Positions 1 to 48,002 of a stretch of 48,002 nt of DNA are shown piece after piece. The notes below the pieces were generated by a model, which searched no databases, was not told the origin of the DNA, and worked only from the letters and a program-made list of their open reading frames with translations. Position 1 is the first letter of the stretch; each line of letters starts with the position of its first letter. Position numbers and translations under genes: made by a program. Origin of the DNA: a virus. Where the stretch lies: IMG/VR virus record IMGVR_UViG_3300044972_001626, positions 1 to 48,002 of that record. One strand, given 5' to 3'.

Positions 1-773
1 GTAAGCTGTCCATGCTCTTTATGACGAATTTCACCGCCACACTCGTCATGTCCGGCAAACATCCCACCAATCATAACAAATGCAGCACCAGCAACAAAAG
101 ATTTTGCAATATCTCCGGAGTGTACTATTCCACCATCAGCAACGATCCCAATATCTAATGCTGCTGCGGTTTCTGCACACTCCATTACTGCGGACAATTG
201 TGGGTAACCCACTCCCGCTATTCTCCGTGTCAGACACATTGACCCGGCACCTATTCCCACTTTCACTAAGTCTGCACCAGCATGCGACAAGGCTTCCACT
301 CCGTCTGGTGTCACTACGTTCCCTGCTACAATTATCGACTTCGGACATTTCTCTCTTACCTTTCTAACAAAAGAATGAAACTCTTTCATATACCCATTTG
401 CTACATCTAAGCAAATAAACGTTGGATCATTTGTATGTGGAGTATCAACCCACAATTTACTTTGTGCATCTAGTCCTAAACTCAAAGCAACATATTGTTC
501 TTTATCAGGATACTGTGATACAAAAGATTCGTAATAATCAAAACCTTTTTTTAAACATGTTACAATTTTATGTTCTGAAAGAGATAAAGCCATCTTATGT
601 GTACCGATGGTAGACATATTTGTTGCCATAATTGGAATACCATTCCAAACTCTACCACATTTAAAAGTTGTTGAAACTTCTAACTTCACATCATTTCTAG
701 ATTTTACATCAGAAAGTCTTGGTACAATCAGAACATCAGAGTAATCAAGTTTTGGTTCGTAATTTACGATCAT
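1..773 (-). CDS. guaC: GMP reductase (partial, 3' end beyond window)
   Basis: Reads leftward from ATG at 773 and is open to the window edge, so the C-terminus is missing. GMP reductase converts GMP to IMP with NADPH, in the cytoplasm, rebalancing purine pools. The translated protein shows the IMPDH/GMPR signature GIGAGSMCLTRR with the catalytic Cys, followed by GVGYPQLSAV, DGGIVHSGDIAK and VMIGGMFAGHDE; the last motif (GGMxAGHDE) fits GMP reductase better than IMP dehydrogenase, and no CBS domains are inserted. The start is fixed by a sigma70 promoter whose -10 box ends 6 nt upstream, implying a leaderless mRNA. Phage GMP reductase is uncommon; recycling of host nucleotides is the likely role (inference). 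Confidence 0.9.
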   Translation of the reverse strand, partial: MIVNYEPKLDYSDVLIVPRLSDVKSRNDVKLEVSTTFKCGRVWNGIPIMATNMSTIGTHKMALSLSEHKIVTCLKKGFDYYESFVSQYPDKEQYVALSLGLDAQSKLWVDTPHTNDPTFICLDVANGYMKEFHSFVRKVREKCPKSIIVAGNVVTPDGVEALSHAGADLVKVGIGAGSMCLTRRIAGVGYPQLSAVMECAETAAALDIGIVADGGIVHSGDIAKSFVAGAAFVMIGGMFAGHDECGGEIRHKEHGQL

Positions 774-779
774 GCGTAT

Positions 780-808
780 ATTTTACCACACTATAACACA
801 AACGTCAA
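780..808 (-). promoter_or_regulatory. sigma70-like promoter of guaC, leaderless
   Basis: On the minus strand TTGACG (808-803) and TAAAAT (785-780) are separated by 17 bp. The -10 box ends 6 nt before the ATG, so transcription should begin at or next to the start codon. There is no Shine-Dalgarno sequence. Confidence 0.75.
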
Positions 809-810
809 TG

Positions 811-993
811 TTATTTGACGCTGTTTTCAATTCTTTGTATTATATGGGTAAGATTCAACATTTCGGTGGCTAACTCTTTGGATGTCATTTTATCCAATAA
901 GTATGCTTCATAATTTTTGATTAAGAGTTTAGCTTCTCTTAATAGAAGAGCATTTAGATGACGTTCAGTTTTTAAATCTTTAAAGTCTTCCAT
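811..993 (-). CDS. small hypothetical protein, 60 aa
   Basis: Unrecognised. A short, charged, mostly helical protein (starts MEDFKDLKTERH) with no cysteines or membrane segment. It lies downstream of the 1003-1668 gene on the same strand, and an AATAAATA late-type motif sits 6 nt before its ATG, overlapping the stop codon of the upstream gene. This gives it its own late promoter. Function unknown; a small late protein or regulator are both possible. Confidence 0.65.
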   Translation of the reverse strand: MEDFKDLKTERHLNALLLREAKLLIKNYEAYLLDKMTSKELATEMLNLTHIIQRIENSVK

Positions 994-999
994 TACTGA

Positions 1000-1007
1000 T
1001 ATTTATT
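1000..1007 (-). promoter_or_regulatory. late promoter motif AATAAATA
   Basis: AATAAATA on the minus strand, ending 6 nt before the ATG at 993. It matches the T4-type late motif (TATAAATA) except the first base. It overlaps the stop codon of the preceding gene. Confidence 0.55.
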
Positions 1008-1668
1008 CTAAATCATCTGTGTCATCTCGTGTCATCGAAAGAAGGTTGTCTGGGTAGAAAGAACTCCACTTTTGTTTGACTGTGCTCCATAATAAAATAC
1101 GACCATCACCTAATGGACTAAATCCTGCTTGTCTTACATGTTCTTCGCCGTTAACAATACCTTCTTTTAGCGATCCCATTATGATAGCAACCTGACCATT
1201 TACTTTCATAACCAGAAAAGAAACAATACCATCTAATAGTTCTTCAATAATTTGATTTGGGTTTATAAAGTCTGCAATGTAAAGTTTGCCTTCTTTGGCA
1301 ATTTTTACGGAAACATATTTGTCACTTAATGGATTAAATCCTTTTGGATATAATTGATCATCCATCTCCAAGTATACAGATAAACTTCCATATCTTTTAG
1401 AAAAATACGAAGAATACAATATATCATTCTCCATAACATTTTTTAAATTATCTTTACGTTGTTCTGCTAAACCGTAAGTTTCAATTTCTTTATTTTCGTA
1501 AACATTATAACCAAATGAACTTTCATCAAAACCAAATTCTTTTTGGGCTTTTAATGCATTGCGTTGAGCATCGATACTAGCCATTGCATCACGAACACTT
1601 GCACGTGGATCTCTCACGACATCCATGTCATCTGTACCGTTTTCTACAATTTCATAATCGTCAGCCAT
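1003..1668 (-). CDS. hypothetical protein, 221 aa
   Basis: Unrecognised. Acidic N-terminus (MADDYEIVENGTDDMDVV), then a helical stretch and a C-terminal half rich in beta-type sequence with alternating hydrophobics (YVSVKIAKEGKLYIADF, VSFLVMKVNGQVAIIMGSL). It ends in an acidic tail. The ATG overlaps the stop region of the upstream 1668-1913 gene and is preceded by GAGGT, so the two are translationally coupled and probably share the late promoter at 1919. A virion-associated role is guessed only from the late context. Confidence 0.75.
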   Translation of the reverse strand: MADDYEIVENGTDDMDVVRDPRASVRDAMASIDAQRNALKAQKEFGFDESSFGYNVYENKEIETYGLAEQRKDNLKNVMENDILYSSYFSKRYGSLSVYLEMDDQLYPKGFNPLSDKYVSVKIAKEGKLYIADFINPNQIIEELLDGIVSFLVMKVNGQVAIIMGSLKEGIVNGEEHVRQAGFSPLGDGRILLWSTVKQKWSSFYPDNLLSMTRDDTDDLE

Positions 1669-1913
1669 TATGCTACCTCAAATTTAGCCAACCCATGTTT
1701 GATTTCCATTTGCTTTATATCAATATTTTTATTTTTTAATTCTTTTAAAATAGCAAAACACATTTCATTTGGTGTAAAAATATACACATCATGAAATGGT
1801 TGCATTTTTAAATTTTTAATTTTAGTTACAAATGCCTGATAATCAAAATTATCTGATGATGGCATTAAATTAAAGATAGTTTCTCTAGAAGAAACTTTTT
1901 CTATTACTTTCAC
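1668..1913 (-). CDS. hypothetical protein, 81 aa, GTG start
   Basis: Unrecognised short protein (MKVIEKVSSRETIF...). The start is GTG at 1913, chosen because a perfect TATAAATA late motif ends exactly 5 nt upstream and no ribosome-binding site is present; the ATG that sits one base upstream would hit TGA at once. It overlaps the next gene by one base, giving a two-gene late operon. Confidence 0.7.
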   Translation of the reverse strand: MKVIEKVSSRETIFNLMPSSDNFDYQAFVTKIKNLKMQPFHDVYIFTPNEMCFAILKELKNKNIDIKQMEIKHGLAKFEVA

Positions 1914-1918
1914 ATATG

Positions 1919-1926
1919 TATTTATA
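1919..1926 (-). promoter_or_regulatory. late promoter TATAAATA
   Basis: Perfect T4-type late motif on the minus strand, 5 nt before the GTG start at 1913. In T4 this motif occupies about -13 to -6, so the first transcribed base would be the G of GTG. Confidence 0.75.
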
Positions 1927-1929
1927 CAA

Positions 1930-3465
1930 TCAACCTAAAAGATTTTTTAAGATTGAGGTAACATAATAGTGAGTAGAATCTGTCATACTATCAAACGGCG
2001 GATCTTCTTTTTGTTTTTTCTTTAAATTTTCTCTTTGGATGTCCTTAGCTATTTTTAATTGTTCTGGTGTAAGACCATCTGGATCTTTGCGTTTAGCTTT
2101 ATTTACTGGTGTCGGCGAAGCAGGTTTTGCTAAAGCTATTTTAGAAGCATTACGTTCTTTAGATGCAGCTGCATCTCTTGCTCTATTAGCAGCCATTCTT
2201 GTTGCTAGCCCAGCTTCAGCAGCTTTACGTTTTTCTTCTTCGGTTCTTTCGTCACGTACACGAACTGGTGCTTTTGTTTTAGCCTTTGGTTCAACTTTAG
2301 GTTCAACTTTAGGTTCAACTTTTGATCTAGCTTTTGTTTTAGCCTTTGGTTCAACTTTAGGTTCAACTTTAGGTTCAACTTTAGGTTCAACTTTAGGTTC
2401 AACTTTTGATCTAGCTTTTGTTTTAGCCTTTGGTTCAACTTTAGGTTCAACTTTAGGTTCAACTTTTGATCTAGCTTTTGTTTTAGCCTTTGGTTCAACT
2501 TTAGGTTCAACTTTAGGTTCAACTTTTGTATCTTTAACTTTATCAAATAAACCAGGTGTTACGTCAGGCAATGATTTAGATGATGTTTTATCTGTTGCTT
2601 TGCCTTTAAGCATATCAGCCATAGCTGCGGCAGCATCAGCCGCTGGACTTGGTGCCCTTGGTTCACTTGAAGTTTCAGGTGAAACAGGAGGTGTGGCAGG
2701 AGTTGGAGTAAATGTAGGTGAGGCTTTTGGTAATTTACTTTGTGCTATTTGTCTTCTAAGACGCAATGCCAACAATGCAGCAGCTGTTTTAGATCTTTCA
2801 GTTTTGGTTTTAAGAAGATCTGCTTGAGTTTTGGCTGCTAATGCTGAAGTTCTATTTGCATCAGCCAATGCTGCACGTTCATCATTATTTTTTTTGTACT
2901 CTAGTTTTTTGTCTTCACGGGCTGCATCTGTTGTATCTCTTGCTGTTTGTCTTTCCCCTGCTTTAGCTGCAGCATCAGCCGCTGTTTGTGCCAAACGTTC
3001 ATCTCTAGTAAGAGCAGATGTTTCAAGTTTATCTTGTCTTTCGGCGTGTGCTTTATCTAACGCAGCTTGACGTGCTGTCGCAGCAGCAGCCGCAGCAGCT
3101 TTACTTGTGCCAACAGTTTTACCTACCTCACCATAGGTAGAAATAATACCCTGAACTTTTTCATCTCTACGAGTTTCATAACTAGCTTCTTGTTCTCGTC
3201 TCTCTTTTTTTCTTGCAGCGATACGTGCAATCTTTGCACTTTTATCAACTGGAACAGGAGCCGGAGCAGGAACTGGAGTTGGAGCTGGGACTGTTGTAGC
3301 TTCAGCATCAGATTTCTTTTTTGCTCTATTGGCAAGAAAGTTTCTAAAACTTCCAATTCCCTTTGCTGCCAAATATCCACCAGCAGCAAGACCAACAGCT
3401 GCTACAGGTAACATTGCACCAAATGCAGAAATATCAGCTTCCTGTAAATTTTTATTATTATTCAT
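1930..3465 (-). CDS. Lys/Ala/Pro-rich probable internal virion protein, 511 aa
   Basis: No enzyme domain seen. The N-terminus MNNNKNLQEADIS contains LQE-A, which fits the T4 prohead-protease rule ((L/I)xE before a small residue), so a short propeptide may be removed. Next is one hydrophobic segment (about residues 14-40, AVGLAAGGYLAAKG). Residues about 45-240 are alanine- and charge-rich and probably coiled coil. A block of KVEP repeats with KAKTKARS spacers follows at about 310-420, then a basic tail. It follows the 3473-3976 gene closely and has an AAGAG ribosome-binding site. The extreme basic composition suggests DNA contact inside the head or an injected protein (inference). Confidence 0.75.
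   Translation of the reverse strand: MNNNKNLQEADISAFGAMLPVAAVGLAAGGYLAAKGIGSFRNFLANRAKKKSDAEATTVPAPTPVPAPAPVPVDKSAKIARIAARKKERREQEASYETRRDEKVQGIISTYGEVGKTVGTSKAAAAAAATARQAALDKAHAERQDKLETSALTRDERLAQTAADAAAKAGERQTARDTTDAAREDKKLEYKKNNDERAALADANRTSALAAKTQADLLKTKTERSKTAAALLALRLRRQIAQSKLPKASPTFTPTPATPPVSPETSSEPRAPSPAADAAAAMADMLKGKATDKTSSKSLPDVTPGLFDKVKDTKVEPKVEPKVEPKAKTKARSKVEPKVEPKVEPKAKTKARSKVEPKVEPKVEPKVEPKVEPKAKTKARSKVEPKVEPKVEPKAKTKAPVRVRDERTEEEKRKAAEAGLATRMAANRARDAAASKERNASKIALAKPASPTPVNKAKRKDPDGLTPEQLKIAKDIQRENLKKKQKEDPPFDSMTDSTHYYVTSILKNLLG
2271..2528. repeat. nested tandem repeat coding KVEP units
   Basis: A 12-bp unit (coding Lys-Val-Glu-Pro on the minus strand) is repeated two to five times in runs. 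The runs are separated by a near-identical segment coding KAKTKARS. The copies are nearly identical at the DNA level, which points to recent expansion by slippage or recombination. Confidence 0.9.
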
Positions 3466-3472
3466 ATAACTC

Positions 3473-3976
3473 TTATGGTGTCGGTGGAGGTGTATAACCA
3501 GCTGCTCCTAATGTGGCTGCAGCTTTAATTCTGGCAGCATCTAATGCTGCATCATTTCTTTGTTTAGCTAATTTCTCTGCGTGTTTTCTGTTGCTTCCAC
3601 GTGCACGTCTACTAGCTTTTCTGTTTGCATCAGCTTCTTCTGCTTGTTGTTTTAATGCAGCAGCTCTATGTTCTCCCGCAGCTTTTCGATCTTCGATACT
3701 CGATAAAATATTTTGTTTGTCTAAAGCTGCTCTATCAGCCTCATCAGCAGCTTTCTTATTTGCTGCTTTATTTGCATCATAAATTTGTTTTGCTTTAAAG
3801 CCAGCGACACCAGCAATCAAAGCTCCACCAATAATAGTCCCAAGAAGTTCATTAATGGGTTGTTTATTATTAAAGACAATATCACCATTATTATTCAGTT
3901 CAATTTTTGATTCGTTTAAGTGAACTTGCTTCAGGGCATTAGCAAAAATTTCTCTGTCATGTCTTTTGTCACTCAT
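3473..3976 (-). CDS. basic helical membrane-segment protein, probable virion protein, 167 aa
   Basis: Unrecognised. Two possible prohead-protease sites occur in the first 45 residues (LNE-S and INE-L). One hydrophobic Gly-rich segment follows (about 45-62, GTIIGGALIAGVAG), then a long Ala/Lys/Arg-rich helix and a PPPTP tail. The layout (propeptide, one membrane segment, charged coiled coil) copies the neighbouring 511-residue protein, so the two may act together. A CTAAATA late motif ends 5 nt before the ATG. Confidence 0.75.
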   Translation of the reverse strand: MSDKRHDREIFANALKQVHLNESKIELNNNGDIVFNNKQPINELLGTIIGGALIAGVAGFKAKQIYDANKAANKKAADEADRAALDKQNILSSIEDRKAAGEHRAAALKQQAEEADANRKASRRARGSNRKHAEKLAKQRNDAALDAARIKAAATLGAAGYTPPPTP

Positions 3977-3981
3977 AGAAT

Positions 3982-3988
3982 TATTTAG
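3982..3988 (-). promoter_or_regulatory. late promoter motif CTAAATA
   Basis: CTAAATA on the minus strand ends 5 nt before the ATG at 3976, the same spacing as the other late genes here. No ribosome-binding site lies in between. Confidence 0.65.
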
Positions 3989-3997
3989 ATATTTTAC

Positions 3998-4026
3998 TTG
4001 ACAAAGATTTGAAGAGTTCTTATAAT
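3998..4026 (+). promoter_or_regulatory. orphan consensus sigma70 promoter
   Basis: TTGACA (3998-4003), 17 bp, TATAAT (4021-4026): a full consensus match on the plus strand. It points into a 150-bp geneless stretch and towards the 3' end of a leftward gene. No start codon lies near the expected transcription start (about 4033). Confidence 0.75.
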
Positions 4027-4032
4027 ATACTC

Positions 4033-4160
4033 TAGAACAATCTCTAAAGAAACTTTAAAAAACTATTTAAAAGAATATCTCTAAAGGTTCTTTAAAGTAA
4101 CTTAGAGTACTGCAATATCTTTTCAGAACAAATTTTCACTTTTTCGCTTTTGCCTATTTT
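4033..4160 (+). ncRNA. candidate small RNA from the orphan promoter
   Basis: Inferred transcript of the perfect promoter at 3998-4026. It contains no ORF. It carries repeated TCTCTAAAG and CTTTAAA words able to form short AU-rich hairpins, and runs into T-rich DNA near 4155-4170 where it could end. It lies just downstream of the 3' end of the 4180-4527 gene and would be antisense to that gene's trailer. The ends are guesses. Confidence 0.35.
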
Positions 4161-4179
4161 TTAAAATTTTGCCAGATTT

Positions 4180-4527
4180 TTATCGTAATTTAATTGATTT
4201 ACGTATCAACGACACCACGTCTGAAATTTTGTCATCACTCATTGGCTGTGATTCGCCTGAAAGAGCAGCATTTAATGCTCTGGCATTGAGTGTATTCTTG
4301 TTTGCTGAATCCTTTAAAGAATTACGAGACATGTCAATACTTGCTCGTAAGTCTGGATTATTTTTTAAATTATCTGCAAAATCTTCTCTGGCCTGAGCTT
4401 CTACATTTTTTCTTGCTGCTCGTAAAGATTGCTTTGTGGCTTCTTTCTTTCTATCACCTCTGTTACCAGATTTAATAGCGTTTTTCAGCCCAGCTTCGTT
4501 TAATAAAAAGTTTAAGAAGGTATCCAT
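4180..4527 (-). CDS. small basic late protein with capsid-targeting N-terminus, 115 aa
   Basis: Unrecognised beyond its N-terminus. MDTFLNFLLNEAG matches the short amphipathic capsid-targeting sequence of T4 internal proteins and ends in LNE-A, a predicted prohead-protease site. The rest is a basic, helical, Ala/Arg/Lys/Asn-rich protein. A longer reading frame exists upstream, but the start at 4527 is preferred because an AATAAATA late motif ends 5 nt before it and the propeptide begins there. It is divergent from the 4553 gene with only 25 bp between the two start codons. Confidence 0.75.
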   Translation of the reverse strand: MDTFLNFLLNEAGLKNAIKSGNRGDRKKEATKQSLRAARKNVEAQAREDFADNLKNNPDLRASIDMSRNSLKDSANKNTLNARALNAALSGESQPMSDDKISDVVSLIRKSIKLR

Positions 4528-4532
4528 GTATC

Positions 4533-4547
4533 TATTTATTCTAAATA
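4533..4547. promoter_or_regulatory. back-to-back late promoters
   Basis: AATAAATA (minus strand, 4540-4533) and CTAAATA (plus strand, 4541-4547) abut. Each ends 5 nt before a start codon (4527 leftward, 4553 rightward). Two RNA polymerases could not occupy both at once. Confidence 0.65.
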
Positions 4548-4552
4548 AATTT

Positions 4553-5050
4553 ATGGACATGAAAGCTTTCCGTGCAGACCTGCAACAAAAATCGTTTAAC
4601 GCTCGTAAGACCAATAACTACGAGGATCGTCTCAATGTTACCTATAATGGAATGTTGAATCAAAACTCTGAAGAACACCACAAAGCAGTATCAGAAAATT
4701 TAGAAAAATCTGTAAATTTTCTAAATGGTGTTCTACATGCAGCTGAGTACCATTCAATTAATGTTGGTATGCAAAATGCACTTAGAGGCAGAAGTAATCT
4801 ATACGAAAGAGAAGCAACTCCAGTACCCCCAGATCAATTTATTGGACCACCAGCCCCAATCGAATTTGGTTTTACGAGACCGGAACCGGGCGATATTGAC
4901 CCACCGAGAAAAATGCCTCAATATTACAACCCAAACCCAGCTCCTGAGACCGCATCTCCTGGAGATACTTATGTATCTCCAGAAGGTTATGTTTATGTAT
5001 GGGTCAATGGTCAATGGAGATATACTGGTAACTCTCCAACACCTAATTGA
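4553..5050 (+). CDS. hypothetical structural-type protein, 165 aa
   Basis: Start at 4553 is set by the CTAAATA motif 5 nt upstream; a longer frame reaches back across the divergent gene and is rejected. The N-terminal half is helical; the C-terminal third is Pro-rich and ends in a small beta-type module GDTYVSPEGYVYVWVNGQW. The next gene (5082) carries a related module, GDTWVSPTGYTW, so the two adjacent genes share a domain. Aromatic/Gly modules of this kind occur in phage fibre or carbohydrate-contacting proteins, but no function is assigned. Confidence 0.75.
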   Translation: MDMKAFRADLQQKSFNARKTNNYEDRLNVTYNGMLNQNSEEHHKAVSENLEKSVNFLNGVLHAAEYHSINVGMQNALRGRSNLYEREATPVPPDQFIGPPAPIEFGFTRPEPGDIDPPRKMPQYYNPNPAPETASPGDTYVSPEGYVYVWVNGQWRYTGNSPTPN

Positions 5051-5063
5051 GCCAGTAAATTCA

Positions 5064-5071
5064 AATAAATA
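5064..5071 (+). promoter_or_regulatory. late promoter motif AATAAATA
   Basis: AATAAATA ends 10 nt before the ATG at 5082, a wider gap than at the leaderless late genes. No clear ribosome-binding site is visible. Confidence 0.4.
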
Positions 5072-5081
5072 ATAAAAAATT

Positions 5082-5477
5082 ATGATATCATTCAAACAAT
5101 TTTTGTATGAAGTTGCTGCACCTCCTGGTACTCCAGCTCTAGCAGCTCCAGCAGCTCAGACTCCAGCCCAATATCCAACTTCGCCAACTTTACCAGCACC
5201 TTCAGAAACAGTACCTTATGATTTTCCTTTATATCCAAACTATGGTGATACATGGGTATCCCCAACAGGTTATACTTGGAGATTTAGCGTTGTTGGATGG
5301 AATATAATTGAAAGTCCTAACTCACCTAATGCAACACCTAAACCTACAAAACCTGTAAAGCCAAAACCAGCTCCTAAGCCTAAACCAGCACCAAGACCAA
5401 AACCAAAACCAAAACCAACAGTAAGAAGTCCGGTCACTGGTGAGCCAGTAAATCCAAATTATCGACCACAACGATAA
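5082..5477 (+). CDS. Pro/Lys-rich late protein with capsid-targeting N-terminus, 131 aa
   Basis: The N-terminus MISFKQFLYEVAAP matches the capsid-targeting consensus, with LYE-V as likely cleavage point. An Ala/Pro-rich linker follows, then the GDTWVSPTGYTW module shared with the upstream gene, then a C-terminal run of KPKPAPKPKP-type repeats giving a very basic, extended tail. It is the last rightward gene before the terminator array. Packaging in the head is inferred from the N-terminus. Confidence 0.75.
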   Translation: MISFKQFLYEVAAPPGTPALAAPAAQTPAQYPTSPTLPAPSETVPYDFPLYPNYGDTWVSPTGYTWRFSVVGWNIIESPNSPNATPKPTKPVKPKPAPKPKPAPRPKPKPKPTVRSPVTGEPVNPNYRPQR

Positions 5478-5506
5478 TACTCAAAAAATTATAAAATAAT
5501 TTAAAC

Positions 5507-5534
5507 GGGTCTCCCAAAAGGGGACCCCTTTTTT
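5507..5534 (+). terminator. intrinsic terminator after the 5082 gene
   Basis: GGGTCTCCC, AAAA loop, GGGGACCC, followed by a run of T. A standard rho-independent terminator for the 4553-5477 operon. Confidence 0.85.
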
Positions 5535-5535
5535 A

Positions 5536-5700
5536 TGGGTTCCAGGGGGGACCCATTTTTTCATATAACCTGGGAAAGGGGGGGGGGACCCATTTTTTGA
5601 CCTCAGAGGTATTCCGGGGGGGACCCATTTTTTCACTGGGACCGGTGGGACCCATTTTGAGGAATCCGAGGGTACAAAGGGGGGGACCCATTTTTCTGAA
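5536..5700 (+). repeat. array of terminator-like G-run hairpins
   Basis: After the first terminator, the motif G-run + ACCCA + T-run recurs at about 5545, 5578, 5616, 5647 and 5679; variants follow near 5709 and 5819. Most copies have an upstream TGGG or GGGT that pairs with ACCCA around a 7-14 nt G-rich loop just before the T-run, so each is a minimal intrinsic terminator. The whole stretch 5478-5976 has no credible gene. It lies exactly at the switch from AT-rich late genes to the GC-rich block. Confidence 0.7.
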
Positions 5701-5942
5701 AAGAGGGTGGGGGGGTCTTTTGAGGATTGAGAGGGTGTTGGAGGAGAATTGAGGGTATTAGAGGTTTTTGAGAAAATTTAAAGTTGATTGGCTAGCCGCC
5801 ACGATTTTCTGACGGAAAGGGGACCCATTCTACTGTCTGGACAGTGAAAGTCAAGTTAATTCTCTCAAGAATTTGAAAAAATCTGTCGCCAGGGCGATAA
5901 TATTATCGGACGCATCACAGGGCGAATCTTCGATACATCCCC

Positions 5943-5970
5943 TTGCATATTGTGGCAGTTTAGGTACGAT
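5943..5970 (+). promoter_or_regulatory. sigma70-like promoter, leaderless
   Basis: TTGCAT (5943-5948), 16 bp, TACGAT (5965-5970). The -10 box ends 6 nt before the ATG at 5977. Confidence 0.65.
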
Positions 5971-5976
5971 CTGCGC

Positions 5977-6381
5977 ATGGCTACCGCCCCTCACTCGTTC
6001 GTCCTTCCGAATCTTCCTGCGTCGCAGGGTCTTGGAACGTGCAGCGCGGTGATGGGCGGTAGCCTTGGAGAATCTGCCATGCAGATCGTTTACCGTCAGT
6101 CCGCAGCGTTTGATATGTCCGCTCTTGAAGTTGCCTGCGGTGCCGTCACCGCAGCGGGAGCGGGTCGGGTGGCTTGGCAGCGCGTCAGTGAGTCGGACGC
6201 ATCGGGCGTCGACCGTCTGCCCGGTCAGATGGATGGGCGTGCCGTGCTGAAGATGCACGTCAAGCCACTGCCGACTAAGGCAGGGCACCGCATGGTAGCG
6301 GTGGTACTCGCCGCTACTGCGGACGCGCCCGTCCGAGTCGTTCAGATCCGCGCCGAGACGATCCGGTTCATCCGGGCGTAA
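5977..6381 (+). CDS. hypothetical protein, 134 aa
   Basis: Unrecognised. GC-rich codon use unlike the flanking late genes. The start MATAPHSFVLPN is chosen because the promoter's -10 box ends 6 nt upstream; a frame 27 bases longer would begin inside the promoter. No cysteine cluster or membrane helix; the C-terminal part is rich in Val/Ala/Arg with a beta-strand pattern (KMHVKPL, RMVAVVLAAT, VRVVQIRAETIRF). First gene of the GC-rich block, followed by a strong intercistronic hairpin and the 6456 gene. Confidence 0.7.
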   Translation: MATAPHSFVLPNLPASQGLGTCSAVMGGSLGESAMQIVYRQSAAFDMSALEVACGAVTAAGAGRVAWQRVSESDASGVDRLPGQMDGRAVLKMHVKPLPTKAGHRMVAVVLAATADAPVRVVQIRAETIRFIRA

Positions 6382-6395
6382 TCGGGGCGGGATGC

Positions 6396-6421
6396 GGGGA
6401 GGGGCTCGAAAGCCCCTCCCC
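6396..6421 (+). promoter_or_regulatory. intercistronic GC hairpin
   Basis: GGGGAGGGGCT, loop CGAA, AGCCCCTCCCC: an 11-bp stem with a stable tetraloop and no T-run. Located between two genes of one operon. Similar hairpins occur at 8191, 8975 and 11149 in the same relative place. Confidence 0.7.
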
Positions 6422-6455
6422 TTGACGGAGCACTCTACGCCCCTGCGGGGGCAGA

Positions 6456-6719
6456 ATGGACACTACGATGTCTCAGAACCCAACTACCGTTTCTTCCGCG
6501 CCCGTATCACCGCGCACGCCGTGCATCGATTGCTCTGTGCACCTTCTCCTCGCAGACCTCGTTCACGGGCGATGCCCTGAGTGCGACCGTGAAATCACCG
6601 AGGCTACTGCGCGATGGGAGGCGCGGCAGGCCGAGGAGGACAAATTCGATGCCCGTGAACGGCGCCTGATCGAGAACGATGATGGCGAGGGCTTCAGCGG
6701 GTTCTCGGACGAAGGGTAA
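6456..6719 (+). CDS. small acidic zinc-ribbon protein, 87 aa
   Basis: Two CxxC pairs (CIDC and CPEC about 17 residues apart) form a probable zinc ribbon near residues 23-44. A charged helix and an acidic C-terminus (ENDDGEGFSGFSDEG) follow. The gene at 13253 has the same plan (CTC...CPGC plus acidic tail), suggesting paralogues. Zinc-ribbon proteins this small often bind nucleic acid or RNA polymerase; that is inference. It ends at a strong hairpin. Confidence 0.7.
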   Translation: MDTTMSQNPTTVSSAPVSPRTPCIDCSVHLLLADLVHGRCPECDREITEATARWEARQAEEDKFDARERRLIENDDGEGFSGFSDEG

Positions 6720-6736
6720 CCCAACCTACTCCTCGG

Positions 6737-6772
6737 CAGCACCCGGCTCCCTACGACGGAGGCCGGGTGCTG
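6737..6772 (+). terminator. terminator-like hairpin (unit A)
   Basis: CAGCACCCGGC pairs with GCCGGGTGCTG. Nearly the same hairpin closes the operons at 7596, 8471 and 9358. There is no T-run after it, so it could be an mRNA 3' end stabiliser or a factor-assisted terminator. Confidence 0.6.
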
Positions 6773-6784
6773 TCGCATCTACAC

Positions 6785-6849
6785 GGCCTATCGGCAATCG
6801 GCGTAGCCGCCGATAGGCCTCAGTATACCGAGTTGCATAGAGATGTCAA
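6785..6849 (-). promoter_or_regulatory. boundary element A: leftward promoter + CTATCGGC hairpin
   Basis: On the minus strand TTGACA (6849-6844), 16 bp, TATACT (6827-6822), then the hairpin GGCCTATCGGC/GCCGATAGGCC (6819-6785). No leftward gene follows; the transcript would run antisense into the operon's 3' end. One of seven such elements in this block. Confidence 0.75.
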
Positions 6850-6895
6850 GAGAAATCTTTCAAGATTTGTAAATAAATTTCTGGACTGTATTGGC

Positions 6896-6949
6896 TTGTA
6901 TCGTTATGCGATTCGTGTACAATCCATGCAGACCGCGAAGCGTTTCGCG
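6896..6949 (+). promoter_or_regulatory. promoter with 5' stem-loop
   Basis: TTGTAT (6896-6901), 16 bp, TACAAT (6918-6923). A stem-loop (CGCGAA/TTCGCG, 6934-6949) follows near the expected transcript 5' end, and GGAG of the ribosome-binding site lies at 6967-6970. A 13-codon ORF from 6926 spans the stem-loop and ends at TAG in the ribosome-binding site. Confidence 0.6.
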
Positions 6950-6977
6950 TTCATCACCCCTCTGTAGGAGTAGACCT

Positions 6978-7586
6978 ATGAGCCAGATTCCAGCCGCCGT
7001 ATTCACCCTGTCCGCTACCCTCGTTTCCGCGATTCGTGACCATCGATGGATCCAAGACACTACAGCGTTCTTGGCTACCCGTAATGGTGAGGGAGAGTGT
7101 GACTGGGAGTCGGTCAATGATCTCTTTATGGACATGGCGGGAGCCGATGAACCATCTAATACTACTTGGTTTCATGGTCCTGAGCATATTGCCATGTGGG
7201 GTGTGTTTAACGATATGGTAAAGACGGCAGAGGTTCAGTATAAACGCGACCGTGAACGCCTCGTATTGGAGCAGCACGCTACGGCGTTTGCTGTCCGCTG
7301 CGGTTTCAAGGTCGGTACGCGTGAGTATGTCCTCGCTGCGCGTAAGGCGCTGGAGGAGGCACGGGACGCACACGCGGACCAGTTCAACGGTGAACGCCGT
7401 ATGGAGCGTGCAGCGACTAGCCGCGCGTGTGGCGTCTCTGACGATGATCACTACTCAAACGAGGATTACCTGTCCTCTGAATTCCACAAGGATGTGGAAT
7501 GGATGCAGGATGTTCTGAACTGGCTGGAAGAGAATTGCCCTCTTCTTATGCTCAAGATCGCGGAGGAGCCAGCACCAGCAGAGTAA
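6978..7586 (+). CDS. hypothetical protein, 202 aa
   Basis: Unrecognised. A clear GTAGGAG ribosome-binding site precedes the ATG at 6978, which decides the start. The protein is helical and charged, with several Trp and Cys (GECDWESVNDLF, TTWFHGPEHIAMWGVF, RAARKALEEA-type helices) and an acidic C-terminus. It is alone in its transcription unit, bounded by boundary elements A and B. GC-rich codon use as in the rest of the block. Confidence 0.7.
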   Translation: MSQIPAAVFTLSATLVSAIRDHRWIQDTTAFLATRNGEGECDWESVNDLFMDMAGADEPSNTTWFHGPEHIAMWGVFNDMVKTAEVQYKRDRERLVLEQHATAFAVRCGFKVGTREYVLAARKALEEARDAHADQFNGERRMERAATSRACGVSDDDHYSNEDYLSSEFHKDVEWMQDVLNWLEENCPLLMLKIAEEPAPAE

Positions 7587-7595
7587 TCTTTCACG

Positions 7596-7637
7596 CGACA
7601 GCACCCGGCTCCACCAAAAGGAGACCGGGTGCTGTCG
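7596..7637 (+). terminator. terminator-like hairpin (unit B)
   Basis: CGACAGCACCCGG pairs with CCGGGTGCTGTCG. Same family as the hairpin at 6737; no T-run. Confidence 0.6.
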
Positions 7638-7641
7638 CGTA

Positions 7642-7707
7642 CTATCAGCGAAATCAGCGTAGCCGCTGATAGGCCGAGCAGTGTACCATGCGGAGCAAGG
7701 ATGTCAA
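7642..7707 (-). promoter_or_regulatory. boundary element B: leftward promoter + hairpin
   Basis: Minus strand TTGACA (7707-7702), 16 bp, TACACT (7685-7680), then hairpin CTATCAGCG/CGCTGATAG. Relative to the other copies the stem has G-C replaced by A-T on both sides, a compensatory change that keeps pairing. Confidence 0.75.
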
Positions 7708-7763
7708 GCAAATTTTTTCAAGTTGGACAAGAAATTTTATTTGATATACTTTGTGGAATTCTC

Positions 7764-7820
7764 TTGCGTTGAATTGTGGTTCTGTTATAGTTCGGGCATG
7801 GAAACGAATCGTTCGTTTCC
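7764..7820 (+). promoter_or_regulatory. promoter with 5'-terminal stem-loop
   Basis: TTGCGT (7764-7769), 16 bp, TATAGT (7786-7791). The stem-loop GGAAACGAA / TTCGTTTCC with loop TCG (7800-7820) begins about where the transcript begins. Confidence 0.7.
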
Positions 7821-7848
7821 CCCGCCACTAGTAGGAGTAGACCTATGA
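7798..7848 (+). CDS. possible leaderless leader peptide, 16 aa
   Basis: The ATG lies 6 nt after the -10 box, so it could be read from a leaderless mRNA. The peptide is METNRSFPPPLVGVDL and its TGA overlaps the ATG of the next gene (ATGA), a classic coupling arrangement. The ribosome-binding site of the next gene is inside it. Its sequence resembles the in-frame leader before the 8714 gene. Translation is not proven; the stem-loop at its start may be the true function. Confidence 0.4.
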   Translation: METNRSFPPPLVGVDL

Positions 7849-8183
7849 GTTTCACACCGTCCGAACTGACCCCCGCCCCCGTTCTCGATACTGATAAACT
7901 GATGGGCGTTCCATTCATGACGCACACCGCTGCGTTGTGGATCCTCCGCAGTAACTTGGAATGGTCCGTTTCCCCATCCGTCCGCCGTTCCCCGAAGTTT
8001 GTAAAGTCCCTCCAATTGATGTGGGATTCACTGGAGCCAGTCATGAGAAAGATCGATGATCAGAACGAGAAAGTGCGACTGGCTCACAATGCCAGAATCC
8101 GCGCTCGGCAAGACCGTAGTCTAGTCCTCATGGTTGAGGGAGCCCCGATTAAACTCGGAGCCGAACGTCCCGCCGGAGCCTGA
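7845..8183 (+). CDS. hypothetical protein, 112 aa
   Basis: Unrecognised. Preceded by GTAGGAGTAGACCT, the same ribosome-binding leader as at 6978. The middle is helical with Trp residues (ALWILRSNLEW, LQLMWDSLEPVMRKI), followed by an Arg-rich segment. First gene of a two-gene operon with the 8235 gene. No domain assigned. Confidence 0.7.
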   Translation: MSFTPSELTPAPVLDTDKLMGVPFMTHTAALWILRSNLEWSVSPSVRRSPKFVKSLQLMWDSLEPVMRKIDDQNEKVRLAHNARIRARQDRSLVLMVEGAPIKLGAERPAGA

Positions 8184-8190
8184 CCCACGG

Positions 8191-8208
8191 GGGGGGCGAA
8201 AGCCCCCC
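8191..8208 (+). promoter_or_regulatory. intercistronic GC hairpin
   Basis: GGGGGGC, GAAA loop, GCCCCCC between the two genes of this operon. GNRA-type tetraloop, no T-run. Confidence 0.65.
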
Positions 8209-8234
8209 TACCCTCTACCAAAGAAAGATTCACA

Positions 8235-8450
8235 ATGGCATACACTGACCGAAATTTCAAGACGAAGAAAGACCTGAAGGCGGCAGTAGCCGCAGGTGAT
8301 GTGACGGTGTTCGCTCCCGGACCGTTCGGGGGAGCAGTGCTCGATGGGCTCTGCTACTTGGAAGGACCACACTTCCCGAAGCCACACACATGGTACGCCC
8401 AAGTGTTCGTAGTGGACGGACGAATCAAGATGGGCACTCGCGTCAAATAA
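8235..8450 (+). CDS. conserved small phage protein, 71 aa
   Basis: The pattern KTKKDLKAAVAAGDVTVF ... LEGPHFPKPHTWYAQV resembles a small protein seen in many unrelated phages (EGPHxPKPHxWYA motif; recalled, not searched). The role of that family is unknown to me. A weak AAAGAAAG ribosome-binding site precedes it. Second gene of the 7845 operon, ended by the unit C hairpin. Confidence 0.75.
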   Translation: MAYTDRNFKTKKDLKAAVAAGDVTVFAPGPFGGAVLDGLCYLEGPHFPKPHTWYAQVFVVDGRIKMGTRVK

Positions 8451-8470
8451 CCAACCGCCTACTCCCGATG

Positions 8471-8502
8471 GCACCCGGCTCCCTACGACGGAGACCGGGT
8501 GC
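8471..8502 (+). terminator. terminator-like hairpin (unit C)
   Basis: GCACCCGG pairs with CCGGGTGC. Same family as at 6737 and 7596. Confidence 0.6.
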
Positions 8503-8511
8503 TGTCGCGTA

Positions 8512-8573
8512 CTATCGGCAAATCGGCTGCGCCGATAGGCCGCACAGTATACCACACAGGACGCGAATGTCAA
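8512..8573 (-). promoter_or_regulatory. boundary element C: leftward promoter + hairpin
   Basis: Minus strand TTGACA (8573-8568), 16 bp, TATACT (8551-8546), then hairpin CTATCGGC/GCCGATAG with a shortened inner loop. Confidence 0.75.
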
Positions 8574-8631
8574 GGACAAAATTAAAAGATTTGCAATATA
8601 AATTTATTTGTGAAATATCCGATGTACCCTA

Positions 8632-8688
8632 TTGCATTCCACAGTGGTATGGGTATGATTCGGGCATGGAAGCAAATCGCTTGCTTCC
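8632..8688 (+). promoter_or_regulatory. promoter with 5'-terminal stem-loop
   Basis: TTGCAT (8632-8637), 16 bp, TATGAT (8654-8659), then TCGGGC and the stem-loop GGAAGCAA / TTGCTTCC (8668-8688). Compared with the unit at 7800 both arms have changed while pairing is kept. Confidence 0.7.
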
Positions 8689-8713
8689 TTCGCCACTAGT
8701 AGGAGTAGAACCT

Positions 8714-8965
8714 ATGTCAGTAATTACCGGAGATCAGATTCCCGCCTTCCGCCTGTGTGTAATCCGTAGCGGGTTGCGCTTCGAGATCAAGTGCCCGGGT
8801 ATGCGGGTGTCGCGTAGATCACCCAAGATGAGTACGCTTGTCCGCCGCGAGTTTGGATTCAAGGGTACGCCTGTGAAGTTGCTCGCGCAGTTGGAACAAT
8901 GGATGAACGAACGCGGTTTCCCTGATGCCAAGGCAGACAAAGCCAAGACCGAACCAACCACCTAA
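8714..8965 (+). CDS. hypothetical protein, 83 aa (alternative start 8666)
   Basis: Unrecognised basic protein (MSVITGDQIPAFRLCVI...). The ATG at 8714 has the block's standard GTAGGAG ribosome-binding site. An ATG at 8666 is in frame and sits 6 nt after the -10 box, so a leaderless form longer by 16 residues (MEANRLLPSPLVGVEP) is also possible; in the sister unit at 7798 the same leader is out of frame. Two isoforms or a single leaderless start are both open. First gene of an operon with 9015. Confidence 0.65.
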   Translation: MSVITGDQIPAFRLCVIRSGLRFEIKCPGMRVSRRSPKMSTLVRREFGFKGTPVKLLAQLEQWMNERGFPDAKADKAKTEPTT

Positions 8966-8974
8966 CCTACTCCG

Positions 8975-8999
8975 GCGGAGGGGATGCGACCCCCTCCGC
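8975..8999 (+). promoter_or_regulatory. intercistronic GC hairpin
   Basis: GCGGAGGGG pairs with CCCCTCCGC around a 7-nt loop, between the 8714 and 9015 genes. Confidence 0.65.
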
Positions 9000-9014
9000 T
9001 AATAAAGGAACACA

Positions 9015-9344
9015 ATGAAGCGAATCACAGAAGTAGAATTGTACGGAACCTTGGACACGCTCAACACGCTCCTAGGTGAATCCCTGAACGGCGCGGACAT
9101 CGGTTCATACCATTTCTCCCGTGCCTATGGCGGATGGCAACTACATCGGACGGAAAACGCATCCGGTGGGATTCGTCAGATCACAGACGGGTATGTCTCC
9201 AAACGCCTGATGCTTGAACGGATGTGGGCGATGATCGCCGGTATCCGGATGGAATCCACCGCTGCGAATTACCGAATTGATAAACAGAAAGTAAAAAGTT
9301 GTTTTGACGCAGGGGAACATTGGCCATCAAATCAGACTAACTAA
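9015..9344 (+). CDS. hypothetical protein, 109 aa, paralogue of the 12477 gene
   Basis: Function not recognised. The core YGGWQLHRTENASGG followed by a helix with ERMWAMIAGIRME matches, at the same spacing, GYGWKLHRQTSSP and NFLVNTLTAIHLE of the protein at 12477, so the two are probable paralogues. AAAGGA ribosome-binding site. Second gene of the 8714 operon and closed by hairpin D. Confidence 0.7.
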   Translation: MKRITEVELYGTLDTLNTLLGESLNGADIGSYHFSRAYGGWQLHRTENASGGIRQITDGYVSKRLMLERMWAMIAGIRMESTAANYRIDKQKVKSCFDAGEHWPSNQTN

Positions 9345-9357
9345 CCTACTCCCGATG

Positions 9358-9389
9358 ACACCCGGAACACCAAACAGGTGCCCGGGTGT
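9358..9389 (+). terminator. terminator-like hairpin (unit D)
   Basis: ACACCCGG pairs with CCGGGTGT. An A/T-rich tract follows at 9397-9432. Same family as units A-C. Confidence 0.6.
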
Positions 9390-9436
9390 TGTCGCATTAA
9401 AAAATAAAAATAAAAATAATAAATTTTATTTTTGTA

Positions 9437-9499
9437 CTATCGGCGAATCGGCGTAGCCGCCGATAGGCCGGAGTATACCCACCGGTAAGCGGATGTCAA
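9437..9499 (-). promoter_or_regulatory. boundary element D: leftward promoter + hairpin
   Basis: Minus strand TTGACA (9499-9494), 16 bp, TATACT (9477-9472), then hairpin CTATCGGCG/CGCCGATAG. Leftward of the hairpin lies a T-rich tract where a short transcript could end. Confidence 0.75.
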
Positions 9500-9545
9500 G
9501 CAAATTCCGCCAAGATTCGTAATATAAATTTATTTGATATTGTGC

Positions 9546-9592
9546 TTGCATTCCGTAGTGATATAGGTATGATTCGGGAGGCAATTCCGCCT
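9546..9592 (+). promoter_or_regulatory. promoter with short 5' stem-loop
   Basis: TTGCAT (9546-9551), 16 bp, TATGAT (9568-9573), then AGGC/GCCT stem-loop at 9579-9592. AAAGGA ribosome-binding site just before the 9613 gene. Confidence 0.65.
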
Positions 9593-9612
9593 ACCTTGAA
9601 AGGATTGAAGCA

Positions 9613-10347
9613 ATGACACTTTCCCTCACGCAATACCCTACGAACACGACGAACGATATCGCCGCATTCGATGTCGATAAGATGTCTTACATGGCGAACG
9701 CGATTCGCGGCATGAAATGGGATGCATTGAATAAGTTTACGGGCGGATTATCGGCACCGTCTAAGATGCCATGCTACGCGTATAGCATTTCAGCCCATCG
9801 ATGCAATGTCGGTCGCAAACTCCGCCTAGTCGCGGGTAGCACTTGCGCGAATTGCTACGCTTTGAAGGGTCGATACGAATTCCCGAATGTAAAGGAAGCA
9901 ATGGAACGCCGGTATTCGGCAATGATGAACGATTCTATGGCATGGGCGGCGGCTATGGTAGCGTCAATCAACAAGACTAAATTGCCATACTTTCGGTGGC
10001 ATGATTCCGGAGACATTCAAGGAATGAATCATCTAGCGGCAATTAATGCCATTGCACACCTTACACCAACCGTACAGCATTGGATTCCGACGCGCGAGTA
10101 TGGGTTGATTCGCGAATGGAATCGCAATGCGTTTACCTTTGCACGCAATCTTACGGTACGCGTATCCTTGCCGATGGTCGGTAAACTCGACGGATCTGCA
10201 GAATGGGCGAACTATTCAACGGTGGACGCGATTCCGACGGATGGTACTTCGGTAGTGTGCCCATCGTCCCAACAAGGCAATCAATGCGTCGATTGCCGAT
10301 CATGCTGGGATAAGAATATCGAGTGTGTTTCATATGTGAAACACTAA
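9613..10347 (+). CDS. GP88-like phage protein, 244 aa
   Basis: Resembles the phage GP88 family (recalled, not searched): a cysteine-rich N-terminal half with CYAYSISAHRC and CANCYALKG, a central RWHDSGDIQG motif typical of the family, PTREYG, and a C-terminal cluster CPSSQQGNQCVDCRSCW. The many paired cysteines suggest a metal or Fe-S centre. The biochemical function of the family is unknown to me. It is alone in its transcription unit between elements D and E, with its own promoter and a true T-tailed terminator. Length is in the normal range for the family. Confidence 0.8.
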   Translation: MTLSLTQYPTNTTNDIAAFDVDKMSYMANAIRGMKWDALNKFTGGLSAPSKMPCYAYSISAHRCNVGRKLRLVAGSTCANCYALKGRYEFPNVKEAMERRYSAMMNDSMAWAAAMVASINKTKLPYFRWHDSGDIQGMNHLAAINAIAHLTPTVQHWIPTREYGLIREWNRNAFTFARNLTVRVSLPMVGKLDGSAEWANYSTVDAIPTDGTSVVCPSSQQGNQCVDCRSCWDKNIECVSYVKH

Positions 10348-10367
10348 ATTAATTCAGGCTTCAATCC

Positions 10368-10406
10368 TCCCTCGCTATCGGGCGTTCCGGTGGCGAGGGA
10401 TTTTTT
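10368..10406 (+). terminator. intrinsic terminator of the 9613 gene
   Basis: TCCCTCGC pairs with GCGAGGGA and is followed by TTTTTT. Within the 335-base gap 10348-10682, which otherwise holds element E and a promoter. Confidence 0.85.
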
Positions 10407-10456
10407 ATTTAAAAATAAAATTAAATTAAAATTAATAATTTTTATTATCGGGCGTA

Positions 10457-10527
10457 CTATCGGCGAATCGGCGTAGCCGCCGATAGGCCGCAGGCTCGGA
10501 GTATACCGACTTGGACAAGATTGTCAA
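10457..10527 (-). promoter_or_regulatory. boundary element E: leftward promoter + hairpin
   Basis: Minus strand TTGACA (10527-10522), 16 bp, TATACT (10505-10500), then hairpin CTATCGGCG/CGCCGATAG. A leftward transcript would meet the terminator at 10368 from its opposite side. Confidence 0.75.
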
Positions 10528-10595
10528 GACAATTCCGACAAGATTGAAAGAAAATCTTTCTGATGAAATATTTGAATAAACATCGTACTTAGTGG

Positions 10596-10647
10596 TTGAC
10601 ATAGGATCTAGATCGGATAAGATAAACGCATCGAAGGAATCGTTCCT
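10596..10647 (+). promoter_or_regulatory. promoter with 5' stem-loop
   Basis: TTGACA (10596-10601), 16 bp, TAAGAT (10618-10623), then stem-loop AGGAA/TTCCT with loop TCG (10635-10647). Confidence 0.7.
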
Positions 10648-10682
10648 CCGAAGGATTAGAGAACCTCAGTTGGAGAACTGCA

Positions 10683-11132
10683 ATGAAGAGTAAGAACCCA
10701 TCATTCTTTGAGTCTGAAATGCCCCTGTTCGTTGGATCGTCCACCCAAGCCGGATTGACCGCCCCGAATGGACGGCGCGGTAGTGGTGCTGAAACGACCG
10801 AAGACAATATGTACACGGGTTACGAGCGCACCCCTCGCGCCTGTGTGTACGGTGTCGCAACCCGTTGGGCTGTCGGTGGTGCATACGCGATTCGTACATT
10901 CGTCTGCCGCCTGACAGGTGCATCCAAGGCAGGACGGTGCGTCATCCGTCTTCAGGCTGAGACTTCCCGCCGAATGAAGGGATACGGGTTCATGGAGGTC
11001 ATCATGACCAAGGAAGACGGTAGCACCTTCTGTGTCCTGCTGAACGCCCGTGATGCCCGGAGCATGGCGCAGACCCTGAATGCCGCAGCCAATTCTTGCA
11101 ATGCCATGTGGCGCAAGCGTAACATCCTCTAA
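10683..11132 (+). CDS. hypothetical protein, 149 aa
   Basis: Unrecognised. Starts MKSKNPSFFESEMPLF with GGAGAA upstream as ribosome-binding site. The C-terminal half has beta strands and a helix (FMEVIMTKEDGSTFCVLL then NARDARSMAQTLNAA). Basic and GC-rich. First gene of the longest operon in the block (10683-13015). Confidence 0.7.
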   Translation: MKSKNPSFFESEMPLFVGSSTQAGLTAPNGRRGSGAETTEDNMYTGYERTPRACVYGVATRWAVGGAYAIRTFVCRLTGASKAGRCVIRLQAETSRRMKGYGFMEVIMTKEDGSTFCVLLNARDARSMAQTLNAAANSCNAMWRKRNIL

Positions 11133-11148
11133 ACTCCAACTGTGGTAA

Positions 11149-11175
11149 GGTGGGGGGCAACCGTAGCCCCCCACC
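11149..11175 (+). promoter_or_regulatory. intercistronic GC hairpin
   Basis: GGTGGGGGGC pairs with GCCCCCCACC around AACCGTA, between the 10683 and 11193 genes. Confidence 0.65.
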
Positions 11176-11192
11176 AAACCGGAAAGAACACA

Positions 11193-11585
11193 ATGCCACT
11201 ACTCACAATCAAATCGTCCATTCTCCCCAAAGAGTTTGCCACAATCTTCGCCCCCAACACTACAATCATCATCGAGTACGAACCGTCATCATGGACAACG
11301 TACCCTGCTGAACCTGACTGTGGAATCTTCTCCGATTATCGTGATGTTGAGGATGTCGAGATTCTGTCCATCGTTCAACAGATAATGGTTGGAGCAGATG
11401 TTGATTCGGAAGAGGAGATTGCTACCCCTACTGATACTGCTCTGCTTGACGATATCAAGCGGATGTGCATCGAACACTTCCAAGAGGATCACGACGATTC
11501 CGATTGGAGCAGCAATGCTGACGAAGATCATTCAGAATGGAAAGCAGACATTCGCCGTGATGAACCCGACTATGATGACCGCTAA
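11193..11585 (+). CDS. acidic hypothetical protein, 130 aa
   Basis: Unrecognised. The start at 11193 (MPLLTIKSSILPKEF) follows GGAAAG; a longer frame reaching back across the hairpin is rejected. The protein is strongly acidic, with a C-terminal Asp/Glu/Ser/Trp-rich tail (HDDSDWSSNADEDHSEW). Very acidic small phage proteins can mimic DNA, but nothing specific supports that here. Confidence 0.7.
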   Translation: MPLLTIKSSILPKEFATIFAPNTTIIIEYEPSSWTTYPAEPDCGIFSDYRDVEDVEILSIVQQIMVGADVDSEEEIATPTDTALLDDIKRMCIEHFQEDHDDSDWSSNADEDHSEWKADIRRDEPDYDDR

Positions 11586-11600
11586 TTCAAGGAAACAAAA

Positions 11601-11975
11601 ATGAAAATCAATTTCAATCGTGCAGAAGTTTGTCCGCCTTTAGCCAAGGCAATGTACAAAAACCTTATGGATAAGGCGGACAATATGTTGGCGTGGCATA
11701 AGGATCCACGCCAGGTAAACGAGTTCTTTGCCTACGCAGAGATCATCACTTCGCTCCCCATCGAATGGTTCAACCATGAAGAGCGTAGTGAACTAGTACA
11801 TAGTGTTGTCGATCTCCACGGAGACTTTCATGATTTCATGTCGAACATCATGGACGGCAGTACATCGTATGTAGCCAAGATGGGGTGGGACAGACATTCT
11901 ATCTGTGTTCAAATCCTTCAAGAGTCTGCTGCAATCGCAATGACCCTACCTGAATCTGACAAGGGGTGGAACTGA
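11601..11975 (+). CDS. hypothetical protein, 124 aa
   Basis: Unrecognised, all-helical protein (MKINFNRAEVCPPLAKAMYKNL...), with AAGGAAAC upstream. Its stop codon shares bases with the next ATG (TGATG), so the pair is translationally coupled. Part of the 10683-13015 operon. Confidence 0.7.
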   Translation: MKINFNRAEVCPPLAKAMYKNLMDKADNMLAWHKDPRQVNEFFAYAEIITSLPIEWFNHEERSELVHSVVDLHGDFHDFMSNIMDGSTSYVAKMGWDRHSICVQILQESAAIAMTLPESDKGWN

Positions 11976-12295
11976 TGTTCATCGAACGCCTCGAATGCTT
12001 CCCATCGAACCACGAGATTCGTGCCGTGGTTCGATGGGGGGACTATGACGAGAATCGTCAATCCCTGTTCTTTCATGTTCGTGATGGAATGCTCTCACTC
12101 GTGTTCTCAAGTGTCCAAGATGCCGAAGGCATTCCACCACTAGACTTTGAGGATATGAAACGGCACATTCTGTATATGCTCTTGCAGACTCATGCTGCTC
12201 AAGCAGAACAGACGAACAATCACCAAAAAGAAATTGAAAAATCTTTCAGTAATGTTGTTGAGTTCACCCAAGTAGAAGATACAATAGACCTATGA
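11975..12295 (+). CDS. hypothetical protein, 106 aa
   Basis: Unrecognised. Start at 11975 (MFIERLECFPSNHEIRAV) is preferred because the ATG overlaps the previous stop (TGATG) and GGGG lies upstream. The N-terminal part looks like a small beta sheet, the C-terminal part a Gln/His-rich helix. Its TGA overlaps the next ATG. Confidence 0.7.
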   Translation: MFIERLECFPSNHEIRAVVRWGDYDENRQSLFFHVRDGMLSLVFSSVQDAEGIPPLDFEDMKRHILYMLLQTHAAQAEQTNNHQKEIEKSFSNVVEFTQVEDTIDL

Positions 12296-12480
12296 AAACC
12301 ACCGCCATCATCTTCCGTTACATCATGACTCTCCTCTTTGTCGCACTCGCCTCTTATGTCACTTGGGAAGCCGCTACTGCCGGATACTTTGATTGGTTTA
12401 TGATTCCCGCTGTGTTGCTTGTTTGGTCAACGGTAATCATCTACCCGATCATGCTCAAGGATGGGGAGGCTTCTCTGTGA
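12292..12480 (+). CDS. small membrane protein, 62 aa
   Basis: Two hydrophobic segments (about residues 5-25 and 34-53) with a short charged tail; probably a two-helix inner-membrane protein. Coupled on both sides (ATGA with the previous gene, GTGA with the next). Candidate for a membrane-acting early protein, function unknown. Confidence 0.7.
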   Translation: MKTTAIIFRYIMTLLFVALASYVTWEAATAGYFDWFMIPAVLLVWSTVIIYPIMLKDGEASL

Positions 12481-12743
12481 GTAGAAAACTTACTGACAAA
12501 GATTTGGATCTCATGCTCAACTGCCTGAACGATCTGATGAAGACTGTCAATGGAGATATGTTTATATTGGAGAAACAGGTGGGATATGGATGGAAGTTAC
12601 ATCGCCAGACCTCATCGCCTAAATGTCAAATCGAATTGGTCTCACCCAATTACTTCATCACTAAAAACATGATGTGGAACTTTTTAGTAAACACCTTAAC
12701 GGCTATCCATCTCGAAGCAAATCAAACAGAGGTAACAGTATGA
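12477..12743 (+). CDS. hypothetical protein, 88 aa, GTG start, paralogue of the 9015 gene
   Basis: GTG at 12477 is chosen because it overlaps the previous stop (GTGA) and a GGGGAGG ribosome-binding site lies upstream; a longer frame inside the previous gene is rejected. The core GYGWKLHRQTSSP and the helix NFLVNTLTAIHLEAN match the 9015 protein. Both have an N-terminal helix of similar length, so this is probably a diverged duplicate. Confidence 0.65.
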   Translation: MSRKLTDKDLDLMLNCLNDLMKTVNGDMFILEKQVGYGWKLHRQTSSPKCQIELVSPNYFITKNMMWNFLVNTLTAIHLEANQTEVTV

Positions 12744-13015
12744 AAACCGATGAAACTGAATCAATCAACCTTCTCATCAGTCTTTTGAATCTTCGCCATG
12801 ATGCAGAGATGCACGTTGTCTTCGCTAAAATCTCCGATCCTAATCATTACATGGAAGGAGTGAAGATGTTTGTTCGTGAGATGCAGACTCACAACATTGG
12901 CATTCGTATGTTGTTGGATGGCAAGTACCTCGAATTGCCAGCATGGTTCACAGACAACACTTCAGAGGAAGCAGTAGAGAAAGTGCGTAACAGCATTCAA
13001 TTAGAAAACATCTAA
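12740..13015 (+). CDS. hypothetical protein, 91 aa
   Basis: Unrecognised. The ATG at 12740 overlaps the previous stop (ATGA) and follows GAGGTAAC. Predicted helical, mixed charge (MKTDETESINLLISLLNL...). Last gene of the 10683 operon, followed at once by a strong intrinsic terminator. Confidence 0.7.
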   Translation: MKTDETESINLLISLLNLRHDAEMHVVFAKISDPNHYMEGVKMFVREMQTHNIGIRMLLDGKYLELPAWFTDNTSEEAVEKVRNSIQLENI

Positions 13016-13033
13016 AAAATTCAAAGAATTAAT

Positions 13034-13079
13034 ATATTCTTTTCCAACCTAAAAAATTGGAAAAGAATATTAATTTTTT
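13034..13079 (+). terminator. intrinsic terminator
   Basis: ATATTCTTTTCCAA pairs with TTGGAAAAGAATAT, followed by TAATTTTTT. It is also T-rich on the other strand, so it may stop the leftward transcript of element F. Confidence 0.85.
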
Positions 13080-13085
13080 ATTTGG

Positions 13086-13162
13086 CCTATCGGCTATAAT
13101 GTTGCGAAGCAACGCCGATAGGACGCGGGATGGGAGTATACCCACTTAAGTTTGGATGTCAA
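13086..13162 (-). promoter_or_regulatory. boundary element F: leftward promoter + hairpin
   Basis: Minus strand TTGACA (13162-13157), 16 bp, TATACT (13140-13135), then CCTATCGGC/GCCGATAGG. The inner part is a second hairpin (GTTGCGAAGCAAC), shared only with element G. Confidence 0.75.
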
Positions 13163-13218
13163 GACAATTCCGCCAAGATTTACAGAAAATCTTTTTGATC
13201 GAATATTGAAGAATAGTA

Positions 13219-13246
13219 TTGACTCCACTTTCAATTGTGTTACCAT
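13219..13246 (+). promoter_or_regulatory. sigma70-like promoter, leaderless
   Basis: TTGACT (13219-13224), 16 bp, TACCAT (13241-13246). The -10 box ends 6 nt before the ATG at 13253. Confidence 0.7.
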
Positions 13247-13252
13247 ACTCGC

Positions 13253-13486
13253 ATGGATATCAAACCAACAACCCCCTCCGATGAAATGCCCTGCACCTGC
13301 ACTAGCATGGATCAATATGTAGACGGGCTTTGCCCCGGCTGCATTGAAGCCGCAGACCGAACCGCTGACCTGAACGATGAGGAAGATGAATCGGCAGTAC
13401 GCGAAGGTGACGATGACCGTTACTACAGCGGTACAGGTGAATCGATGGATGATTCGTCTTACGAACGCTACCTGAACCGTGGATAA
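13253..13486 (+). CDS. small acidic zinc-ribbon protein, 77 aa
   Basis: Cys pairs CTC and CPGC about 15 residues apart suggest a zinc ribbon near the N-terminus, followed by a long acidic tail (NDEEDESAVREGDDD). Same plan as the 6456 protein. The start is set by the promoter 6 nt upstream and there is no ribosome-binding site. A longer frame begins upstream of the promoter and is rejected. Confidence 0.7.
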   Translation: MDIKPTTPSDEMPCTCTSMDQYVDGLCPGCIEAADRTADLNDEEDESAVREGDDDRYYSGTGESMDDSSYERYLNRG

Positions 13487-13511
13487 ATCTTACAAAGTTT
13501 CGATATTGTTG

Positions 13512-13540
13512 TTGAACAAACCTCTTACATAGGATACCAT
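13512..13540 (+). promoter_or_regulatory. sigma70-like promoter, leaderless
   Basis: TTGAAC (13512-13517), 17 bp, TACCAT (13535-13540). The -10 box ends 6 nt before the ATG at 13547. Confidence 0.65.
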
Positions 13541-13546
13541 ACCGAC

Positions 13547-13687
13547 ATGAAGATCAAGAACATAGACATGGATTGGGATGACGATGAAGACGAAGACAGC
13601 ATGGAAGATGAAGCCTGTCTACAGGGGCGTTGGGAACCCGTAGACGATGAGATTGAATCCCTGATTGATAACCTCGACAACGACTAA
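13547..13687 (+). CDS. very acidic small protein, 46 aa
   Basis: A short gene coding an Asp/Glu-rich peptide (MKIKNIDMDWDDDEDED...). Roughly two in five residues are acidic. Support comes from its own promoter with 6-nt spacing and from close packing against the next gene (TAAGGAGATACC, where the stop abuts the next ribosome-binding site). Function unknown. Confidence 0.6.
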   Translation: MKIKNIDMDWDDDEDEDSMEDEACLQGRWEPVDDEIESLIDNLDND

Positions 13688-13696
13688 GGAGATACC

Positions 13697-13999
13697 ATGG
13701 CGATTCTAAGTGACAGCGAGATTGCACAACTGCAATCGACAATCTTGGCAGCAGCACAGAGCAACAGGAAGCCGCAGATCAGCGAGATCCTCGCATCCGT
13801 TCAGTACGCAGTTCTGTCCGCTGTGGACGAGAGTGGCATGGTTTGGTATCAGGATGCGGAATGCCGCGAACTGATTATGCGCTCTCTTCACAAGTTGATG
13901 GACGATAACACTCCGGATATGTTCACTCCGGTTGAGAAGGCGTTGATCATCAACCTGATGGCATTGGGTCAGTTGGCAATCATGTTGGAAGGTGCATAA
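13697..13999 (+). CDS. hypothetical protein, 100 aa
   Basis: Unrecognised all-helical protein (MAILSDSEIAQLQSTILAAAQ...), with a strong AAGGAG ribosome-binding site immediately after the 13547 stop. Two-gene operon with the acidic protein. Confidence 0.7.
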   Translation: MAILSDSEIAQLQSTILAAAQSNRKPQISEILASVQYAVLSAVDESGMVWYQDAECRELIMRSLHKLMDDNTPDMFTPVEKALIINLMALGQLAIMLEGA

Positions 14000-14042
14000 A
14001 CCACTAGCCTTGATGTAAGTCAGTTAAACTAGAGCGCAGTAG

Positions 14043-14135
14043 ATGCTCGAAATTACGACTGCTGTTGGGGCAACCGTAGCCATCATAATCCTGATGAGCC
14101 GTACAAAACAGGTGAGCGGGTGGAGACCCGGCTGA
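14043..14135 (+). CDS. possible tiny membrane peptide, 30 aa
   Basis: A short frame with a hydrophobic stretch (TTAVGATVAIIILM) followed by a basic tail. No good ribosome-binding site and no promoter, so support is weak. A GGAGACCC/GGGTCTCC hairpin (14122-14147) overlaps its 3' end and precedes the tRNA. Confidence 0.3.
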   Translation: MLEITTAVGATVAIIILMSRTKQVSGWRPG

Positions 14136-14153
14136 AACAGGGTCTCCAAGTTT

Positions 14154-14226
14154 GGGATCGTAGCGCAGTTGGTAGCGCAGGAAACTTTTAATTTCTTGGT
14201 CGTGGGTTCGAGCCCCACCGATCCCA
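14154..14226 (+). tRNA. tRNA-Lys (UUU)
   Basis: Complete cloverleaf: acceptor GGGATCG/CGATCCC, D-arm GCGC/GCGC, anticodon loop CTTTTAA (anticodon UUU), T-arm GTGGG TTCGAGC CCCAC. The 3' CCA is not encoded. Reads AAA/AAG lysine codons. Confidence 0.95.
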
Positions 14227-14240
14227 CTAAAGGAGACACT

Positions 14241-14540
14241 ATGGCAACTGAGAACGAAACATCACAAATCGTTTACGACATTCCGCTCAAGGGTAACTAC
14301 ACAGAAGGAGAGAGAGAATACACATGGGAGCGTTTGGGTGGGTTTTACTACTTCATCCTGAACAGCGGTAGTGACCTCTGCATTGACTGTAGGTTTGGTG
14401 AGGACAACCTGCCAATCTTTGAGGATGTCAGTTGTGTCTCTGTTGGGCTGCGAGGCGCAGAGAGTTACCTGAGCGAGGAGTACTTCGACTACCTTGAACC
14501 CCTGATCGAACATTTCAAAACTTTTCCAATTATTCGTTGA
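14241..14540 (+). CDS. hypothetical protein, 99 aa
   Basis: Unrecognised. The start at 14241 follows AAAGGAGACACT; the same leader precedes the 15552 gene. Acidic protein with aromatic-rich core (GGFYYFILNSGSDLCIDCRFGED) holding a CIDC pair. It starts 14 bases after the tRNA-Lys, so both may be on one transcript. Confidence 0.7.
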   Translation: MATENETSQIVYDIPLKGNYTEGEREYTWERLGGFYYFILNSGSDLCIDCRFGEDNLPIFEDVSCVSVGLRGAESYLSEEYFDYLEPLIEHFKTFPIIR

Positions 14541-14565
14541 CATTCACCCCTAAATCGGATATCAT
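14537..14565 (+). promoter_or_regulatory. sigma70-like promoter, leaderless
   Basis: TTGACA (14537-14542), 17 bp, TATCAT (14560-14565). It overlaps the previous stop codon and ends 6 nt before the ATG at 14572. Confidence 0.75.
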
Positions 14566-14571
14566 ACTCGT

Positions 14572-14847
14572 ATGAAAGAGATCGACCTGTTTGAATTGGC
14601 TGAAGACATTCTCGCAAACCCTGATCTCGCTGAAAAGTGGGAGATGGGCGAAGTAGACTTGGGAGATATGTTTGCCACGGTGTACACCCTTGGTAACGAG
14701 GAGATCCTTGTTATCTTTCAGAACCATCTTAGCGGAGAAATTGAGAATGTCGAAACCTATGCAGACGAAGAAGAAGCCACGGAAGCCATTATCTCGCACC
14801 AAATCAGTCACCAAGAAGACGTTGACTACTACCGCACAGAGGACTAA
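14572..14847 (+). CDS. acidic hypothetical protein, 91 aa
   Basis: Unrecognised, strongly acidic (MKEIDLFELAEDILANPD..., DEEEATEAI). The start is fixed by the promoter spacing of 6 nt and there is no ribosome-binding site. Directly followed by the 14849 gene with one base between stop and start. Confidence 0.7.
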   Translation: MKEIDLFELAEDILANPDLAEKWEMGEVDLGDMFATVYTLGNEEILVIFQNHLSGEIENVETYADEEEATEAIISHQISHQEDVDYYRTED

Positions 14848-14848
14848 G

Positions 14849-15112
14849 ATGCCATCAACCGGATTTGCCAAAGCATTGAGTGACGGCATGATCGTTAAGG
14901 TTGTCTTTCGCAAGAAGGACGGAACCACTCGCACTCTGAACGGAACCACCGATCTCAAGAAGGTTCCCAAGGTTGACCACCCATCGAAGGATGGCAAGAA
15001 GGCAGACTCGCCCGGTGTTCAGCGAATCTACGATCTTGACATCGGTGAGTGGCGAAGCGTGATTCTGACCACGATCAAGAAGTGGGAACCAATCGAGTAC
15101 GAATTGGTATAA
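14849..15112 (+). CDS. SH3-like beta-barrel protein (DUF2693-like), 87 aa
   Basis: The pattern VKVVFRKKDGTTRTLNGT ... GVQRIYDLDIGEWRSVILTTI matches the small beta-barrel family often annotated DUF2693 in T4-like phages (recalled, not searched). The family's role is unknown. Start at 14849 follows the previous stop and is preferred over a frame that begins inside the upstream gene. Its stop codon is part of a TATAAT box for the following tRNA. Confidence 0.75.
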   Translation: MPSTGFAKALSDGMIVKVVFRKKDGTTRTLNGTTDLKKVPKVDHPSKDGKKADSPGVQRIYDLDIGEWRSVILTTIKKWEPIEYELV

Positions 15113-15113
15113 T
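15106..15113 (+). promoter_or_regulatory. extended -10 promoter for tRNA genes
   Basis: TGG-TATAAT (extended -10 type) at 15106-15113 overlaps the stop codon of the 14849 gene and lies 4 nt before the tRNA-Leu. No convincing -35 box. Confidence 0.4.
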
Positions 15114-15117
15114 GTGT

Positions 15118-15190
15118 GGCGCGGTAGACCAACGGCAGAGTCAACAGACTTAAAATCTGTCAAGTGTGGGTTCGAGTCCCACCCGCGCTA
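15118..15190 (+). tRNA. tRNA with anticodon UAA (Leu), short variable arm
   Basis: Acceptor GGCGCGG/CCGCGCT (one G-U pair), anticodon stem ACAGA/TCTGT with loop CTTAAAA (anticodon UAA, leucine codon UUA), T-arm GTGGG TTCGAGT CCCAC. The variable region is only 5 nt (CAAGT), whereas bacterial tRNA-Leu has a long variable arm. The D-stem has three clear pairs. Charging identity is therefore uncertain. Confidence 0.85.
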
Positions 15191-15195
15191 CCTCT

Positions 15196-15269
15196 ATTCC
15201 CGTAACTCAGTTGGATAGAGTAACAGATTTCTAATCTGTATGTCGTTGGTTCGAATCCAACCGGGAATG
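15196..15269 (+). tRNA. tRNA-Arg (UCU)
   Basis: Acceptor ATTCCCG/CGGGAAT, D-arm ACTC/GAGT, anticodon stem ACAGA/TCTGT with loop TTTCTAA (anticodon UCU), T-arm GTTGG TTCGAAT CCAAC. Reads AGA/AGG. Lies 5 bases after the tRNA-Leu. Confidence 0.95.
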
Positions 15270-15282
15270 CTTGACTTTCAAC

Positions 15283-15303
15283 AAAGGAGAGGATACAATG
15301 TAA
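15283..15303 (+). other. strong ribosome-binding site before an AUG-UAA mini-ORF
   Basis: AAAGGAGAGG followed 5 nt later by ATG TAA. A ribosome would start and stop at once. It may be the remnant of a lost gene or a translation-based regulatory site. The region 15270-15437 holds no other feature I can support. Confidence 0.4.
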
Positions 15304-15437
15304 TGTATATCACCACAAACAATATAATACTTTATTCGGGTTGACGGCATAACTGACCAGTGTGAACGGGTCAGGAACCGTATAGAGGTAGCCTATGGTT
15401 GCCCGGTTGGACACTCGCCGTAAGAGTAGTGTCATAC

Positions 15438-15513
15438 AGAAGGGTGGCTGAATTGTAGTTAGAGCGCGTGCCTTATAAGCGCGAATATGTGGGTGCAACT
15501 CCCGCCCCTTCTA
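15438..15513 (+). tRNA. tRNA-Ile (UAU)
   Basis: Acceptor AGAAGGG/CCCTTCT, anticodon stem CGTGC/GCGCG with loop CTTATAA (anticodon UAU), T-arm GTGGG TGCAACT CCCGC with one G-U pair. The T-loop is TGCAACT rather than TTCRANY. Reads the rare AUA codon. Confidence 0.85.
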
Positions 15514-15551
15514 TTCGTGATTGGTTTACTACATTTTACAAAGGAGACACT

Positions 15552-15815
15552 ATGGTTACAGCAGATAACATTGGATGGTTTGTGGCAGGGTTGATGGTTG
15601 TTGTGTTCGTAGCGTACTACATTAAGTCGATGGCAAAGAACTTTCGGGCAGAGATGCTTCAACGCATCGAGGAGATTGACCTCGGACTCAGCCGTGAATT
15701 GGAACAAGTCCACATTAACCACGACAAACGCTTTACACGCATTGAGAACACCATTGTTCGTATGAGAGATCAATGCGACAAGAGTCCTTGTTGCGTTAAC
15801 GAATACCCTTCGTAA
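15552..15815 (+). CDS. small membrane-anchored coiled-coil protein, 87 aa
   Basis: An N-terminal membrane helix (about residues 7-25, WFVAGLMVVVFVAYYI) is followed by a charged coiled coil and a short Cys-containing tail (DKSPCCVNEYPS). AAAGGAGACACT ribosome-binding site. Likely an inner-membrane protein with a cytoplasmic coil; function unknown. Ends at an intrinsic terminator. Confidence 0.7.
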   Translation: MVTADNIGWFVAGLMVVVFVAYYIKSMAKNFRAEMLQRIEEIDLGLSRELEQVHINHDKRFTRIENTIVRMRDQCDKSPCCVNEYPS

Positions 15816-15840
15816 GGTTGTTCAACTCCCGCTTTCCCCT

Positions 15841-15876
15841 CACACCGAAGTCAGAGTCGGTGTGGGGTTATTTTAT
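15841..15876 (+). terminator. intrinsic terminator
   Basis: CACACCGA pairs with TCGGTGTG, followed by GGGGTTATTTTATTT. The 330-base gap 15816-16145 otherwise contains element G and the leader of the 16146 gene. Confidence 0.8.
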
Positions 15877-15925
15877 TTAAAATTATTTTATATTAATTTA
15901 TTATTAATTTTTATTATCGGACGTA

Positions 15926-16002
15926 CTATCGGCTAAAATTGTTGCGAAGCAACGCCGATAGGCCAGGATGGCGCATTATACCACAAAGCACACAGATGTC
16001 AA
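15926..16002 (-). promoter_or_regulatory. boundary element G: leftward promoter + hairpin
   Basis: Minus strand TTGACA (16002-15997), 16 bp, TATAAT (15980-15975), then CTATCGGC/GCCGATAG enclosing GTTGCGAAGCAAC. Strongest -10 of the seven elements. Confidence 0.8.
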
Positions 16003-16062
16003 GAAAAATCTCCTCGGATTTTAAATATATTTTTTTATCAATCTTGAAAAAAATGCGAGGTA

Positions 16063-16123
16063 TTGACTAGCAATCTTGTACAAGTTCGGTTACCATATAC
16101 ACATCACGAGGATCGTCCTTGTG
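16063..16123 (+). promoter_or_regulatory. leader of the CobS-like gene with 5' stem-loop
   Basis: A stem-loop CACGAGGA / TCCTTGTG with loop TCG (16105-16123) matches the 5' stem-loops of the other units. TACCAT (16091-16096) is a plausible -10, but TTGACT at 16063 is 22 bp away and TTGTAC at 16076 is 9 bp away, so the promoter is atypical. The CTTGTACAAG palindrome (16075-16084) could be an operator. Confidence 0.5.
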
Positions 16124-16145
16124 CCGAAGCAACAGAAGGAACCGT

Positions 16146-17114
16146 ATGACAGACTCACAGATCAATCTCGCAATGAACAGCAACCTGACCGGAGAGAAGG
16201 GGAGCCTCATCCCCGCCATCACTCCATCGTATGTCCCTTGGGGTCATCACGATGATGTCGAGAAGTTTGTTCGCAACAACGACTTCACCACTCTGTATGT
16301 TACCGGGCTGTCCGGTAATGGTAAGACCACTATGGTTGAGCAAGCCTGTGCTAATGCCAATCGTGAGTGCATTCGTGCCAACATCACAGCAGAGACAGAC
16401 GAGGACGATCTCATTGGTGGTTTCCGTCTTCACAATGGTTCGACCGTGTTCGTGTACGGTGCTGCCATCGAAGCAATGAAGCGTGGGGCTGTTCTCCTCT
16501 TGGATGAGGTGGATCTTGCCTCTGAGCGCATCATGTGCTTGCAGCCAGTCTTGGAGGGCAAGGGTATCTTCATCAAGAAGATTTCGGAGTTCGTGCGCCC
16601 TGCTCCGGGGTTCATGATTGTGGCAACTGCCAACACTAAGGGTGACGGTGGTGGGGACGATCAGTTCGTGGGAACACGGGTTCAGAACGAAGCGTTCTTG
16701 GATCGGTTCGATTACACCTACGAGCAGGACTATGCTCCTCGTGCAGTCGAGACTCGCATTGTGATTCGGATGATGTCTGAGCGCAACTGTCGGGATGACG
16801 ATTTCGCCAACTACCTGACGAAGTGGGCTGAAACCATTCGTAAGGGGTACGCGGAAGGTGCCTTGGACAAGATTGTCTCCACTCGCCGTCTACTTGGAAT
16901 CGTGAAGGGTTACGCTGTGTTCCGCGACAAGGAGAAGGCAGTTCGCCTGTCCCTGAATCGGTTCGACAGAGACACTCAGGAAGCGTTTTGGAATCTTTAC
17001 ACCAAGATTGATCCAACGATCAATCCAATCCCGGAGGCTGTGGTCGTTCCATCTGCCCCGGTCATCGAAGAAGTGGTTAAGCAAACCACCATGCCTACTA
17101 CAGTCAGTATCTAA
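16146..17114 (+). CDS. cobS: CobS/MoxR-like AAA+ ATPase, 322 aa
   Basis: Walker A GLSGNGKTT (about residues 58-66) and Walker B GAVLLLDEVD, with an arginine-rich C-terminal lid region, match the CobS/MoxR branch of AAA+ ATPases carried by many T4-like phages. In bacteria CobS joins CobT and CobN in ATP-dependent cobalt insertion during B12 synthesis; MoxR/vWA pairs in general remodel protein complexes. Start at 16146 follows AAGGAACC; a frame nine codons longer is less likely. It lies upstream of the vWA/HEXXH protein, its expected partner. Which function applies in the phage is not known. Confidence 0.85.
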   Translation: MTDSQINLAMNSNLTGEKGSLIPAITPSYVPWGHHDDVEKFVRNNDFTTLYVTGLSGNGKTTMVEQACANANRECIRANITAETDEDDLIGGFRLHNGSTVFVYGAAIEAMKRGAVLLLDEVDLASERIMCLQPVLEGKGIFIKKISEFVRPAPGFMIVATANTKGDGGGDDQFVGTRVQNEAFLDRFDYTYEQDYAPRAVETRIVIRMMSERNCRDDDFANYLTKWAETIRKGYAEGALDKIVSTRRLLGIVKGYAVFRDKEKAVRLSLNRFDRDTQEAFWNLYTKIDPTINPIPEAVVVPSAPVIEEVVKQTTMPTTVSI

Positions 17115-17129
17115 CAAGGAGTCACTACC

Positions 17130-17408
17130 ATGCCGTATGTCAATAAGAGAAATCGTTATATCGCAGCCGCAAAGTCTTTCGCAGAGAACAATCGCCCCAC
17201 TAGTCCGGGTCGTATCGCACGCAATGAACCTGCGAGTTACCTGTTCGAGAAGTGGGAACTGCTTGCCATCGCCAACAAGATTGGCATGAAGGGCGTTCCA
17301 ACATGGGTACTGAAGGATTGCGCTACTGACATCACCAACCTCTCACGGGGTGCCAAGATGTTCGATATGTCCGCCTTGATCGCTGCCAGTACCGCAGCCT
17401 CCGTCTGA
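17130..17408 (+). CDS. hypothetical basic protein, 92 aa
   Basis: Unrecognised. Starts MPYVNKRNRYIAAAKSF with AAGGAG upstream, 15 bases after the CobS-like gene, so co-transcribed with it. Basic N-terminus, helical. It sits between the ATPase and the CobT-like gene and may be an adaptor, but that is only position-based. Confidence 0.7.
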   Translation: MPYVNKRNRYIAAAKSFAENNRPTSPGRIARNEPASYLFEKWELLAIANKIGMKGVPTWVLKDCATDITNLSRGAKMFDMSALIAASTAASV

Positions 17409-17465
17409 TCCTTTTGCTTCGCGGTGGGGAGAGTAGAAATTATCATAATTTTCTGCTCTCCCCTC

Positions 17466-17493
17466 TTGACCCGCATTCCAATTCTGATACCAT
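17466..17493 (+). promoter_or_regulatory. sigma70-like promoter, leaderless
   Basis: TTGACC (17466-17471), 16 bp, TACCAT (17488-17493). The -10 box ends 7 nt before the ATG at 17501. Confidence 0.7.
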
Positions 17494-17500
17494 AAACAAC

Positions 17501-19687
17501 ATGAACACCTCTACATCATTGTTCGCTCGTGCCCTCGCAAGCGAGAACATCTTCGTCAACCTCGACACCACAGCCCCTACTGCTTCATTCGATATGGAGA
17601 GTCGTACTCTGACCATTCCGGATTGGAAGACATCCCAAGCACTCAAGGATATGATCATCGCCCATGAGGTCGGTCATGCCCTGTACACTCCCGCTGAGGA
17701 GTTCCTTGCCTCGCTCGACAGCGCAAAGGAGCGCAAACTTCATCCGCAGGGCTACAAAGCCTGTATCAACAGCATCGAGGATGCCCGTATCGAGCGCATG
17801 ATCAAGGAGAAGTTCCCCGGCTGTCGGCGTGACTTCTTTGAAGGCTACAAGGAGATTCTCGCCCTTGACATCTTTGAACTGAAGGACACTCCGGTCAGCA
17901 CGATGTCGATCATTGATCGCATCAACCTGTACTTCAAGTTTGGTGTCTTCGGTCTGATGTCCTTCGACTTCAGCCCCGCTGAACAGAAGATCATTGATCG
18001 CGTATCGACTGTCAAGACCTATGCCGAAGTGGTCAAGATCGCGGACGATCTGTTCATGTTGGCAAAGGAGGAGATGGATGAGAAGCCTGATTCATCCCCA
18101 TCTAATGATCTTGGCGAATTGATGGACAAGAAGTTCATGCGTGATGGCAAGGATTTGACGGATGCAGACCAGTACAGCACAAAGCGTGAAGACTTTCCGT
18201 ATATGTCGTACTCGCTGCCCAAGGTGGATTCATCGCTTTGCATCGTTGGCTTTCAGGAAGTCATTGATGACTATGCCTTCAAGACTATTAGACTTCAAGA
18301 CAATCCACGCAAGAACAAGGATTGGATCTCAGAGGTCAAGACCATGATCGCTACCACAGAGGTTGAATTGTCAACCTTCCGCAAGGAAGTGGACAAGAGC
18401 ATCAAGGAATTGGCTGCTCAGTTTGAACGCCGTAAGGCAGCAGCAGAGATTCGCAATGAGCGCATGAAGGAGAGCGGAAACCTCAATCCGGATCGTCTTC
18501 ATCAGTACAAGACGCATGACGATATCTTCCTTCGCAACCTTGTGAAGTTTGAGGGCAAGAAGCACGGCATGGTCTTCCTGATTGATTGGTCGGGCAGTAT
18601 GTCATGCTGTTCAGACAATGTGATTCGTCAGACTCTGCTGCTCGTTGGCTTCTGCCGTAAGGTCAAGATTCCATACGAAGTGTTCCTGTATACCGATTGT
18701 CAGGACAAGACACAGAGGATTCCCGGTGCTGTGGAGACTGCTCGTTTGGAAGCAGAGAAGGCAGAGATTTACAAAAAGATTTATCCAAACCACCCTTCTC
18801 GTCATTCCACCTTTGGTAATGCAAAGGATGAGAAGGATTCCCTAAACTTCGTGCATACCAATTTGGTGCAGGTTCTCAGCAGCACCATGACGGATGCAGA
18901 GCAGAAGGAGATGGAAAAATTGCTGTGGTTGGCAGGTGGTTCAAGCAGTAATCGTAAGGATTACACCTATGCCATCAACGAAGTGATTCCGTCAGCATTG
19001 CACATGGGTGGAACGCCTACGGTGGAAGCCATGATGATTCTGCATGACTTCCTGCCGAAGTTCATCGCCAAGACCGGATCGCAGATCACTTCGCTGATCA
19101 TGGTCACGGATGGTGAGCCGAATCATCAGAGTATCTCAGGCAAAAGGTCTTACAATGCAGTCAAGGGATTGCGTATTCAGCATATGGCAACAGGTCGGAT
19201 GGTCACCATACCATCGGACACTCGCACGGGCGTGGACAGCCTTGGGCTTCAGTTGCAATACTTCATGGCATCGGAGATGCAGAGAATGGGCGTTACTACC
19301 ATTGGGTTCTCCATCGGTGGCATGACGGGCGTGGGTGCATCGCTGTTTACGAAATTGATTCGTAATCCGAAACAGGTCTACCCAAGCAACATGACTCGCA
19401 AGGAGTATGCGGAAGCACAGAAGTCAGAAGTGTCAGATGTCAATCGTGAGTACAACACGGACAATTTCTACCCTGCTCTTCCGGAGTTGACTCCCGGTTT
19501 CCATGAGTATTACATCGTCCGTCCTTTGCGCCCTGCTGCTGATGTCCTGCCTGAATTGGTCGGAACACTTACCAAGATTCGCAATACTTTCATCAAGAGC
19601 ATGACCAATCGTATGGTCAGTCGAGTGTTCTTGAATCGCTTCGCCAATCTTGTGGCAGGTCATCTGCCCAAGAAGGGCAAGCGGTAG
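17501..19687 (+). CDS. cobT: CobT-like protein with HEXXH and vWA domains, 728 aa
   Basis: N-terminal zinc-peptidase-like motif AHEVGHALYTP (HEVGH at about 55-59) followed by NSIEDARIER (about 90-99), where the acidic residue could be a third zinc ligand. A long helical middle follows, then a vWA domain with MIDAS motif DWSGSMS, the conserved Thr in GGTPTVEA and MVTDGEPN. The overall plan matches CobT-type/vWA partners of CobS-like AAA+ ATPases. The start is fixed at 17501 by the promoter 7 nt upstream; a frame 87 bases longer includes the promoter. Own promoter despite following the ATPase operon. A role as protease or remodelling factor seems at least as likely as cobalt chelation. Confidence 0.85.
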   Translation: MNTSTSLFARALASENIFVNLDTTAPTASFDMESRTLTIPDWKTSQALKDMIIAHEVGHALYTPAEEFLASLDSAKERKLHPQGYKACINSIEDARIERMIKEKFPGCRRDFFEGYKEILALDIFELKDTPVSTMSIIDRINLYFKFGVFGLMSFDFSPAEQKIIDRVSTVKTYAEVVKIADDLFMLAKEEMDEKPDSSPSNDLGELMDKKFMRDGKDLTDADQYSTKREDFPYMSYSLPKVDSSLCIVGFQEVIDDYAFKTIRLQDNPRKNKDWISEVKTMIATTEVELSTFRKEVDKSIKELAAQFERRKAAAEIRNERMKESGNLNPDRLHQYKTHDDIFLRNLVKFEGKKHGMVFLIDWSGSMSCCSDNVIRQTLLLVGFCRKVKIPYEVFLYTDCQDKTQRIPGAVETARLEAEKAEIYKKIYPNHPSRHSTFGNAKDEKDSLNFVHTNLVQVLSSTMTDAEQKEMEKLLWLAGGSSSNRKDYTYAINEVIPSALHMGGTPTVEAMMILHDFLPKFIAKTGSQITSLIMVTDGEPNHQSISGKRSYNAVKGLRIQHMATGRMVTIPSDTRTGVDSLGLQLQYFMASEMQRMGVTTIGFSIGGMTGVGASLFTKLIRNPKQVYPSNMTRKEYAEAQKSEVSDVNREYNTDNFYPALPELTPGFHEYYIVRPLRPAADVLPELVGTLTKIRNTFIKSMTNRMVSRVFLNRFANLVAGHLPKKGKR

Positions 19688-19714
19688 AGACAAACAGTAA
19701 CCGTAGAGGGTTCG

Positions 19715-19752
19715 CCACCTAGACTGTCAAGAGTCTAGGTGGTTTTATTTTA
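19715..19752 (+). terminator. intrinsic terminator of cobT
   Basis: CCACCTAGAC pairs with GTCTAGGTGG, followed by TTTTATTTTATT. Confidence 0.9.
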
Positions 19753-19755
19753 TTC

Positions 19756-20026
19756 CCACCCAGGGAGAGCGCCTGGGAGCCCAGAATAAAAAATAATAAT
19801 TATCGGACTTTGTACTATCAGCCACAGCCTATCAACAAAAAAATTCGTGATAACTCAAATTTTGACCTTGACACAGCCCTTCGCGTATGGTAGAATATAG
19901 TTCCCGCGCACTCAAAAAGCCGATAGGTCGCGTCCAATAATACCCTGTCACAAACAATTTAAAAAAATCTGTGATAACCTAAAGTTTGACCTTGACTATT
20001 GTAATAAGTTTGCTATGTGGTATAAT
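19756..20026 (+). promoter_or_regulatory. geneless region with tandem promoters
   Basis: The 346-base gap 19688-20033 holds two rightward promoters: TTGACA-17-TAGAAT (19868-19896) and TTGTAA-16-TATAAT (19999-20026). Each is preceded by a related sequence (GTGATAAC...TTTGACCTTGAC), so the promoter region was duplicated. A decayed copy of the boundary element (ATTATCGGAC, GTACTATCAGCC, GCCGATAGG) is split around the first promoter. No ORF follows the first promoter. Confidence 0.6.
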
Positions 20027-20033
20027 ATGGTAT

Positions 20034-20357
20034 ATGAGTGTTATCAGACCAACCACCTCTCGCCCCTTGCAGTCTGGGCTTGAGAGCGTGAACCCAGAAC
20101 CCTCTAGAGTTCCGCAAGACCAATCTTCTGCTACTTCGGCGCATCTGCCTCTGTCCATGGTATCTTCTGATACCTTGGTGTATATTGAAACTCCTGTGGA
20201 CGGTATTCAGGACGATATCCATGGACAGAGAACAGATGTATTATTCGCCAATGTACTATCAGCCTATCGGCACTCTATACCATACCAGTCTGAATGCTCT
20301 TGTATGCCAGCGAGCTCTCAAATACTCGGACGGTATTCAAAAAGGAGAGGATTGTAG
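20034..20357 (+). CDS. hypothetical protein, 107 aa (uncertain)
   Basis: Unrecognised, Ser/Pro/Gln-rich. Supported by a promoter whose -10 box ends 7 nt before the ATG, as at other leaderless genes here. Against it: low-complexity composition and a long inverted repeat inside the frame (CTCTGTCCATGG near 20149 and CCATGGACAGAG near 20217), so a structured RNA is an alternative. Confidence 0.45.
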   Translation: MSVIRPTTSRPLQSGLESVNPEPSRVPQDQSSATSAHLPLSMVSSDTLVYIETPVDGIQDDIHGQRTDVLFANVLSAYRHSIPYQSECSCMPASSQILGRYSKRRGL

Positions 20358-20709
20358 AAATATGGATGGTATTTGAGAAAATTGTATTGATTTTGTAAAA
20401 TACTGTGGTATAATGTACTATGTGAGCCCTCTTGGAGGGGGGCCTTGGACAGGATTCAAAAAATATGATAAATTTTGTATAGAGATTGTCTTCGTAAAAT
20501 CGTTTATAGGCTCTTGGAGGGTCTTGGAGGTCTGTAGAGTGCCTTTGAGGGCTAAAAGGGCTTAGAGAGCCTCTCAGGGCTGTTGTAAACGAGTCTGAGA
20601 GGGTCTACTAGATGTTTTTGTAGGACAGGATTCAAAAATTTTCCAAAGTTTCCTTTTACCCCTCTACCATCCCCTCCATACCCCATTTACCCCCCCCTAT
20701 ATACCTTCC
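20358..20709 (+). other. repeat-rich geneless stretch with a third promoter
   Basis: Holds TTGATT-16-TATAAT (20387-20414), followed 7 nt later by GTG opening a 47-codon frame (20422-20565) of low plausibility. GGACAGGATTCAAAAA occurs twice (near 20453 and 20623). Purine-rich GGAGGGTCTTGGAGG-type words recur. A ribosome-binding site near 20344 precedes the mini-ORF ATG GAT GGT ATT TGA. Overall it looks like decayed or regulatory DNA. Confidence 0.5.
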
Positions 20710-21249
20710 ATGAGAAATGTTACTTTACCTTATCACCTGTATGTAAATGTTAAAAATTCTTTTCTTGGAGAGAATATGCCTGATGGTTATACTCCTGCTA
20801 TTTGGCATGGTGTGTTTTCTCGTCCCGGTCAGTTGATCTGTTGTCATGTGATTCTTCAATCAGGTGCTCATTGGTCAGGTCTTCCTTTATCTGCCTTATC
20901 GACTACTGATGTCTTTGATTCCGGTGAGAATATTAACATTCAACCTTGGGGTGGAATGGGAAATAATATTGAAACTTTTATGGCAACCTACTTGGAAGGG
21001 CTTTCCGTGAATGTCTTTCATGCAGGAAAAGAAGGTAGGCACACCGGAATTATACTTGATTGGGAAGATGGGTATTCTCGTTACCCTGCTGAACATAAGC
21101 CTCTAAGTCTTATTGCTCTTGACTGTGGGTACTTTGCTCTCGTTCCCAATAATTACTTTACTTTGAAAGATAAGCATTTTGTGAATGATAAACATTCAAA
21201 TAATTTAAAATTTTATAAAAGAGGTGAGACTGTGTATTGGGAGCGTTGA
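20710..21249 (+). CDS. conserved phage hypothetical protein, 179 aa
   Basis: The N-terminal pattern LPYHLYVNVKNSFLGENMPDGYTPAIWHGVFSRPGQ followed by LQSGAHWSGLPLSAL resembles a protein conserved in many T4-like phages (recalled, not searched) without known function. Here it is read from AT-rich codons, marking the return to AT-rich DNA. TATATA ends 6 nt before the ATG and may be its -10 box; no ribosome-binding site is seen. Convergent with the leftward late genes that follow. Confidence 0.75.
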   Translation: MRNVTLPYHLYVNVKNSFLGENMPDGYTPAIWHGVFSRPGQLICCHVILQSGAHWSGLPLSALSTTDVFDSGENINIQPWGGMGNNIETFMATYLEGLSVNVFHAGKEGRHTGIILDWEDGYSRYPAEHKPLSLIALDCGYFALVPNNYFTLKDKHFVNDKHSNNLKFYKRGETVYWER

Positions 21250-21252
21250 ATC

Positions 21253-21426
21253 TTACTCTCCCCCTCCACCACCATCTCCACCTTCTCCTTCGCCACCATG
21301 TTCGTGGTTGTTCCCATACATACCACCAAACCCGTAATAGGGGAAAAAGGATCTAGTAGGCTTCTTCTTAGAAGTCTTCTTCTTTTTCTTCTTCTTACCT
21401 TTTAAAAATTCTTTAAATTTCTTCAT
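21253..21426 (-). CDS. Lys-rich/Gly-rich small late protein, 57 aa
   Basis: MKKFKEFLKG resembles the capsid-targeting N-terminus but lacks the Glu of the cleavage site. A run of lysines follows, then an aromatic/Gly stretch and a tail of Gly, Glu and Asp. The start at 21426 overlaps the previous stop (TGATG); a start four codons earlier is inside the upstream gene. Last gene of a late operon reading from 22351. Probably a small packaged protein (inference). Confidence 0.65.
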   Translation of the reverse strand: MKKFKEFLKGKKKKKKKTSKKKPTRSFFPYYGFGGMYGNNHEHGGEGEGGDGGGGGE

Positions 21427-21719
21427 CAGCAGTTCCACTTTCGTAGTGATAAGGCTTTTCTTGTAGGTCTTCCCTTTTCATCTTTCATTGGTCCGGGCAT
21501 TCCACCCATTCTTGCACAGAAAGACTTTCTTCTCTTTGCTGCCTTTGACCCAGGCTTAAGTTTAGAAGGCTTTGTGGTAACAGCAGTTTGAAGTTTGGAA
21601 CCTGGGTTCTCTCTACGATATGCAGCAACTCCCTTGGCGTTTAATCCACCTTCAGGGTTCTTTCCTTCTTTGCGTTGCCATGCTGAAGATTCATTTAAAA
21701 ATTCTTTAAAACTTTTCAT
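21426..21719 (-). CDS. capsid-targeted basic protein, DUF6321-like, 97 aa
   Basis: MKSFKEFLNESS is a textbook T4-type capsid-targeting propeptide with LNE-S cleavage site. The body (WQRKEGKNPEGGLN, PGSKAAKRRKSFCARM, LSLRKWNC) resembles a domain annotated DUF6321 in marine phages and large viruses (recalled). It is basic with two conserved Cys. It overlaps the upstream gene by a few bases. Probably an internal head protein delivered with the DNA. Confidence 0.8.
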   Translation of the reverse strand: MKSFKEFLNESSAWQRKEGKNPEGGLNAKGVAAYRRENPGSKLQTAVTTKPSKLKPGSKAAKRRKSFCARMGGMPGPMKDEKGRPTRKALSLRKWNC

Positions 21720-22120
21720 GTGTTTCTCTTGGTGGGGGAAACTTTGTTTCCTCCTGCTCCCTGCATACCCACTCTTGACTTCTCTGCCTTCTTACTCTTT
21801 AACTCTTTGGAAGACATCTCTGAGGCTGTCTTAGGGGTCTTACTGCTGACTCTCTTACTTGGTCTGCAATATTCATTCTTTCCACCAGCACCACAATCTT
21901 TACCTGACTTGGTGTCCTTCCAATTTTCTGCATCCCATCTCTTGAGGTTTGCACCTGCTTTAGACTTTTTAACCTTGCCCTTGCCTTTACGACATTTTGC
22001 CGTTGCTTGGGCTGCTCTTGCTGACCACTTACCATAAGAAGCCATGATCTTGCGATAGCAAGCATCCTTCTCTTCGTATAGGTCAGTAGATTCGGCTAAA
22101 AATTCTTTAAATTTTTTCAT
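21716..22120 (-). CDS. capsid-targeted basic protein, DUF5872-like, 134 aa
   Basis: MKKFKEFLAESTD carries the capsid-targeting sequence with LAE-S. The body has DACYRKIMASYGKWSARAAQ and KDTKSGKDCGAGG...YCRPSKRVSSKTPKT, resembling the DUF5872 domain found in phages and giant viruses (recalled, not searched). Basic, Cys-containing; possibly zinc-binding. Between the 22121 and 21426 genes in one late operon. Confidence 0.8.
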   Translation of the reverse strand: MKKFKEFLAESTDLYEEKDACYRKIMASYGKWSARAAQATAKCRKGKGKVKKSKAGANLKRWDAENWKDTKSGKDCGAGGKNEYCRPSKRVSSKTPKTASEMSSKELKSKKAEKSRVGMQGAGGNKVSPTKRNT

Positions 22121-22351
22121 TTATCTATTCTTGTTCTTCTTCTTCTTCTTCATTGCCATAGAAACTGCTTTACGGCGATTAGCAAGATATCCATCAGTTT
22201 TATTTGTAAGACCATCATTGTTAATATCTGCGTCTTCTTTGCCTACTAGGTCAAGCTTCTTCTTTACTTTTTTTATACCCTCAATCAATTGATTTAATTG
22301 ATTTTCGAGTTGTTCCGCTAAATTTTTGTAATAATGAGTTATGTTATCCAT
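22121..22351 (-). CDS. YYK-tagged small late protein with EF-hand-like loop, 76 aa
   Basis: N-terminus MDNITHYYKNLAEQLENQ belongs to a second late N-terminal tag family (also at 29620, 32102 and 33060). The middle has a calcium-loop-like DADINNDGLTNKTDGYLANRRKA, and the end is a lysine run. CTAAATA lies 7 nt before the ATG. Likely a virion protein. Confidence 0.75.
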   Translation of the reverse strand: MDNITHYYKNLAEQLENQLNQLIEGIKKVKKKLDLVGKEDADINNDGLTNKTDGYLANRRKAVSMAMKKKKKNKNR

Positions 22352-22358
22352 AGTATAA

Positions 22359-22365
22359 TATTTAG
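22359..22365 (-). promoter_or_regulatory. late promoter motif CTAAATA
   Basis: Minus-strand CTAAATA, 7 nt before the ATG at 22351. It is divergent from the sigma70 promoter at 22375. Confidence 0.5.
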
Positions 22366-22374
22366 ATTAATTGG

Positions 22375-22402
22375 TTGACATTACCCTTAAATAGAGTATC
22401 AT
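22375..22402 (+). promoter_or_regulatory. sigma70-like promoter, leaderless
   Basis: TTGACA (22375-22380), 16 bp, TATCAT (22397-22402). The -10 box ends 6 nt before the ATG at 22409. Confidence 0.75.
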
Positions 22403-22408
22403 ATGCAT

Positions 22409-22606
22409 ATGAGCACTAAAACACTTAAAAAGAAAATTACCAAGCCAGCTTACAAGCGTTATACTCTGTCATTGATGCCCCCACCCGGTGTATTCTCTAT
22501 ACTTCTTGACTTGGCTATTCTAGCCATGCTCACATTTGCTGCAAGTACATTGTTTCTTATGAGTCTGCAACTTTGTCAAAAAATCACTATCACTGTAGGA
22601 AAATAA
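22409..22606 (+). CDS. small membrane protein, 65 aa
   Basis: A basic N-terminus (MSTKTLKKKITK) is followed by a long hydrophobic stretch (about residues 26-55) that could form one or two helices. Start at 22409 from promoter spacing; an ATG two codons earlier would be upstream of the expected transcript start. First of three consecutive tiny membrane-protein genes. Confidence 0.7.
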   Translation: MSTKTLKKKITKPAYKRYTLSLMPPPGVFSILLDLAILAMLTFAASTLFLMSLQLCQKITITVGK

Positions 22607-22609
22607 ACT

Positions 22610-22723
22610 ATGAGAATTACACTCGAAACCGCCATTATTAAATCCGCAATCTTTATCGCAAAGGTAATTGTCTTTTGCGTAATCTTTAATTCCCTGTGCT
22701 TCTTCCGTAAAATTGGATTTTAA
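22610..22723 (+). CDS. tiny membrane protein, 37 aa
   Basis: MRITLETAIIKS followed by a single hydrophobic helix (AIFIAKVIVFCVIFNSLCFF). It begins 3 bases after the previous stop and its TAA overlaps the next ATG (TAATG). Tight packing supports it being real. Confidence 0.6.
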   Translation: MRITLETAIIKSAIFIAKVIVFCVIFNSLCFFRKIGF

Positions 22724-22845
22724 TGACTAACTTTGTAAGTTTTGTTGCTGTCATGGCTACTCTTGTAATTGGACTTGCATTACTTTCTATTGCCTTTGCT
22801 GTTGTGTTATCAATTGCTATTCGCGCTTTTCAAGGAAACACATGA
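22723..22845 (+). CDS. tiny membrane protein, 40 aa
   Basis: One long hydrophobic helix (VAVMATLVIGLALLSIAFAV) and a short basic tail. Coupled on both sides: TAATG with the previous gene and ATGA with the metallophosphoesterase gene. An AAGGAAAC ribosome-binding site for the next gene lies at its end. Confidence 0.6.
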   Translation: MTNFVSFVAVMATLVIGLALLSIAFAVVLSIAIRAFQGNT

Positions 22846-23390
22846 GCACATATTTCATTGGTTGCCCTCATTTCGGACACGAAGCGATGTATCGTTTTGT
22901 TCGTGCAAATGGAGAAAAGGTTCGTCCATATGCATCAGCCGCAGAAGGTGATGCTGTCATGGTGGAGAATTGGAACAAGACTGTTTGCAAGGGTGACAAA
23001 GTTTATGTCATGGGTGATGTTGCATTCACACCAAAAAATTTAAAAATTCTTGAATCACTCAATGGTTCAAAAATTCTTATAAAGGGCAACCATGATACTC
23101 TCGAACTCTCAAAGTATGCCAAGTACTTTCGTGATGTTCGTGCATACCATAAGTTAGACAATGAAATTCTTTCACACATTCCTCTTCATCCTGTGTCTCT
23201 ATGGAGAGCCAAGCGGAATGCATCTTGGTTAAATATTCACGCACACCTCCATGCTGAAGAAGTTATGCTTTCAGAAGGTGTGACAGATCTGAGATATTTC
23301 TCTTGCTGTGTGGAGAGAATCGGATACACTCCTATTAGTATTGATGAGATACGAAACCGTGTGATTACACTTCACAAGGAAGCAATATGA
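22842..23390 (+). CDS. metallophosphoesterase-like protein, 182 aa
   Basis: Calcineurin-type layout: motif I PHFGHEAM, motif II GDVAFTPKN, motif III KGNHDTLE, and later HIPLHP and NIHAHLH. This family hydrolyses phosphoesters (nucleotides, nucleic acids or protein phosphates). The usual motif I is DxHxGH; here the Asp position is Cys (GCPHFGH), so one metal ligand may be missing. Start overlaps the previous gene. Substrate unknown. Confidence 0.8.
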   Translation: MSTYFIGCPHFGHEAMYRFVRANGEKVRPYASAAEGDAVMVENWNKTVCKGDKVYVMGDVAFTPKNLKILESLNGSKILIKGNHDTLELSKYAKYFRDVRAYHKLDNEILSHIPLHPVSLWRAKRNASWLNIHAHLHAEEVMLSEGVTDLRYFSCCVERIGYTPISIDEIRNRVITLHKEAI

Positions 23391-23599
23391 ATGATGACAT
23401 GCTTGAACTCAGTATGTGGCGTGATGGAAATATTATGCATGAAAACTGCATAGAAGATATGAACAAACTCAAAGAAGAGCGGGACGAGGCAAGGCGTGAG
23501 GTGTGCTATGCGCAAGTAAACGGTCAGTATGGAATAAGATACACCCCACAGGACATAGCAAAAAAAATGGGATGGGATTGCTTCAAGGAGGCAAAGTAA
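23387..23599 (+). CDS. hypothetical protein, 70 aa
   Basis: Unrecognised. N-terminal helix with acidic residues, C-terminus RYTPQDIAKKMGWDCFKEAK. The DNA coding this C-terminal part is repeated at 23921. ATG overlaps the previous stop (ATGA) and its own TAA overlaps the next ATG. Confidence 0.65.
   Translation: MNDDMLELSMWRDGNIMHENCIEDMNKLKEERDEARREVCYAQVNGQYGIRYTPQDIAKKMGWDCFKEAK
23537..23599 (+). repeat. direct repeat, copy 1
   Basis: About 60 bp, beginning AGATACACCCCACAGGA and including AAAATGGGATGGGATTG, repeated at 23921-23979 with a few changes. Here it codes the C-terminus of the 23387 protein. Confidence 0.8.
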
Positions 23600-23913
23600 T
23601 GAGTGAACTCAAAAATGTTGTGATTGCACTAGAGACTGAAGCCAAACAAAAAAGCGATTATCTTCTTGACGATGCCGCCGAAGCAATTAAAAACTTATGC
23701 GAAGAGAATGACAAACTCCGCAAAGATTCAAAAGACATCATTGAAAATCTTGTCATACATATTCTCGAAACAAACGAGACTACAAAAATCAATACACCAC
23801 CCCATGAATGTGAGTTTCTTACTGACCCAGAGCGGGGCAAATGCAGTTTCTGCGAAACATGGGGTTCCGCAATGATGTTGGTTTACCCAGATCAATTTGA
23901 GGAGGTGGACTAA
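23599..23913 (+). CDS. hypothetical protein with C-terminal Cys cluster, 104 aa
   Basis: Unrecognised. N-terminal coiled coil, then a C-terminal segment with HECEF...CSFC that may bind zinc. Start at 23599 (MSELKNVVIALE) overlaps the previous stop (TAATG) and follows AAGGAGG; a longer frame in the upstream gene is rejected. Confidence 0.65.
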   Translation: MSELKNVVIALETEAKQKSDYLLDDAAEAIKNLCEENDKLRKDSKDIIENLVIHILETNETTKINTPPHECEFLTDPERGKCSFCETWGSAMMLVYPDQFEEVD

Positions 23914-23920
23914 TGGAAGA

Positions 23921-23979
23921 AGATACACCCCACAGGAGTATGCCAATAAAATGGGATGGGATTGTTTCAAGGAAGAAAA
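23921..23979 (+). repeat. direct repeat, copy 2
   Basis: Second copy of the 23537 repeat. In the matching frame it still reads RYTPQEYANKMGWDCFKEEN, but without a start codon, so it is the relic of a duplicated gene end. It now supplies the AAGGAAG ribosome-binding site of the 23985 gene. Confidence 0.7.
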
Positions 23980-23984
23980 TACTA

Positions 23985-24224
23985 ATGGCTATTAACTTCG
24001 TAGGCGATAATGATCACGGTGATAAAGTTTTACCTTTATCAGATTTGCTGTGGGAAGAGGTTACAAAACTTCGTCAAGAGGTTGTTCGACTTAACAATGT
24101 AATCAACGAACTAAAATCGTTAGATGAACGCAATGAATATGTAAAAAATAGTTATCAAAAGATTCTTGACAAACACCACGATATTTTTCTGAAGTTAGCA
24201 GAGAAAGAAAAGACCAATGGCTGA
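23985..24224 (+). CDS. hypothetical coiled-coil protein, 79 aa
   Basis: Unrecognised. Start MAINFVGDNDHGDKVL is preferred to an ATG at 23913 because the upstream part is the duplicated relic in another frame and AAGGAAG sits before 23985. The rest is a coiled coil. Overlaps the next start. Confidence 0.6.
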   Translation: MAINFVGDNDHGDKVLPLSDLLWEEVTKLRQEVVRLNNVINELKSLDERNEYVKNSYQKILDKHHDIFLKLAEKEKTNG

Positions 24225-24435
24225 TGGAGAATTTATAAAACACGGAATGACTCAGGAACGATTTGACTTTCTGATGCAGCCATTTGACGATGAAGATTTT
24301 ATCGTAATGCTCACAGCAAAGGAACTCAAAAATGGGTGGCATTGGTGTGATGCATGGGATGGTCTTCTCATTCACACAGATGACGTTGAGTTCAAGCATT
24401 GTAAGTGTGAATTTATGAATAAGTTTAGAAAGTAA
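24217..24435 (+). CDS. hypothetical protein, 72 aa
   Basis: Unrecognised, rich in aromatic residues, with a WHWCDAWDG motif and a CKC pair near the end. Start overlaps the previous gene by 8 bases. Part of the rightward run of small early genes. Confidence 0.65.
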   Translation: MADGEFIKHGMTQERFDFLMQPFDDEDFIVMLTAKELKNGWHWCDAWDGLLIHTDDVEFKHCKCEFMNKFRK

Positions 24436-24451
24436 AAGAGAAAAAATTGCT

Positions 24452-24706
24452 ATGACAATGACAAACGACAATGCGCCTATTGCTGATGCATCTACTCTTG
24501 TTTCTCGTCTAGAGGAACACTCCGACTTTGCTCACAAGGTAGTGCGGGATCTATTGAGAGAAGCATCAGAACGAATTCAGTTTCTCACAAAGGAACGGGA
24601 TTACTATGAGATGAAGATGACATTTTATGCCAAGGATGCAGAGAGAATGAGCAACTGTCCCCCGTGGGATACCGAGCATAAGACAGGTGGTCCACACGGA
24701 GCATAA
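24452..24706 (+). CDS. hypothetical coiled-coil protein, 84 aa
   Basis: Unrecognised; a helix-rich protein (MTMTNDNAPIADASTLVSRL...) with a Pro/Gly-rich C-terminus. It ends 9 bases before tRNA-Glu, suggesting one transcript. Confidence 0.6.
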   Translation: MTMTNDNAPIADASTLVSRLEEHSDFAHKVVRDLLREASERIQFLTKERDYYEMKMTFYAKDAERMSNCPPWDTEHKTGGPHGA

Positions 24707-24715
24707 ATAATTTAC

Positions 24716-24790
24716 GGTCCTTTCGTCTAGCTCGGTCAAGGACACAGCCCTTTCAAGGCTATAACACGGGTTCAAATCCCGTAAGGATCA
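24716..24790 (+). tRNA. tRNA-Glu (UUC)
   Basis: Acceptor GGTCCTT/AAGGATC with one G-U pair, anticodon loop CTTTCAA (anticodon UUC), T-arm ACGGG TTCAAAT CCCGT. The first anticodon-stem pair is mismatched. CCA not encoded. Confidence 0.9.
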
Positions 24791-24794
24791 CTGA

Positions 24795-24902
24795 ATGAGT
24801 AATGCAACAATCGGAATAATTATTTTAGGTGTAGATGTATTGGTTGCTGTTGGATTTACTGTATACATACTATGTCTTATGATACTACCAACGGATAATT
24901 AA
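24795..24902 (+). CDS. tiny membrane protein, 35 aa
   Basis: One hydrophobic helix (IGIIILGVDVLVAVGFTV) with short polar ends. It begins 4 bases after the tRNA and ends just before the next gene. No clear ribosome-binding site, so support is mainly packing and hydrophobicity. Confidence 0.5.
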   Translation: MSNATIGIIILGVDVLVAVGFTVYILCLMILPTDN

Positions 24903-24903
24903 A

Positions 24904-25089
24904 ATGGATATAGAAACAAGATTGCGAAATATGGCTGACAAATGGCGCACAGTAAACCAAGAAGTTTACGATATCTGTCGTGATGCCGCTGAAGAAATTC
25001 GAGTACTCAAAGCCACTGGCAAATATACAGAAGACATTATTAATCATTATAAACATGGAACAGGGTGGGGTAAAGGCAGTGATGAGTGA
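24904..25089 (+). CDS. hypothetical protein, 61 aa
   Basis: Unrecognised helical protein (MDIETRLRNMADKWRTV...), ending in a Gly-rich tail. Overlaps the next gene's ATG by eight bases. The N-terminal helix resembles those of the neighbouring small coiled-coil proteins. Confidence 0.6.
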   Translation: MDIETRLRNMADKWRTVNQEVYDICRDAAEEIRVLKATGKYTEDIINHYKHGTGWGKGSDE

Positions 25090-25435
25090 TAATATTAAAA
25101 AACTTGCAGAGAAGCATCCACTTGTGTTTGCCAATATGTCAGAAACATCATACTTTGATCTACCCGATGGTTGGGTGAATCTTGTTGATGAACTATGTTC
25201 TAAACTGACTCCTCTGCTTGTTGAGTCATATGCGAATTATCCACTCAACGAAGATGCGTCTATGATTGGTATTACTGTTGACCAAATCAAAGAAAAGTTT
25301 GGTGGTCTTCGATTCTATTGTAGTTTTCTCACAGAAGATTCTGATCTATGGGGTAAGGCTAATAGTATTATCGATGAATACGAAGAGAAATCATATGATG
25401 TATGCCAGATATCAGGAAAACAAAAAATTTATTAA
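25082..25435 (+). CDS. conserved phage hypothetical protein, C-terminally short, 117 aa
   Basis: The pattern DLPDGWVNLVDELCSKL ... DQIKEKFGGLRFY ... EEKSYDVCQ is familiar from a widespread phage family (recalled), in which a second Cys pair usually follows at the C-terminus. Here the chain ends at SGKQKIY soon after the first Cys, so that zinc-binding half looks lost. Start at 25082; a longer frame inside the previous gene is rejected. Function unknown. Confidence 0.7.
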   Translation: MSDNIKKLAEKHPLVFANMSETSYFDLPDGWVNLVDELCSKLTPLLVESYANYPLNEDASMIGITVDQIKEKFGGLRFYCSFLTEDSDLWGKANSIIDEYEEKSYDVCQISGKQKIY

Positions 25436-25453
25436 AATGAAAGAGACAAAATA

Positions 25454-25621
25454 ATGAAACGTATTGTATCTATAAAACTTTTGTTAGTTTTTATTTTCTT
25501 ATGTTTATTTAATGTACTTGGTTATCTGTATACATTAAATCCAATGGGTGCACTTATAGGTTCTGCCATTGGTGCTGTCATTGGATATGTTGTATCTGAA
25601 CTCAAAGCAACAGAAGAATAA
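25454..25621 (+). CDS. small membrane protein, 55 aa
   Basis: Two hydrophobic segments (about residues 6-26 and 31-47, GALIGSAIGAVIGYVV, the latter glycine-zipper-like) and a short acidic tail. Last rightward gene of this run; it faces the leftward 25624 gene tail to tail. Confidence 0.6.
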   Translation: MKRIVSIKLLLVFIFLCLFNVLGYLYTLNPMGALIGSAIGAVIGYVVSELKATEE

Positions 25622-25623
25622 GT

Positions 25624-26145
25624 TTAGGCAAGACCTAAATCTTGCATTCTCAAGAGAGTTTTAAGAAAATTATCTTTTGCTCTGTCATCTTTGGCTTTGA
25701 CTACAGGTTGTTCATTGTAGATATCTTCTGCTCTTGCTGCTGCTGTAGTTTTACTTTCAGCAGCTTTCCCCATTTTAGATAATTCGTTCCTATCTAATTT
25801 TGCTGCCTTATTAAAATGATCATATCTGTCACCTGGAATATTTGGATATGCTGCGAGAGCAATTCCTTGTCTATTAAATTTAAGAGCCCTTAGACTTTCT
25901 TCTTCTCGTTTAAGTTCATGTCTTGGTAAGGATGTTTTAATTCCTTTGTCAAATTCATATTCTTTACGAGTATCTTTATTATATTTTATTCTTCCAGATC
26001 TATTACCTTGACGCATTACTTCTCTTTCAGCAGCATCAAGAGCACCTTCATCTTTTTTTGATTTTAAACGACGCAAGGTTCTTTTTAAACCTTCATACAA
26101 AGATTGTGCATCTAAACCTAATTCACTGAAAAGATTGTTGTTCAC
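25624..26145 (-). CDS. basic hypothetical late protein, 173 aa, GTG start
   Basis: Unrecognised; highly charged, helical, Arg/Lys/Glu-rich. GTG at 26145 overlaps the stop of the upstream gene (GTGA). An LYE-G site near residue 18 could be cut by the prohead protease. Co-transcribed with the capsid-targeted 26142-26399 gene. Confidence 0.65.
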   Translation of the reverse strand: MNNNLFSELGLDAQSLYEGLKRTLRRLKSKKDEGALDAAEREVMRQGNRSGRIKYNKDTRKEYEFDKGIKTSLPRHELKREEESLRALKFNRQGIALAAYPNIPGDRYDHFNKAAKLDRNELSKMGKAAESKTTAAARAEDIYNEQPVVKAKDDRAKDNFLKTLLRMQDLGLA

Positions 26146-26399
26146 AGTCCAGCCTTTCGTTTCATATCAGCAACTTGTTTACCGATATAATTACTAACAG
26201 ATTTATTGGTATCTTGCCAACTTAAGTCACCAGATTGTGCTTCTACTTCTGCTGTATTGGGATCATCAATATGAGAATTTACAATATTTGAATATTCTGC
26301 TTCTTCTTCTGGTTCGATGGCTAGACCAAGTTGAGAAGCAGTATCTCTCTTCTTTGGTGGTTGCGCATACTCATTGATAAACTGAGAAAATTTTAGCAT
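26142..26399 (-). CDS. capsid-targeted small late protein, 85 aa
   Basis: MLKFSQFINEYAQ is a capsid-targeting sequence with INE-Y. The C-terminal segment SWQDTNKSVSNYIGKQVADMK aligns with TWQDVNQAVGNYVRSRVNTDLK in the 29659 protein, a shared module of unknown role. AAGGAA ribosome-binding site, with ATAAATA further upstream as a late promoter candidate. Confidence 0.75.
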   Translation of the reverse strand: MLKFSQFINEYAQPPKKRDTASQLGLAIEPEEEAEYSNIVNSHIDDPNTAEVEAQSGDLSWQDTNKSVSNYIGKQVADMKRKAGL

Positions 26400-26431
26400 A
26401 ATTTTGATTCCTTCTTATTTATCGTTATACT

Positions 26432-28816
26432 TTATTCTGGTACAATGACGTATTGTGGTGGTGTTGATACTAAACGTTTTATCCATATACCACGACCATC
26501 ATATGGATCTGTGGGTGAACAAGTTACAGTAGCTGGAATATCAGAGTCATTCCCAACTCTTTGGAATACTATTGTTCCATTTGCTCTTATTGCAGATGGT
26601 GGTGCTGTTATTCTCCACAAATATTTTCCAGTTCTGTTGAGTCGCCCTCCACTCATAGCAACATTATCAAAAGCATCTGCAAGAACAAGTCTGTCTACAA
26701 GTTCATCGACATCCCCAGTTGCATTTGAGCATGGTCTTGAGTTTGAGTTATAGCTTATATCTCTCCATTTATTCAATATATTATTGTATATAGTTCGTGA
26801 ACCTGAGTCGCCTCCATTTCCAAAGTCATTTAAATACAAAACTCCATGTAAAAGAAGATGGTAAACAAATTCTACGCCATACCTTCCGCTATCAAATGAT
26901 GTGAGATAATATCCATTATACCTGTCATTCCAAAGCCAAGGAGTATTAACTGTCCAAAAATCAGGCTTTGATCTATAGTGGAGCCTCATAGTTTTTAAAT
27001 CGTAAACAAATTGTTTATGTGTTATTTGTCTTTGAAATTCTGTAGTAGATGATGTCTGGTTTGCATATCTAACAAGTGTTGCCCCCGGGCTAGGTACATA
27101 AGATGGATTTTCATGACCTTGAAAATTGTATCTCTCATCATCAGTTTGTGGATTTCGAACATATCCAGAAATATATGTTGGACTTCCTGGAAATGATAAG
27201 TAGCCCTGTCTTATTATATTTCCTGCATTTGCATACCAAGCATGACCACCACTAAAATTCGGATATTCTCGTATTATTATCGGTGCATCATTTGAATCTT
27301 GATAATATATTGATTCTTCTGGTGATATTGGAGCTTCTTCATAATCTGAATAAATTGAAGAATTAAATCTTGGTATTTCATCAAATGTATCATAAAAAAC
27401 TCTTGATGCATAATTTCCTTGGATCAATTCATTCATTGCAGACAGGTGAGAAGCTTTTATCAATATATCTCTTGTTCTTTGAGATTCTGTAGTTGCTGGT
27501 CCGGGTCCAAAATAGCTCCACTGTCTTTCATTAGAGAAGCCGTATGCAACAAAGTCGCCCGGATGTGTTACTCCATATGCTCTTGATAGCAATTCAGGTG
27601 CACTTCCCGTAAACGGAGTATTTCCTGGTATAGAATTGAATATATCTACTATAGAAGAAGCCAAAGTTTGATTTGATTGGGGATTTGTAAGCCCAGTAAA
27701 TCTTGAATCATGCATGTATGATGCTGTTGTTCTTGCGTCAAAATAATATGTTCCTCCCCAAGATATAAAATATGGATCAGTATTCCAAATTGCTGTTGGG
27801 TTACCGGAGACATCAAAACTTGATTTTCCATAATAAAGAGATAATCCATCTAATCCAAATATTGGAGATACAGATTCCTTGTCATCTTGGAAATAAGGAA
27901 TTGTTATATTATTTGAATCCAAATATTGAAGCACAGTTTTAAAGTGATCTTTATTCTCTGAATACATTGTATCCATCCACGGAGTCAAAAATCTTGTATT
28001 TTCGTAAGTTACCCCGTCCAACGTATTTCTATAATATGCAGTTTTATTCCATGAAAAGGGAACCATTTCATCAAAGTATGCATATACCATACATACTCTT
28101 CTGCTTTCTGGAATAGAAGAAGCAAGACTTACAAATTCATTTCTCTTACCAGTAGTCCAGTCAGATGCTGATGTATTTCCTATAGCCCTGTAGCCGTTAT
28201 ATTGATTTGTATCTATGATGATACCCGGAACTACAGAAAAAGTGGTGTAATTTTCAGTATTCCAAGTTGGAACATCATAAAATGTTGTTATCCAAACTTC
28301 ATAGTCAAGAATGCTTGTTGCTGCAGGAAGTATTGGATCTTCAATTGTTTGAACAGTTAATAATCTTTGGCTTACATCAGAGTGCATGTCTTCACCAGTA
28401 GCATGTAATAAATCTTCTAAACTAAGTGCTACATGACCAAAAGAATTCATCCACTCACCAGTAATTTGATTTACATAAAATAGTCCAACTGGAGTATTGT
28501 GGGGAACCCAATCAGATGGGGTAGCTACCTGTTCATGTAAATGCTTAGGTAATCTAGAAAAATGTCTAGTCAAAGATTCATTCAAAGATTTTGCAAATTC
28601 TTTATTTAATACAGGAACATAAGGAGTTCTTAATTTTTCATAGTGAGCTGCTATGAATCGTTGTTTATTGGACTCCTCTTGAAGTTTTACTTGTTGTAGA
28701 CGTAAAATTTCAGCAGCTTCTTTTTCTTTTTTAAGAACTGATCTTTTATCTGTTTCTTTTAATAGGTGTTTACCAGTTATACTGGAGATAAAATTCTTAT
28801 TAACATGTTCTCTCAT
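26432..28816 (-). CDS. large unknown late protein, 794 aa
   Basis: Not recognised. Residues about 1-120 are charged and helical with possible prohead-protease sites (LKE-T, LNE-S). The rest is a large globular region rich in Tyr, Trp, Asn and Asp. Patterns such as VCMVYAYFDEMVPFSW, IPYFQDDKESV, GLDGLSLYYG and YDTFDEIPRF recall alternating strands and loops of a TIM-barrel enzyme, perhaps glycoside-hydrolase-like, but no family is claimed. AATAAATA ends 5 nt before the ATG. A structural or cell-surface-acting virion protein is the best guess. Confidence 0.75.
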   Translation of the reverse strand: MREHVNKNFISSITGKHLLKETDKRSVLKKEKEAAEILRLQQVKLQEESNKQRFIAAHYEKLRTPYVPVLNKEFAKSLNESLTRHFSRLPKHLHEQVATPSDWVPHNTPVGLFYVNQITGEWMNSFGHVALSLEDLLHATGEDMHSDVSQRLLTVQTIEDPILPAATSILDYEVWITTFYDVPTWNTENYTTFSVVPGIIIDTNQYNGYRAIGNTSASDWTTGKRNEFVSLASSIPESRRVCMVYAYFDEMVPFSWNKTAYYRNTLDGVTYENTRFLTPWMDTMYSENKDHFKTVLQYLDSNNITIPYFQDDKESVSPIFGLDGLSLYYGKSSFDVSGNPTAIWNTDPYFISWGGTYYFDARTTASYMHDSRFTGLTNPQSNQTLASSIVDIFNSIPGNTPFTGSAPELLSRAYGVTHPGDFVAYGFSNERQWSYFGPGPATTESQRTRDILIKASHLSAMNELIQGNYASRVFYDTFDEIPRFNSSIYSDYEEAPISPEESIYYQDSNDAPIIIREYPNFSGGHAWYANAGNIIRQGYLSFPGSPTYISGYVRNPQTDDERYNFQGHENPSYVPSPGATLVRYANQTSSTTEFQRQITHKQFVYDLKTMRLHYRSKPDFWTVNTPWLWNDRYNGYYLTSFDSGRYGVEFVYHLLLHGVLYLNDFGNGGDSGSRTIYNNILNKWRDISYNSNSRPCSNATGDVDELVDRLVLADAFDNVAMSGGRLNRTGKYLWRITAPPSAIRANGTIVFQRVGNDSDIPATVTCSPTDPYDGRGIWIKRLVSTPPQYVIVPE

Positions 28817-28821
28817 ATATC

Positions 28822-28829
28822 TATTTATT
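28822..28829 (-). promoter_or_regulatory. late promoter motif AATAAATA
   Basis: Minus-strand AATAAATA followed by GATAT and the ATG at 28816 (5 nt), nearly identical to the arrangement before the 4527 gene. Confidence 0.7.
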
Positions 28830-28832
28830 CCG

Positions 28833-28861
28833 TTGGATTAAAGGTAATTCTAGAGTATAAT
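28833..28861 (+). promoter_or_regulatory. sigma70-like promoter, leaderless
   Basis: TTGGAT (28833-28838), 17 bp, TATAAT (28856-28861). The -10 box ends 6 nt before the ATG at 28868. Divergent from the late promoter at 28822. Confidence 0.75.
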
Positions 28862-28867
28862 ACACAT

Positions 28868-29053
28868 ATGATGTCAAACAAAGAACTTGAAGAACAAATT
28901 TACGAATTTGGATCTGTCATGTATAAACTTGGTAGACTTGAGACTGATGGAAAAGAAACTTTAAAAGAGTATAACCAATGTTGCAAAAAAAGAGAAGAGC
29001 TCACCAAGATTTTTGATGAGCTCTTCAAAAGTAAAACTAAATTGGTTTTGTGA
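28868..29053 (+). CDS. small coiled-coil protein, 61 aa
   Basis: Unrecognised helical protein (MMSNKELEEQIYEFGSV...). Start set by the promoter 6 nt upstream. It is an isolated rightward early gene between leftward late genes and abuts the 29054 stop tail to tail. Confidence 0.65.
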   Translation: MMSNKELEEQIYEFGSVMYKLGRLETDGKETLKEYNQCCKKREELTKIFDELFKSKTKLVL

Positions 29054-29620
29054 TCAATATCGCTTTTTTCTACCTTGAAGCATTGCTGGTCCACTAACTT
29101 GAGGACCATTTTGGCCTCCGGTAAATTGGTTTAGATATTGTTGAGCTGCGGCTGCACCTTGACTACCAAGAATTTGTCCAAGCATTGCACCACTGTATGT
29201 GGAAGCGCCACCACCTGCACCACCCAATGGACCCGAGTCACTAACGCCGAAAGCACCACGTGCAATGGTATTATTAACAGTCGGACCTTGACCAGCCATA
29301 ATTCTTTGAGCAGCTGCACCTACGCCATTACCACCTGAAGCTTGAGCTCCACCATTTTGGAAGCTTGCTGCATAGGCATAAGCTGCTGCAGGATTACTAC
29401 CTAAAAGCTGACCAAAATATCCTCCATCAAATCCACCAGTATTCTGGGAAGTTGTGGCCGTATTGTCAAAACTACCACCAAATCCACCAGACTCTGATGG
29501 GCGATTAGCAGCCATTGCGCTTGAGGCTTCAGCTATATGGTGAAGGCTGTAATTGATTTGCGAAATTTGTTCTTGCAGTTGGTTGCAACGATTTTTGTAA
29601 TATTGTGTCATATAATTCAT
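29054..29620 (-). CDS. YYK-tagged Gly/Ala-rich late protein, 188 aa
   Basis: MNYMTQYYKNRCNQLQEQ is the second N-terminal tag type, ending in HIAEASSA where IAE-A is a predicted prohead-protease site. The mature part is Gly/Ala/Ser/Asn/Gln-rich with little sequence complexity and a basic GRKKRY end. AAAGGAA ribosome-binding site. Probably a packaged or head-lining protein. Confidence 0.75.
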   Translation of the reverse strand: MNYMTQYYKNRCNQLQEQISQINYSLHHIAEASSAMAANRPSESGGFGGSFDNTATTSQNTGGFDGGYFGQLLGSNPAAAYAYAASFQNGGAQASGGNGVGAAAQRIMAGQGPTVNNTIARGAFGVSDSGPLGGAGGGASTYSGAMLGQILGSQGAAAAQQYLNQFTGGQNGPQVSGPAMLQGRKKRY

Positions 29621-29658
29621 TATTTTTTCCTTTGTGTAAAGTCTATAGTACTTTAGTA

Positions 29659-30183
29659 TTAGTATTTAGCAGGATTAATTTTTACTTTTGCTTTGGTTCG
29701 TTTTGTAGCAATAAGTCCCATTTTTGTTGTGTTTAAACCATCATATTGAGATACTGGATTTAGTGGAACTGCCCCTAATTTATAGGGTTTTAAGTCAGTA
29801 TTTACTCGTGATCTTACATAGTTCCCTACAGCCTGATTGACATCTTGCCATGTAGCAAATTCATCATAGTTGTTTTCTGTATCATTATTGTCACCATTTA
29901 ACCCTAGTCTGGTTTTAGCTTCTTTGCCACCGTGAACACGCATAACATTCATAACTTGTGCAGCAAGAGATGGTGTAAGATCAAAACCCAAACCGAAGGT
30001 AGGTTTTTTTACTACTGTTGTTGTTGGTGAAGTACCCTTTCCTGCTGGATTTCGAACAACGATGTCTGTAAAAACTGATGATCCACCAAGACCAGGTACG
30101 AAAGCTTTATCCGTTGTTTCTCCTACTGGCTTTCCTATAATTGGAGCAGCTGCTTCTATAAAATATTTTAAATATTTACTCAT
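29659..30183 (-). CDS. capsid-targeted late protein, 174 aa
   Basis: MSKYLKYFIEAAAP matches the capsid-targeting consensus with FIE-A. The body contains TWQDVNQAVGNYVRSRV, shared with the 26142 protein, and a basic C-terminus (TKRTKAKVKINPAKY). Start codon overlaps the stop of the 30183-32102 gene (TAATG), so the two are coupled. Confidence 0.75.
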   Translation of the reverse strand: MSKYLKYFIEAAAPIIGKPVGETTDKAFVPGLGGSSVFTDIVVRNPAGKGTSPTTTVVKKPTFGLGFDLTPSLAAQVMNVMRVHGGKEAKTRLGLNGDNNDTENNYDEFATWQDVNQAVGNYVRSRVNTDLKPYKLGAVPLNPVSQYDGLNTTKMGLIATKRTKAKVKINPAKY

Positions 30184-32102
30184 TATGCTCTTATGTTAGG
30201 AGTTCTGCCAGCAGTGGCTACTAGTTTCTTCTTCAATGGTGCACCCAAAGGTCCAGCCTGTGCATCAGCCATTGGATTGGCTGATGGAATTGGAATTCCT
30301 CTGTTTTGTGCAGTCGGTCCACCTGTTTGTTGTGGATCAATTGGGGCACCAGCACTAGCCAATTGTGGTTTAATAGTCATTGTTGCTGCTTTTGCTGTTA
30401 CAGATGACCCAACCGCGACTGGTGGTGCAGCCGGAGCAAGAGGTCTGGCTGGTGTAGCATTCTGTTGTGGAATTGTTGCATTACGTGCAGGAGCAACAAT
30501 AGGTTTCACGGGGTTAGGATTACCACTTACAGGGCTTGTGGTAGGTTGCATCGCTGGAGTTGTATTTCGAGCACCTGTAGTGCTTGATGGTGGTCCAACA
30601 GATGTTGGAACTGATGCTGGTGGTGGTGCTTGTTGTCTTGTTTGTAACTGTGGTTGACCAACAGCACTATTTGCTCCAGCTGGAGTTGGTTTTGCTGGTT
30701 GTGTTGTCATATTTGCCGCAGCATTTGTAACTTGACCACCTCTTGTCTTGGGACCTCTATCTTCTATGGAACCACGGTCATTATTTACATCAACTGGAAC
30801 ATCTGTACGATCTCTTAGATCAGCTGCAGTTTGTTGTGCAATATTGTTTATAAATCCAGGAGTTACAATTTGTCTTCCATTTGAATCCAAATTTCTTTGA
30901 CTTTCACGATATTTTGGATCATTTCTAAAACGATCTAATTCTCTTTGTGATGCATCAACTTGACGATCAAGCCTTCCGGTCTCTTTAGCCATTTCATCGT
31001 TTTGTTTTTGGTATCCTTGGTTCATCGCATCAGAGCTAAGAGCTCCCTGTCTTGCTGCTTCTGAACCATATCTTCCAGCCCCTGCTAGTCTACTTACTAA
31101 AGCACTGTCTTCTCTATTTGTTGCATCATACTTACGACCAGTTTGTCTTTCAAACTCACCACGAGTCATACTCGTTCCTTGAATTATTGTATCTGGTCCT
31201 AATCGGTCAATTGTTGTAGCAAGTGAAGCAGGCCTTCCTTGTGCATCAACATATTGACCTCTTGCATTTTGAGTATAACCCATCTTTTCGTAACCAGCTT
31301 TTTCTAATCCAGCAACAGCTGATGCATCTCTGGCTTTTCGTGCATCTTTATCGGCTTGGCTCATAAAGCGTTCTTTCGAATCGCTTTTTACCATTCTGTC
31401 AATGTCAGATTGTGAAAATTTATCATTACCTTTCTTCATTGCTCTCTGAGAACGTAATTGACTTACAGCTCTAGCTGCATTTGTTGATGCGCTTGAGCTT
31501 GGGTTAAGTGCACCCATTCGTGCAAGATTTTCTTCTGCTTCATCTCTTGTTTGTTGATTTCTTTTTGCGTAATAAGCTCGTCTTGCAGATTCATAATCAC
31601 CTTTTTCCGTATTTGGAGCCATGGGTGCTTTGCCTCTATTATTTTCTCTAGAGTCTGCACTACGGTCTTCTTCTGGTGGTGGTGGTGGTGGAGTATATGG
31701 TTGTTGTGGTAACCCAGGATTCTGTGGAACAAAGTTTGGGTCTCTTGGATCTTGTGGTATTGGAGCTACACCAGGTGAACCAGGTTCACTTAGACCAATT
31801 AAACCAGGAACTTCATTTGAACCAGGTAAAGCGATTCCAGGAGGTGGGGTCAGAGGCGGTTGTTGTGGTTGAATCGGTGCAGGACCATTTGGAGTCAACA
31901 AATCTGGTGGCGAAAGAGGAATCGGAGCACCTGGTGCACCCTGAACTGGGTTACCATTATCGTCAACCCAAACACCATCAACTAAGCGAGACTGTGATTT
32001 TTTAGGAGCTGGAGCTACCTCATTTAACACTCTAAGCAAATGATCTCTTTCGTTTAAAAGGTTCTCAGATAGCTCTTTATAATATTTTGCAACATTGTCC
32101 AT
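30183..32102 (-). CDS. YYK-tagged Pro/Gln/Ala-rich late protein, 639 aa
   Basis: Start at 32102 (MDNVAKYYKELSENLL) follows AGAGGA; a longer frame crosses the divergent promoter and is rejected. The tag ends at VLNEVAPA (LNE-V, predicted cut). Then come a Pro/Gln/Gly-rich region (about 45-160), a charged helical middle with many Arg and Asp, and a Pro/Ala/Thr-rich tail. No globular domain is recognised. Likely a large disordered virion protein, possibly ejected with DNA. Confidence 0.75.
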   Translation of the reverse strand: MDNVAKYYKELSENLLNERDHLLRVLNEVAPAPKKSQSRLVDGVWVDDNGNPVQGAPGAPIPLSPPDLLTPNGPAPIQPQQPPLTPPPGIALPGSNEVPGLIGLSEPGSPGVAPIPQDPRDPNFVPQNPGLPQQPYTPPPPPPEEDRSADSRENNRGKAPMAPNTEKGDYESARRAYYAKRNQQTRDEAEENLARMGALNPSSSASTNAARAVSQLRSQRAMKKGNDKFSQSDIDRMVKSDSKERFMSQADKDARKARDASAVAGLEKAGYEKMGYTQNARGQYVDAQGRPASLATTIDRLGPDTIIQGTSMTRGEFERQTGRKYDATNREDSALVSRLAGAGRYGSEAARQGALSSDAMNQGYQKQNDEMAKETGRLDRQVDASQRELDRFRNDPKYRESQRNLDSNGRQIVTPGFINNIAQQTAADLRDRTDVPVDVNNDRGSIEDRGPKTRGGQVTNAAANMTTQPAKPTPAGANSAVGQPQLQTRQQAPPPASVPTSVGPPSSTTGARNTTPAMQPTTSPVSGNPNPVKPIVAPARNATIPQQNATPARPLAPAAPPVAVGSSVTAKAATMTIKPQLASAGAPIDPQQTGGPTAQNRGIPIPSANPMADAQAGPLGAPLKKKLVATAGRTPNIRA

Positions 32103-32133
32103 GAAGTGGTCCTCTTTATGATTATTTAGTGTA

Positions 32134-32161
32134 TTGACACATAGAAGAATTCTGTTATAAT
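32134..32161 (+). promoter_or_regulatory. sigma70-like promoter, leaderless
   Basis: TTGACA (32134-32139), 16 bp, TATAAT (32156-32161). The -10 box ends 7 nt before the ATG at 32169. Confidence 0.8.
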
Positions 32162-32168
32162 ATGCATT

Positions 32169-32417
32169 ATGGCAAGAAAAAAGACAATTCCGCCAATATA
32201 TGAAACTTTTAAAACTGAAGTTTCTAAACACAATTTACATGTTCAGATCAAGAAATATGGGTACTGTGATGATTGGTGTGCTTCAGTGTTACATGAAGTA
32301 GGTGGTGTAATGCGATGTATATGGCATAATAGCCCAAATGACAAACAACTCCCTCTTGAAAAATTTTGGGAGTCACAAGCATGGCTTACGCATAATGATA
32401 AAAACAATAAAAAATAA
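32169..32417 (+). CDS. hypothetical protein, 82 aa
   Basis: Unrecognised. Basic start (MARKKTIPPIYE), a YGYCDDWCASVLHEVGG segment with two Cys and several Trp. Start from promoter spacing. First of two rightward genes ended by the terminator at 32699. Confidence 0.65.
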   Translation: MARKKTIPPIYETFKTEVSKHNLHVQIKKYGYCDDWCASVLHEVGGVMRCIWHNSPNDKQLPLEKFWESQAWLTHNDKNNKK

Positions 32418-32485
32418 ATTTAATAAACTTTCGTTTATCGTTCGGTTTTACTTTGTTATGTTTCTTGACTCTAGGAAAATTCCCA

Positions 32486-32692
32486 ATGGCTAATACTATT
32501 ACTACTTGCAGCGCAATTCACACCACAGAAGAACTTTTTATTGTTTCAGTAAAACCTTCATACGACAATAAAACCATGTTTGACTTGGTTATTGAAGGTG
32601 AAGGAAAGAACGTTGTTTTTATTACTGGATCTAAAGAAGAGTTGTCTAAAGTTGCTTCGGCTATAAACCGAGCAATCGCCAACGTCTCTTAA
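32486..32692 (+). CDS. hypothetical protein, 68 aa
   Basis: Unrecognised small alpha/beta protein (MANTITTCSAIHTTEELFIVSV...). The ATG at 32486 follows AGGAAAA; a start 33 bases earlier lacks a ribosome-binding site. Ends at an intrinsic terminator. Confidence 0.65.
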   Translation: MANTITTCSAIHTTEELFIVSVKPSYDNKTMFDLVIEGEGKNVVFITGSKEELSKVASAINRAIANVS

Positions 32693-32698
32693 ACACTC

Positions 32699-32726
32699 AA
32701 GGCCCCTTACGGGGCCTTGTTGTTAT
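32699..32726. terminator. bidirectional intrinsic terminator
   Basis: AAGGCCCC, TTAC loop, GGGGCCTT, with T-rich DNA to the right and A-rich DNA to the left. It lies between convergent genes (32692 rightward, 32728 leftward). Confidence 0.85.
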
Positions 32727-32727
32727 A

Positions 32728-33060
32728 TTACTTTTTGTTCTTAGAGAAGTTCTTCAGCATCTGGGCGAGTTTGGCTCTGCGACCAACTTTGCCACTCTTA
32801 TTAGATGCCTTTTCGAGTTTGTCTGAATCAACAGGATTCTTTTTCTTATCCTTTAAAGCCTCTTCCATCTTAGCATTTTTCTTAGATTTGGCTTTAAATT
32901 TATGTTTCTCGTCATTCGCCTCGTTGATTAACATCGCATCAGACACGGGGTCCATGTATTCCAAAATTTGATCGTAAATTTCAAGAGCTTCTGCAAGCTC
33001 TAAATTTTGTTCGTTGAGTTCGTTAATTTGATCTTGGTATTGTTTAATGAATGGATCCAT
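32728..33060 (-). CDS. YYK-like tagged basic late protein, 110 aa
   Basis: N-terminus MDPFIKQYQDQINELNEQ is a diverged version of the second tag family; a long helix follows, then AMLINEAND with INE-A as predicted cut. The remainder is lysine-rich. A perfect TATAAATA ends 5 nt before the ATG. A small basic head-packaged protein is likely. Confidence 0.75.
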   Translation of the reverse strand: MDPFIKQYQDQINELNEQNLELAEALEIYDQILEYMDPVSDAMLINEANDEKHKFKAKSKKNAKMEEALKDKKKNPVDSDKLEKASNKSGKVGRRAKLAQMLKNFSKNKK

Positions 33061-33065
33061 GAAGT

Positions 33066-33073
33066 TATTTATA
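33066..33073 (-). promoter_or_regulatory. late promoter TATAAATA
   Basis: Perfect motif on the minus strand, then ACTTC and the ATG at 33060 (5 nt). CTAAATA for the rightward gene at 33101 lies at 33078-33084. Confidence 0.8.
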
Positions 33074-33100
33074 ATAGCTAAATATTAGTGGAGAAAAAAT

Positions 33101-33334
33101 ATGATTCATTACAAAAGAGCAAAAGTTTTAGCATCAGGTGCCATTAGTCCTATGAATAAAGGAATTTTGGTAACTACAGGGTCAGCTTCAACATTATCAT
33201 TATCCTGCATAGATCCCAATGGCTCAACGGTTGGTGTAACTTATGCAGTTGGTACGGGGTCATCTGAATTTATTCCATTATACGTCAAAAGTTGGACTGG
33301 TACTAATACACCAAGTGTATGGGAAATGAATTGA
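33101..33334 (+). CDS. small beta-rich structural-type protein, 77 aa
   Basis: Unrecognised. Beta-strand pattern rich in Gly/Ser/Thr (NKGILVTTGSASTLSLS, GSTVGVTYAVG, SSEFIPLYVKSW), as in small virion decoration or tail proteins. CTAAATA upstream and a good GGAG ribosome-binding site. A rightward late gene divergent from 33060. Confidence 0.65.
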   Translation: MIHYKRAKVLASGAISPMNKGILVTTGSASTLSLSCIDPNGSTVGVTYAVGTGSSEFIPLYVKSWTGTNTPSVWEMN

Positions 33335-33358
33335 TTTTCTCTATTGATATGGTATAAT
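33331..33358 (+). promoter_or_regulatory. sigma70-like promoter, leaderless
   Basis: TTGATT (33331-33336), 16 bp, TATAAT (33353-33358). The -10 box ends 7 nt before the ATG at 33366. The -35 box overlaps the stop of the preceding gene. Confidence 0.75.
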
Positions 33359-33365
33359 ATACACC

Positions 33366-33545
33366 ATGGAAGGAACCCATGGTGCAGGTAAAGGCGATTC
33401 ATATCGACATGTGAATTATGCATCCTGGTGTAAAAATTGGGATGAAATTTTTAAAAAAGATGATAAAGCCACAAAAAGAAAATCCAGTAATAGCAAGAAG
33501 CATAAGCCGTTATCACGTCGAAAGAATAATCCGAAAGGTGAATAG
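33366..33545 (+). CDS. conserved small basic phage protein, 59 aa
   Basis: MEGTHGAGKGDSYRHVNY ... NWDEIFKK with a lysine-rich tail resembles a small protein common in T4-like phages (HxGKGDxYRxVxxxKxxxNWxxIF; recalled). Function unknown. Start from promoter spacing. It overlaps the GTG start of the next gene. Confidence 0.75.
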   Translation: MEGTHGAGKGDSYRHVNYASWCKNWDEIFKKDDKATKRKSSNSKKHKPLSRRKNNPKGE

Positions 33546-33750
33546 TTACACTTATCTGATTGAAGGTGAAACTTTGTTTACACGAGGAACTACTGATAAC
33601 AGTATGGTTGACTTTGAAGGTGGACCATACATTGAAGTTGGTATGTCGGCAAGAGAAGCATCTATTCCCGACAATAGAATTATTGATTCTTTGATGTTTG
33701 TTGAATCAGATAAAAAGAATTACGCCATAGTTAAAATTACTGTTAAATAA
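33538..33750 (+). CDS. hypothetical protein, 70 aa, GTG start
   Basis: Unrecognised. GTG at 33538 lies within the end of the previous gene and follows GAAAG; a much longer frame upstream lies entirely in another frame of the 33366 gene and is rejected. Beta-type sequence (SYTYLIEGETLFTRG). It ends 4 bases before tRNA-Tyr. Confidence 0.6.
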   Translation: MNSYTYLIEGETLFTRGTTDNSMVDFEGGPYIEVGMSAREASIPDNRIIDSLMFVESDKKNYAIVKITVK

Positions 33751-33754
33751 TTAA

Positions 33755-33837
33755 GCAAGAGTACTCAAGCGGTCAACGAGGGCAGACTGTAAATCTGCTG
33801 ATTCATTTCTACGAAGGTTCGAATCCCTCCTCTTGCA
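33755..33837 (+). tRNA. tRNA-Tyr (GUA)
   Basis: Acceptor GCAAGAG/CTCTTGC, anticodon stem GCAGA/TCTGC with loop CTGTAAA (anticodon GUA), and the long variable arm expected for bacterial tRNA-Tyr. The T-stem has one mismatch. Confidence 0.9.
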
Positions 33838-33844
33838 TTGACAT

Positions 33845-34133
33845 TGTTGATATCGGAACGAGAGTTGCACAACACAGGGGTTCGACTCCCCTCGGGTCCA
33901 TTAGGTGTATTCAGAATGTTCTGCGACTTCTGATAAGCCGAACCAAGTCCTCGCCGCAGTGGGGCATTTCTTAAGGGCCCGTTAAGGTATCGATTGGCAA
34001 GTAGTAGTGAAGAAGGAGATGTCCGTTTCGGGTAACAAGAAACGTAAATAAACAGTTGCAAACCATGATTGCTAACCAATTAGCAATGGCTGCTTAAAGC
34101 AGTGGGGTCTGGTCTCCCGCATCTGAATCGACC
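33845..34133 (+). ncRNA. ssrA: circularly permuted (two-piece) tmRNA
   Basis: tmRNA rescues stalled ribosomes by acting as tRNA and mRNA. The T-arm and 3' acceptor end come first: AGGGG TTCGACT CCCCT (33876-33892) and CGGGTCC-A (33893-33900). The 5' acceptor strand GGGCCCG (33975-33981) lies downstream, pairs fully with it (one G-U), and is followed by the D-like AAGGTATCGATTGG. Next come a pseudoknot-like CCGTTTC...GAAACG and the tag region GCAAAC... ending GCTGCTTAA (near 34095). The order is that of permuted tmRNA genes, with a 74-base intervening segment containing a TCAGAA/TTCTGA hairpin. The tag frame is discussed as a finding. The 5' and 3' limits are approximate. Confidence 0.8.
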
Positions 34134-34134
34134 C

Positions 34135-34164
34135 AAAGCCCTGTGAAAGCAGGGCTTTGTTATT
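34135..34164 (+). terminator. intrinsic terminator after tmRNA
   Basis: AAAGCCCTG, loop TGAAAG, CAGGGCTTT, then GTTATT. It ends the tRNA-Tyr/tmRNA transcript. Confidence 0.8.
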
Positions 34165-34190
34165 GACACCTATACTATATCGTGTATAAT
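34163..34190 (+). promoter_or_regulatory. sigma70-like promoter, leaderless
   Basis: TTGACA (34163-34168), 16 bp, TATAAT (34185-34190), both consensus. The -10 box ends 7 nt before the ATG at 34198. Confidence 0.85.
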
Positions 34191-34197
34191 ATAACAT

Positions 34198-34539
34198 ATG
34201 AACGAGACTAACCTTACAATAGATGATTTGGTAATCGAAGAGACAGATGCCAAAGAAATCGTAAAGAAGATAATGACAAATTCATATATGCCCAAAACTT
34301 CTGACCAATACAAGCATGAAAATTATTATACAAAAAGTATAAGTAAAGACCCGTATAATACACATGCTGTACAATATTTTCACGATAAATGCAAAGAATT
34401 TACTACTAAAATTCAAAGTCTTGAAAATAAAATTGTATCACTTGAAGAAAAATTACAATCTTTTGATAGCGATACATTATCTGAACTATTAGATCGTCTT
34501 GTTGATTTGGAATGTAAGCTTGCTACACAAGATAAATAA
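34198..34539 (+). CDS. coiled-coil hypothetical protein, 113 aa
   Basis: Unrecognised. Acidic N-terminus (MNETNLTIDDLVIEETD), a polar middle, and a C-terminal coiled coil with heptads (KIQSLENKIVSLEEKL). Start from promoter spacing. First gene of a rightward run to 35667. Confidence 0.7.
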   Translation: MNETNLTIDDLVIEETDAKEIVKKIMTNSYMPKTSDQYKHENYYTKSISKDPYNTHAVQYFHDKCKEFTTKIQSLENKIVSLEEKLQSFDSDTLSELLDRLVDLECKLATQDK

Positions 34540-34585
34540 TAGACAGAGTTGTTAGTTTTTAAAAAGTTTTATATAAAGGATTTAT

Positions 34586-34750
34586 ATGCCTAATTCGAAA
34601 CAAAGGCTTACTAGTAAAAAGCACAAAAATCGTAAAGAACGTTTACGTCGCAATCGTATAGTAAGTATGATGGATGCTAAAAAGTCAACATTGAAGGTTC
34701 TTCTTGGTGAAGGCAAACTTCCAGTTGTCGTACAGAAAGCCAGACTATGA
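34586..34750 (+). CDS. very basic small protein, 54 aa
   Basis: Starts MPNSKQRLTSKKHKNRKER; nearly half Lys/Arg in the first 30 residues, a ribosomal-protein or nucleic-acid-binding composition. AAAGGA ribosome-binding site, and its TGA overlaps the next ATG. Confidence 0.65.
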   Translation: MPNSKQRLTSKKHKNRKERLRRNRIVSMMDAKKSTLKVLLGEGKLPVVVQKARL

Positions 34751-35076
34751 AGAAATCGTTTAAATCCATTGATTTGGATTCATTAAAAGCCAAGTATCAA
34801 AACATTGAATGTTTCTTTACCTATTATGATGGTGATAATTCTAGTTTTGATTTTTATGGTAACTCACTTGATGGTACCGAAGTTCGTATAACATTGGGTG
34901 GTTGCCCTGCATGGATTAAGAACTTTTCTTTTGGTGTTAATCACCCATTAACTCTTAAAGAAGCTCTCAATCAACATATTCGATATCTTTCTGCTACCAC
35001 ATCTGATGGTACTGTAATATACGAGAATTTCTTCGATCTTACACAGAAAGATAAAAATGTCAAAGCACAATCATGA
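34747..35076 (+). CDS. hypothetical protein, 109 aa
   Basis: Unrecognised alpha/beta protein with many aromatics (CFFTYYDGDNSSFDFYGNS). Coupled to the previous gene (ATGA) and overlapping the next by 20 bases. Confidence 0.65.
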   Translation: MKKSFKSIDLDSLKAKYQNIECFFTYYDGDNSSFDFYGNSLDGTEVRITLGGCPAWIKNFSFGVNHPLTLKEALNQHIRYLSATTSDGTVIYENFFDLTQKDKNVKAQS

Positions 35077-35422
35077 TATGTCTCCATGGGATGAACATAA
35101 CAACAATAAAAAATATAAGCACATTAATAGAATTAAACAATACTTAAAGGATGTAGATATGAATACAAATGATCAGTTTGATGAATTTATGAAGAGACAC
35201 AAGTCTAATATATCAAAGCAAGATTGGCATAAGATGGTTGAAGATTTTCAAGATAAATTACAAGACTCTGGAGCAGTTCCAGGTGGAATGGTAGTGATAT
35301 TTGAAAAGGATTATGAGCATCTTTTAGAGATGCGTGGTTTCTTTAAGATGAATAACTATCCAGAGTATGTATCTACTATTGATAAGATTTTAGCTTCAAT
35401 GAAAGAAAGAAACACACAATGA
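35057..35422 (+). CDS. hypothetical helical protein, 121 aa
   Basis: Unrecognised. His/Asn/Lys-rich N-terminus, then helices (RIKQYLKDVDMNTNDQFDEF). Its start lies in the end of the 34747 gene and its stop overlaps the next ATG (ATGA). Confidence 0.65.
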   Translation: MSKHNHDMSPWDEHNNNKKYKHINRIKQYLKDVDMNTNDQFDEFMKRHKSNISKQDWHKMVEDFQDKLQDSGAVPGGMVVIFEKDYEHLLEMRGFFKMNNYPEYVSTIDKILASMKERNTQ

Positions 35423-35667
35423 TAGATTACATTCCAGGAAAGTTATATCGTGAGGGTTGGGATGATCGTATCACTGGTCGTGGGATTCGAACACTCCCAA
35501 ATGAACTCAAAAGTCTTCAGGAAGAATACCAACAAGGGTATAATGATTGCCACAAAGATATTATAGAGAAAGAGAAGAGTAATTTAAGTACTCAATCGTA
35601 TCTATCTGGTCATCCACTTTACCAAGAGTCTACGAGGATTTCTTCGAAGACTTTCTTGAGCGATTGA
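35419..35667 (+). CDS. hypothetical protein, 82 aa
   Basis: Unrecognised (MIDYIPGKLYREGWDDRITG...). The N-terminal half is conserved-looking, with GW and Gly turns; the C-terminal half is Ser-rich. Its last 38 bases overlap the end of the leftward 35630 gene. Confidence 0.6.
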   Translation: MIDYIPGKLYREGWDDRITGRGIRTLPNELKSLQEEYQQGYNDCHKDIIEKEKSNLSTQSYLSGHPLYQESTRISSKTFLSD

Positions 35668-36433
35668 GATTTAGTTGCATAGGTGGTTGTGTATTATTAC
35701 CAACCACATATACAGTTTTGCTCTTTGATCTCTCACCAAGACGTTTTAAGTATTTTTGTAATTCTGGTGTAGTAATTTGATCAAAATCAAGTTCACCACC
35801 CGGTGCAAGAGATCTAGTTAGTTCATCATAATACAAAGGGTCAACCTGAATCGGAAGATAAGGGTTGGCCTTTTGTTGTGGGGCTTCCATATTAGCTTCA
35901 ACAATCTCAGAAGATTTATTACGTCGTTTTTTCTTCCGTCTGAACATTAATCCCATAGGGCGATCAATCCCACCAATACCACCTTGCAGATCCGTATGTG
36001 CAGGAGAGCCCATACCACCTGCAGCACCTGCACTCATCTCTTCAGTGATATATCTTACTTGAGCTTCTTCTAATAAGTAATCCAGGTAACTGACTTTACC
36101 TTCTGTGATACCTAAAAGGTAGCATTCCAAAACCATATTTGCAGAATCTCTATCAATACCCATTTGGTTTAACTCTTCGTTAAACAACTTCAAGGTTCCC
36201 GATAAACTCTGTAAAAAGAATTTTGTAGAACCTGGCATAAGGTCTTTGAGAAAAGATTTAACTCGAATAGCAATGTACTCTAGACCGTCCATGCTACCAT
36301 TCTTCTTAGTAATCTGACCATTGTTATCAATAAGACCTGAAGTGTATGCAGAGTATTGATTGAATGGTTTATTCAATAATTCAGCAAAATGGTATACTGT
36401 TGATGGTTGGATTATAAGATTTAATGGATTCAT
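35630..36433 (-). CDS. conserved T4-like phage hypothetical protein, 267 aa
   Basis: Pattern PGSTKFFLQSLSGTLKLFNEEL, YLLEEAQVRYITEEM, a Gly-rich linker, then MFRRKKKRRNKSSE and a basic tail. The overall style is that of a conserved late protein in marine T4-like phages, function not known to me. ACGGAAAA upstream is a weak ribosome-binding site. It follows the 36430 gene with overlapping stop/start. Confidence 0.65.
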   Translation of the reverse strand: MNPLNLIIQPSTVYHFAELLNKPFNQYSAYTSGLIDNNGQITKKNGSMDGLEYIAIRVKSFLKDLMPGSTKFFLQSLSGTLKLFNEELNQMGIDRDSANMVLECYLLGITEGKVSYLDYLLEEAQVRYITEEMSAGAAGGMGSPAHTDLQGGIGGIDRPMGLMFRRKKKRRNKSSEIVEANMEAPQQKANPYLPIQVDPLYYDELTRSLAPGGELDFDQITTPELQKYLKRLGERSKSKTVYVVGNNTQPPMQLNLNRSRKSSKKSS

Positions 36434-36861
36434 TGTTTTTCCGTGATTAGTGATAATTTTCTATCAATTCTTGGATCACATGATAACTGTGGATAATCGA
36501 CATTTACAATAGGTGTTAGTTTAAAATTTAAGAATACTAAAAAACTTTTTAGGTAACTATGAAATTTAGTTTCATGCTTCAGAAATAACATCTCGGCAGC
36601 TGGTTGATCACCAAAAACATTTCTCAAAACAATTAAGTGATTAATGATAAGACGTTCCTTAATGGACTTCAAACTTCGTGCTTTATGAAAGCGAAATAAC
36701 AATCGCTTCACATATTTTATTCTTTTGAGATCTTCAAAGAATTCACTGTTTGAGGTACAATGTGGATTAAAATAATGTTTCTTGGCAAAAATTAAGAAAG
36801 CATCATCATCTTCGTCATTGATCACTTTGATTTTTACTTTAATTTTCGCAACCGCAGTCAA
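36430..36861 (-). CDS. conserved phage protein, 143 aa, TTG start
   Basis: The pattern DDDAFLIFAKKHYFNPHCTSNSEF ... RIKYVKRLLFRF ... RLIINHLIVLRNVFGDQPAAEMLF resembles a T4-like conserved hypothetical (recalled). TTG at 36861 is chosen because GGAGG sits 8 nt upstream, inside the end of the previous gene; the frame itself is open further to 36882. Basic and helical. Likely a late assembly-related protein (inference). Confidence 0.7.
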   Translation of the reverse strand: MTAVAKIKVKIKVINDEDDDAFLIFAKKHYFNPHCTSNSEFFEDLKRIKYVKRLLFRFHKARSLKSIKERLIINHLIVLRNVFGDQPAAEMLFLKHETKFHSYLKSFLVFLNFKLTPIVNVDYPQLSCDPRIDRKLSLITEKQ

Positions 36862-37363
36862 CTTCTTCGCCTCCACGTACAACTTTCATATCAAATTTGA
36901 TAAGATAGCTTGGGGTTTTGGTGACGTTGATTACTAGGTTGTAGTCAAAATCTGGATCGATACCGGATGTGGCACTGAAACTATCTTTTGTTCCATCCCA
37001 CTTTAAGTCTTTTGATACACCAAAGACACCCATACCAGGAGCACCGTATTGGTATAACTTTACAATGTTCATTCCAGGTGCGAGTTTCATTGGTTTAAAA
37101 TCAAAGCCAATAATATTAAGTTTGGTTTTGATGATATTAATTGCACCATCTGGGTCTAGGAACTCTTTACCGCTATATGCGTGTAAGAATGCATTAATGC
37201 GGTCAAGCATCGCTTCGTGCTCAATACGGTGAGTACCGAAGTCAGACAACGCAGAGACACGTCCACCGCGTGGGTCGCCTCCCTGTATGCTTCCGCCTTC
37301 TGAACTTTCACCTGAGTATTCTACGAGTTTTTGTATTTTTTTGCGAAGGTCTTTAAATTTCAT
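36839..37363 (-). CDS. capsid-targeted late protein, 174 aa
   Basis: The N-terminus MKFKDLRKKIQKLVEYSG is a longer capsid-targeting sequence with LVE-Y. The mature part has a Gly-rich segment, then an alpha/beta region and a C-terminal CGC pair (EEVDCGCEN). AGGAA ribosome-binding site. In other T4-like phages proteins of this type are listed as virion proteins, but I cannot name the family. Confidence 0.7.
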   Translation of the reverse strand: MKFKDLRKKIQKLVEYSGESSEGGSIQGGDPRGGRVSALSDFGTHRIEHEAMLDRINAFLHAYSGKEFLDPDGAINIIKTKLNIIGFDFKPMKLAPGMNIVKLYQYGAPGMGVFGVSKDLKWDGTKDSFSATSGIDPDFDYNLVINVTKTPSYLIKFDMKVVRGGEEVDCGCEN

Positions 37364-37376
37364 TTGATTCCTATTC

Positions 37377-37384
37377 TATTTATT
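37377..37384 (-). promoter_or_regulatory. late promoter motif AATAAATA
   Basis: Minus-strand AATAAATA, 13 nt before the ATG at 37363, with AGGAA in between. This late gene is therefore leadered, unlike those with 5-nt spacing. It overlaps the stop codon of the 37380 gene. Confidence 0.5.
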
Positions 37385-38411
37385 TGCAGAAAAACTGCTT
37401 CAGATAAGCGATTGACTGATTTACCCCAATTTTATTAACATCTAGTGTATTTTCTATCTGTTTAATGGCTATCGACTCAGTTAATAAATTATTGGTAGAT
37501 ATGCTATTCATAAAGTTTTCAGCTACTTTATTCCATTTACCTTTTTTATTTTTATACTCTTTGGTAATGGTTGAGTCTGTTTCTTCTTTTAACATAGATG
37601 ATACTGATTTTGTACTCCAAGTTTTACAAGCCCAATAGTTGGCTTTCCATTTTGGTCCTGGATCTTCACAGTTATGTCTGGCACGAAAATTCTTTCGTCG
37701 TGCAGGATCATCTCGTTTAATCTCCATATTGGGATCACCAAAGTTTACTTTAACAACATTACCTTTATCATTCTTGGTGTAAACTTTGTATTTCTTTACA
37801 TCACCACGCATAATTTTATTGAGCTTAACTTTTTTACCAGCCATCTGGGAAGCTTCTTCTAGTTCACCATACTCATTAATAAAATTAGATCTACCTTCGC
37901 CAACTAATCCAAATTCTTCATTCATTTTAATTTCAATGCAGTCATCATAACCTTCATTGATTCCATTATGATATTTGATATCCATTGTAATGATACCATC
38001 ATTATCATTGATGTCATTTACTTCAAAGAGCTGTCCATTTTTGGTAATAAAAATATCATATGCTTCTGCATCTGCTGGAGTTACAGTTGGATAACCAATT
38101 TTAGTTCCACCAAAATTTTCTACAACAAAGATATCTGGTGTAAATGATTCTTCTACTTTGGATTTCTTATCAGTCTTTGTTTTCTTGGTTGCTAATTGTT
38201 TTCTTTTTACAAATTTAGCAATACCTTTTTTACCAAGTGATTCTGCTTTTTCTTTATCAATACAAACATTAAATGCTGATCCTGGTTTTCCTTCGCTGCA
38301 TTTTCCAAGTTTTTTACCATTTACGTCATAACGGTCTTTGAGTTTGTTTGTATCAACAGAACTAAAGACTTTCTCTAAAATTAATTCTTTTAAAGCACGT
38401 TTAAAATTCAT
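37380..38411 (-). CDS. capsid-targeted protein with DUF5754-like domain, 343 aa
   Basis: MNFKRALKELILEKVFSS has a capsid-targeting style with ILE-K. An early KLGKCSEGKPGSAFNVC segment follows. A later region (KKVKLNKIMRGDVKKYKVY, NFGDPNMEIKRDDPARRKNF, RARHNCEDPGPKWKANYWAC) matches the domain often annotated DUF5754 in cyanophages (recalled). Several Cys suggest zinc binding. ATG overlaps the stop of the 38408 gene. Likely a virion or prohead-associated protein. Confidence 0.75.
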   Translation of the reverse strand: MNFKRALKELILEKVFSSVDTNKLKDRYDVNGKKLGKCSEGKPGSAFNVCIDKEKAESLGKKGIAKFVKRKQLATKKTKTDKKSKVEESFTPDIFVVENFGGTKIGYPTVTPADAEAYDIFITKNGQLFEVNDINDNDGIITMDIKYHNGINEGYDDCIEIKMNEEFGLVGEGRSNFINEYGELEEASQMAGKKVKLNKIMRGDVKKYKVYTKNDKGNVVKVNFGDPNMEIKRDDPARRKNFRARHNCEDPGPKWKANYWACKTWSTKSVSSMLKEETDSTITKEYKNKKGKWNKVAENFMNSISTNNLLTESIAIKQIENTLDVNKIGVNQSIAYLKQFFCK

Positions 38412-40777
38412 TTGTCTGTGCGTGGCTTATCTGGAGCCTGTCCTTTATATTTACCATTATCGGATCGATTTGCGCTTCGATCTCTAACACGTAGATTACT
38501 CTCTTTATTGCTTCCACCATTACGTAATGGCTTCTTGTGATCTATATCTTTATTATCACCGATACGGACTTTACCTTTTTTAATCGCTCTTCTGCGAGCA
38601 GTTGTACGGGCAGTTCGATTTTTAATCTGTGAGGGTTTACTGTGAAACAATTTATATTCGCGCTTATAATCTCTATCACGTTCCTTTGCTTCAATCAAAT
38701 TAGTTTTACAAATTTGAATGAGAGATGGATCTCTATGAATACTTTCAGCAAGTCTTTGTAAAATGGGAACTAATACTGGTTGTGCTACTGTCATGTCATT
38801 ATAACGAGAATATACAATACATTCTGCATCATCATAACTGATTAGGTTCGTTTCATATAGAGCACGAATAACATCATCATTTGTTAAACTCTCAAGCAAA
38901 ATACTATTAGCTGCAACATAGCTTTCTTCGAAGCTAGCTGCAACCAGTTCCTGATCTCTTAGTACAGGAATTTTGTATCGTTTACCGTGAACACTTAAAA
39001 GATTGTATTCTACGCCATGAATTTCATTTGGTTTGATACCAGGCAACAAACTAACATTCATATCAAAGTTATAATTTTTGTTTAAAGTATTAGATAATAC
39101 TTCGATTGGCGAATTTCCAGTAGGAACTAACATACCAGCAATCATGTCTCTAATTTGTTGATATGGATCTAATACTTCAGCCTGTTCAACTACAACACTA
39201 TACTTATTGATTTCACTTGATTTATTAAAATATGATTTATTAGTTTTTTCTATGGTAATATCACTATTTGCAGCAATCTTTGCAAAGTAATCATCACTCA
39301 TTGGGAATATACCATTATTAGTTACCAAATGTGATGGGGCTGATTCTGGATCAACAGAACCATCACCACGCAAGTGATTCATAATAGTATTTTTTATCAA
39401 TGATTGCATAAAAGGTGCTTTATTATTTTTTTCTTGTGCAATAAATTTATCTACAGTGCGAGTCATGTTATCTTCAAATTGCTTGAAGGAAATCGCAGGA
39501 TTGATTTCTCCGGTTGGAAAAGCCATTGGTCCAAGATTTTCACCAGTTGGACTCATCACTGGTTCTGATTGCATGAATGCTAGAACAGAAGGATCTTTAG
39601 TTGCTTGTGCAAATGATTCATCACTCATCAAAGCAGTAGCAGAACTAGCCATAATATCATTAACTTGGTTGATCGCTGTATTATAGATTGGGTCTTTAGC
39701 GGCAAGACTAGCGTCTTGCATGGTTTGAATCAAACTACGCTGAATGGTTTTCTTTATTCCTTTTCCTAGTTGTGTCATATCACCACTGGATAGAGAAATT
39801 TCACCCTGTGAATTCACAGCAAATTTAACATTACCGCATTTAAAATCTGTTTTACCTTCAGCAGAAATACCAGCAAGACCAGCTTCTGATGCTGATACCA
39901 TCATTTGAATGCATTCATCACCAACCTTAGAAAGAATTTTCTTTGCTTGTTCAAATGCCTCTCTACCAAATTGAGTGAATGATCCATTTTTAAGATTAGT
40001 TACAAAGGTTAATTCAGAATCTGATGCTCCAGCTTTTAAGCGAGCAACCATAATAAGAGCATTTTTAACTTGCTCATTATATGGGATATCTACTTCACTG
40101 ATACCAAATTTAGTTGCAACAGACTCATATGTTAATGCATCAAAATCCTTTGCTGCCATTGGATCACGATTCTGCATAAAAAATTCTTGACGCAAATCAA
40201 ATGGAATTGACCCAAGTTGAGTACCATCCATTGTACCCATGCTTGCCAATAAATCTTGCATACCCATTTTCTTGGGTTTAATGAATTTCTTCTTTTCTAC
40301 TTCTGGACCTAAATCTTCAGCGTCTTGTTCACCGTCAGCTTTACCACTAGTTTCAGACGCTGCACGTTTTCTTTCTTTGGATTCTGCCTTTTTAGTAAGG
40401 TCACCAAATAATTGTTGTGAAGCTTGTGTTTGGGTGAATGCCGGATCTTTAGTAAGTCCCTTGGCATCTTCGATTGATAAATCTTTTTCTGGATTCAGAA
40501 CTTCGTGGTAACCATTATTAAACGAATCTTTATAAATTAGTTCTGTTTTACCATCAGTGGTTTTGACAGCAATAATCTGCTTAATTAATTCAGCAGAAGG
40601 AAGTTGTTCCTTTTTCGGTGCATTCTGCCGTTCAGCTCTTTTGCGTGCGGCGTCACGGGCTTTGCTGGAGCCCGAACTACTCATTTTAGTTTCTTTGCGA
40701 ATGCTCTGTCCTGTTTTAGGATTAGCAGGTCCAGTGGCTTCAGCAATGTATTTTAATAATTTATGTTTGAAATCCAT
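38408..40777 (-). CDS. large capsid-targeted protein with C-terminal HNH-like motif, 789 aa
   Basis: MDFKHKLLKYIAEATG is a capsid-targeting sequence with IAE-A. A long helical region (about 20-600) follows with no recognised fold. The C-terminus is basic and has KDIDHKKPLRNGGSNKESNLRV followed by RSANRSD, an HNH-type arrangement (D-H, N..N, a second His being unclear). A nuclease carried inside the head is a reasonable inference. CTAAATA is 9 nt upstream. Overlaps the 37380 gene start. Confidence 0.75.
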   Translation of the reverse strand: MDFKHKLLKYIAEATGPANPKTGQSIRKETKMSSSGSSKARDAARKRAERQNAPKKEQLPSAELIKQIIAVKTTDGKTELIYKDSFNNGYHEVLNPEKDLSIEDAKGLTKDPAFTQTQASQQLFGDLTKKAESKERKRAASETSGKADGEQDAEDLGPEVEKKKFIKPKKMGMQDLLASMGTMDGTQLGSIPFDLRQEFFMQNRDPMAAKDFDALTYESVATKFGISEVDIPYNEQVKNALIMVARLKAGASDSELTFVTNLKNGSFTQFGREAFEQAKKILSKVGDECIQMMVSASEAGLAGISAEGKTDFKCGNVKFAVNSQGEISLSSGDMTQLGKGIKKTIQRSLIQTMQDASLAAKDPIYNTAINQVNDIMASSATALMSDESFAQATKDPSVLAFMQSEPVMSPTGENLGPMAFPTGEINPAISFKQFEDNMTRTVDKFIAQEKNNKAPFMQSLIKNTIMNHLRGDGSVDPESAPSHLVTNNGIFPMSDDYFAKIAANSDITIEKTNKSYFNKSSEINKYSVVVEQAEVLDPYQQIRDMIAGMLVPTGNSPIEVLSNTLNKNYNFDMNVSLLPGIKPNEIHGVEYNLLSVHGKRYKIPVLRDQELVAASFEESYVAANSILLESLTNDDVIRALYETNLISYDDAECIVYSRYNDMTVAQPVLVPILQRLAESIHRDPSLIQICKTNLIEAKERDRDYKREYKLFHSKPSQIKNRTARTTARRRAIKKGKVRIGDNKDIDHKKPLRNGGSNKESNLRVRDRSANRSDNGKYKGQAPDKPRTDK

Positions 40778-40789
40778 TTGTCATAATAT

Positions 40790-41422
40790 TTAGGATTCCT
40801 TCTTGGGAGCTTTTTTAGGAAGCATACATGTAGGTGGCGTAGTCGAGGTAGCCAATGTCCATTCTTTATAGAATTTTTTCTGTCCTCGGGCTACTTGGTA
40901 TAGTTCTTTCTCTTGACCGTTGATTTTAGCAGCAAACTGGGGAATGTTAGTTACCAATACAATTTCATTGGTTTTCCAGTTTTTAAAGATCGCAGTTTGT
41001 GTAACTGTTTCAAATTTAGGGCGGTTTTCTGGGTTTTCTCCGACGTTCTTTTTGCCCCCTGGACCGTCTTTTACAGGACGAACTTCTACTGCTTCCCAGT
41101 CCTTATAACTCTTACGCTTGCCATTCATGACCTCACATATCTTAACTATAGACAAGTCATGTAACCGGCAAAATTCACTCATATTTTCAAAAAAGACTTC
41201 TTTACCAGTTTCACGTTTACGTAGCCAGTAACCATTCTTGACGATAAAGTCATTTTTCCACATCCAATCGCCTCTGTCATTTTGGTAGAATAGTCCACCA
41301 TTTTCAGTAACGAATTGTTGTCTATGTAAAGGTGCACGAGAATTTTCATTCATCATGAACCAAAGTTTGGTGTTCTTTTTATTGACCCGTTCTTCTATCT
41401 CAACTATTCTGGTTCTGTACAT
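40790..41422 (-). CDS. protein with two NUMOD-like DNA-binding repeats, 210 aa
   Basis: Two similar helix-turn-helix-type repeats: VFFENMSEFCRLHDLSIVK...GKRKSYKDW and VLVTNIPQFAAKINGQEK...GQKKFYKEW, resembling the repeats of intron-encoded nucleases (NUMOD). No nuclease domain is seen. An N-terminal TKLWFMMNENSRAPLHR segment is conserved-looking. AAGGAA ribosome-binding site; the start overlaps the exonuclease gene. DNA binding is likely, target unknown. Confidence 0.7.
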   Translation of the reverse strand: MYRTRIVEIEERVNKKNTKLWFMMNENSRAPLHRQQFVTENGGLFYQNDRGDWMWKNDFIVKNGYWLRKRETGKEVFFENMSEFCRLHDLSIVKICEVMNGKRKSYKDWEAVEVRPVKDGPGGKKNVGENPENRPKFETVTQTAIFKNWKTNEIVLVTNIPQFAAKINGQEKELYQVARGQKKFYKEWTLATSTTPPTCMLPKKAPKKES

Positions 41423-42074
41423 ATTGATGTTCCTTATATCGATCTATAATTTCTTTTAATTTTTTAACATAAGTAATCGGTTTGCCTTCAAAGACTTGAC
41501 TACTTCCATTTTCACACGCAATTAAAATAGAAAATTTATTTACTTTAATTGAGGTTCTTTCTTGTAGCATCATAGCATAGGCTGTTGCTTGTAGAAAGTA
41601 ATTTTCAATGTCTTGTGATCTTTTGGTTTTGGTGCTTGCTTTAAAATCGATAATAGATAACTCACCATCAAAATCAGCAATACAATCTGTTCTTCCGGCT
41701 AAACCCAGTAAAGATGACCAGAGAGGAGCTTCAAGTAATCTTATATTATCAATTCTGTGTAACAAAGGTTGAATTTTAATAAAAATATCTACCATATTAG
41801 GCATTATTTTATCAAAGTCAATCTCTTTATTATTCATGTAGTCTTCAATAATACCATGAAAATCTGTTCCTCGTGTAGTTACACGCACACTTTCAGTTGC
41901 ATTATTTGCTCGCCATTTAGCAAAAAACTTTTGTTTTTCAAAACCAACAACAGTAGTCACAGATGGAAATACCCCTTCTGGTGTGCTATAAGAGCGACCA
42001 GTTCGAGTTGTTTCTTCCTGAAGACTACCATTAATATCTAAACGATTATGTATAAATTTTTTAACAGGTAACAC
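41400..42074 (-). CDS. PD-(D/E)XK exonuclease, 224 aa, GTG start
   Basis: Motifs GRTDCIADFDG and ELSIIDFKAS fit the D...(D/E)xK active site of RecB/MGME1-type nucleases, followed by YFLQATAYAMML as in that family. It probably trims single-stranded DNA ends during replication or recombination. The frame is open to 42101, but a sigma70 promoter lies inside it; the GTG at 42074 is just downstream of the promoter and is preferred. Confidence 0.75.
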   Translation of the reverse strand: MLPVKKFIHNRLDINGSLQEETTRTGRSYSTPEGVFPSVTTVVGFEKQKFFAKWRANNATESVRVTTRGTDFHGIIEDYMNNKEIDFDKIMPNMVDIFIKIQPLLHRIDNIRLLEAPLWSSLLGLAGRTDCIADFDGELSIIDFKASTKTKRSQDIENYFLQATAYAMMLQERTSIKVNKFSILIACENGSSQVFEGKPITYVKKLKEIIDRYKEHQYVQNQNS

Positions 42075-42084
42075 TTGTATCTCT

Positions 42085-42113
42085 ATTATAGCAAAACACA
42101 CGTAACATTACAA
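42085..42113 (-). promoter_or_regulatory. sigma70-like promoter of the exonuclease gene
   Basis: Minus strand TTGTAA (42113-42108), 17 bp, TATAAT (42090-42085). Its -10 box ends 10 nt before the GTG at 42074, so the leader would be about 3 nt. Confidence 0.65.
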
Positions 42114-42114
42114 C

Positions 42115-44571
42115 TTATTTAGTCAAGGTTTCTACATTCTTTCCCCAAATATTTTTCATCATAAGATCCCAATTTTTTGCTTGAGCATCCGTTTCTTGCT
42201 TTTGGCGTTTAAGTTCTTCGCGTTCTGCTGGGTCACCACCGATACGCCCACCTGCACCGCCACCTCCGCCGCCTCCACCGCCACCCTTCTTGCCAGGAAG
42301 TAATTTGGAACCACCTCCGATAGCTGCTGCTGCTATAAGAGTGTTGACAATCTTATTTACTATAGGATCAGTTACTGGAGCTATGTCTGGAGTTACTGTT
42401 GGTGCAATTGTTGGAGCAACTGTTGGTGCAGTTACAGGTACTGTTGATGTAGATGGTGCTGTTGTTGTTGAGGTTGCTGGTGCTGGAACTGTTGTTGGTG
42501 CTGTCGTTGTATCAGTTACAGCAGATGGTACCTGAGTTGTGGGTGTATCGCTTGGTGTTGAAGGCGATGCTGTTGGTGGTGGTACGTTAGTAGTGGGTTG
42601 TGTTGATGTCGTTCTATTAGCTGCTGAAGGAAGTAAAGACTTTACAAAAGCATCAATAGACTTACGATCAACAGGTTCTGGAGTTGGAGTAACTTTAATT
42701 ACTTCTCCTTTGGGTGTAACACTAACTGGTTCGGGATTTGCGTTTGATCTAGGTGCTTTAGCTGGCTCCGAAACCATTAGATCCATATTACGTGTTGGTT
42801 TCCAAACATCCGGTGCTGATGCTCTAATAGCAGGTGGAGTTGATATGTCTGGTACAACAGCTGGTACAGCTTGTGCAGTGACAGCAGCTAATTGTGCTGC
42901 AGTTTTTGCTGCTCCTGTTTCTTTCACTCCAGTAGAAATATCTTTTGCTGCTTGTCGGGTTGCATACTTAGTATCAGCCAAAACTTGACTATATGTTCGT
43001 TTTGGTGTTGATGCTCTAGGTTGAACAGAAGTTCCTGGTTTCATCCAATTTACTAACTCTGTTCCAGCTTTTTTTACTGTTCCTTTTAGTCCGTCTACTA
43101 CATCAGAAAAACTTGGAGTAGAAGAAGTCTGTTCGGGATTAACTCTCCCCGTTCTCATTTCTCTTTCAATTTTTTCATTTTCTCTGTACTTTGCTTCTTT
43201 TCTTTCTTTTGCTTGATATTCATATCTACTAGTTGGTCTACCTGGTATTGGTTCTCGTATTAATCTAAGAATTGGATCAGCAATAGTTGCAGCCATCACG
43301 GCACCTTCTGCACCTTGAACTACATCTTTTGCGTTTGCTAATTTATCTACTCCTGCAATACCTACTGCTGTATTAATAGCCTGTGCTGTTGCTGCTTTTG
43401 CTGCGGCACCGGATGATACTCTGGCTATGGTTGGAACAATTCTTCCTGCTCCACCAACTAAAGCACCAACTAGTTCTGGGGCAACAATGCCTGCTGCAAC
43501 CATAGCTGCAGTTTCTGGTAATCCCGCAACTAGTTTCGCAGCAGAATCAAATGATGTACCTTTTAATCGACCGGGCATAGATGATCCCTCATCTTCGCTT
43601 CTTGATATAGGCTTCAAAGCTACAGCAGTTTTGGTGTCCATATATGGTTCGTGTGTAGAATATTTGTCTGGATTCTGATCATAATAATCTTGTAAAGCTT
43701 TTCCTTGATATGCCGTTGCAGTTTTATAAAAATCTTGATATGCTTTTAGCTGTTCTCTCGGTAATCCAACAATTCTTTCTGCTACACCTGGCATCATTGG
43801 ACCTACACCGTCTTGTTGTTCTTTTCTTTGTTTTATAAAAGTTTGAACATCTTTTGTCTCTTCATCTGATAATGGAATCTCTTCTACTTTTCTAAAGCCT
43901 TTACCACGTTGTTCCATTTCATATGCATCTAATTTATCACGTAATTTTTTAACTTCAGCATCTCTTTCTTGCATGGTTTGTTCTGGTGTACGATCAGCAC
44001 CAAAAGCTCCCATACCTATTAATGCATTTTGTACATTCTGTAAATTACGGGCTATGAAACTATTATTGTTTGCCATAGCAACGGCTGCACCTTTTTCTTT
44101 TGATCTTATGGCTCTAGCAAGAGAGTTCCAAATTCCACCTTCATCTTCTGGTGCTCTTTTCTTTAATTCACTTTTTGTATAATCAGATGCTTCATCCTCA
44201 AAAATATTAAATCTTTGAACAGATTCTGTAACTTTAACTTGGTTCGGATCGACTTCATCTCCTTTAAAATTATAAATCATAGAACCAGGATATTTTTGAA
44301 TTGCTAATGCAGCTTCTTGTGCACTATTAAAGACACGAACTTTTCTAGCACCATCCACATTAATATGGGCATAGAACTGTCCACTTAGATGTGAATTAAA
44401 TGGAGGATCATTCGATGTATCATCGGAGCCATCATAATCGGTTTCTTCACCAAAAAGTATAGCACATGTTTTCTGAGCAACAAAAGCTTGTTGTTCCAAC
44501 AAAAACCTGCTATAATCTCTTGTTAGCTTTAAGCCAGAGGATTCATTTACGAGTTGGTTGAAATTTTTCAT
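42115..44571 (-). CDS. large capsid-targeted late protein, 818 aa
   Basis: MKNFNQLVNESSG is a capsid-targeting sequence with VNE-S. Residues about 30-330 are mixed and charged; about 350-430 contain long Ala/Val/Gly hydrophobic stretches (AAMVAAGIVAPELVGALVGG) that could insert in membranes. A Thr/Pro/Val-rich linker follows, with TAPTVAPTIAPTVTP-like repeats, then a second hydrophobic patch, a ten-Gly run and a charged tail. This layout suits a protein ejected into the cell envelope. Function unknown. Confidence 0.75.
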   Translation of the reverse strand: MKNFNQLVNESSGLKLTRDYSRFLLEQQAFVAQKTCAILFGEETDYDGSDDTSNDPPFNSHLSGQFYAHINVDGARKVRVFNSAQEAALAIQKYPGSMIYNFKGDEVDPNQVKVTESVQRFNIFEDEASDYTKSELKKRAPEDEGGIWNSLARAIRSKEKGAAVAMANNNSFIARNLQNVQNALIGMGAFGADRTPEQTMQERDAEVKKLRDKLDAYEMEQRGKGFRKVEEIPLSDEETKDVQTFIKQRKEQQDGVGPMMPGVAERIVGLPREQLKAYQDFYKTATAYQGKALQDYYDQNPDKYSTHEPYMDTKTAVALKPISRSEDEGSSMPGRLKGTSFDSAAKLVAGLPETAAMVAAGIVAPELVGALVGGAGRIVPTIARVSSGAAAKAATAQAINTAVGIAGVDKLANAKDVVQGAEGAVMAATIADPILRLIREPIPGRPTSRYEYQAKERKEAKYRENEKIEREMRTGRVNPEQTSSTPSFSDVVDGLKGTVKKAGTELVNWMKPGTSVQPRASTPKRTYSQVLADTKYATRQAAKDISTGVKETGAAKTAAQLAAVTAQAVPAVVPDISTPPAIRASAPDVWKPTRNMDLMVSEPAKAPRSNANPEPVSVTPKGEVIKVTPTPEPVDRKSIDAFVKSLLPSAANRTTSTQPTTNVPPPTASPSTPSDTPTTQVPSAVTDTTTAPTTVPAPATSTTTAPSTSTVPVTAPTVAPTIAPTVTPDIAPVTDPIVNKIVNTLIAAAAIGGGSKLLPGKKGGGGGGGGGGAGGRIGGDPAEREELKRQKQETDAQAKNWDLMMKNIWGKNVETLTK

Positions 44572-44752
44572 AAATTTTAAATATTGATTCCGGGAATGAT
44601 TCAGAGGTGTTTAGAGTAGTTTCTTCGTTTATTTTCTGTACTTTGTTGGTACAAAAGGGAGAAACAGGTTTATAGTAGGTATTAATACCTGTTGTATTTT
44701 GGGTAGCTTTAAGACATAGATTATTCAAATGGGCTAAAATGACAGGATTCAT
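44543..44752 (-). CDS. hypothetical protein, 69 aa
   Basis: Unrecognised (MNPVILAHLNNLCLKATQNT...). CTAAATA lies 8 nt before the ATG. It overlaps the start of the 818-residue protein gene by 29 bases. Support is the late motif only, so it is uncertain. Confidence 0.45.
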   Translation of the reverse strand: MNPVILAHLNNLCLKATQNTTGINTYYKPVSPFCTNKVQKINEETTLNTSESFPESIFKIYEKFQPTRK

Positions 44753-44932
44753 ACTTAAATTATTTAGGATTCTATAAATAATAATGAATGATCAATTCCC
44801 CCAAAGTACCGTGGATTAGCTCAAACCCAGCCAGTGAACATATTTTAGGTAGTTATGGGTATAAACATAAAAAATATTGTTGTCAAACACAAGAAAAGCA
44901 TAGTGTCATGTTTTTTGCCATTGACAACCAAG

Positions 44933-45427
44933 ATGCTTGAAACTTCCGTACTTCTTCTGAATTACGATCAATCCCCATTGAATATTATTTCGATGCGCAG
45001 AGCTTTATCTTTGATGAGAAAGAACAAAGTCTATTACGAGGAAAATCATACATCAATCTTAAAATTTGTTTCTTCAAGAGAAACAATAAAAATCCCAAGA
45101 ATTTTGATTTTAAAGTACTATGTGAAAACACCAAATAAAAAATGTTTTCCAAGTAAAAAGAATATTCTCAAACGTGATAAATATGTATGTCAATACTGTC
45201 ATATTGAACTAACAGATAAATCTGCTACAGTAGATCATATCATTCCACGCCACAAAGGTGGAGGAAGTACTTGGGTGAATATGGTAGCATGTTGTCGCGA
45301 ATGTAATCTTTATAAAGGTAGTAAGTTACCAAAAGAAGCAAATATGATTTTGGAAACTACACCTAAAGAACCTAAACGTAATTTTATATTTGAAGATGCT
45401 ATTAAATTTTTTATGAGAACCAACTAA
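44933..45427 (+). CDS. HNH endonuclease, 164 aa
   Basis: N-terminal MLETSVLLLNYDQSPLNIISMRRALSLM and C-terminal CQYCHIELTDKSATVDHIIPRHKGG ... NMVACCRECNLYKGSK are typical of a widespread HNH family: zinc CxxC pairs, catalytic DH and the HNH Asn. The start at 44933 matches the usual family start; the frame is open 26 codons further to 44855. May be a free-standing homing nuclease or a DNA-processing enzyme. The stop overlaps the next start. Confidence 0.85.
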   Translation: MLETSVLLLNYDQSPLNIISMRRALSLMRKNKVYYEENHTSILKFVSSRETIKIPRILILKYYVKTPNKKCFPSKKNILKRDKYVCQYCHIELTDKSATVDHIIPRHKGGGSTWVNMVACCRECNLYKGSKLPKEANMILETTPKEPKRNFIFEDAIKFFMRTN

Positions 45428-45714
45428 TGCCAATCTATGCTTTTGTCTGTGAATCGTGTGACCATACCTTTGATGAAATATTATCTATGAAAGATAATAC
45501 AGTTCCATTGAGTAATCCATGTCCTAAATGCAAGAAGAAAAAAATAGTAAGAAACTATGTTGGTGAGAGTGTGGCTATGGCTGTAGATTCAACTATAAGT
45601 GCCAATAAAGCCACTGGGGGAGCTTGGAACGAATTGATGGCTAAGATGAAGCCTGGAATGCCCAAACGCTTTAGACGCAATCTAGATGCGGCTACTGAGC
45701 GTAGGGGTAATTAA
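45427..45714 (+). CDS. FmdB-type zinc-ribbon protein, 95 aa
   Basis: MPIYAFVCESCDHTFDEIL ... PCPKCKKKKIVR is the FmdB zinc-ribbon pattern with two CxxC pairs. The C-terminal half is a basic extension ending in RRFRRNLDA-type sequence. Common in T4-like cyanophages; function unknown, possibly regulatory. Coupled to the HNH gene. Confidence 0.85.
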   Translation: MPIYAFVCESCDHTFDEILSMKDNTVPLSNPCPKCKKKKIVRNYVGESVAMAVDSTISANKATGGAWNELMAKMKPGMPKRFRRNLDAATERRGN

Positions 45715-45735
45715 TAAAACATAAATATTTACGCA

Positions 45736-46119
45736 ATGAGAAGCAGATTTATTATAGAAAAATATGTTATGGGAGATCACAGTGTTTATAACATGGGATC
45801 TCCGTCGTGTGCTATGAGACATTCTGCCATCGTTCCAAAAGCAGACATAGCTGGATTTCTTCACTATATCCTACCAGATGTTAAAAATAAAAAGTTTGAC
45901 GATTATCCCTATGGGGAAAGCGTTGCTATGGCAATCAAACTAGCATTAGATAATGGCAAAAAACACATATCATTTAGCAATAAAGACAAAACGCTAGATG
46001 CAACACTTGCCAAACTGGTAAAAGATGGAGTATTGAAGGAGAATTGGGGAAACTATGAGATTCAGAAATCCCTACCAGCACCTTTAGTCGAATCATTCAC
46101 AGTCAAGATTCTTGATTGA
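45736..46119 (+). CDS. hypothetical protein, 127 aa
   Basis: Unrecognised alpha/beta protein (MRSRFIIEKYVMGDHSVYN...). ATAAATA lies 8 nt before the ATG, suggesting late transcription. Its 3' end overlaps the convergent RuvC-like gene by 17 bases. Confidence 0.65.
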   Translation: MRSRFIIEKYVMGDHSVYNMGSPSCAMRHSAIVPKADIAGFLHYILPDVKNKKFDDYPYGESVAMAIKLALDNGKKHISFSNKDKTLDATLAKLVKDGVLKENWGNYEIQKSLPAPLVESFTVKILD

Positions 46120-46663
46120 GTTTGGTTGCTGCCAAAATTTTGGCAATATAAAAACTATCTATAATATCCGTAACAGGATTAGATAGTGTTTTTTGTGACA
46201 ATACAGATTTCAGATCAACTCTAGTTTCTGCTTCAAAACAATCAAACATCATTTGTTTGTCTGCATTACCTTTACCGGTTGCAATTTTCTTCACCCGGCT
46301 TGGTTCTATAACGCTAAGAGGAATAGCATTCTTGTATAGTTTGTGTTTTAATATACCAACATTTTCGGCTAGATTAAAGATTCTTCCTGTTGAGTTATAT
46401 GCATAACCTTCTAAGGAAACTTCGGCTGCACCTATGCAGAGATTTAAAGCCCATGATGATATCGTATCAAATCTTTCTGTGTCACAATTATAGTCACAAA
46501 AAGGTTCACCATGAATATTATTTAAAAATGTATTCGCATACTTTTTAACATCTGTTAAAAAATAAAACTGACAATTTTCAAAACAGAATGTTCTCCTTGT
46601 ATCAAACATACAGATACATGGAGAGTTCATTGAATAATCGATACCAACAATTGTATGAAACAT
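46103..46663 (-). CDS. RuvC-like Holliday-junction resolvase, 186 aa
   Basis: RNase H-fold nuclease pattern: first Asp in TIVGIDYSMNSP, Glu in VSLEGYAYNSTG, then AENVGILKHKL, IEPSRVKKIATGKGNADK, and a C-terminal DIIDSFYIAK with paired Asp. These are the acidic residues of RuvC. It would resolve branched DNA before packaging, the job T4 gives to gp49. A perfect TATAAATA ends 5 nt before the ATG, so expression is late, which suits that role. Confidence 0.85.
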   Translation of the reverse strand: MFHTIVGIDYSMNSPCICMFDTRRTFCFENCQFYFLTDVKKYANTFLNNIHGEPFCDYNCDTERFDTISSWALNLCIGAAEVSLEGYAYNSTGRIFNLAENVGILKHKLYKNAIPLSVIEPSRVKKIATGKGNADKQMMFDCFEAETRVDLKSVLSQKTLSNPVTDIIDSFYIAKILAATKLNQES

Positions 46664-46668
46664 CCTAT

Positions 46669-46676
46669 TATTTATA
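46669..46676 (-). promoter_or_regulatory. late promoter TATAAATA
   Basis: Perfect motif on the minus strand, then ATAGG and the ATG at 46663 (5 nt). The motif sits inside an inverted repeat, CATCCTAT/ATAGGATG (46661-46681). Confidence 0.75.
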
Positions 46677-46686
46677 GGATGTTAAT

Positions 46687-47121
46687 TTATTTGTTTGTGT
46701 GATCTTCGCAATATTTGACTAATTGTTTTAATTCGTTTAAACTAGCATTAGATTTTAAAGTATTAGCTTTAAAAGAAATAATAGCAATATTGTTTTTCTC
46801 GTAACCTTTATTGTTATCAATTCTATCTATAGACGGTAGATGTGGTGAATTAGGTGGACCAAAAAGAATAAGCGGTATCCCCAAAACAGGACATACCTCT
46901 GGAATAACAATATCAGATTCCTCAATATCAAATTTTATATTTTTACGCTTTGATCTAGTTCTTGCGCCTGTTAGTAGAGAACGAATTGGGTTATCGTATC
47001 GTCTAAGTCTCGTAGCATATGCTTCACATGCTCTACACGCACCTCTTTGTTTTCTAAAGTGTTTCTGTACTTTATTTTTTTTACAAGAGATACATACTTT
47101 TTTTACTTGTTTCTTTGCCAT
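46687..47121 (-). CDS. HNH-type phage endonuclease-like protein, 144 aa
   Basis: N-terminal zinc pairs CISC and CRAC, then CPVLGIPLIL, SIDRIDNNKGYEKNNIAIIS and KANTLKSNASL, a pattern seen in small phage HNH proteins (recalled). The DRID...N motif would hold the active site. Start at 47121. It may be a homing nuclease or a late DNA-repair enzyme. Confidence 0.75.
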   Translation of the reverse strand: MAKKQVKKVCISCKKNKVQKHFRKQRGACRACEAYATRLRRYDNPIRSLLTGARTRSKRKNIKFDIEESDIVIPEVCPVLGIPLILFGPPNSPHLPSIDRIDNNKGYEKNNIAIISFKANTLKSNASLNELKQLVKYCEDHTNK

Positions 47122-47124
47122 GAT

Positions 47125-47457
47125 TTATATTTTTGCAATAAGTAATCCAAGGATTGCAATCATACATCCTATTATTGTTTTCATATCAAATTTGACATTA
47201 TATAACATAATGGGGAATACAACACATAATATTGTAGCCCCCACATCCCATATAATATTTGTAATTAAAAGTTCTTTGGGAGTTTTAATATTTCTTATTA
47301 AAAAATACCAACCATTAGTACTAATGAATGCAGCCAACATACATAAGCCATAAACTGTCCAAGGCTTATCATTATATGTTTTAGAATAGCATATATCAGC
47401 ATAGATCCAATTTGCTATACTTATACCAAGGAATGATAAGAAAATCAACATAACCAT
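47125..47457 (-). CDS. small multi-pass membrane protein, 110 aa
   Basis: Four hydrophobic segments (about residues 2-20, 34-52, 65-85 and 92-109), the size and spacing of a small four-helix transporter-like protein (SMR/EamA-half style). Motif IIWDVGATILCVVFP. GAGGAG upstream lies in the end of the tRNA-Asn. Possible early membrane protein; substrate unknown. Confidence 0.65.
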   Translation of the reverse strand: MVMLIFLSFLGISIANWIYADICYSKTYNDKPWTVYGLCMLAAFISTNGWYFLIRNIKTPKELLITNIIWDVGATILCVVFPIMLYNVKFDMKTIIGCMIAILGLLIAKI

Positions 47458-47465
47458 AATTGAAA

Positions 47466-47539
47466 CTCCTCGGGCTGGATTCGAACCAGCGACATCGAAA
47501 TTAACAGTTTCGCGCTTCTACCAACTGAGCTACCGAGGA
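47466..47539 (-). tRNA. tRNA-Asn (GUU)
   Basis: Minus strand: acceptor TCCTCGG/CCGAGGA, D-arm GCTC, anticodon loop CTGTTAA (anticodon GUU), T-arm GCTGG TTCGAAT CCAGC. Between the nrdJ-like gene and the membrane protein gene, probably co-transcribed. Confidence 0.95.
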
Positions 47540-47546
47540 ACATGAT

Positions 47547-48002
47547 TTATACTACCTGACAACCACCTGCACTGCAAGCAAATTCTTTAGCAGATTCTGT
47601 GTTGTCTTCCATCTCATATTTCATGAGATCATTAAAGTTAACCTTGACCTTTGGGTGGGCTGCATAGGTTGCAGAATCAATTTGCTCAAACGGTGCCTGA
47701 GCATATGTATGATTATCACCACCCGGTAAGAATGCAATACCTGTTGCCATATCAAAGTTCTCCCACAACCAATTGCCTACTTCAAGGAATTCACTGTCCT
47801 TGTAGTTGACGGTAACAGAAGGCTTGTGATGACAGTAATGTTCTTGATATGTTTTCCACAGATCAAGATGGTCAAGTGCACGAAGATCTTCTGTAGTAAC
47901 AGTACCACGAGGAGCCTTCATTGCAAAAGTAAATACGGCAGTAGAAGTTGGGTTTATCACATCATCCTCGCACGGGACTCCTTGATCCTTCATCAAGTTA
48001 TA
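47547..48002 (-). CDS. nrdJ: class II (B12-dependent) ribonucleotide reductase, C-terminal part
   Basis: Open to the right edge, so only about the last 150 residues are present. NLMKDQGVPCEDD, INPTSTAVFTFAMKAP, DLWKTYQEHYCHHKPSVTVNY and LPGGDNHTYAQAPFE match the end of the reductase barrel of monomeric class II enzymes. The chain ends in ACSAGGCQVV, the C-x4-C redox pair that passes electrons to the active site. It makes dNDPs/dNTPs using adenosylcobalamin. Its dependence on B12 is notable next to the phage's CobS/CobT-like pair. Confidence 0.85.
   Translation of the reverse strand, partial: YNLMKDQGVPCEDDVINPTSTAVFTFAMKAPRGTVTTEDLRALDHLDLWKTYQEHYCHHKPSVTVNYKDSEFLEVGNWLWENFDMATGIAFLPGGDNHTYAQAPFEQIDSATYAAHPKVKVNFNDLMKYEMEDNTESAKEFACSAGGCQVV

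Follow-up and report, generated by a model that had tools for sequence, protein, structure and literature searches.

In an uncultured phage (IMG/VR record IMGVR_UViG_3300044972_001626), seven boundaries between small gene modules carry a leftward promoter (PL) together with a stem-loop (SL1). The window, i.e. the whole stretch of DNA analysed, covers 48,002 nucleotides. These cassettes may act as antisense punctuation of exchangeable small-gene modules, with SL1 serving both as a 5' RNA cap and as a swap joint, the likeliest reading, to which we give a probability of roughly 0.45. A near-consensus PL of the sigma70 type would produce a short, untranslated transcript that begins with SL1 and continues, as antisense, into the upstream module's 3' end. 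Action would be in cis: antisense transcription and RNA polymerase interference at the boundary would tune the upstream module and stop read-through into the next one, and SL1, coming first in the antisense RNA, would protect it from 5'-dependent decay. Modules are swapped at the hairpin block, which also serves as a homologous joint and would give any incoming module the same boundary. We infer that PL fires, gives a short RNA and functions by interference, and that this RNA is stabilised by SL1. Of the options in the original prediction (an sRNA family, antisense control or a decoy), the best fit is antisense control, exerted on each upstream module.

In this region of small genes, strong sigma70-like promoters recur, each linked to a stem-loop. 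Each intergenic cassette follows the order upstream gene's 3' hairpin (SL2) or terminator, SL1, PL (leftward), AT-rich interval, rightward promoter (PR) and next gene, with PR identified in most of the seven gaps (Table 1). The neighbouring genes run rightward, as indicated by third-codon-position-biased substitution of intact rightward frames in the relatives compared, and inspection of the frames of the leftward RNAs from PL gave no convincing open reading frame. PL is therefore taken to yield no mRNA, as had been claimed, and a reading of the leftward RNAs as mRNA was dropped.

Table 1. Coordinates of the cassette features in the window.
Feature	Positions	Strand	Description
Degenerate PL	5827..5854	-	TTGACT-16-TAGAAT, before first module, without SL1
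SL2 copy 1	6738..6772	+	GC hairpin at the upstream gene's 3' end, lacks U-tract
SL1 copy 1	6788..6816	-	pattern and fold; lengthens to 11-bp stem GGCCTATCGGC
PL copy 1	6822..6849	-	TTGACA-16-TATACT
PR copy 1	6896..6923	+	TTGTAT-16-TACAAT, weaker match
SL2 copy 2	7594..7639	+	long GC hairpin; module-exchange breakpoint 7602 versus relative G003
SL1 copy 2	7642..7672	-	pattern; compensated pair (CTATCAGC/GCTGATAG)
PL copy 2	7680..7707	-	TTGACA-16-TACACT, extended -10 TGG
PR copy 2	7764..7791	+	TTGCGT-16-TATAGT; RNA begins with hairpin GGAAACGAATCGTTCGTTTCC
SL2 copy 3	8471..8502	+	hairpin
SL1 copy 3	8512..8538	-	pattern and fold
PL copy 3	8546..8573	-	TTGACA-16-TATACT
PR copy 3	8632..8659	+	TTGCAT-16-TATGAT; RNA begins with hairpin GGAAGCAAATCGCTTGCTTCC
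SL2 copy 4	9359..9389	+	hairpin
SL1 copy 4	9437..9466	-	pattern and fold
PL copy 4	9472..9499	-	TTGACA-16-TATACT
PR copy 4	9546..9573	+	TTGCAT-16-TATGAT
Intrinsic terminator before copy 5	10368..10400	+	rightward-only
SL1 copy 5	10457..10486	-	pattern and fold
PL copy 5	10500..10527	-	TTGACA-16-TATACT
PR copy 5	10596..10623	+	TTGACA-16-TAAGAT
AT-rich terminator-like hairpin before copy 6	13034..13070		scored in leftward direction
SL1 copy 6	13087..13121	-	pattern and fold; inner hairpin GTTGC-TTC-GCAAC
PL copy 6	13135..13162	-	TTGACA-16-TATACT
PR copy 6	13219..13246	+	TTGACT-16-TACCAT, leaderless start 7 nt downstream
Intrinsic terminator before copy 7	15838..15867	+	rightward-only
SL1 copy 7	15926..15961	-	pattern and fold; CobS-like gene downstream
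PL copy 7	15975..16002	-	TTGACA-16-TATAAT, 12/12 match, extended -10

SL1 is a CTATCNGC...GCNGATAG stem-loop lying 4-18 nt downstream of each of the seven PL. The strict SL1 pattern matched 7 times in the window against 0.00 expected from 100 dinucleotide shuffles. PL is the minus-strand motif TTGACA-16-TAYAMT (TATACT, TACACT or TATAAT), present in seven copies each adjoining an SL1; in the window as a whole TTGACA-N16-TAYAMT occurs 9 times against 0.03 expected from shuffles, and 7/9 are PL sites. All seven leftward promoter-hairpin elements originally described are thus present.

Among the seven copies the PL boxes are 95% identical and the PL spacers 36%. The boxes are kept while the spacers and the surrounding DNA change, which argues that PL is under selection as a promoter. 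The claim of fixed boxes and a fixed 16 bp spacing holds for these seven copies but not for the 7642 hairpin in one relative (G004), where an unrelated yet good promoter, TTGCAT-17-TATAAT, has an unrelated spacer and a compensating 17-bp spacing.

Four close relatives also carry PL/SL1, giving 20 SL1 copies in five genomes, and all 19 copies with intact flanks have a PL just upstream. Absence or loss of pairing in close relatives had been named as evidence that would speak against the elements; they are present and paired there, and absent in the more distant CobS relatives searched. Between relatives, substitutions were found at 0/108 positions of the PL boxes and 0/144 of the SL1 stems, compared with 5/144 in the PL spacers and 21/510 in the PL-PR interval. 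The difference was p=0.0002 for boxes and stem versus interval, p=0.0008 for PL and PR boxes versus spacers, and p=0.07 for PL boxes versus the PL spacer alone. At the level of sequence comparison these figures demonstrate purifying selection on PL and SL1, from counts that are small and relatives that are close.

The rightward PR had been missed by the original prediction. The gap at 15926 has no clear rightward promoter. Most PR transcripts either open with a hairpin or lack a leader, which makes the 5' hairpin look like a device used generally at 5' ends in this phage. Complementarity of SL1 to the PR leader hairpins, inspected by eye, appeared to be at chance level. That PL is a functionless by-product of a bidirectional (divergent) promoter layout is very improbable: most gaps do have a divergent PR, and the AT-rich interval is common to both promoters, but PL comes closer to consensus than the PR it is paired with, the PL boxes are conserved, and other rightward promoters (12258 and 14537), which have no terminator before them, lack PL/SL1.

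Predicted transcripts from PL would begin with the strong hairpin SL1. Its outer stem, inner hairpin and 3' bulge are kept among copies with varied inner sequences, and the stem sequence itself, not pairing alone, is near-invariant. The loops (UAC, UUC, UCC, GCA) and the RNA 3' of SL1 differ among copies, leaving only the stem conserved. Copies with a short loop have two competing folds, because a nearer repeat (CGCCGAT/CGCTGAT) offers the 5' arm a second partner. The paired changes noted earlier come down to one pair, in copy 7642 (G-C to A-U, 1/8 outer pairs), and 54/500 shuffles equal this count; covariation in the SL1 stem is thin, one event rather than a pattern. Selection on a transcribed structured RNA, as originally proposed, is consistent with a selected PL and a predicted hairpin-first RNA; the covariation part of that proposal rests on this single event.

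A base-pairing sRNA family is not supported, since the unconserved loops and downstream RNA leave no conserved unpaired seed. We regard as doubtful, though not far-fetched, a multi-copy trans-acting small RNA or protein decoy, i.e. hairpin-capped short RNAs whose stem would bind a host or phage protein (e.g. an RNase or RNA chaperone), the A/U-rich 3'-side bulge being possibly part of the protein site. Seven copies with PL so near consensus would suit such a role, as would a near-invariant stem beside diverged PL spacers and a stem, inner hairpin and bulge retained over different inner sequences. Loops, bulge and downstream RNA nevertheless vary by copy and have no seed in common, the alternative fold competes with the outer pair wherever the loop is short, and the element occurs in one phage group without an Rfam match. 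Rather unlikely in our judgement is the more specific form, in which short RNAs with a conserved 5' stem would be made in bulk from the seven PL, would target an RNA-binding protein of host or phage in trans, possibly switching between two exclusive hairpins, and each joining module would add a copy.

SL1 lacks a U-tract in both directions and folds nearly as well on either strand. It might for the latter reason act on DNA or on rightward read-through RNA, as a REP-like palindrome, 3'-end protector or roadblock, with PL as a separate element. Its layout of stem, bulge and inner hairpin may resemble that of bacterial REP palindromes. We consider this quite improbable, as SL1 always lies just past the -10 of PL, a covariance model run over about 450 kb found no SL1 away from PL, and the rightward U-tract is missing. 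A DNA operator dyad is unlikely because the half-sites lie anywhere from 11 to 20 nt apart, whereas an operator would keep the distance fixed. The covariance search, proposed with the original prediction, placed every SL1 beside a PL and found no further degenerate copies.

In favour of antisense punctuation, the U-tract of the terminators at 10368 and 15838 is present in the rightward direction only, which could let leftward RNA polymerase enter the upstream gene; the only leftward terminator-like site is at 13070-13034. Three upstream SL2 hairpins have no U-tract in either direction, which counts against punctuation, as do the degenerate PL without SL1 at the first module and the want of a clear rightward promoter at 15926. 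Interference alone also leaves the conserved SL1 stem sequence, beyond its pairing, unexplained.

Where relatives have gained, lost or replaced modules, the breakpoints lie at or beside SL2/SL1: at 7602 (inside SL2), 7675 (the right edge of SL1) and 9336 (the start of the SL2 block). Genome comparison thereby establishes the hairpin/terminator region as a module-swap joint, a role that had been missed. The elements could be recombination joints first, with the hairpin kept as short homology and PL a passenger or residual promoter; the contigs of three relatives terminate inside SL1, as assemblies do at repeats. We hold this to be unlikely as the whole explanation, as homology needs neither promoter boxes kept amid diverging spacers nor the substitute promoter of G004, whose spacing compensates.

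In the searches carried out, the element was confined to this narrow phage group. Cultured phages gave no match and plasmids gave AT-rich noise only. None of the 47 pattern matches in GTDB genomes, or of the approximately 23 in other viral contigs, had a TTGACA-type promoter and an equivalent CTATC stem on rescan. Viral scans by the shared ribosome-binding motif, and by the bare promoter among the matches listed, returned no further family members. No Rfam family matched above its gathering score, and a known RNA family was dropped, the only sub-threshold match being SIB_RNA (17 bits against 56), located elsewhere.

If PL fires as predicted, the cassettes would form a standardised module boundary made of a 3' hairpin, an antisense promoter whose RNA is hairpin-capped and, in most cases, a forward promoter. 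Carried on the swap joint, this boundary would let a newly acquired gene arrive pre-insulated. The seven parallel copies are a clean set for testing the purpose of antisense transcription at gene ends. The cassettes would also be a natural counterpart of the terminator/antisense-promoter parts of synthetic biology, and would extend PeSL-type shuffling to a phage without a close cultured relative.

PeSL (promoter-early stem-loop) promoters drive the downstream gene and the PeSL stem-loop is a terminator. Here, the hairpin-linked promoter points backward in all copies with a separate weaker PR forward in most gaps, and the conserved SL1 has no U-tract, unlike the nearby terminators at 10368 and 15838. 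The sole T4-type link seen is homology of the CobS/CobT kind to T4-like cyanophages. PeSL cassettes of the T4-type phages RB49 and phi1 (Arbiol 2010; Comeau 2014, as cited in PMC4503421) are likewise small repeated intergenic cassettes with strong sigma70-like promoters and stem-loops among small genes of unknown function, and are likewise joints of module exchange.

In E. coli, terminator/antisense-promoter pairs at the 3' end of a gene shift its expression (Brophy and Voigt 2016, PMC4731013). There too an expression cassette ends in a unidirectional terminator followed by an antisense promoter; those pairs are engineered and have no 5' hairpin, whereas the present ones occur naturally, are repeated and go together with module exchange. 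P22 sar and lambda aQ are likewise short antisense RNAs of phages, each made from its own promoter, and these and other phage antisense RNAs are single-copy and target-specific, none being a repeated family at module boundaries (PMC12197685). The lambda OOP antisense RNA represses cII, and pO-oop-tO resembles the cassettes in having a leftward promoter before a rightward gene and an untranslated RNA running into the preceding gene's 3' end (PMC5869508). PL too is a separate sigma70-type promoter lying between two genes of the same direction and facing the 3' end of the first. OOP is single-copy, with its own terminator and cII as target, whereas here there are seven copies with a 5'-terminal conserved hairpin on an RNA that is predicted only.

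The hairpin pattern CTATCNGC-N1..30-GCNGATAG, which describes the stem-loop SL1, matches the window exactly seven times, against none in 100 dinucleotide-preserving shuffles. Immediately upstream of every SL1 lies a leftward promoter (PL), TTGACA-N16-TAYAMT; this motif occurs nine times in the window where 0.03 are expected, seven times next to an SL1, as in the original prediction. In a simple consensus scan PL matches 10-12 of 12 positions; where the gap also has a recognisable rightward promoter (PR), that one matches fewer. The -10 box ends 4-18 nt before the CTATC stem, so leftward transcription would start at the hairpin or shortly before it.

Coordinates of the SL1 copies and of other features in the window (for SL1 copies, the remark describes the 3' hairpin of the upstream gene, SL2, in that gap)
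Feature	Position	Strand	Remark
SL1 copy 1	6788		GC 3' hairpin
SL1 copy 2	7642		GC 3' hairpin
SL1 copy 3	8512		GC 3' hairpin
SL1 copy 4	9437		GC 3' hairpin
SL1 copy 5	10457		rightward U-tract terminator
SL1 copy 6	13087		AT-rich 3' hairpin
SL1 copy 7	15926		rightward U-tract terminator
GP88-family protein gene	9613-10347	+	module gene
CobS-like, then CobT/peptidase-like gene	16-19.7 kb	+	after module array
Rightward promoters	5943, 12258, 13219, 14537, 22375 and others	+	ATG 6-7 nt past -10
tRNA genes (seven)	14154-15513, 24716, 33755, 47465		four clustered at 14.1-15.5 kb among module genes
Permuted tmRNA	33840-34097	+	Rfam RF04321, 71 bits, above gathering; adjoins tRNA-Tyr; overlapping ARAGORN tmRNA, tag VNKQLQTMIANQLAMAA
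789-aa protein gene	38408-40777	-	

Read rightward, a gap consists of a stop codon, the 3' hairpin of the upstream gene (SL2), SL1, PL and an AT-rich interval; most gaps also have PR further right, with a 16-nt spacer. Some predicted PR transcripts begin with a hairpin (e.g. GGAAACGAATCGTTCGTTTCC after the PR at 7764), and the others lack a leader, their ATG lying 6-7 nt past the -10 box; a 5'-terminal hairpin thus seems to be used by these phage promoters generally, with SL1 as the form belonging to PL. The leaderless distance is in excess over others, and the phage seems to rely on many leaderless mRNAs. Short upstream frames (METNRSFPPPLVGVDL, MEANRLLPSPLVGVEP... and MEAKRSLSPQLVGVDL) near 7798 and 8666 (+), and at about 510 in the related contig L147, begin at predicted PR +1 and either end at the main start codon or lead into it in frame; they are possible leader peptides. 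Right behind the stop codons of module-last genes (6725, 8458, 8966, 9345) stands CCTACTCC, complementary to the ribosome-binding motif AGGAGTAG of module-first genes (6966, 7833, 8701). Plus-strand copies of both are confined in the window to these sites, and 3'UTR-RBS pairing is possible.

The flanking genes are intact rightward frames with third-position-biased substitution against relatives, which bears out that all genes here point right; no convincing ORF was found in the leftward RNAs, in line with the claim that PL makes no mRNA. Apart from the GP88-family gene, the genes of the modules (small rightward groups between gaps) gave no Pfam match, and among PHROGs they matched only families of unknown function, and those weakly. 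For the CobS-like and CobT/peptidase-like proteins, the closest cultured homologues, in T4-like cyanophages and others, are <60% identical. In the 789-aa protein the C-terminal 75-85 residues are 57-68% identical to a piece in Vibrio phages, e.g. ICP2, and the remainder has no match, so the piece is, judged by this pattern, a shared mobile domain.

Four close relatives from IMG/VR (G001, 3300042465_004012; G002, 3300011115_000717; G003, 3300034116_001390; G004, 3300011115_000854) carry the same elements, confined to the matching small-gene region. A covariance model found 20 SL1 copies in the window and relatives and none elsewhere in ~450 kb, four more distant CobS relatives included; outside the group, no such element was found in cultured phages, plasmids, GTDB genomes or CobS relatives of <=74% identity. 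PL accompanies all 19 copies with intact promoter flanks, 18 as TTGACA-16 and one (G004) as TTGCAT-17-TATAAT with an unrelated spacer.

Substitutions were counted in orthologous gaps between window and relatives. PL boxes (0/108), PR boxes (0/72) and SL1 stems (0/144) had none, whereas the PL spacers carried 5/144, the PR spacers 8/96 and the PL-PR interval 21/510. Boxes and stem together differ from the interval at p=0.0002, and PL and PR boxes together differ from the spacers at p=0.0008; for PL boxes set against PL spacers by themselves the value is only p=0.07. Among the seven window copies boxes are 95% and spacers 36% identical. At the level of sequence, the unchanged boxes and this contrast show that PL itself is maintained by selection as a promoter; the predicted contrast of fixed boxes and varied spacers largely holds, but neither boxes nor spacing are fixed without exception, the G004 copy being TTGCAT-17-TATAAT.

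SL1 folds strongly on both strands (leftward z-scores -2.6 to -4.5). Its outer stem is near-invariant; the inner hairpin (GGC-UAC-GCC, GUUGC-UUC-GCAAC, GUUGC-UCC-GCAAC, a distinct short form at 8512) and its 3'-side bulge vary. The predicted paired change at 7642 does alter both sides, but of a single outer pair, the only compensatory change, equalled in 54/500 shuffles, so the covariation claim is weak. In short-loop copies the 5' arm can pair alternatively with a nearer repeat copy, and at 7642 the arm and both repeat copies changed together, retaining both folds; an unproven possibility is that the hairpin has two states. Because nothing beyond the stem is conserved, the suggested sRNA family, taken as trans-acting base-pairing RNAs, is disfavoured. 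A protein-binding decoy is unlikely, yet keeps some weight because the stem is conserved in sequence and not in pairing alone.

The gaps are also sites of exchange. Two stretches of the window are missing from G003, a module (6.5-7.6 kb) and a gene (9015-9344); in G004 the 7642 SL1 adjoins another PL and another gene, the latter a paralogue 55% identical to the window's first module gene. Breakpoints lie at 7602 (within SL2), 7675 (SL1 right edge) and 9336 (SL2 block start). Three relatives' contigs terminate within SL1 (L138 17967-17999, L144 7896-7928, L147 1-28), probably as assembly breaks at the repeat.

The antisense control named in the original prediction is the reading we favour, at a probability of roughly 0.45: PL would fire backward as antisense punctuation in cis at the module boundary, SL1 would cap the 5' end of the antisense RNA, and the block would double as a module swap joint. 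Past selection on PL, all functional steps are ones we infer. The component parts have precedents, in PeSL-like cassettes that shuffle and in backward promoters like that of OOP; no example of the two joined into a boundary element that repeats turned up in the literature searched. The promoter-early stem-loop (PeSL) cassettes of T4-type phages likewise shuffle, whereas the hairpin-linked promoter here points backward, presumably a departure from one defining PeSL feature. Two features favour antisense punctuation in cis: the order of elements, in which a gene is followed by its 3' hairpin or terminator and then by a promoter facing back, is shared with lambda cII-tO-oop-pO, where pO yields the antisense RNA OOP (PMC5869508), and with synthetic terminator/antisense-promoter pairs (PMC4731013); and there are unidirectional terminators. 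In E. coli the synthetic pairs shifted expression of the gene before them, and unidirectional terminators in them allow antisense RNAP through (PMC4731013); the window's terminators at 10368 and 15838 (U-tract rightward) are unidirectional, as in those synthetic pairs.
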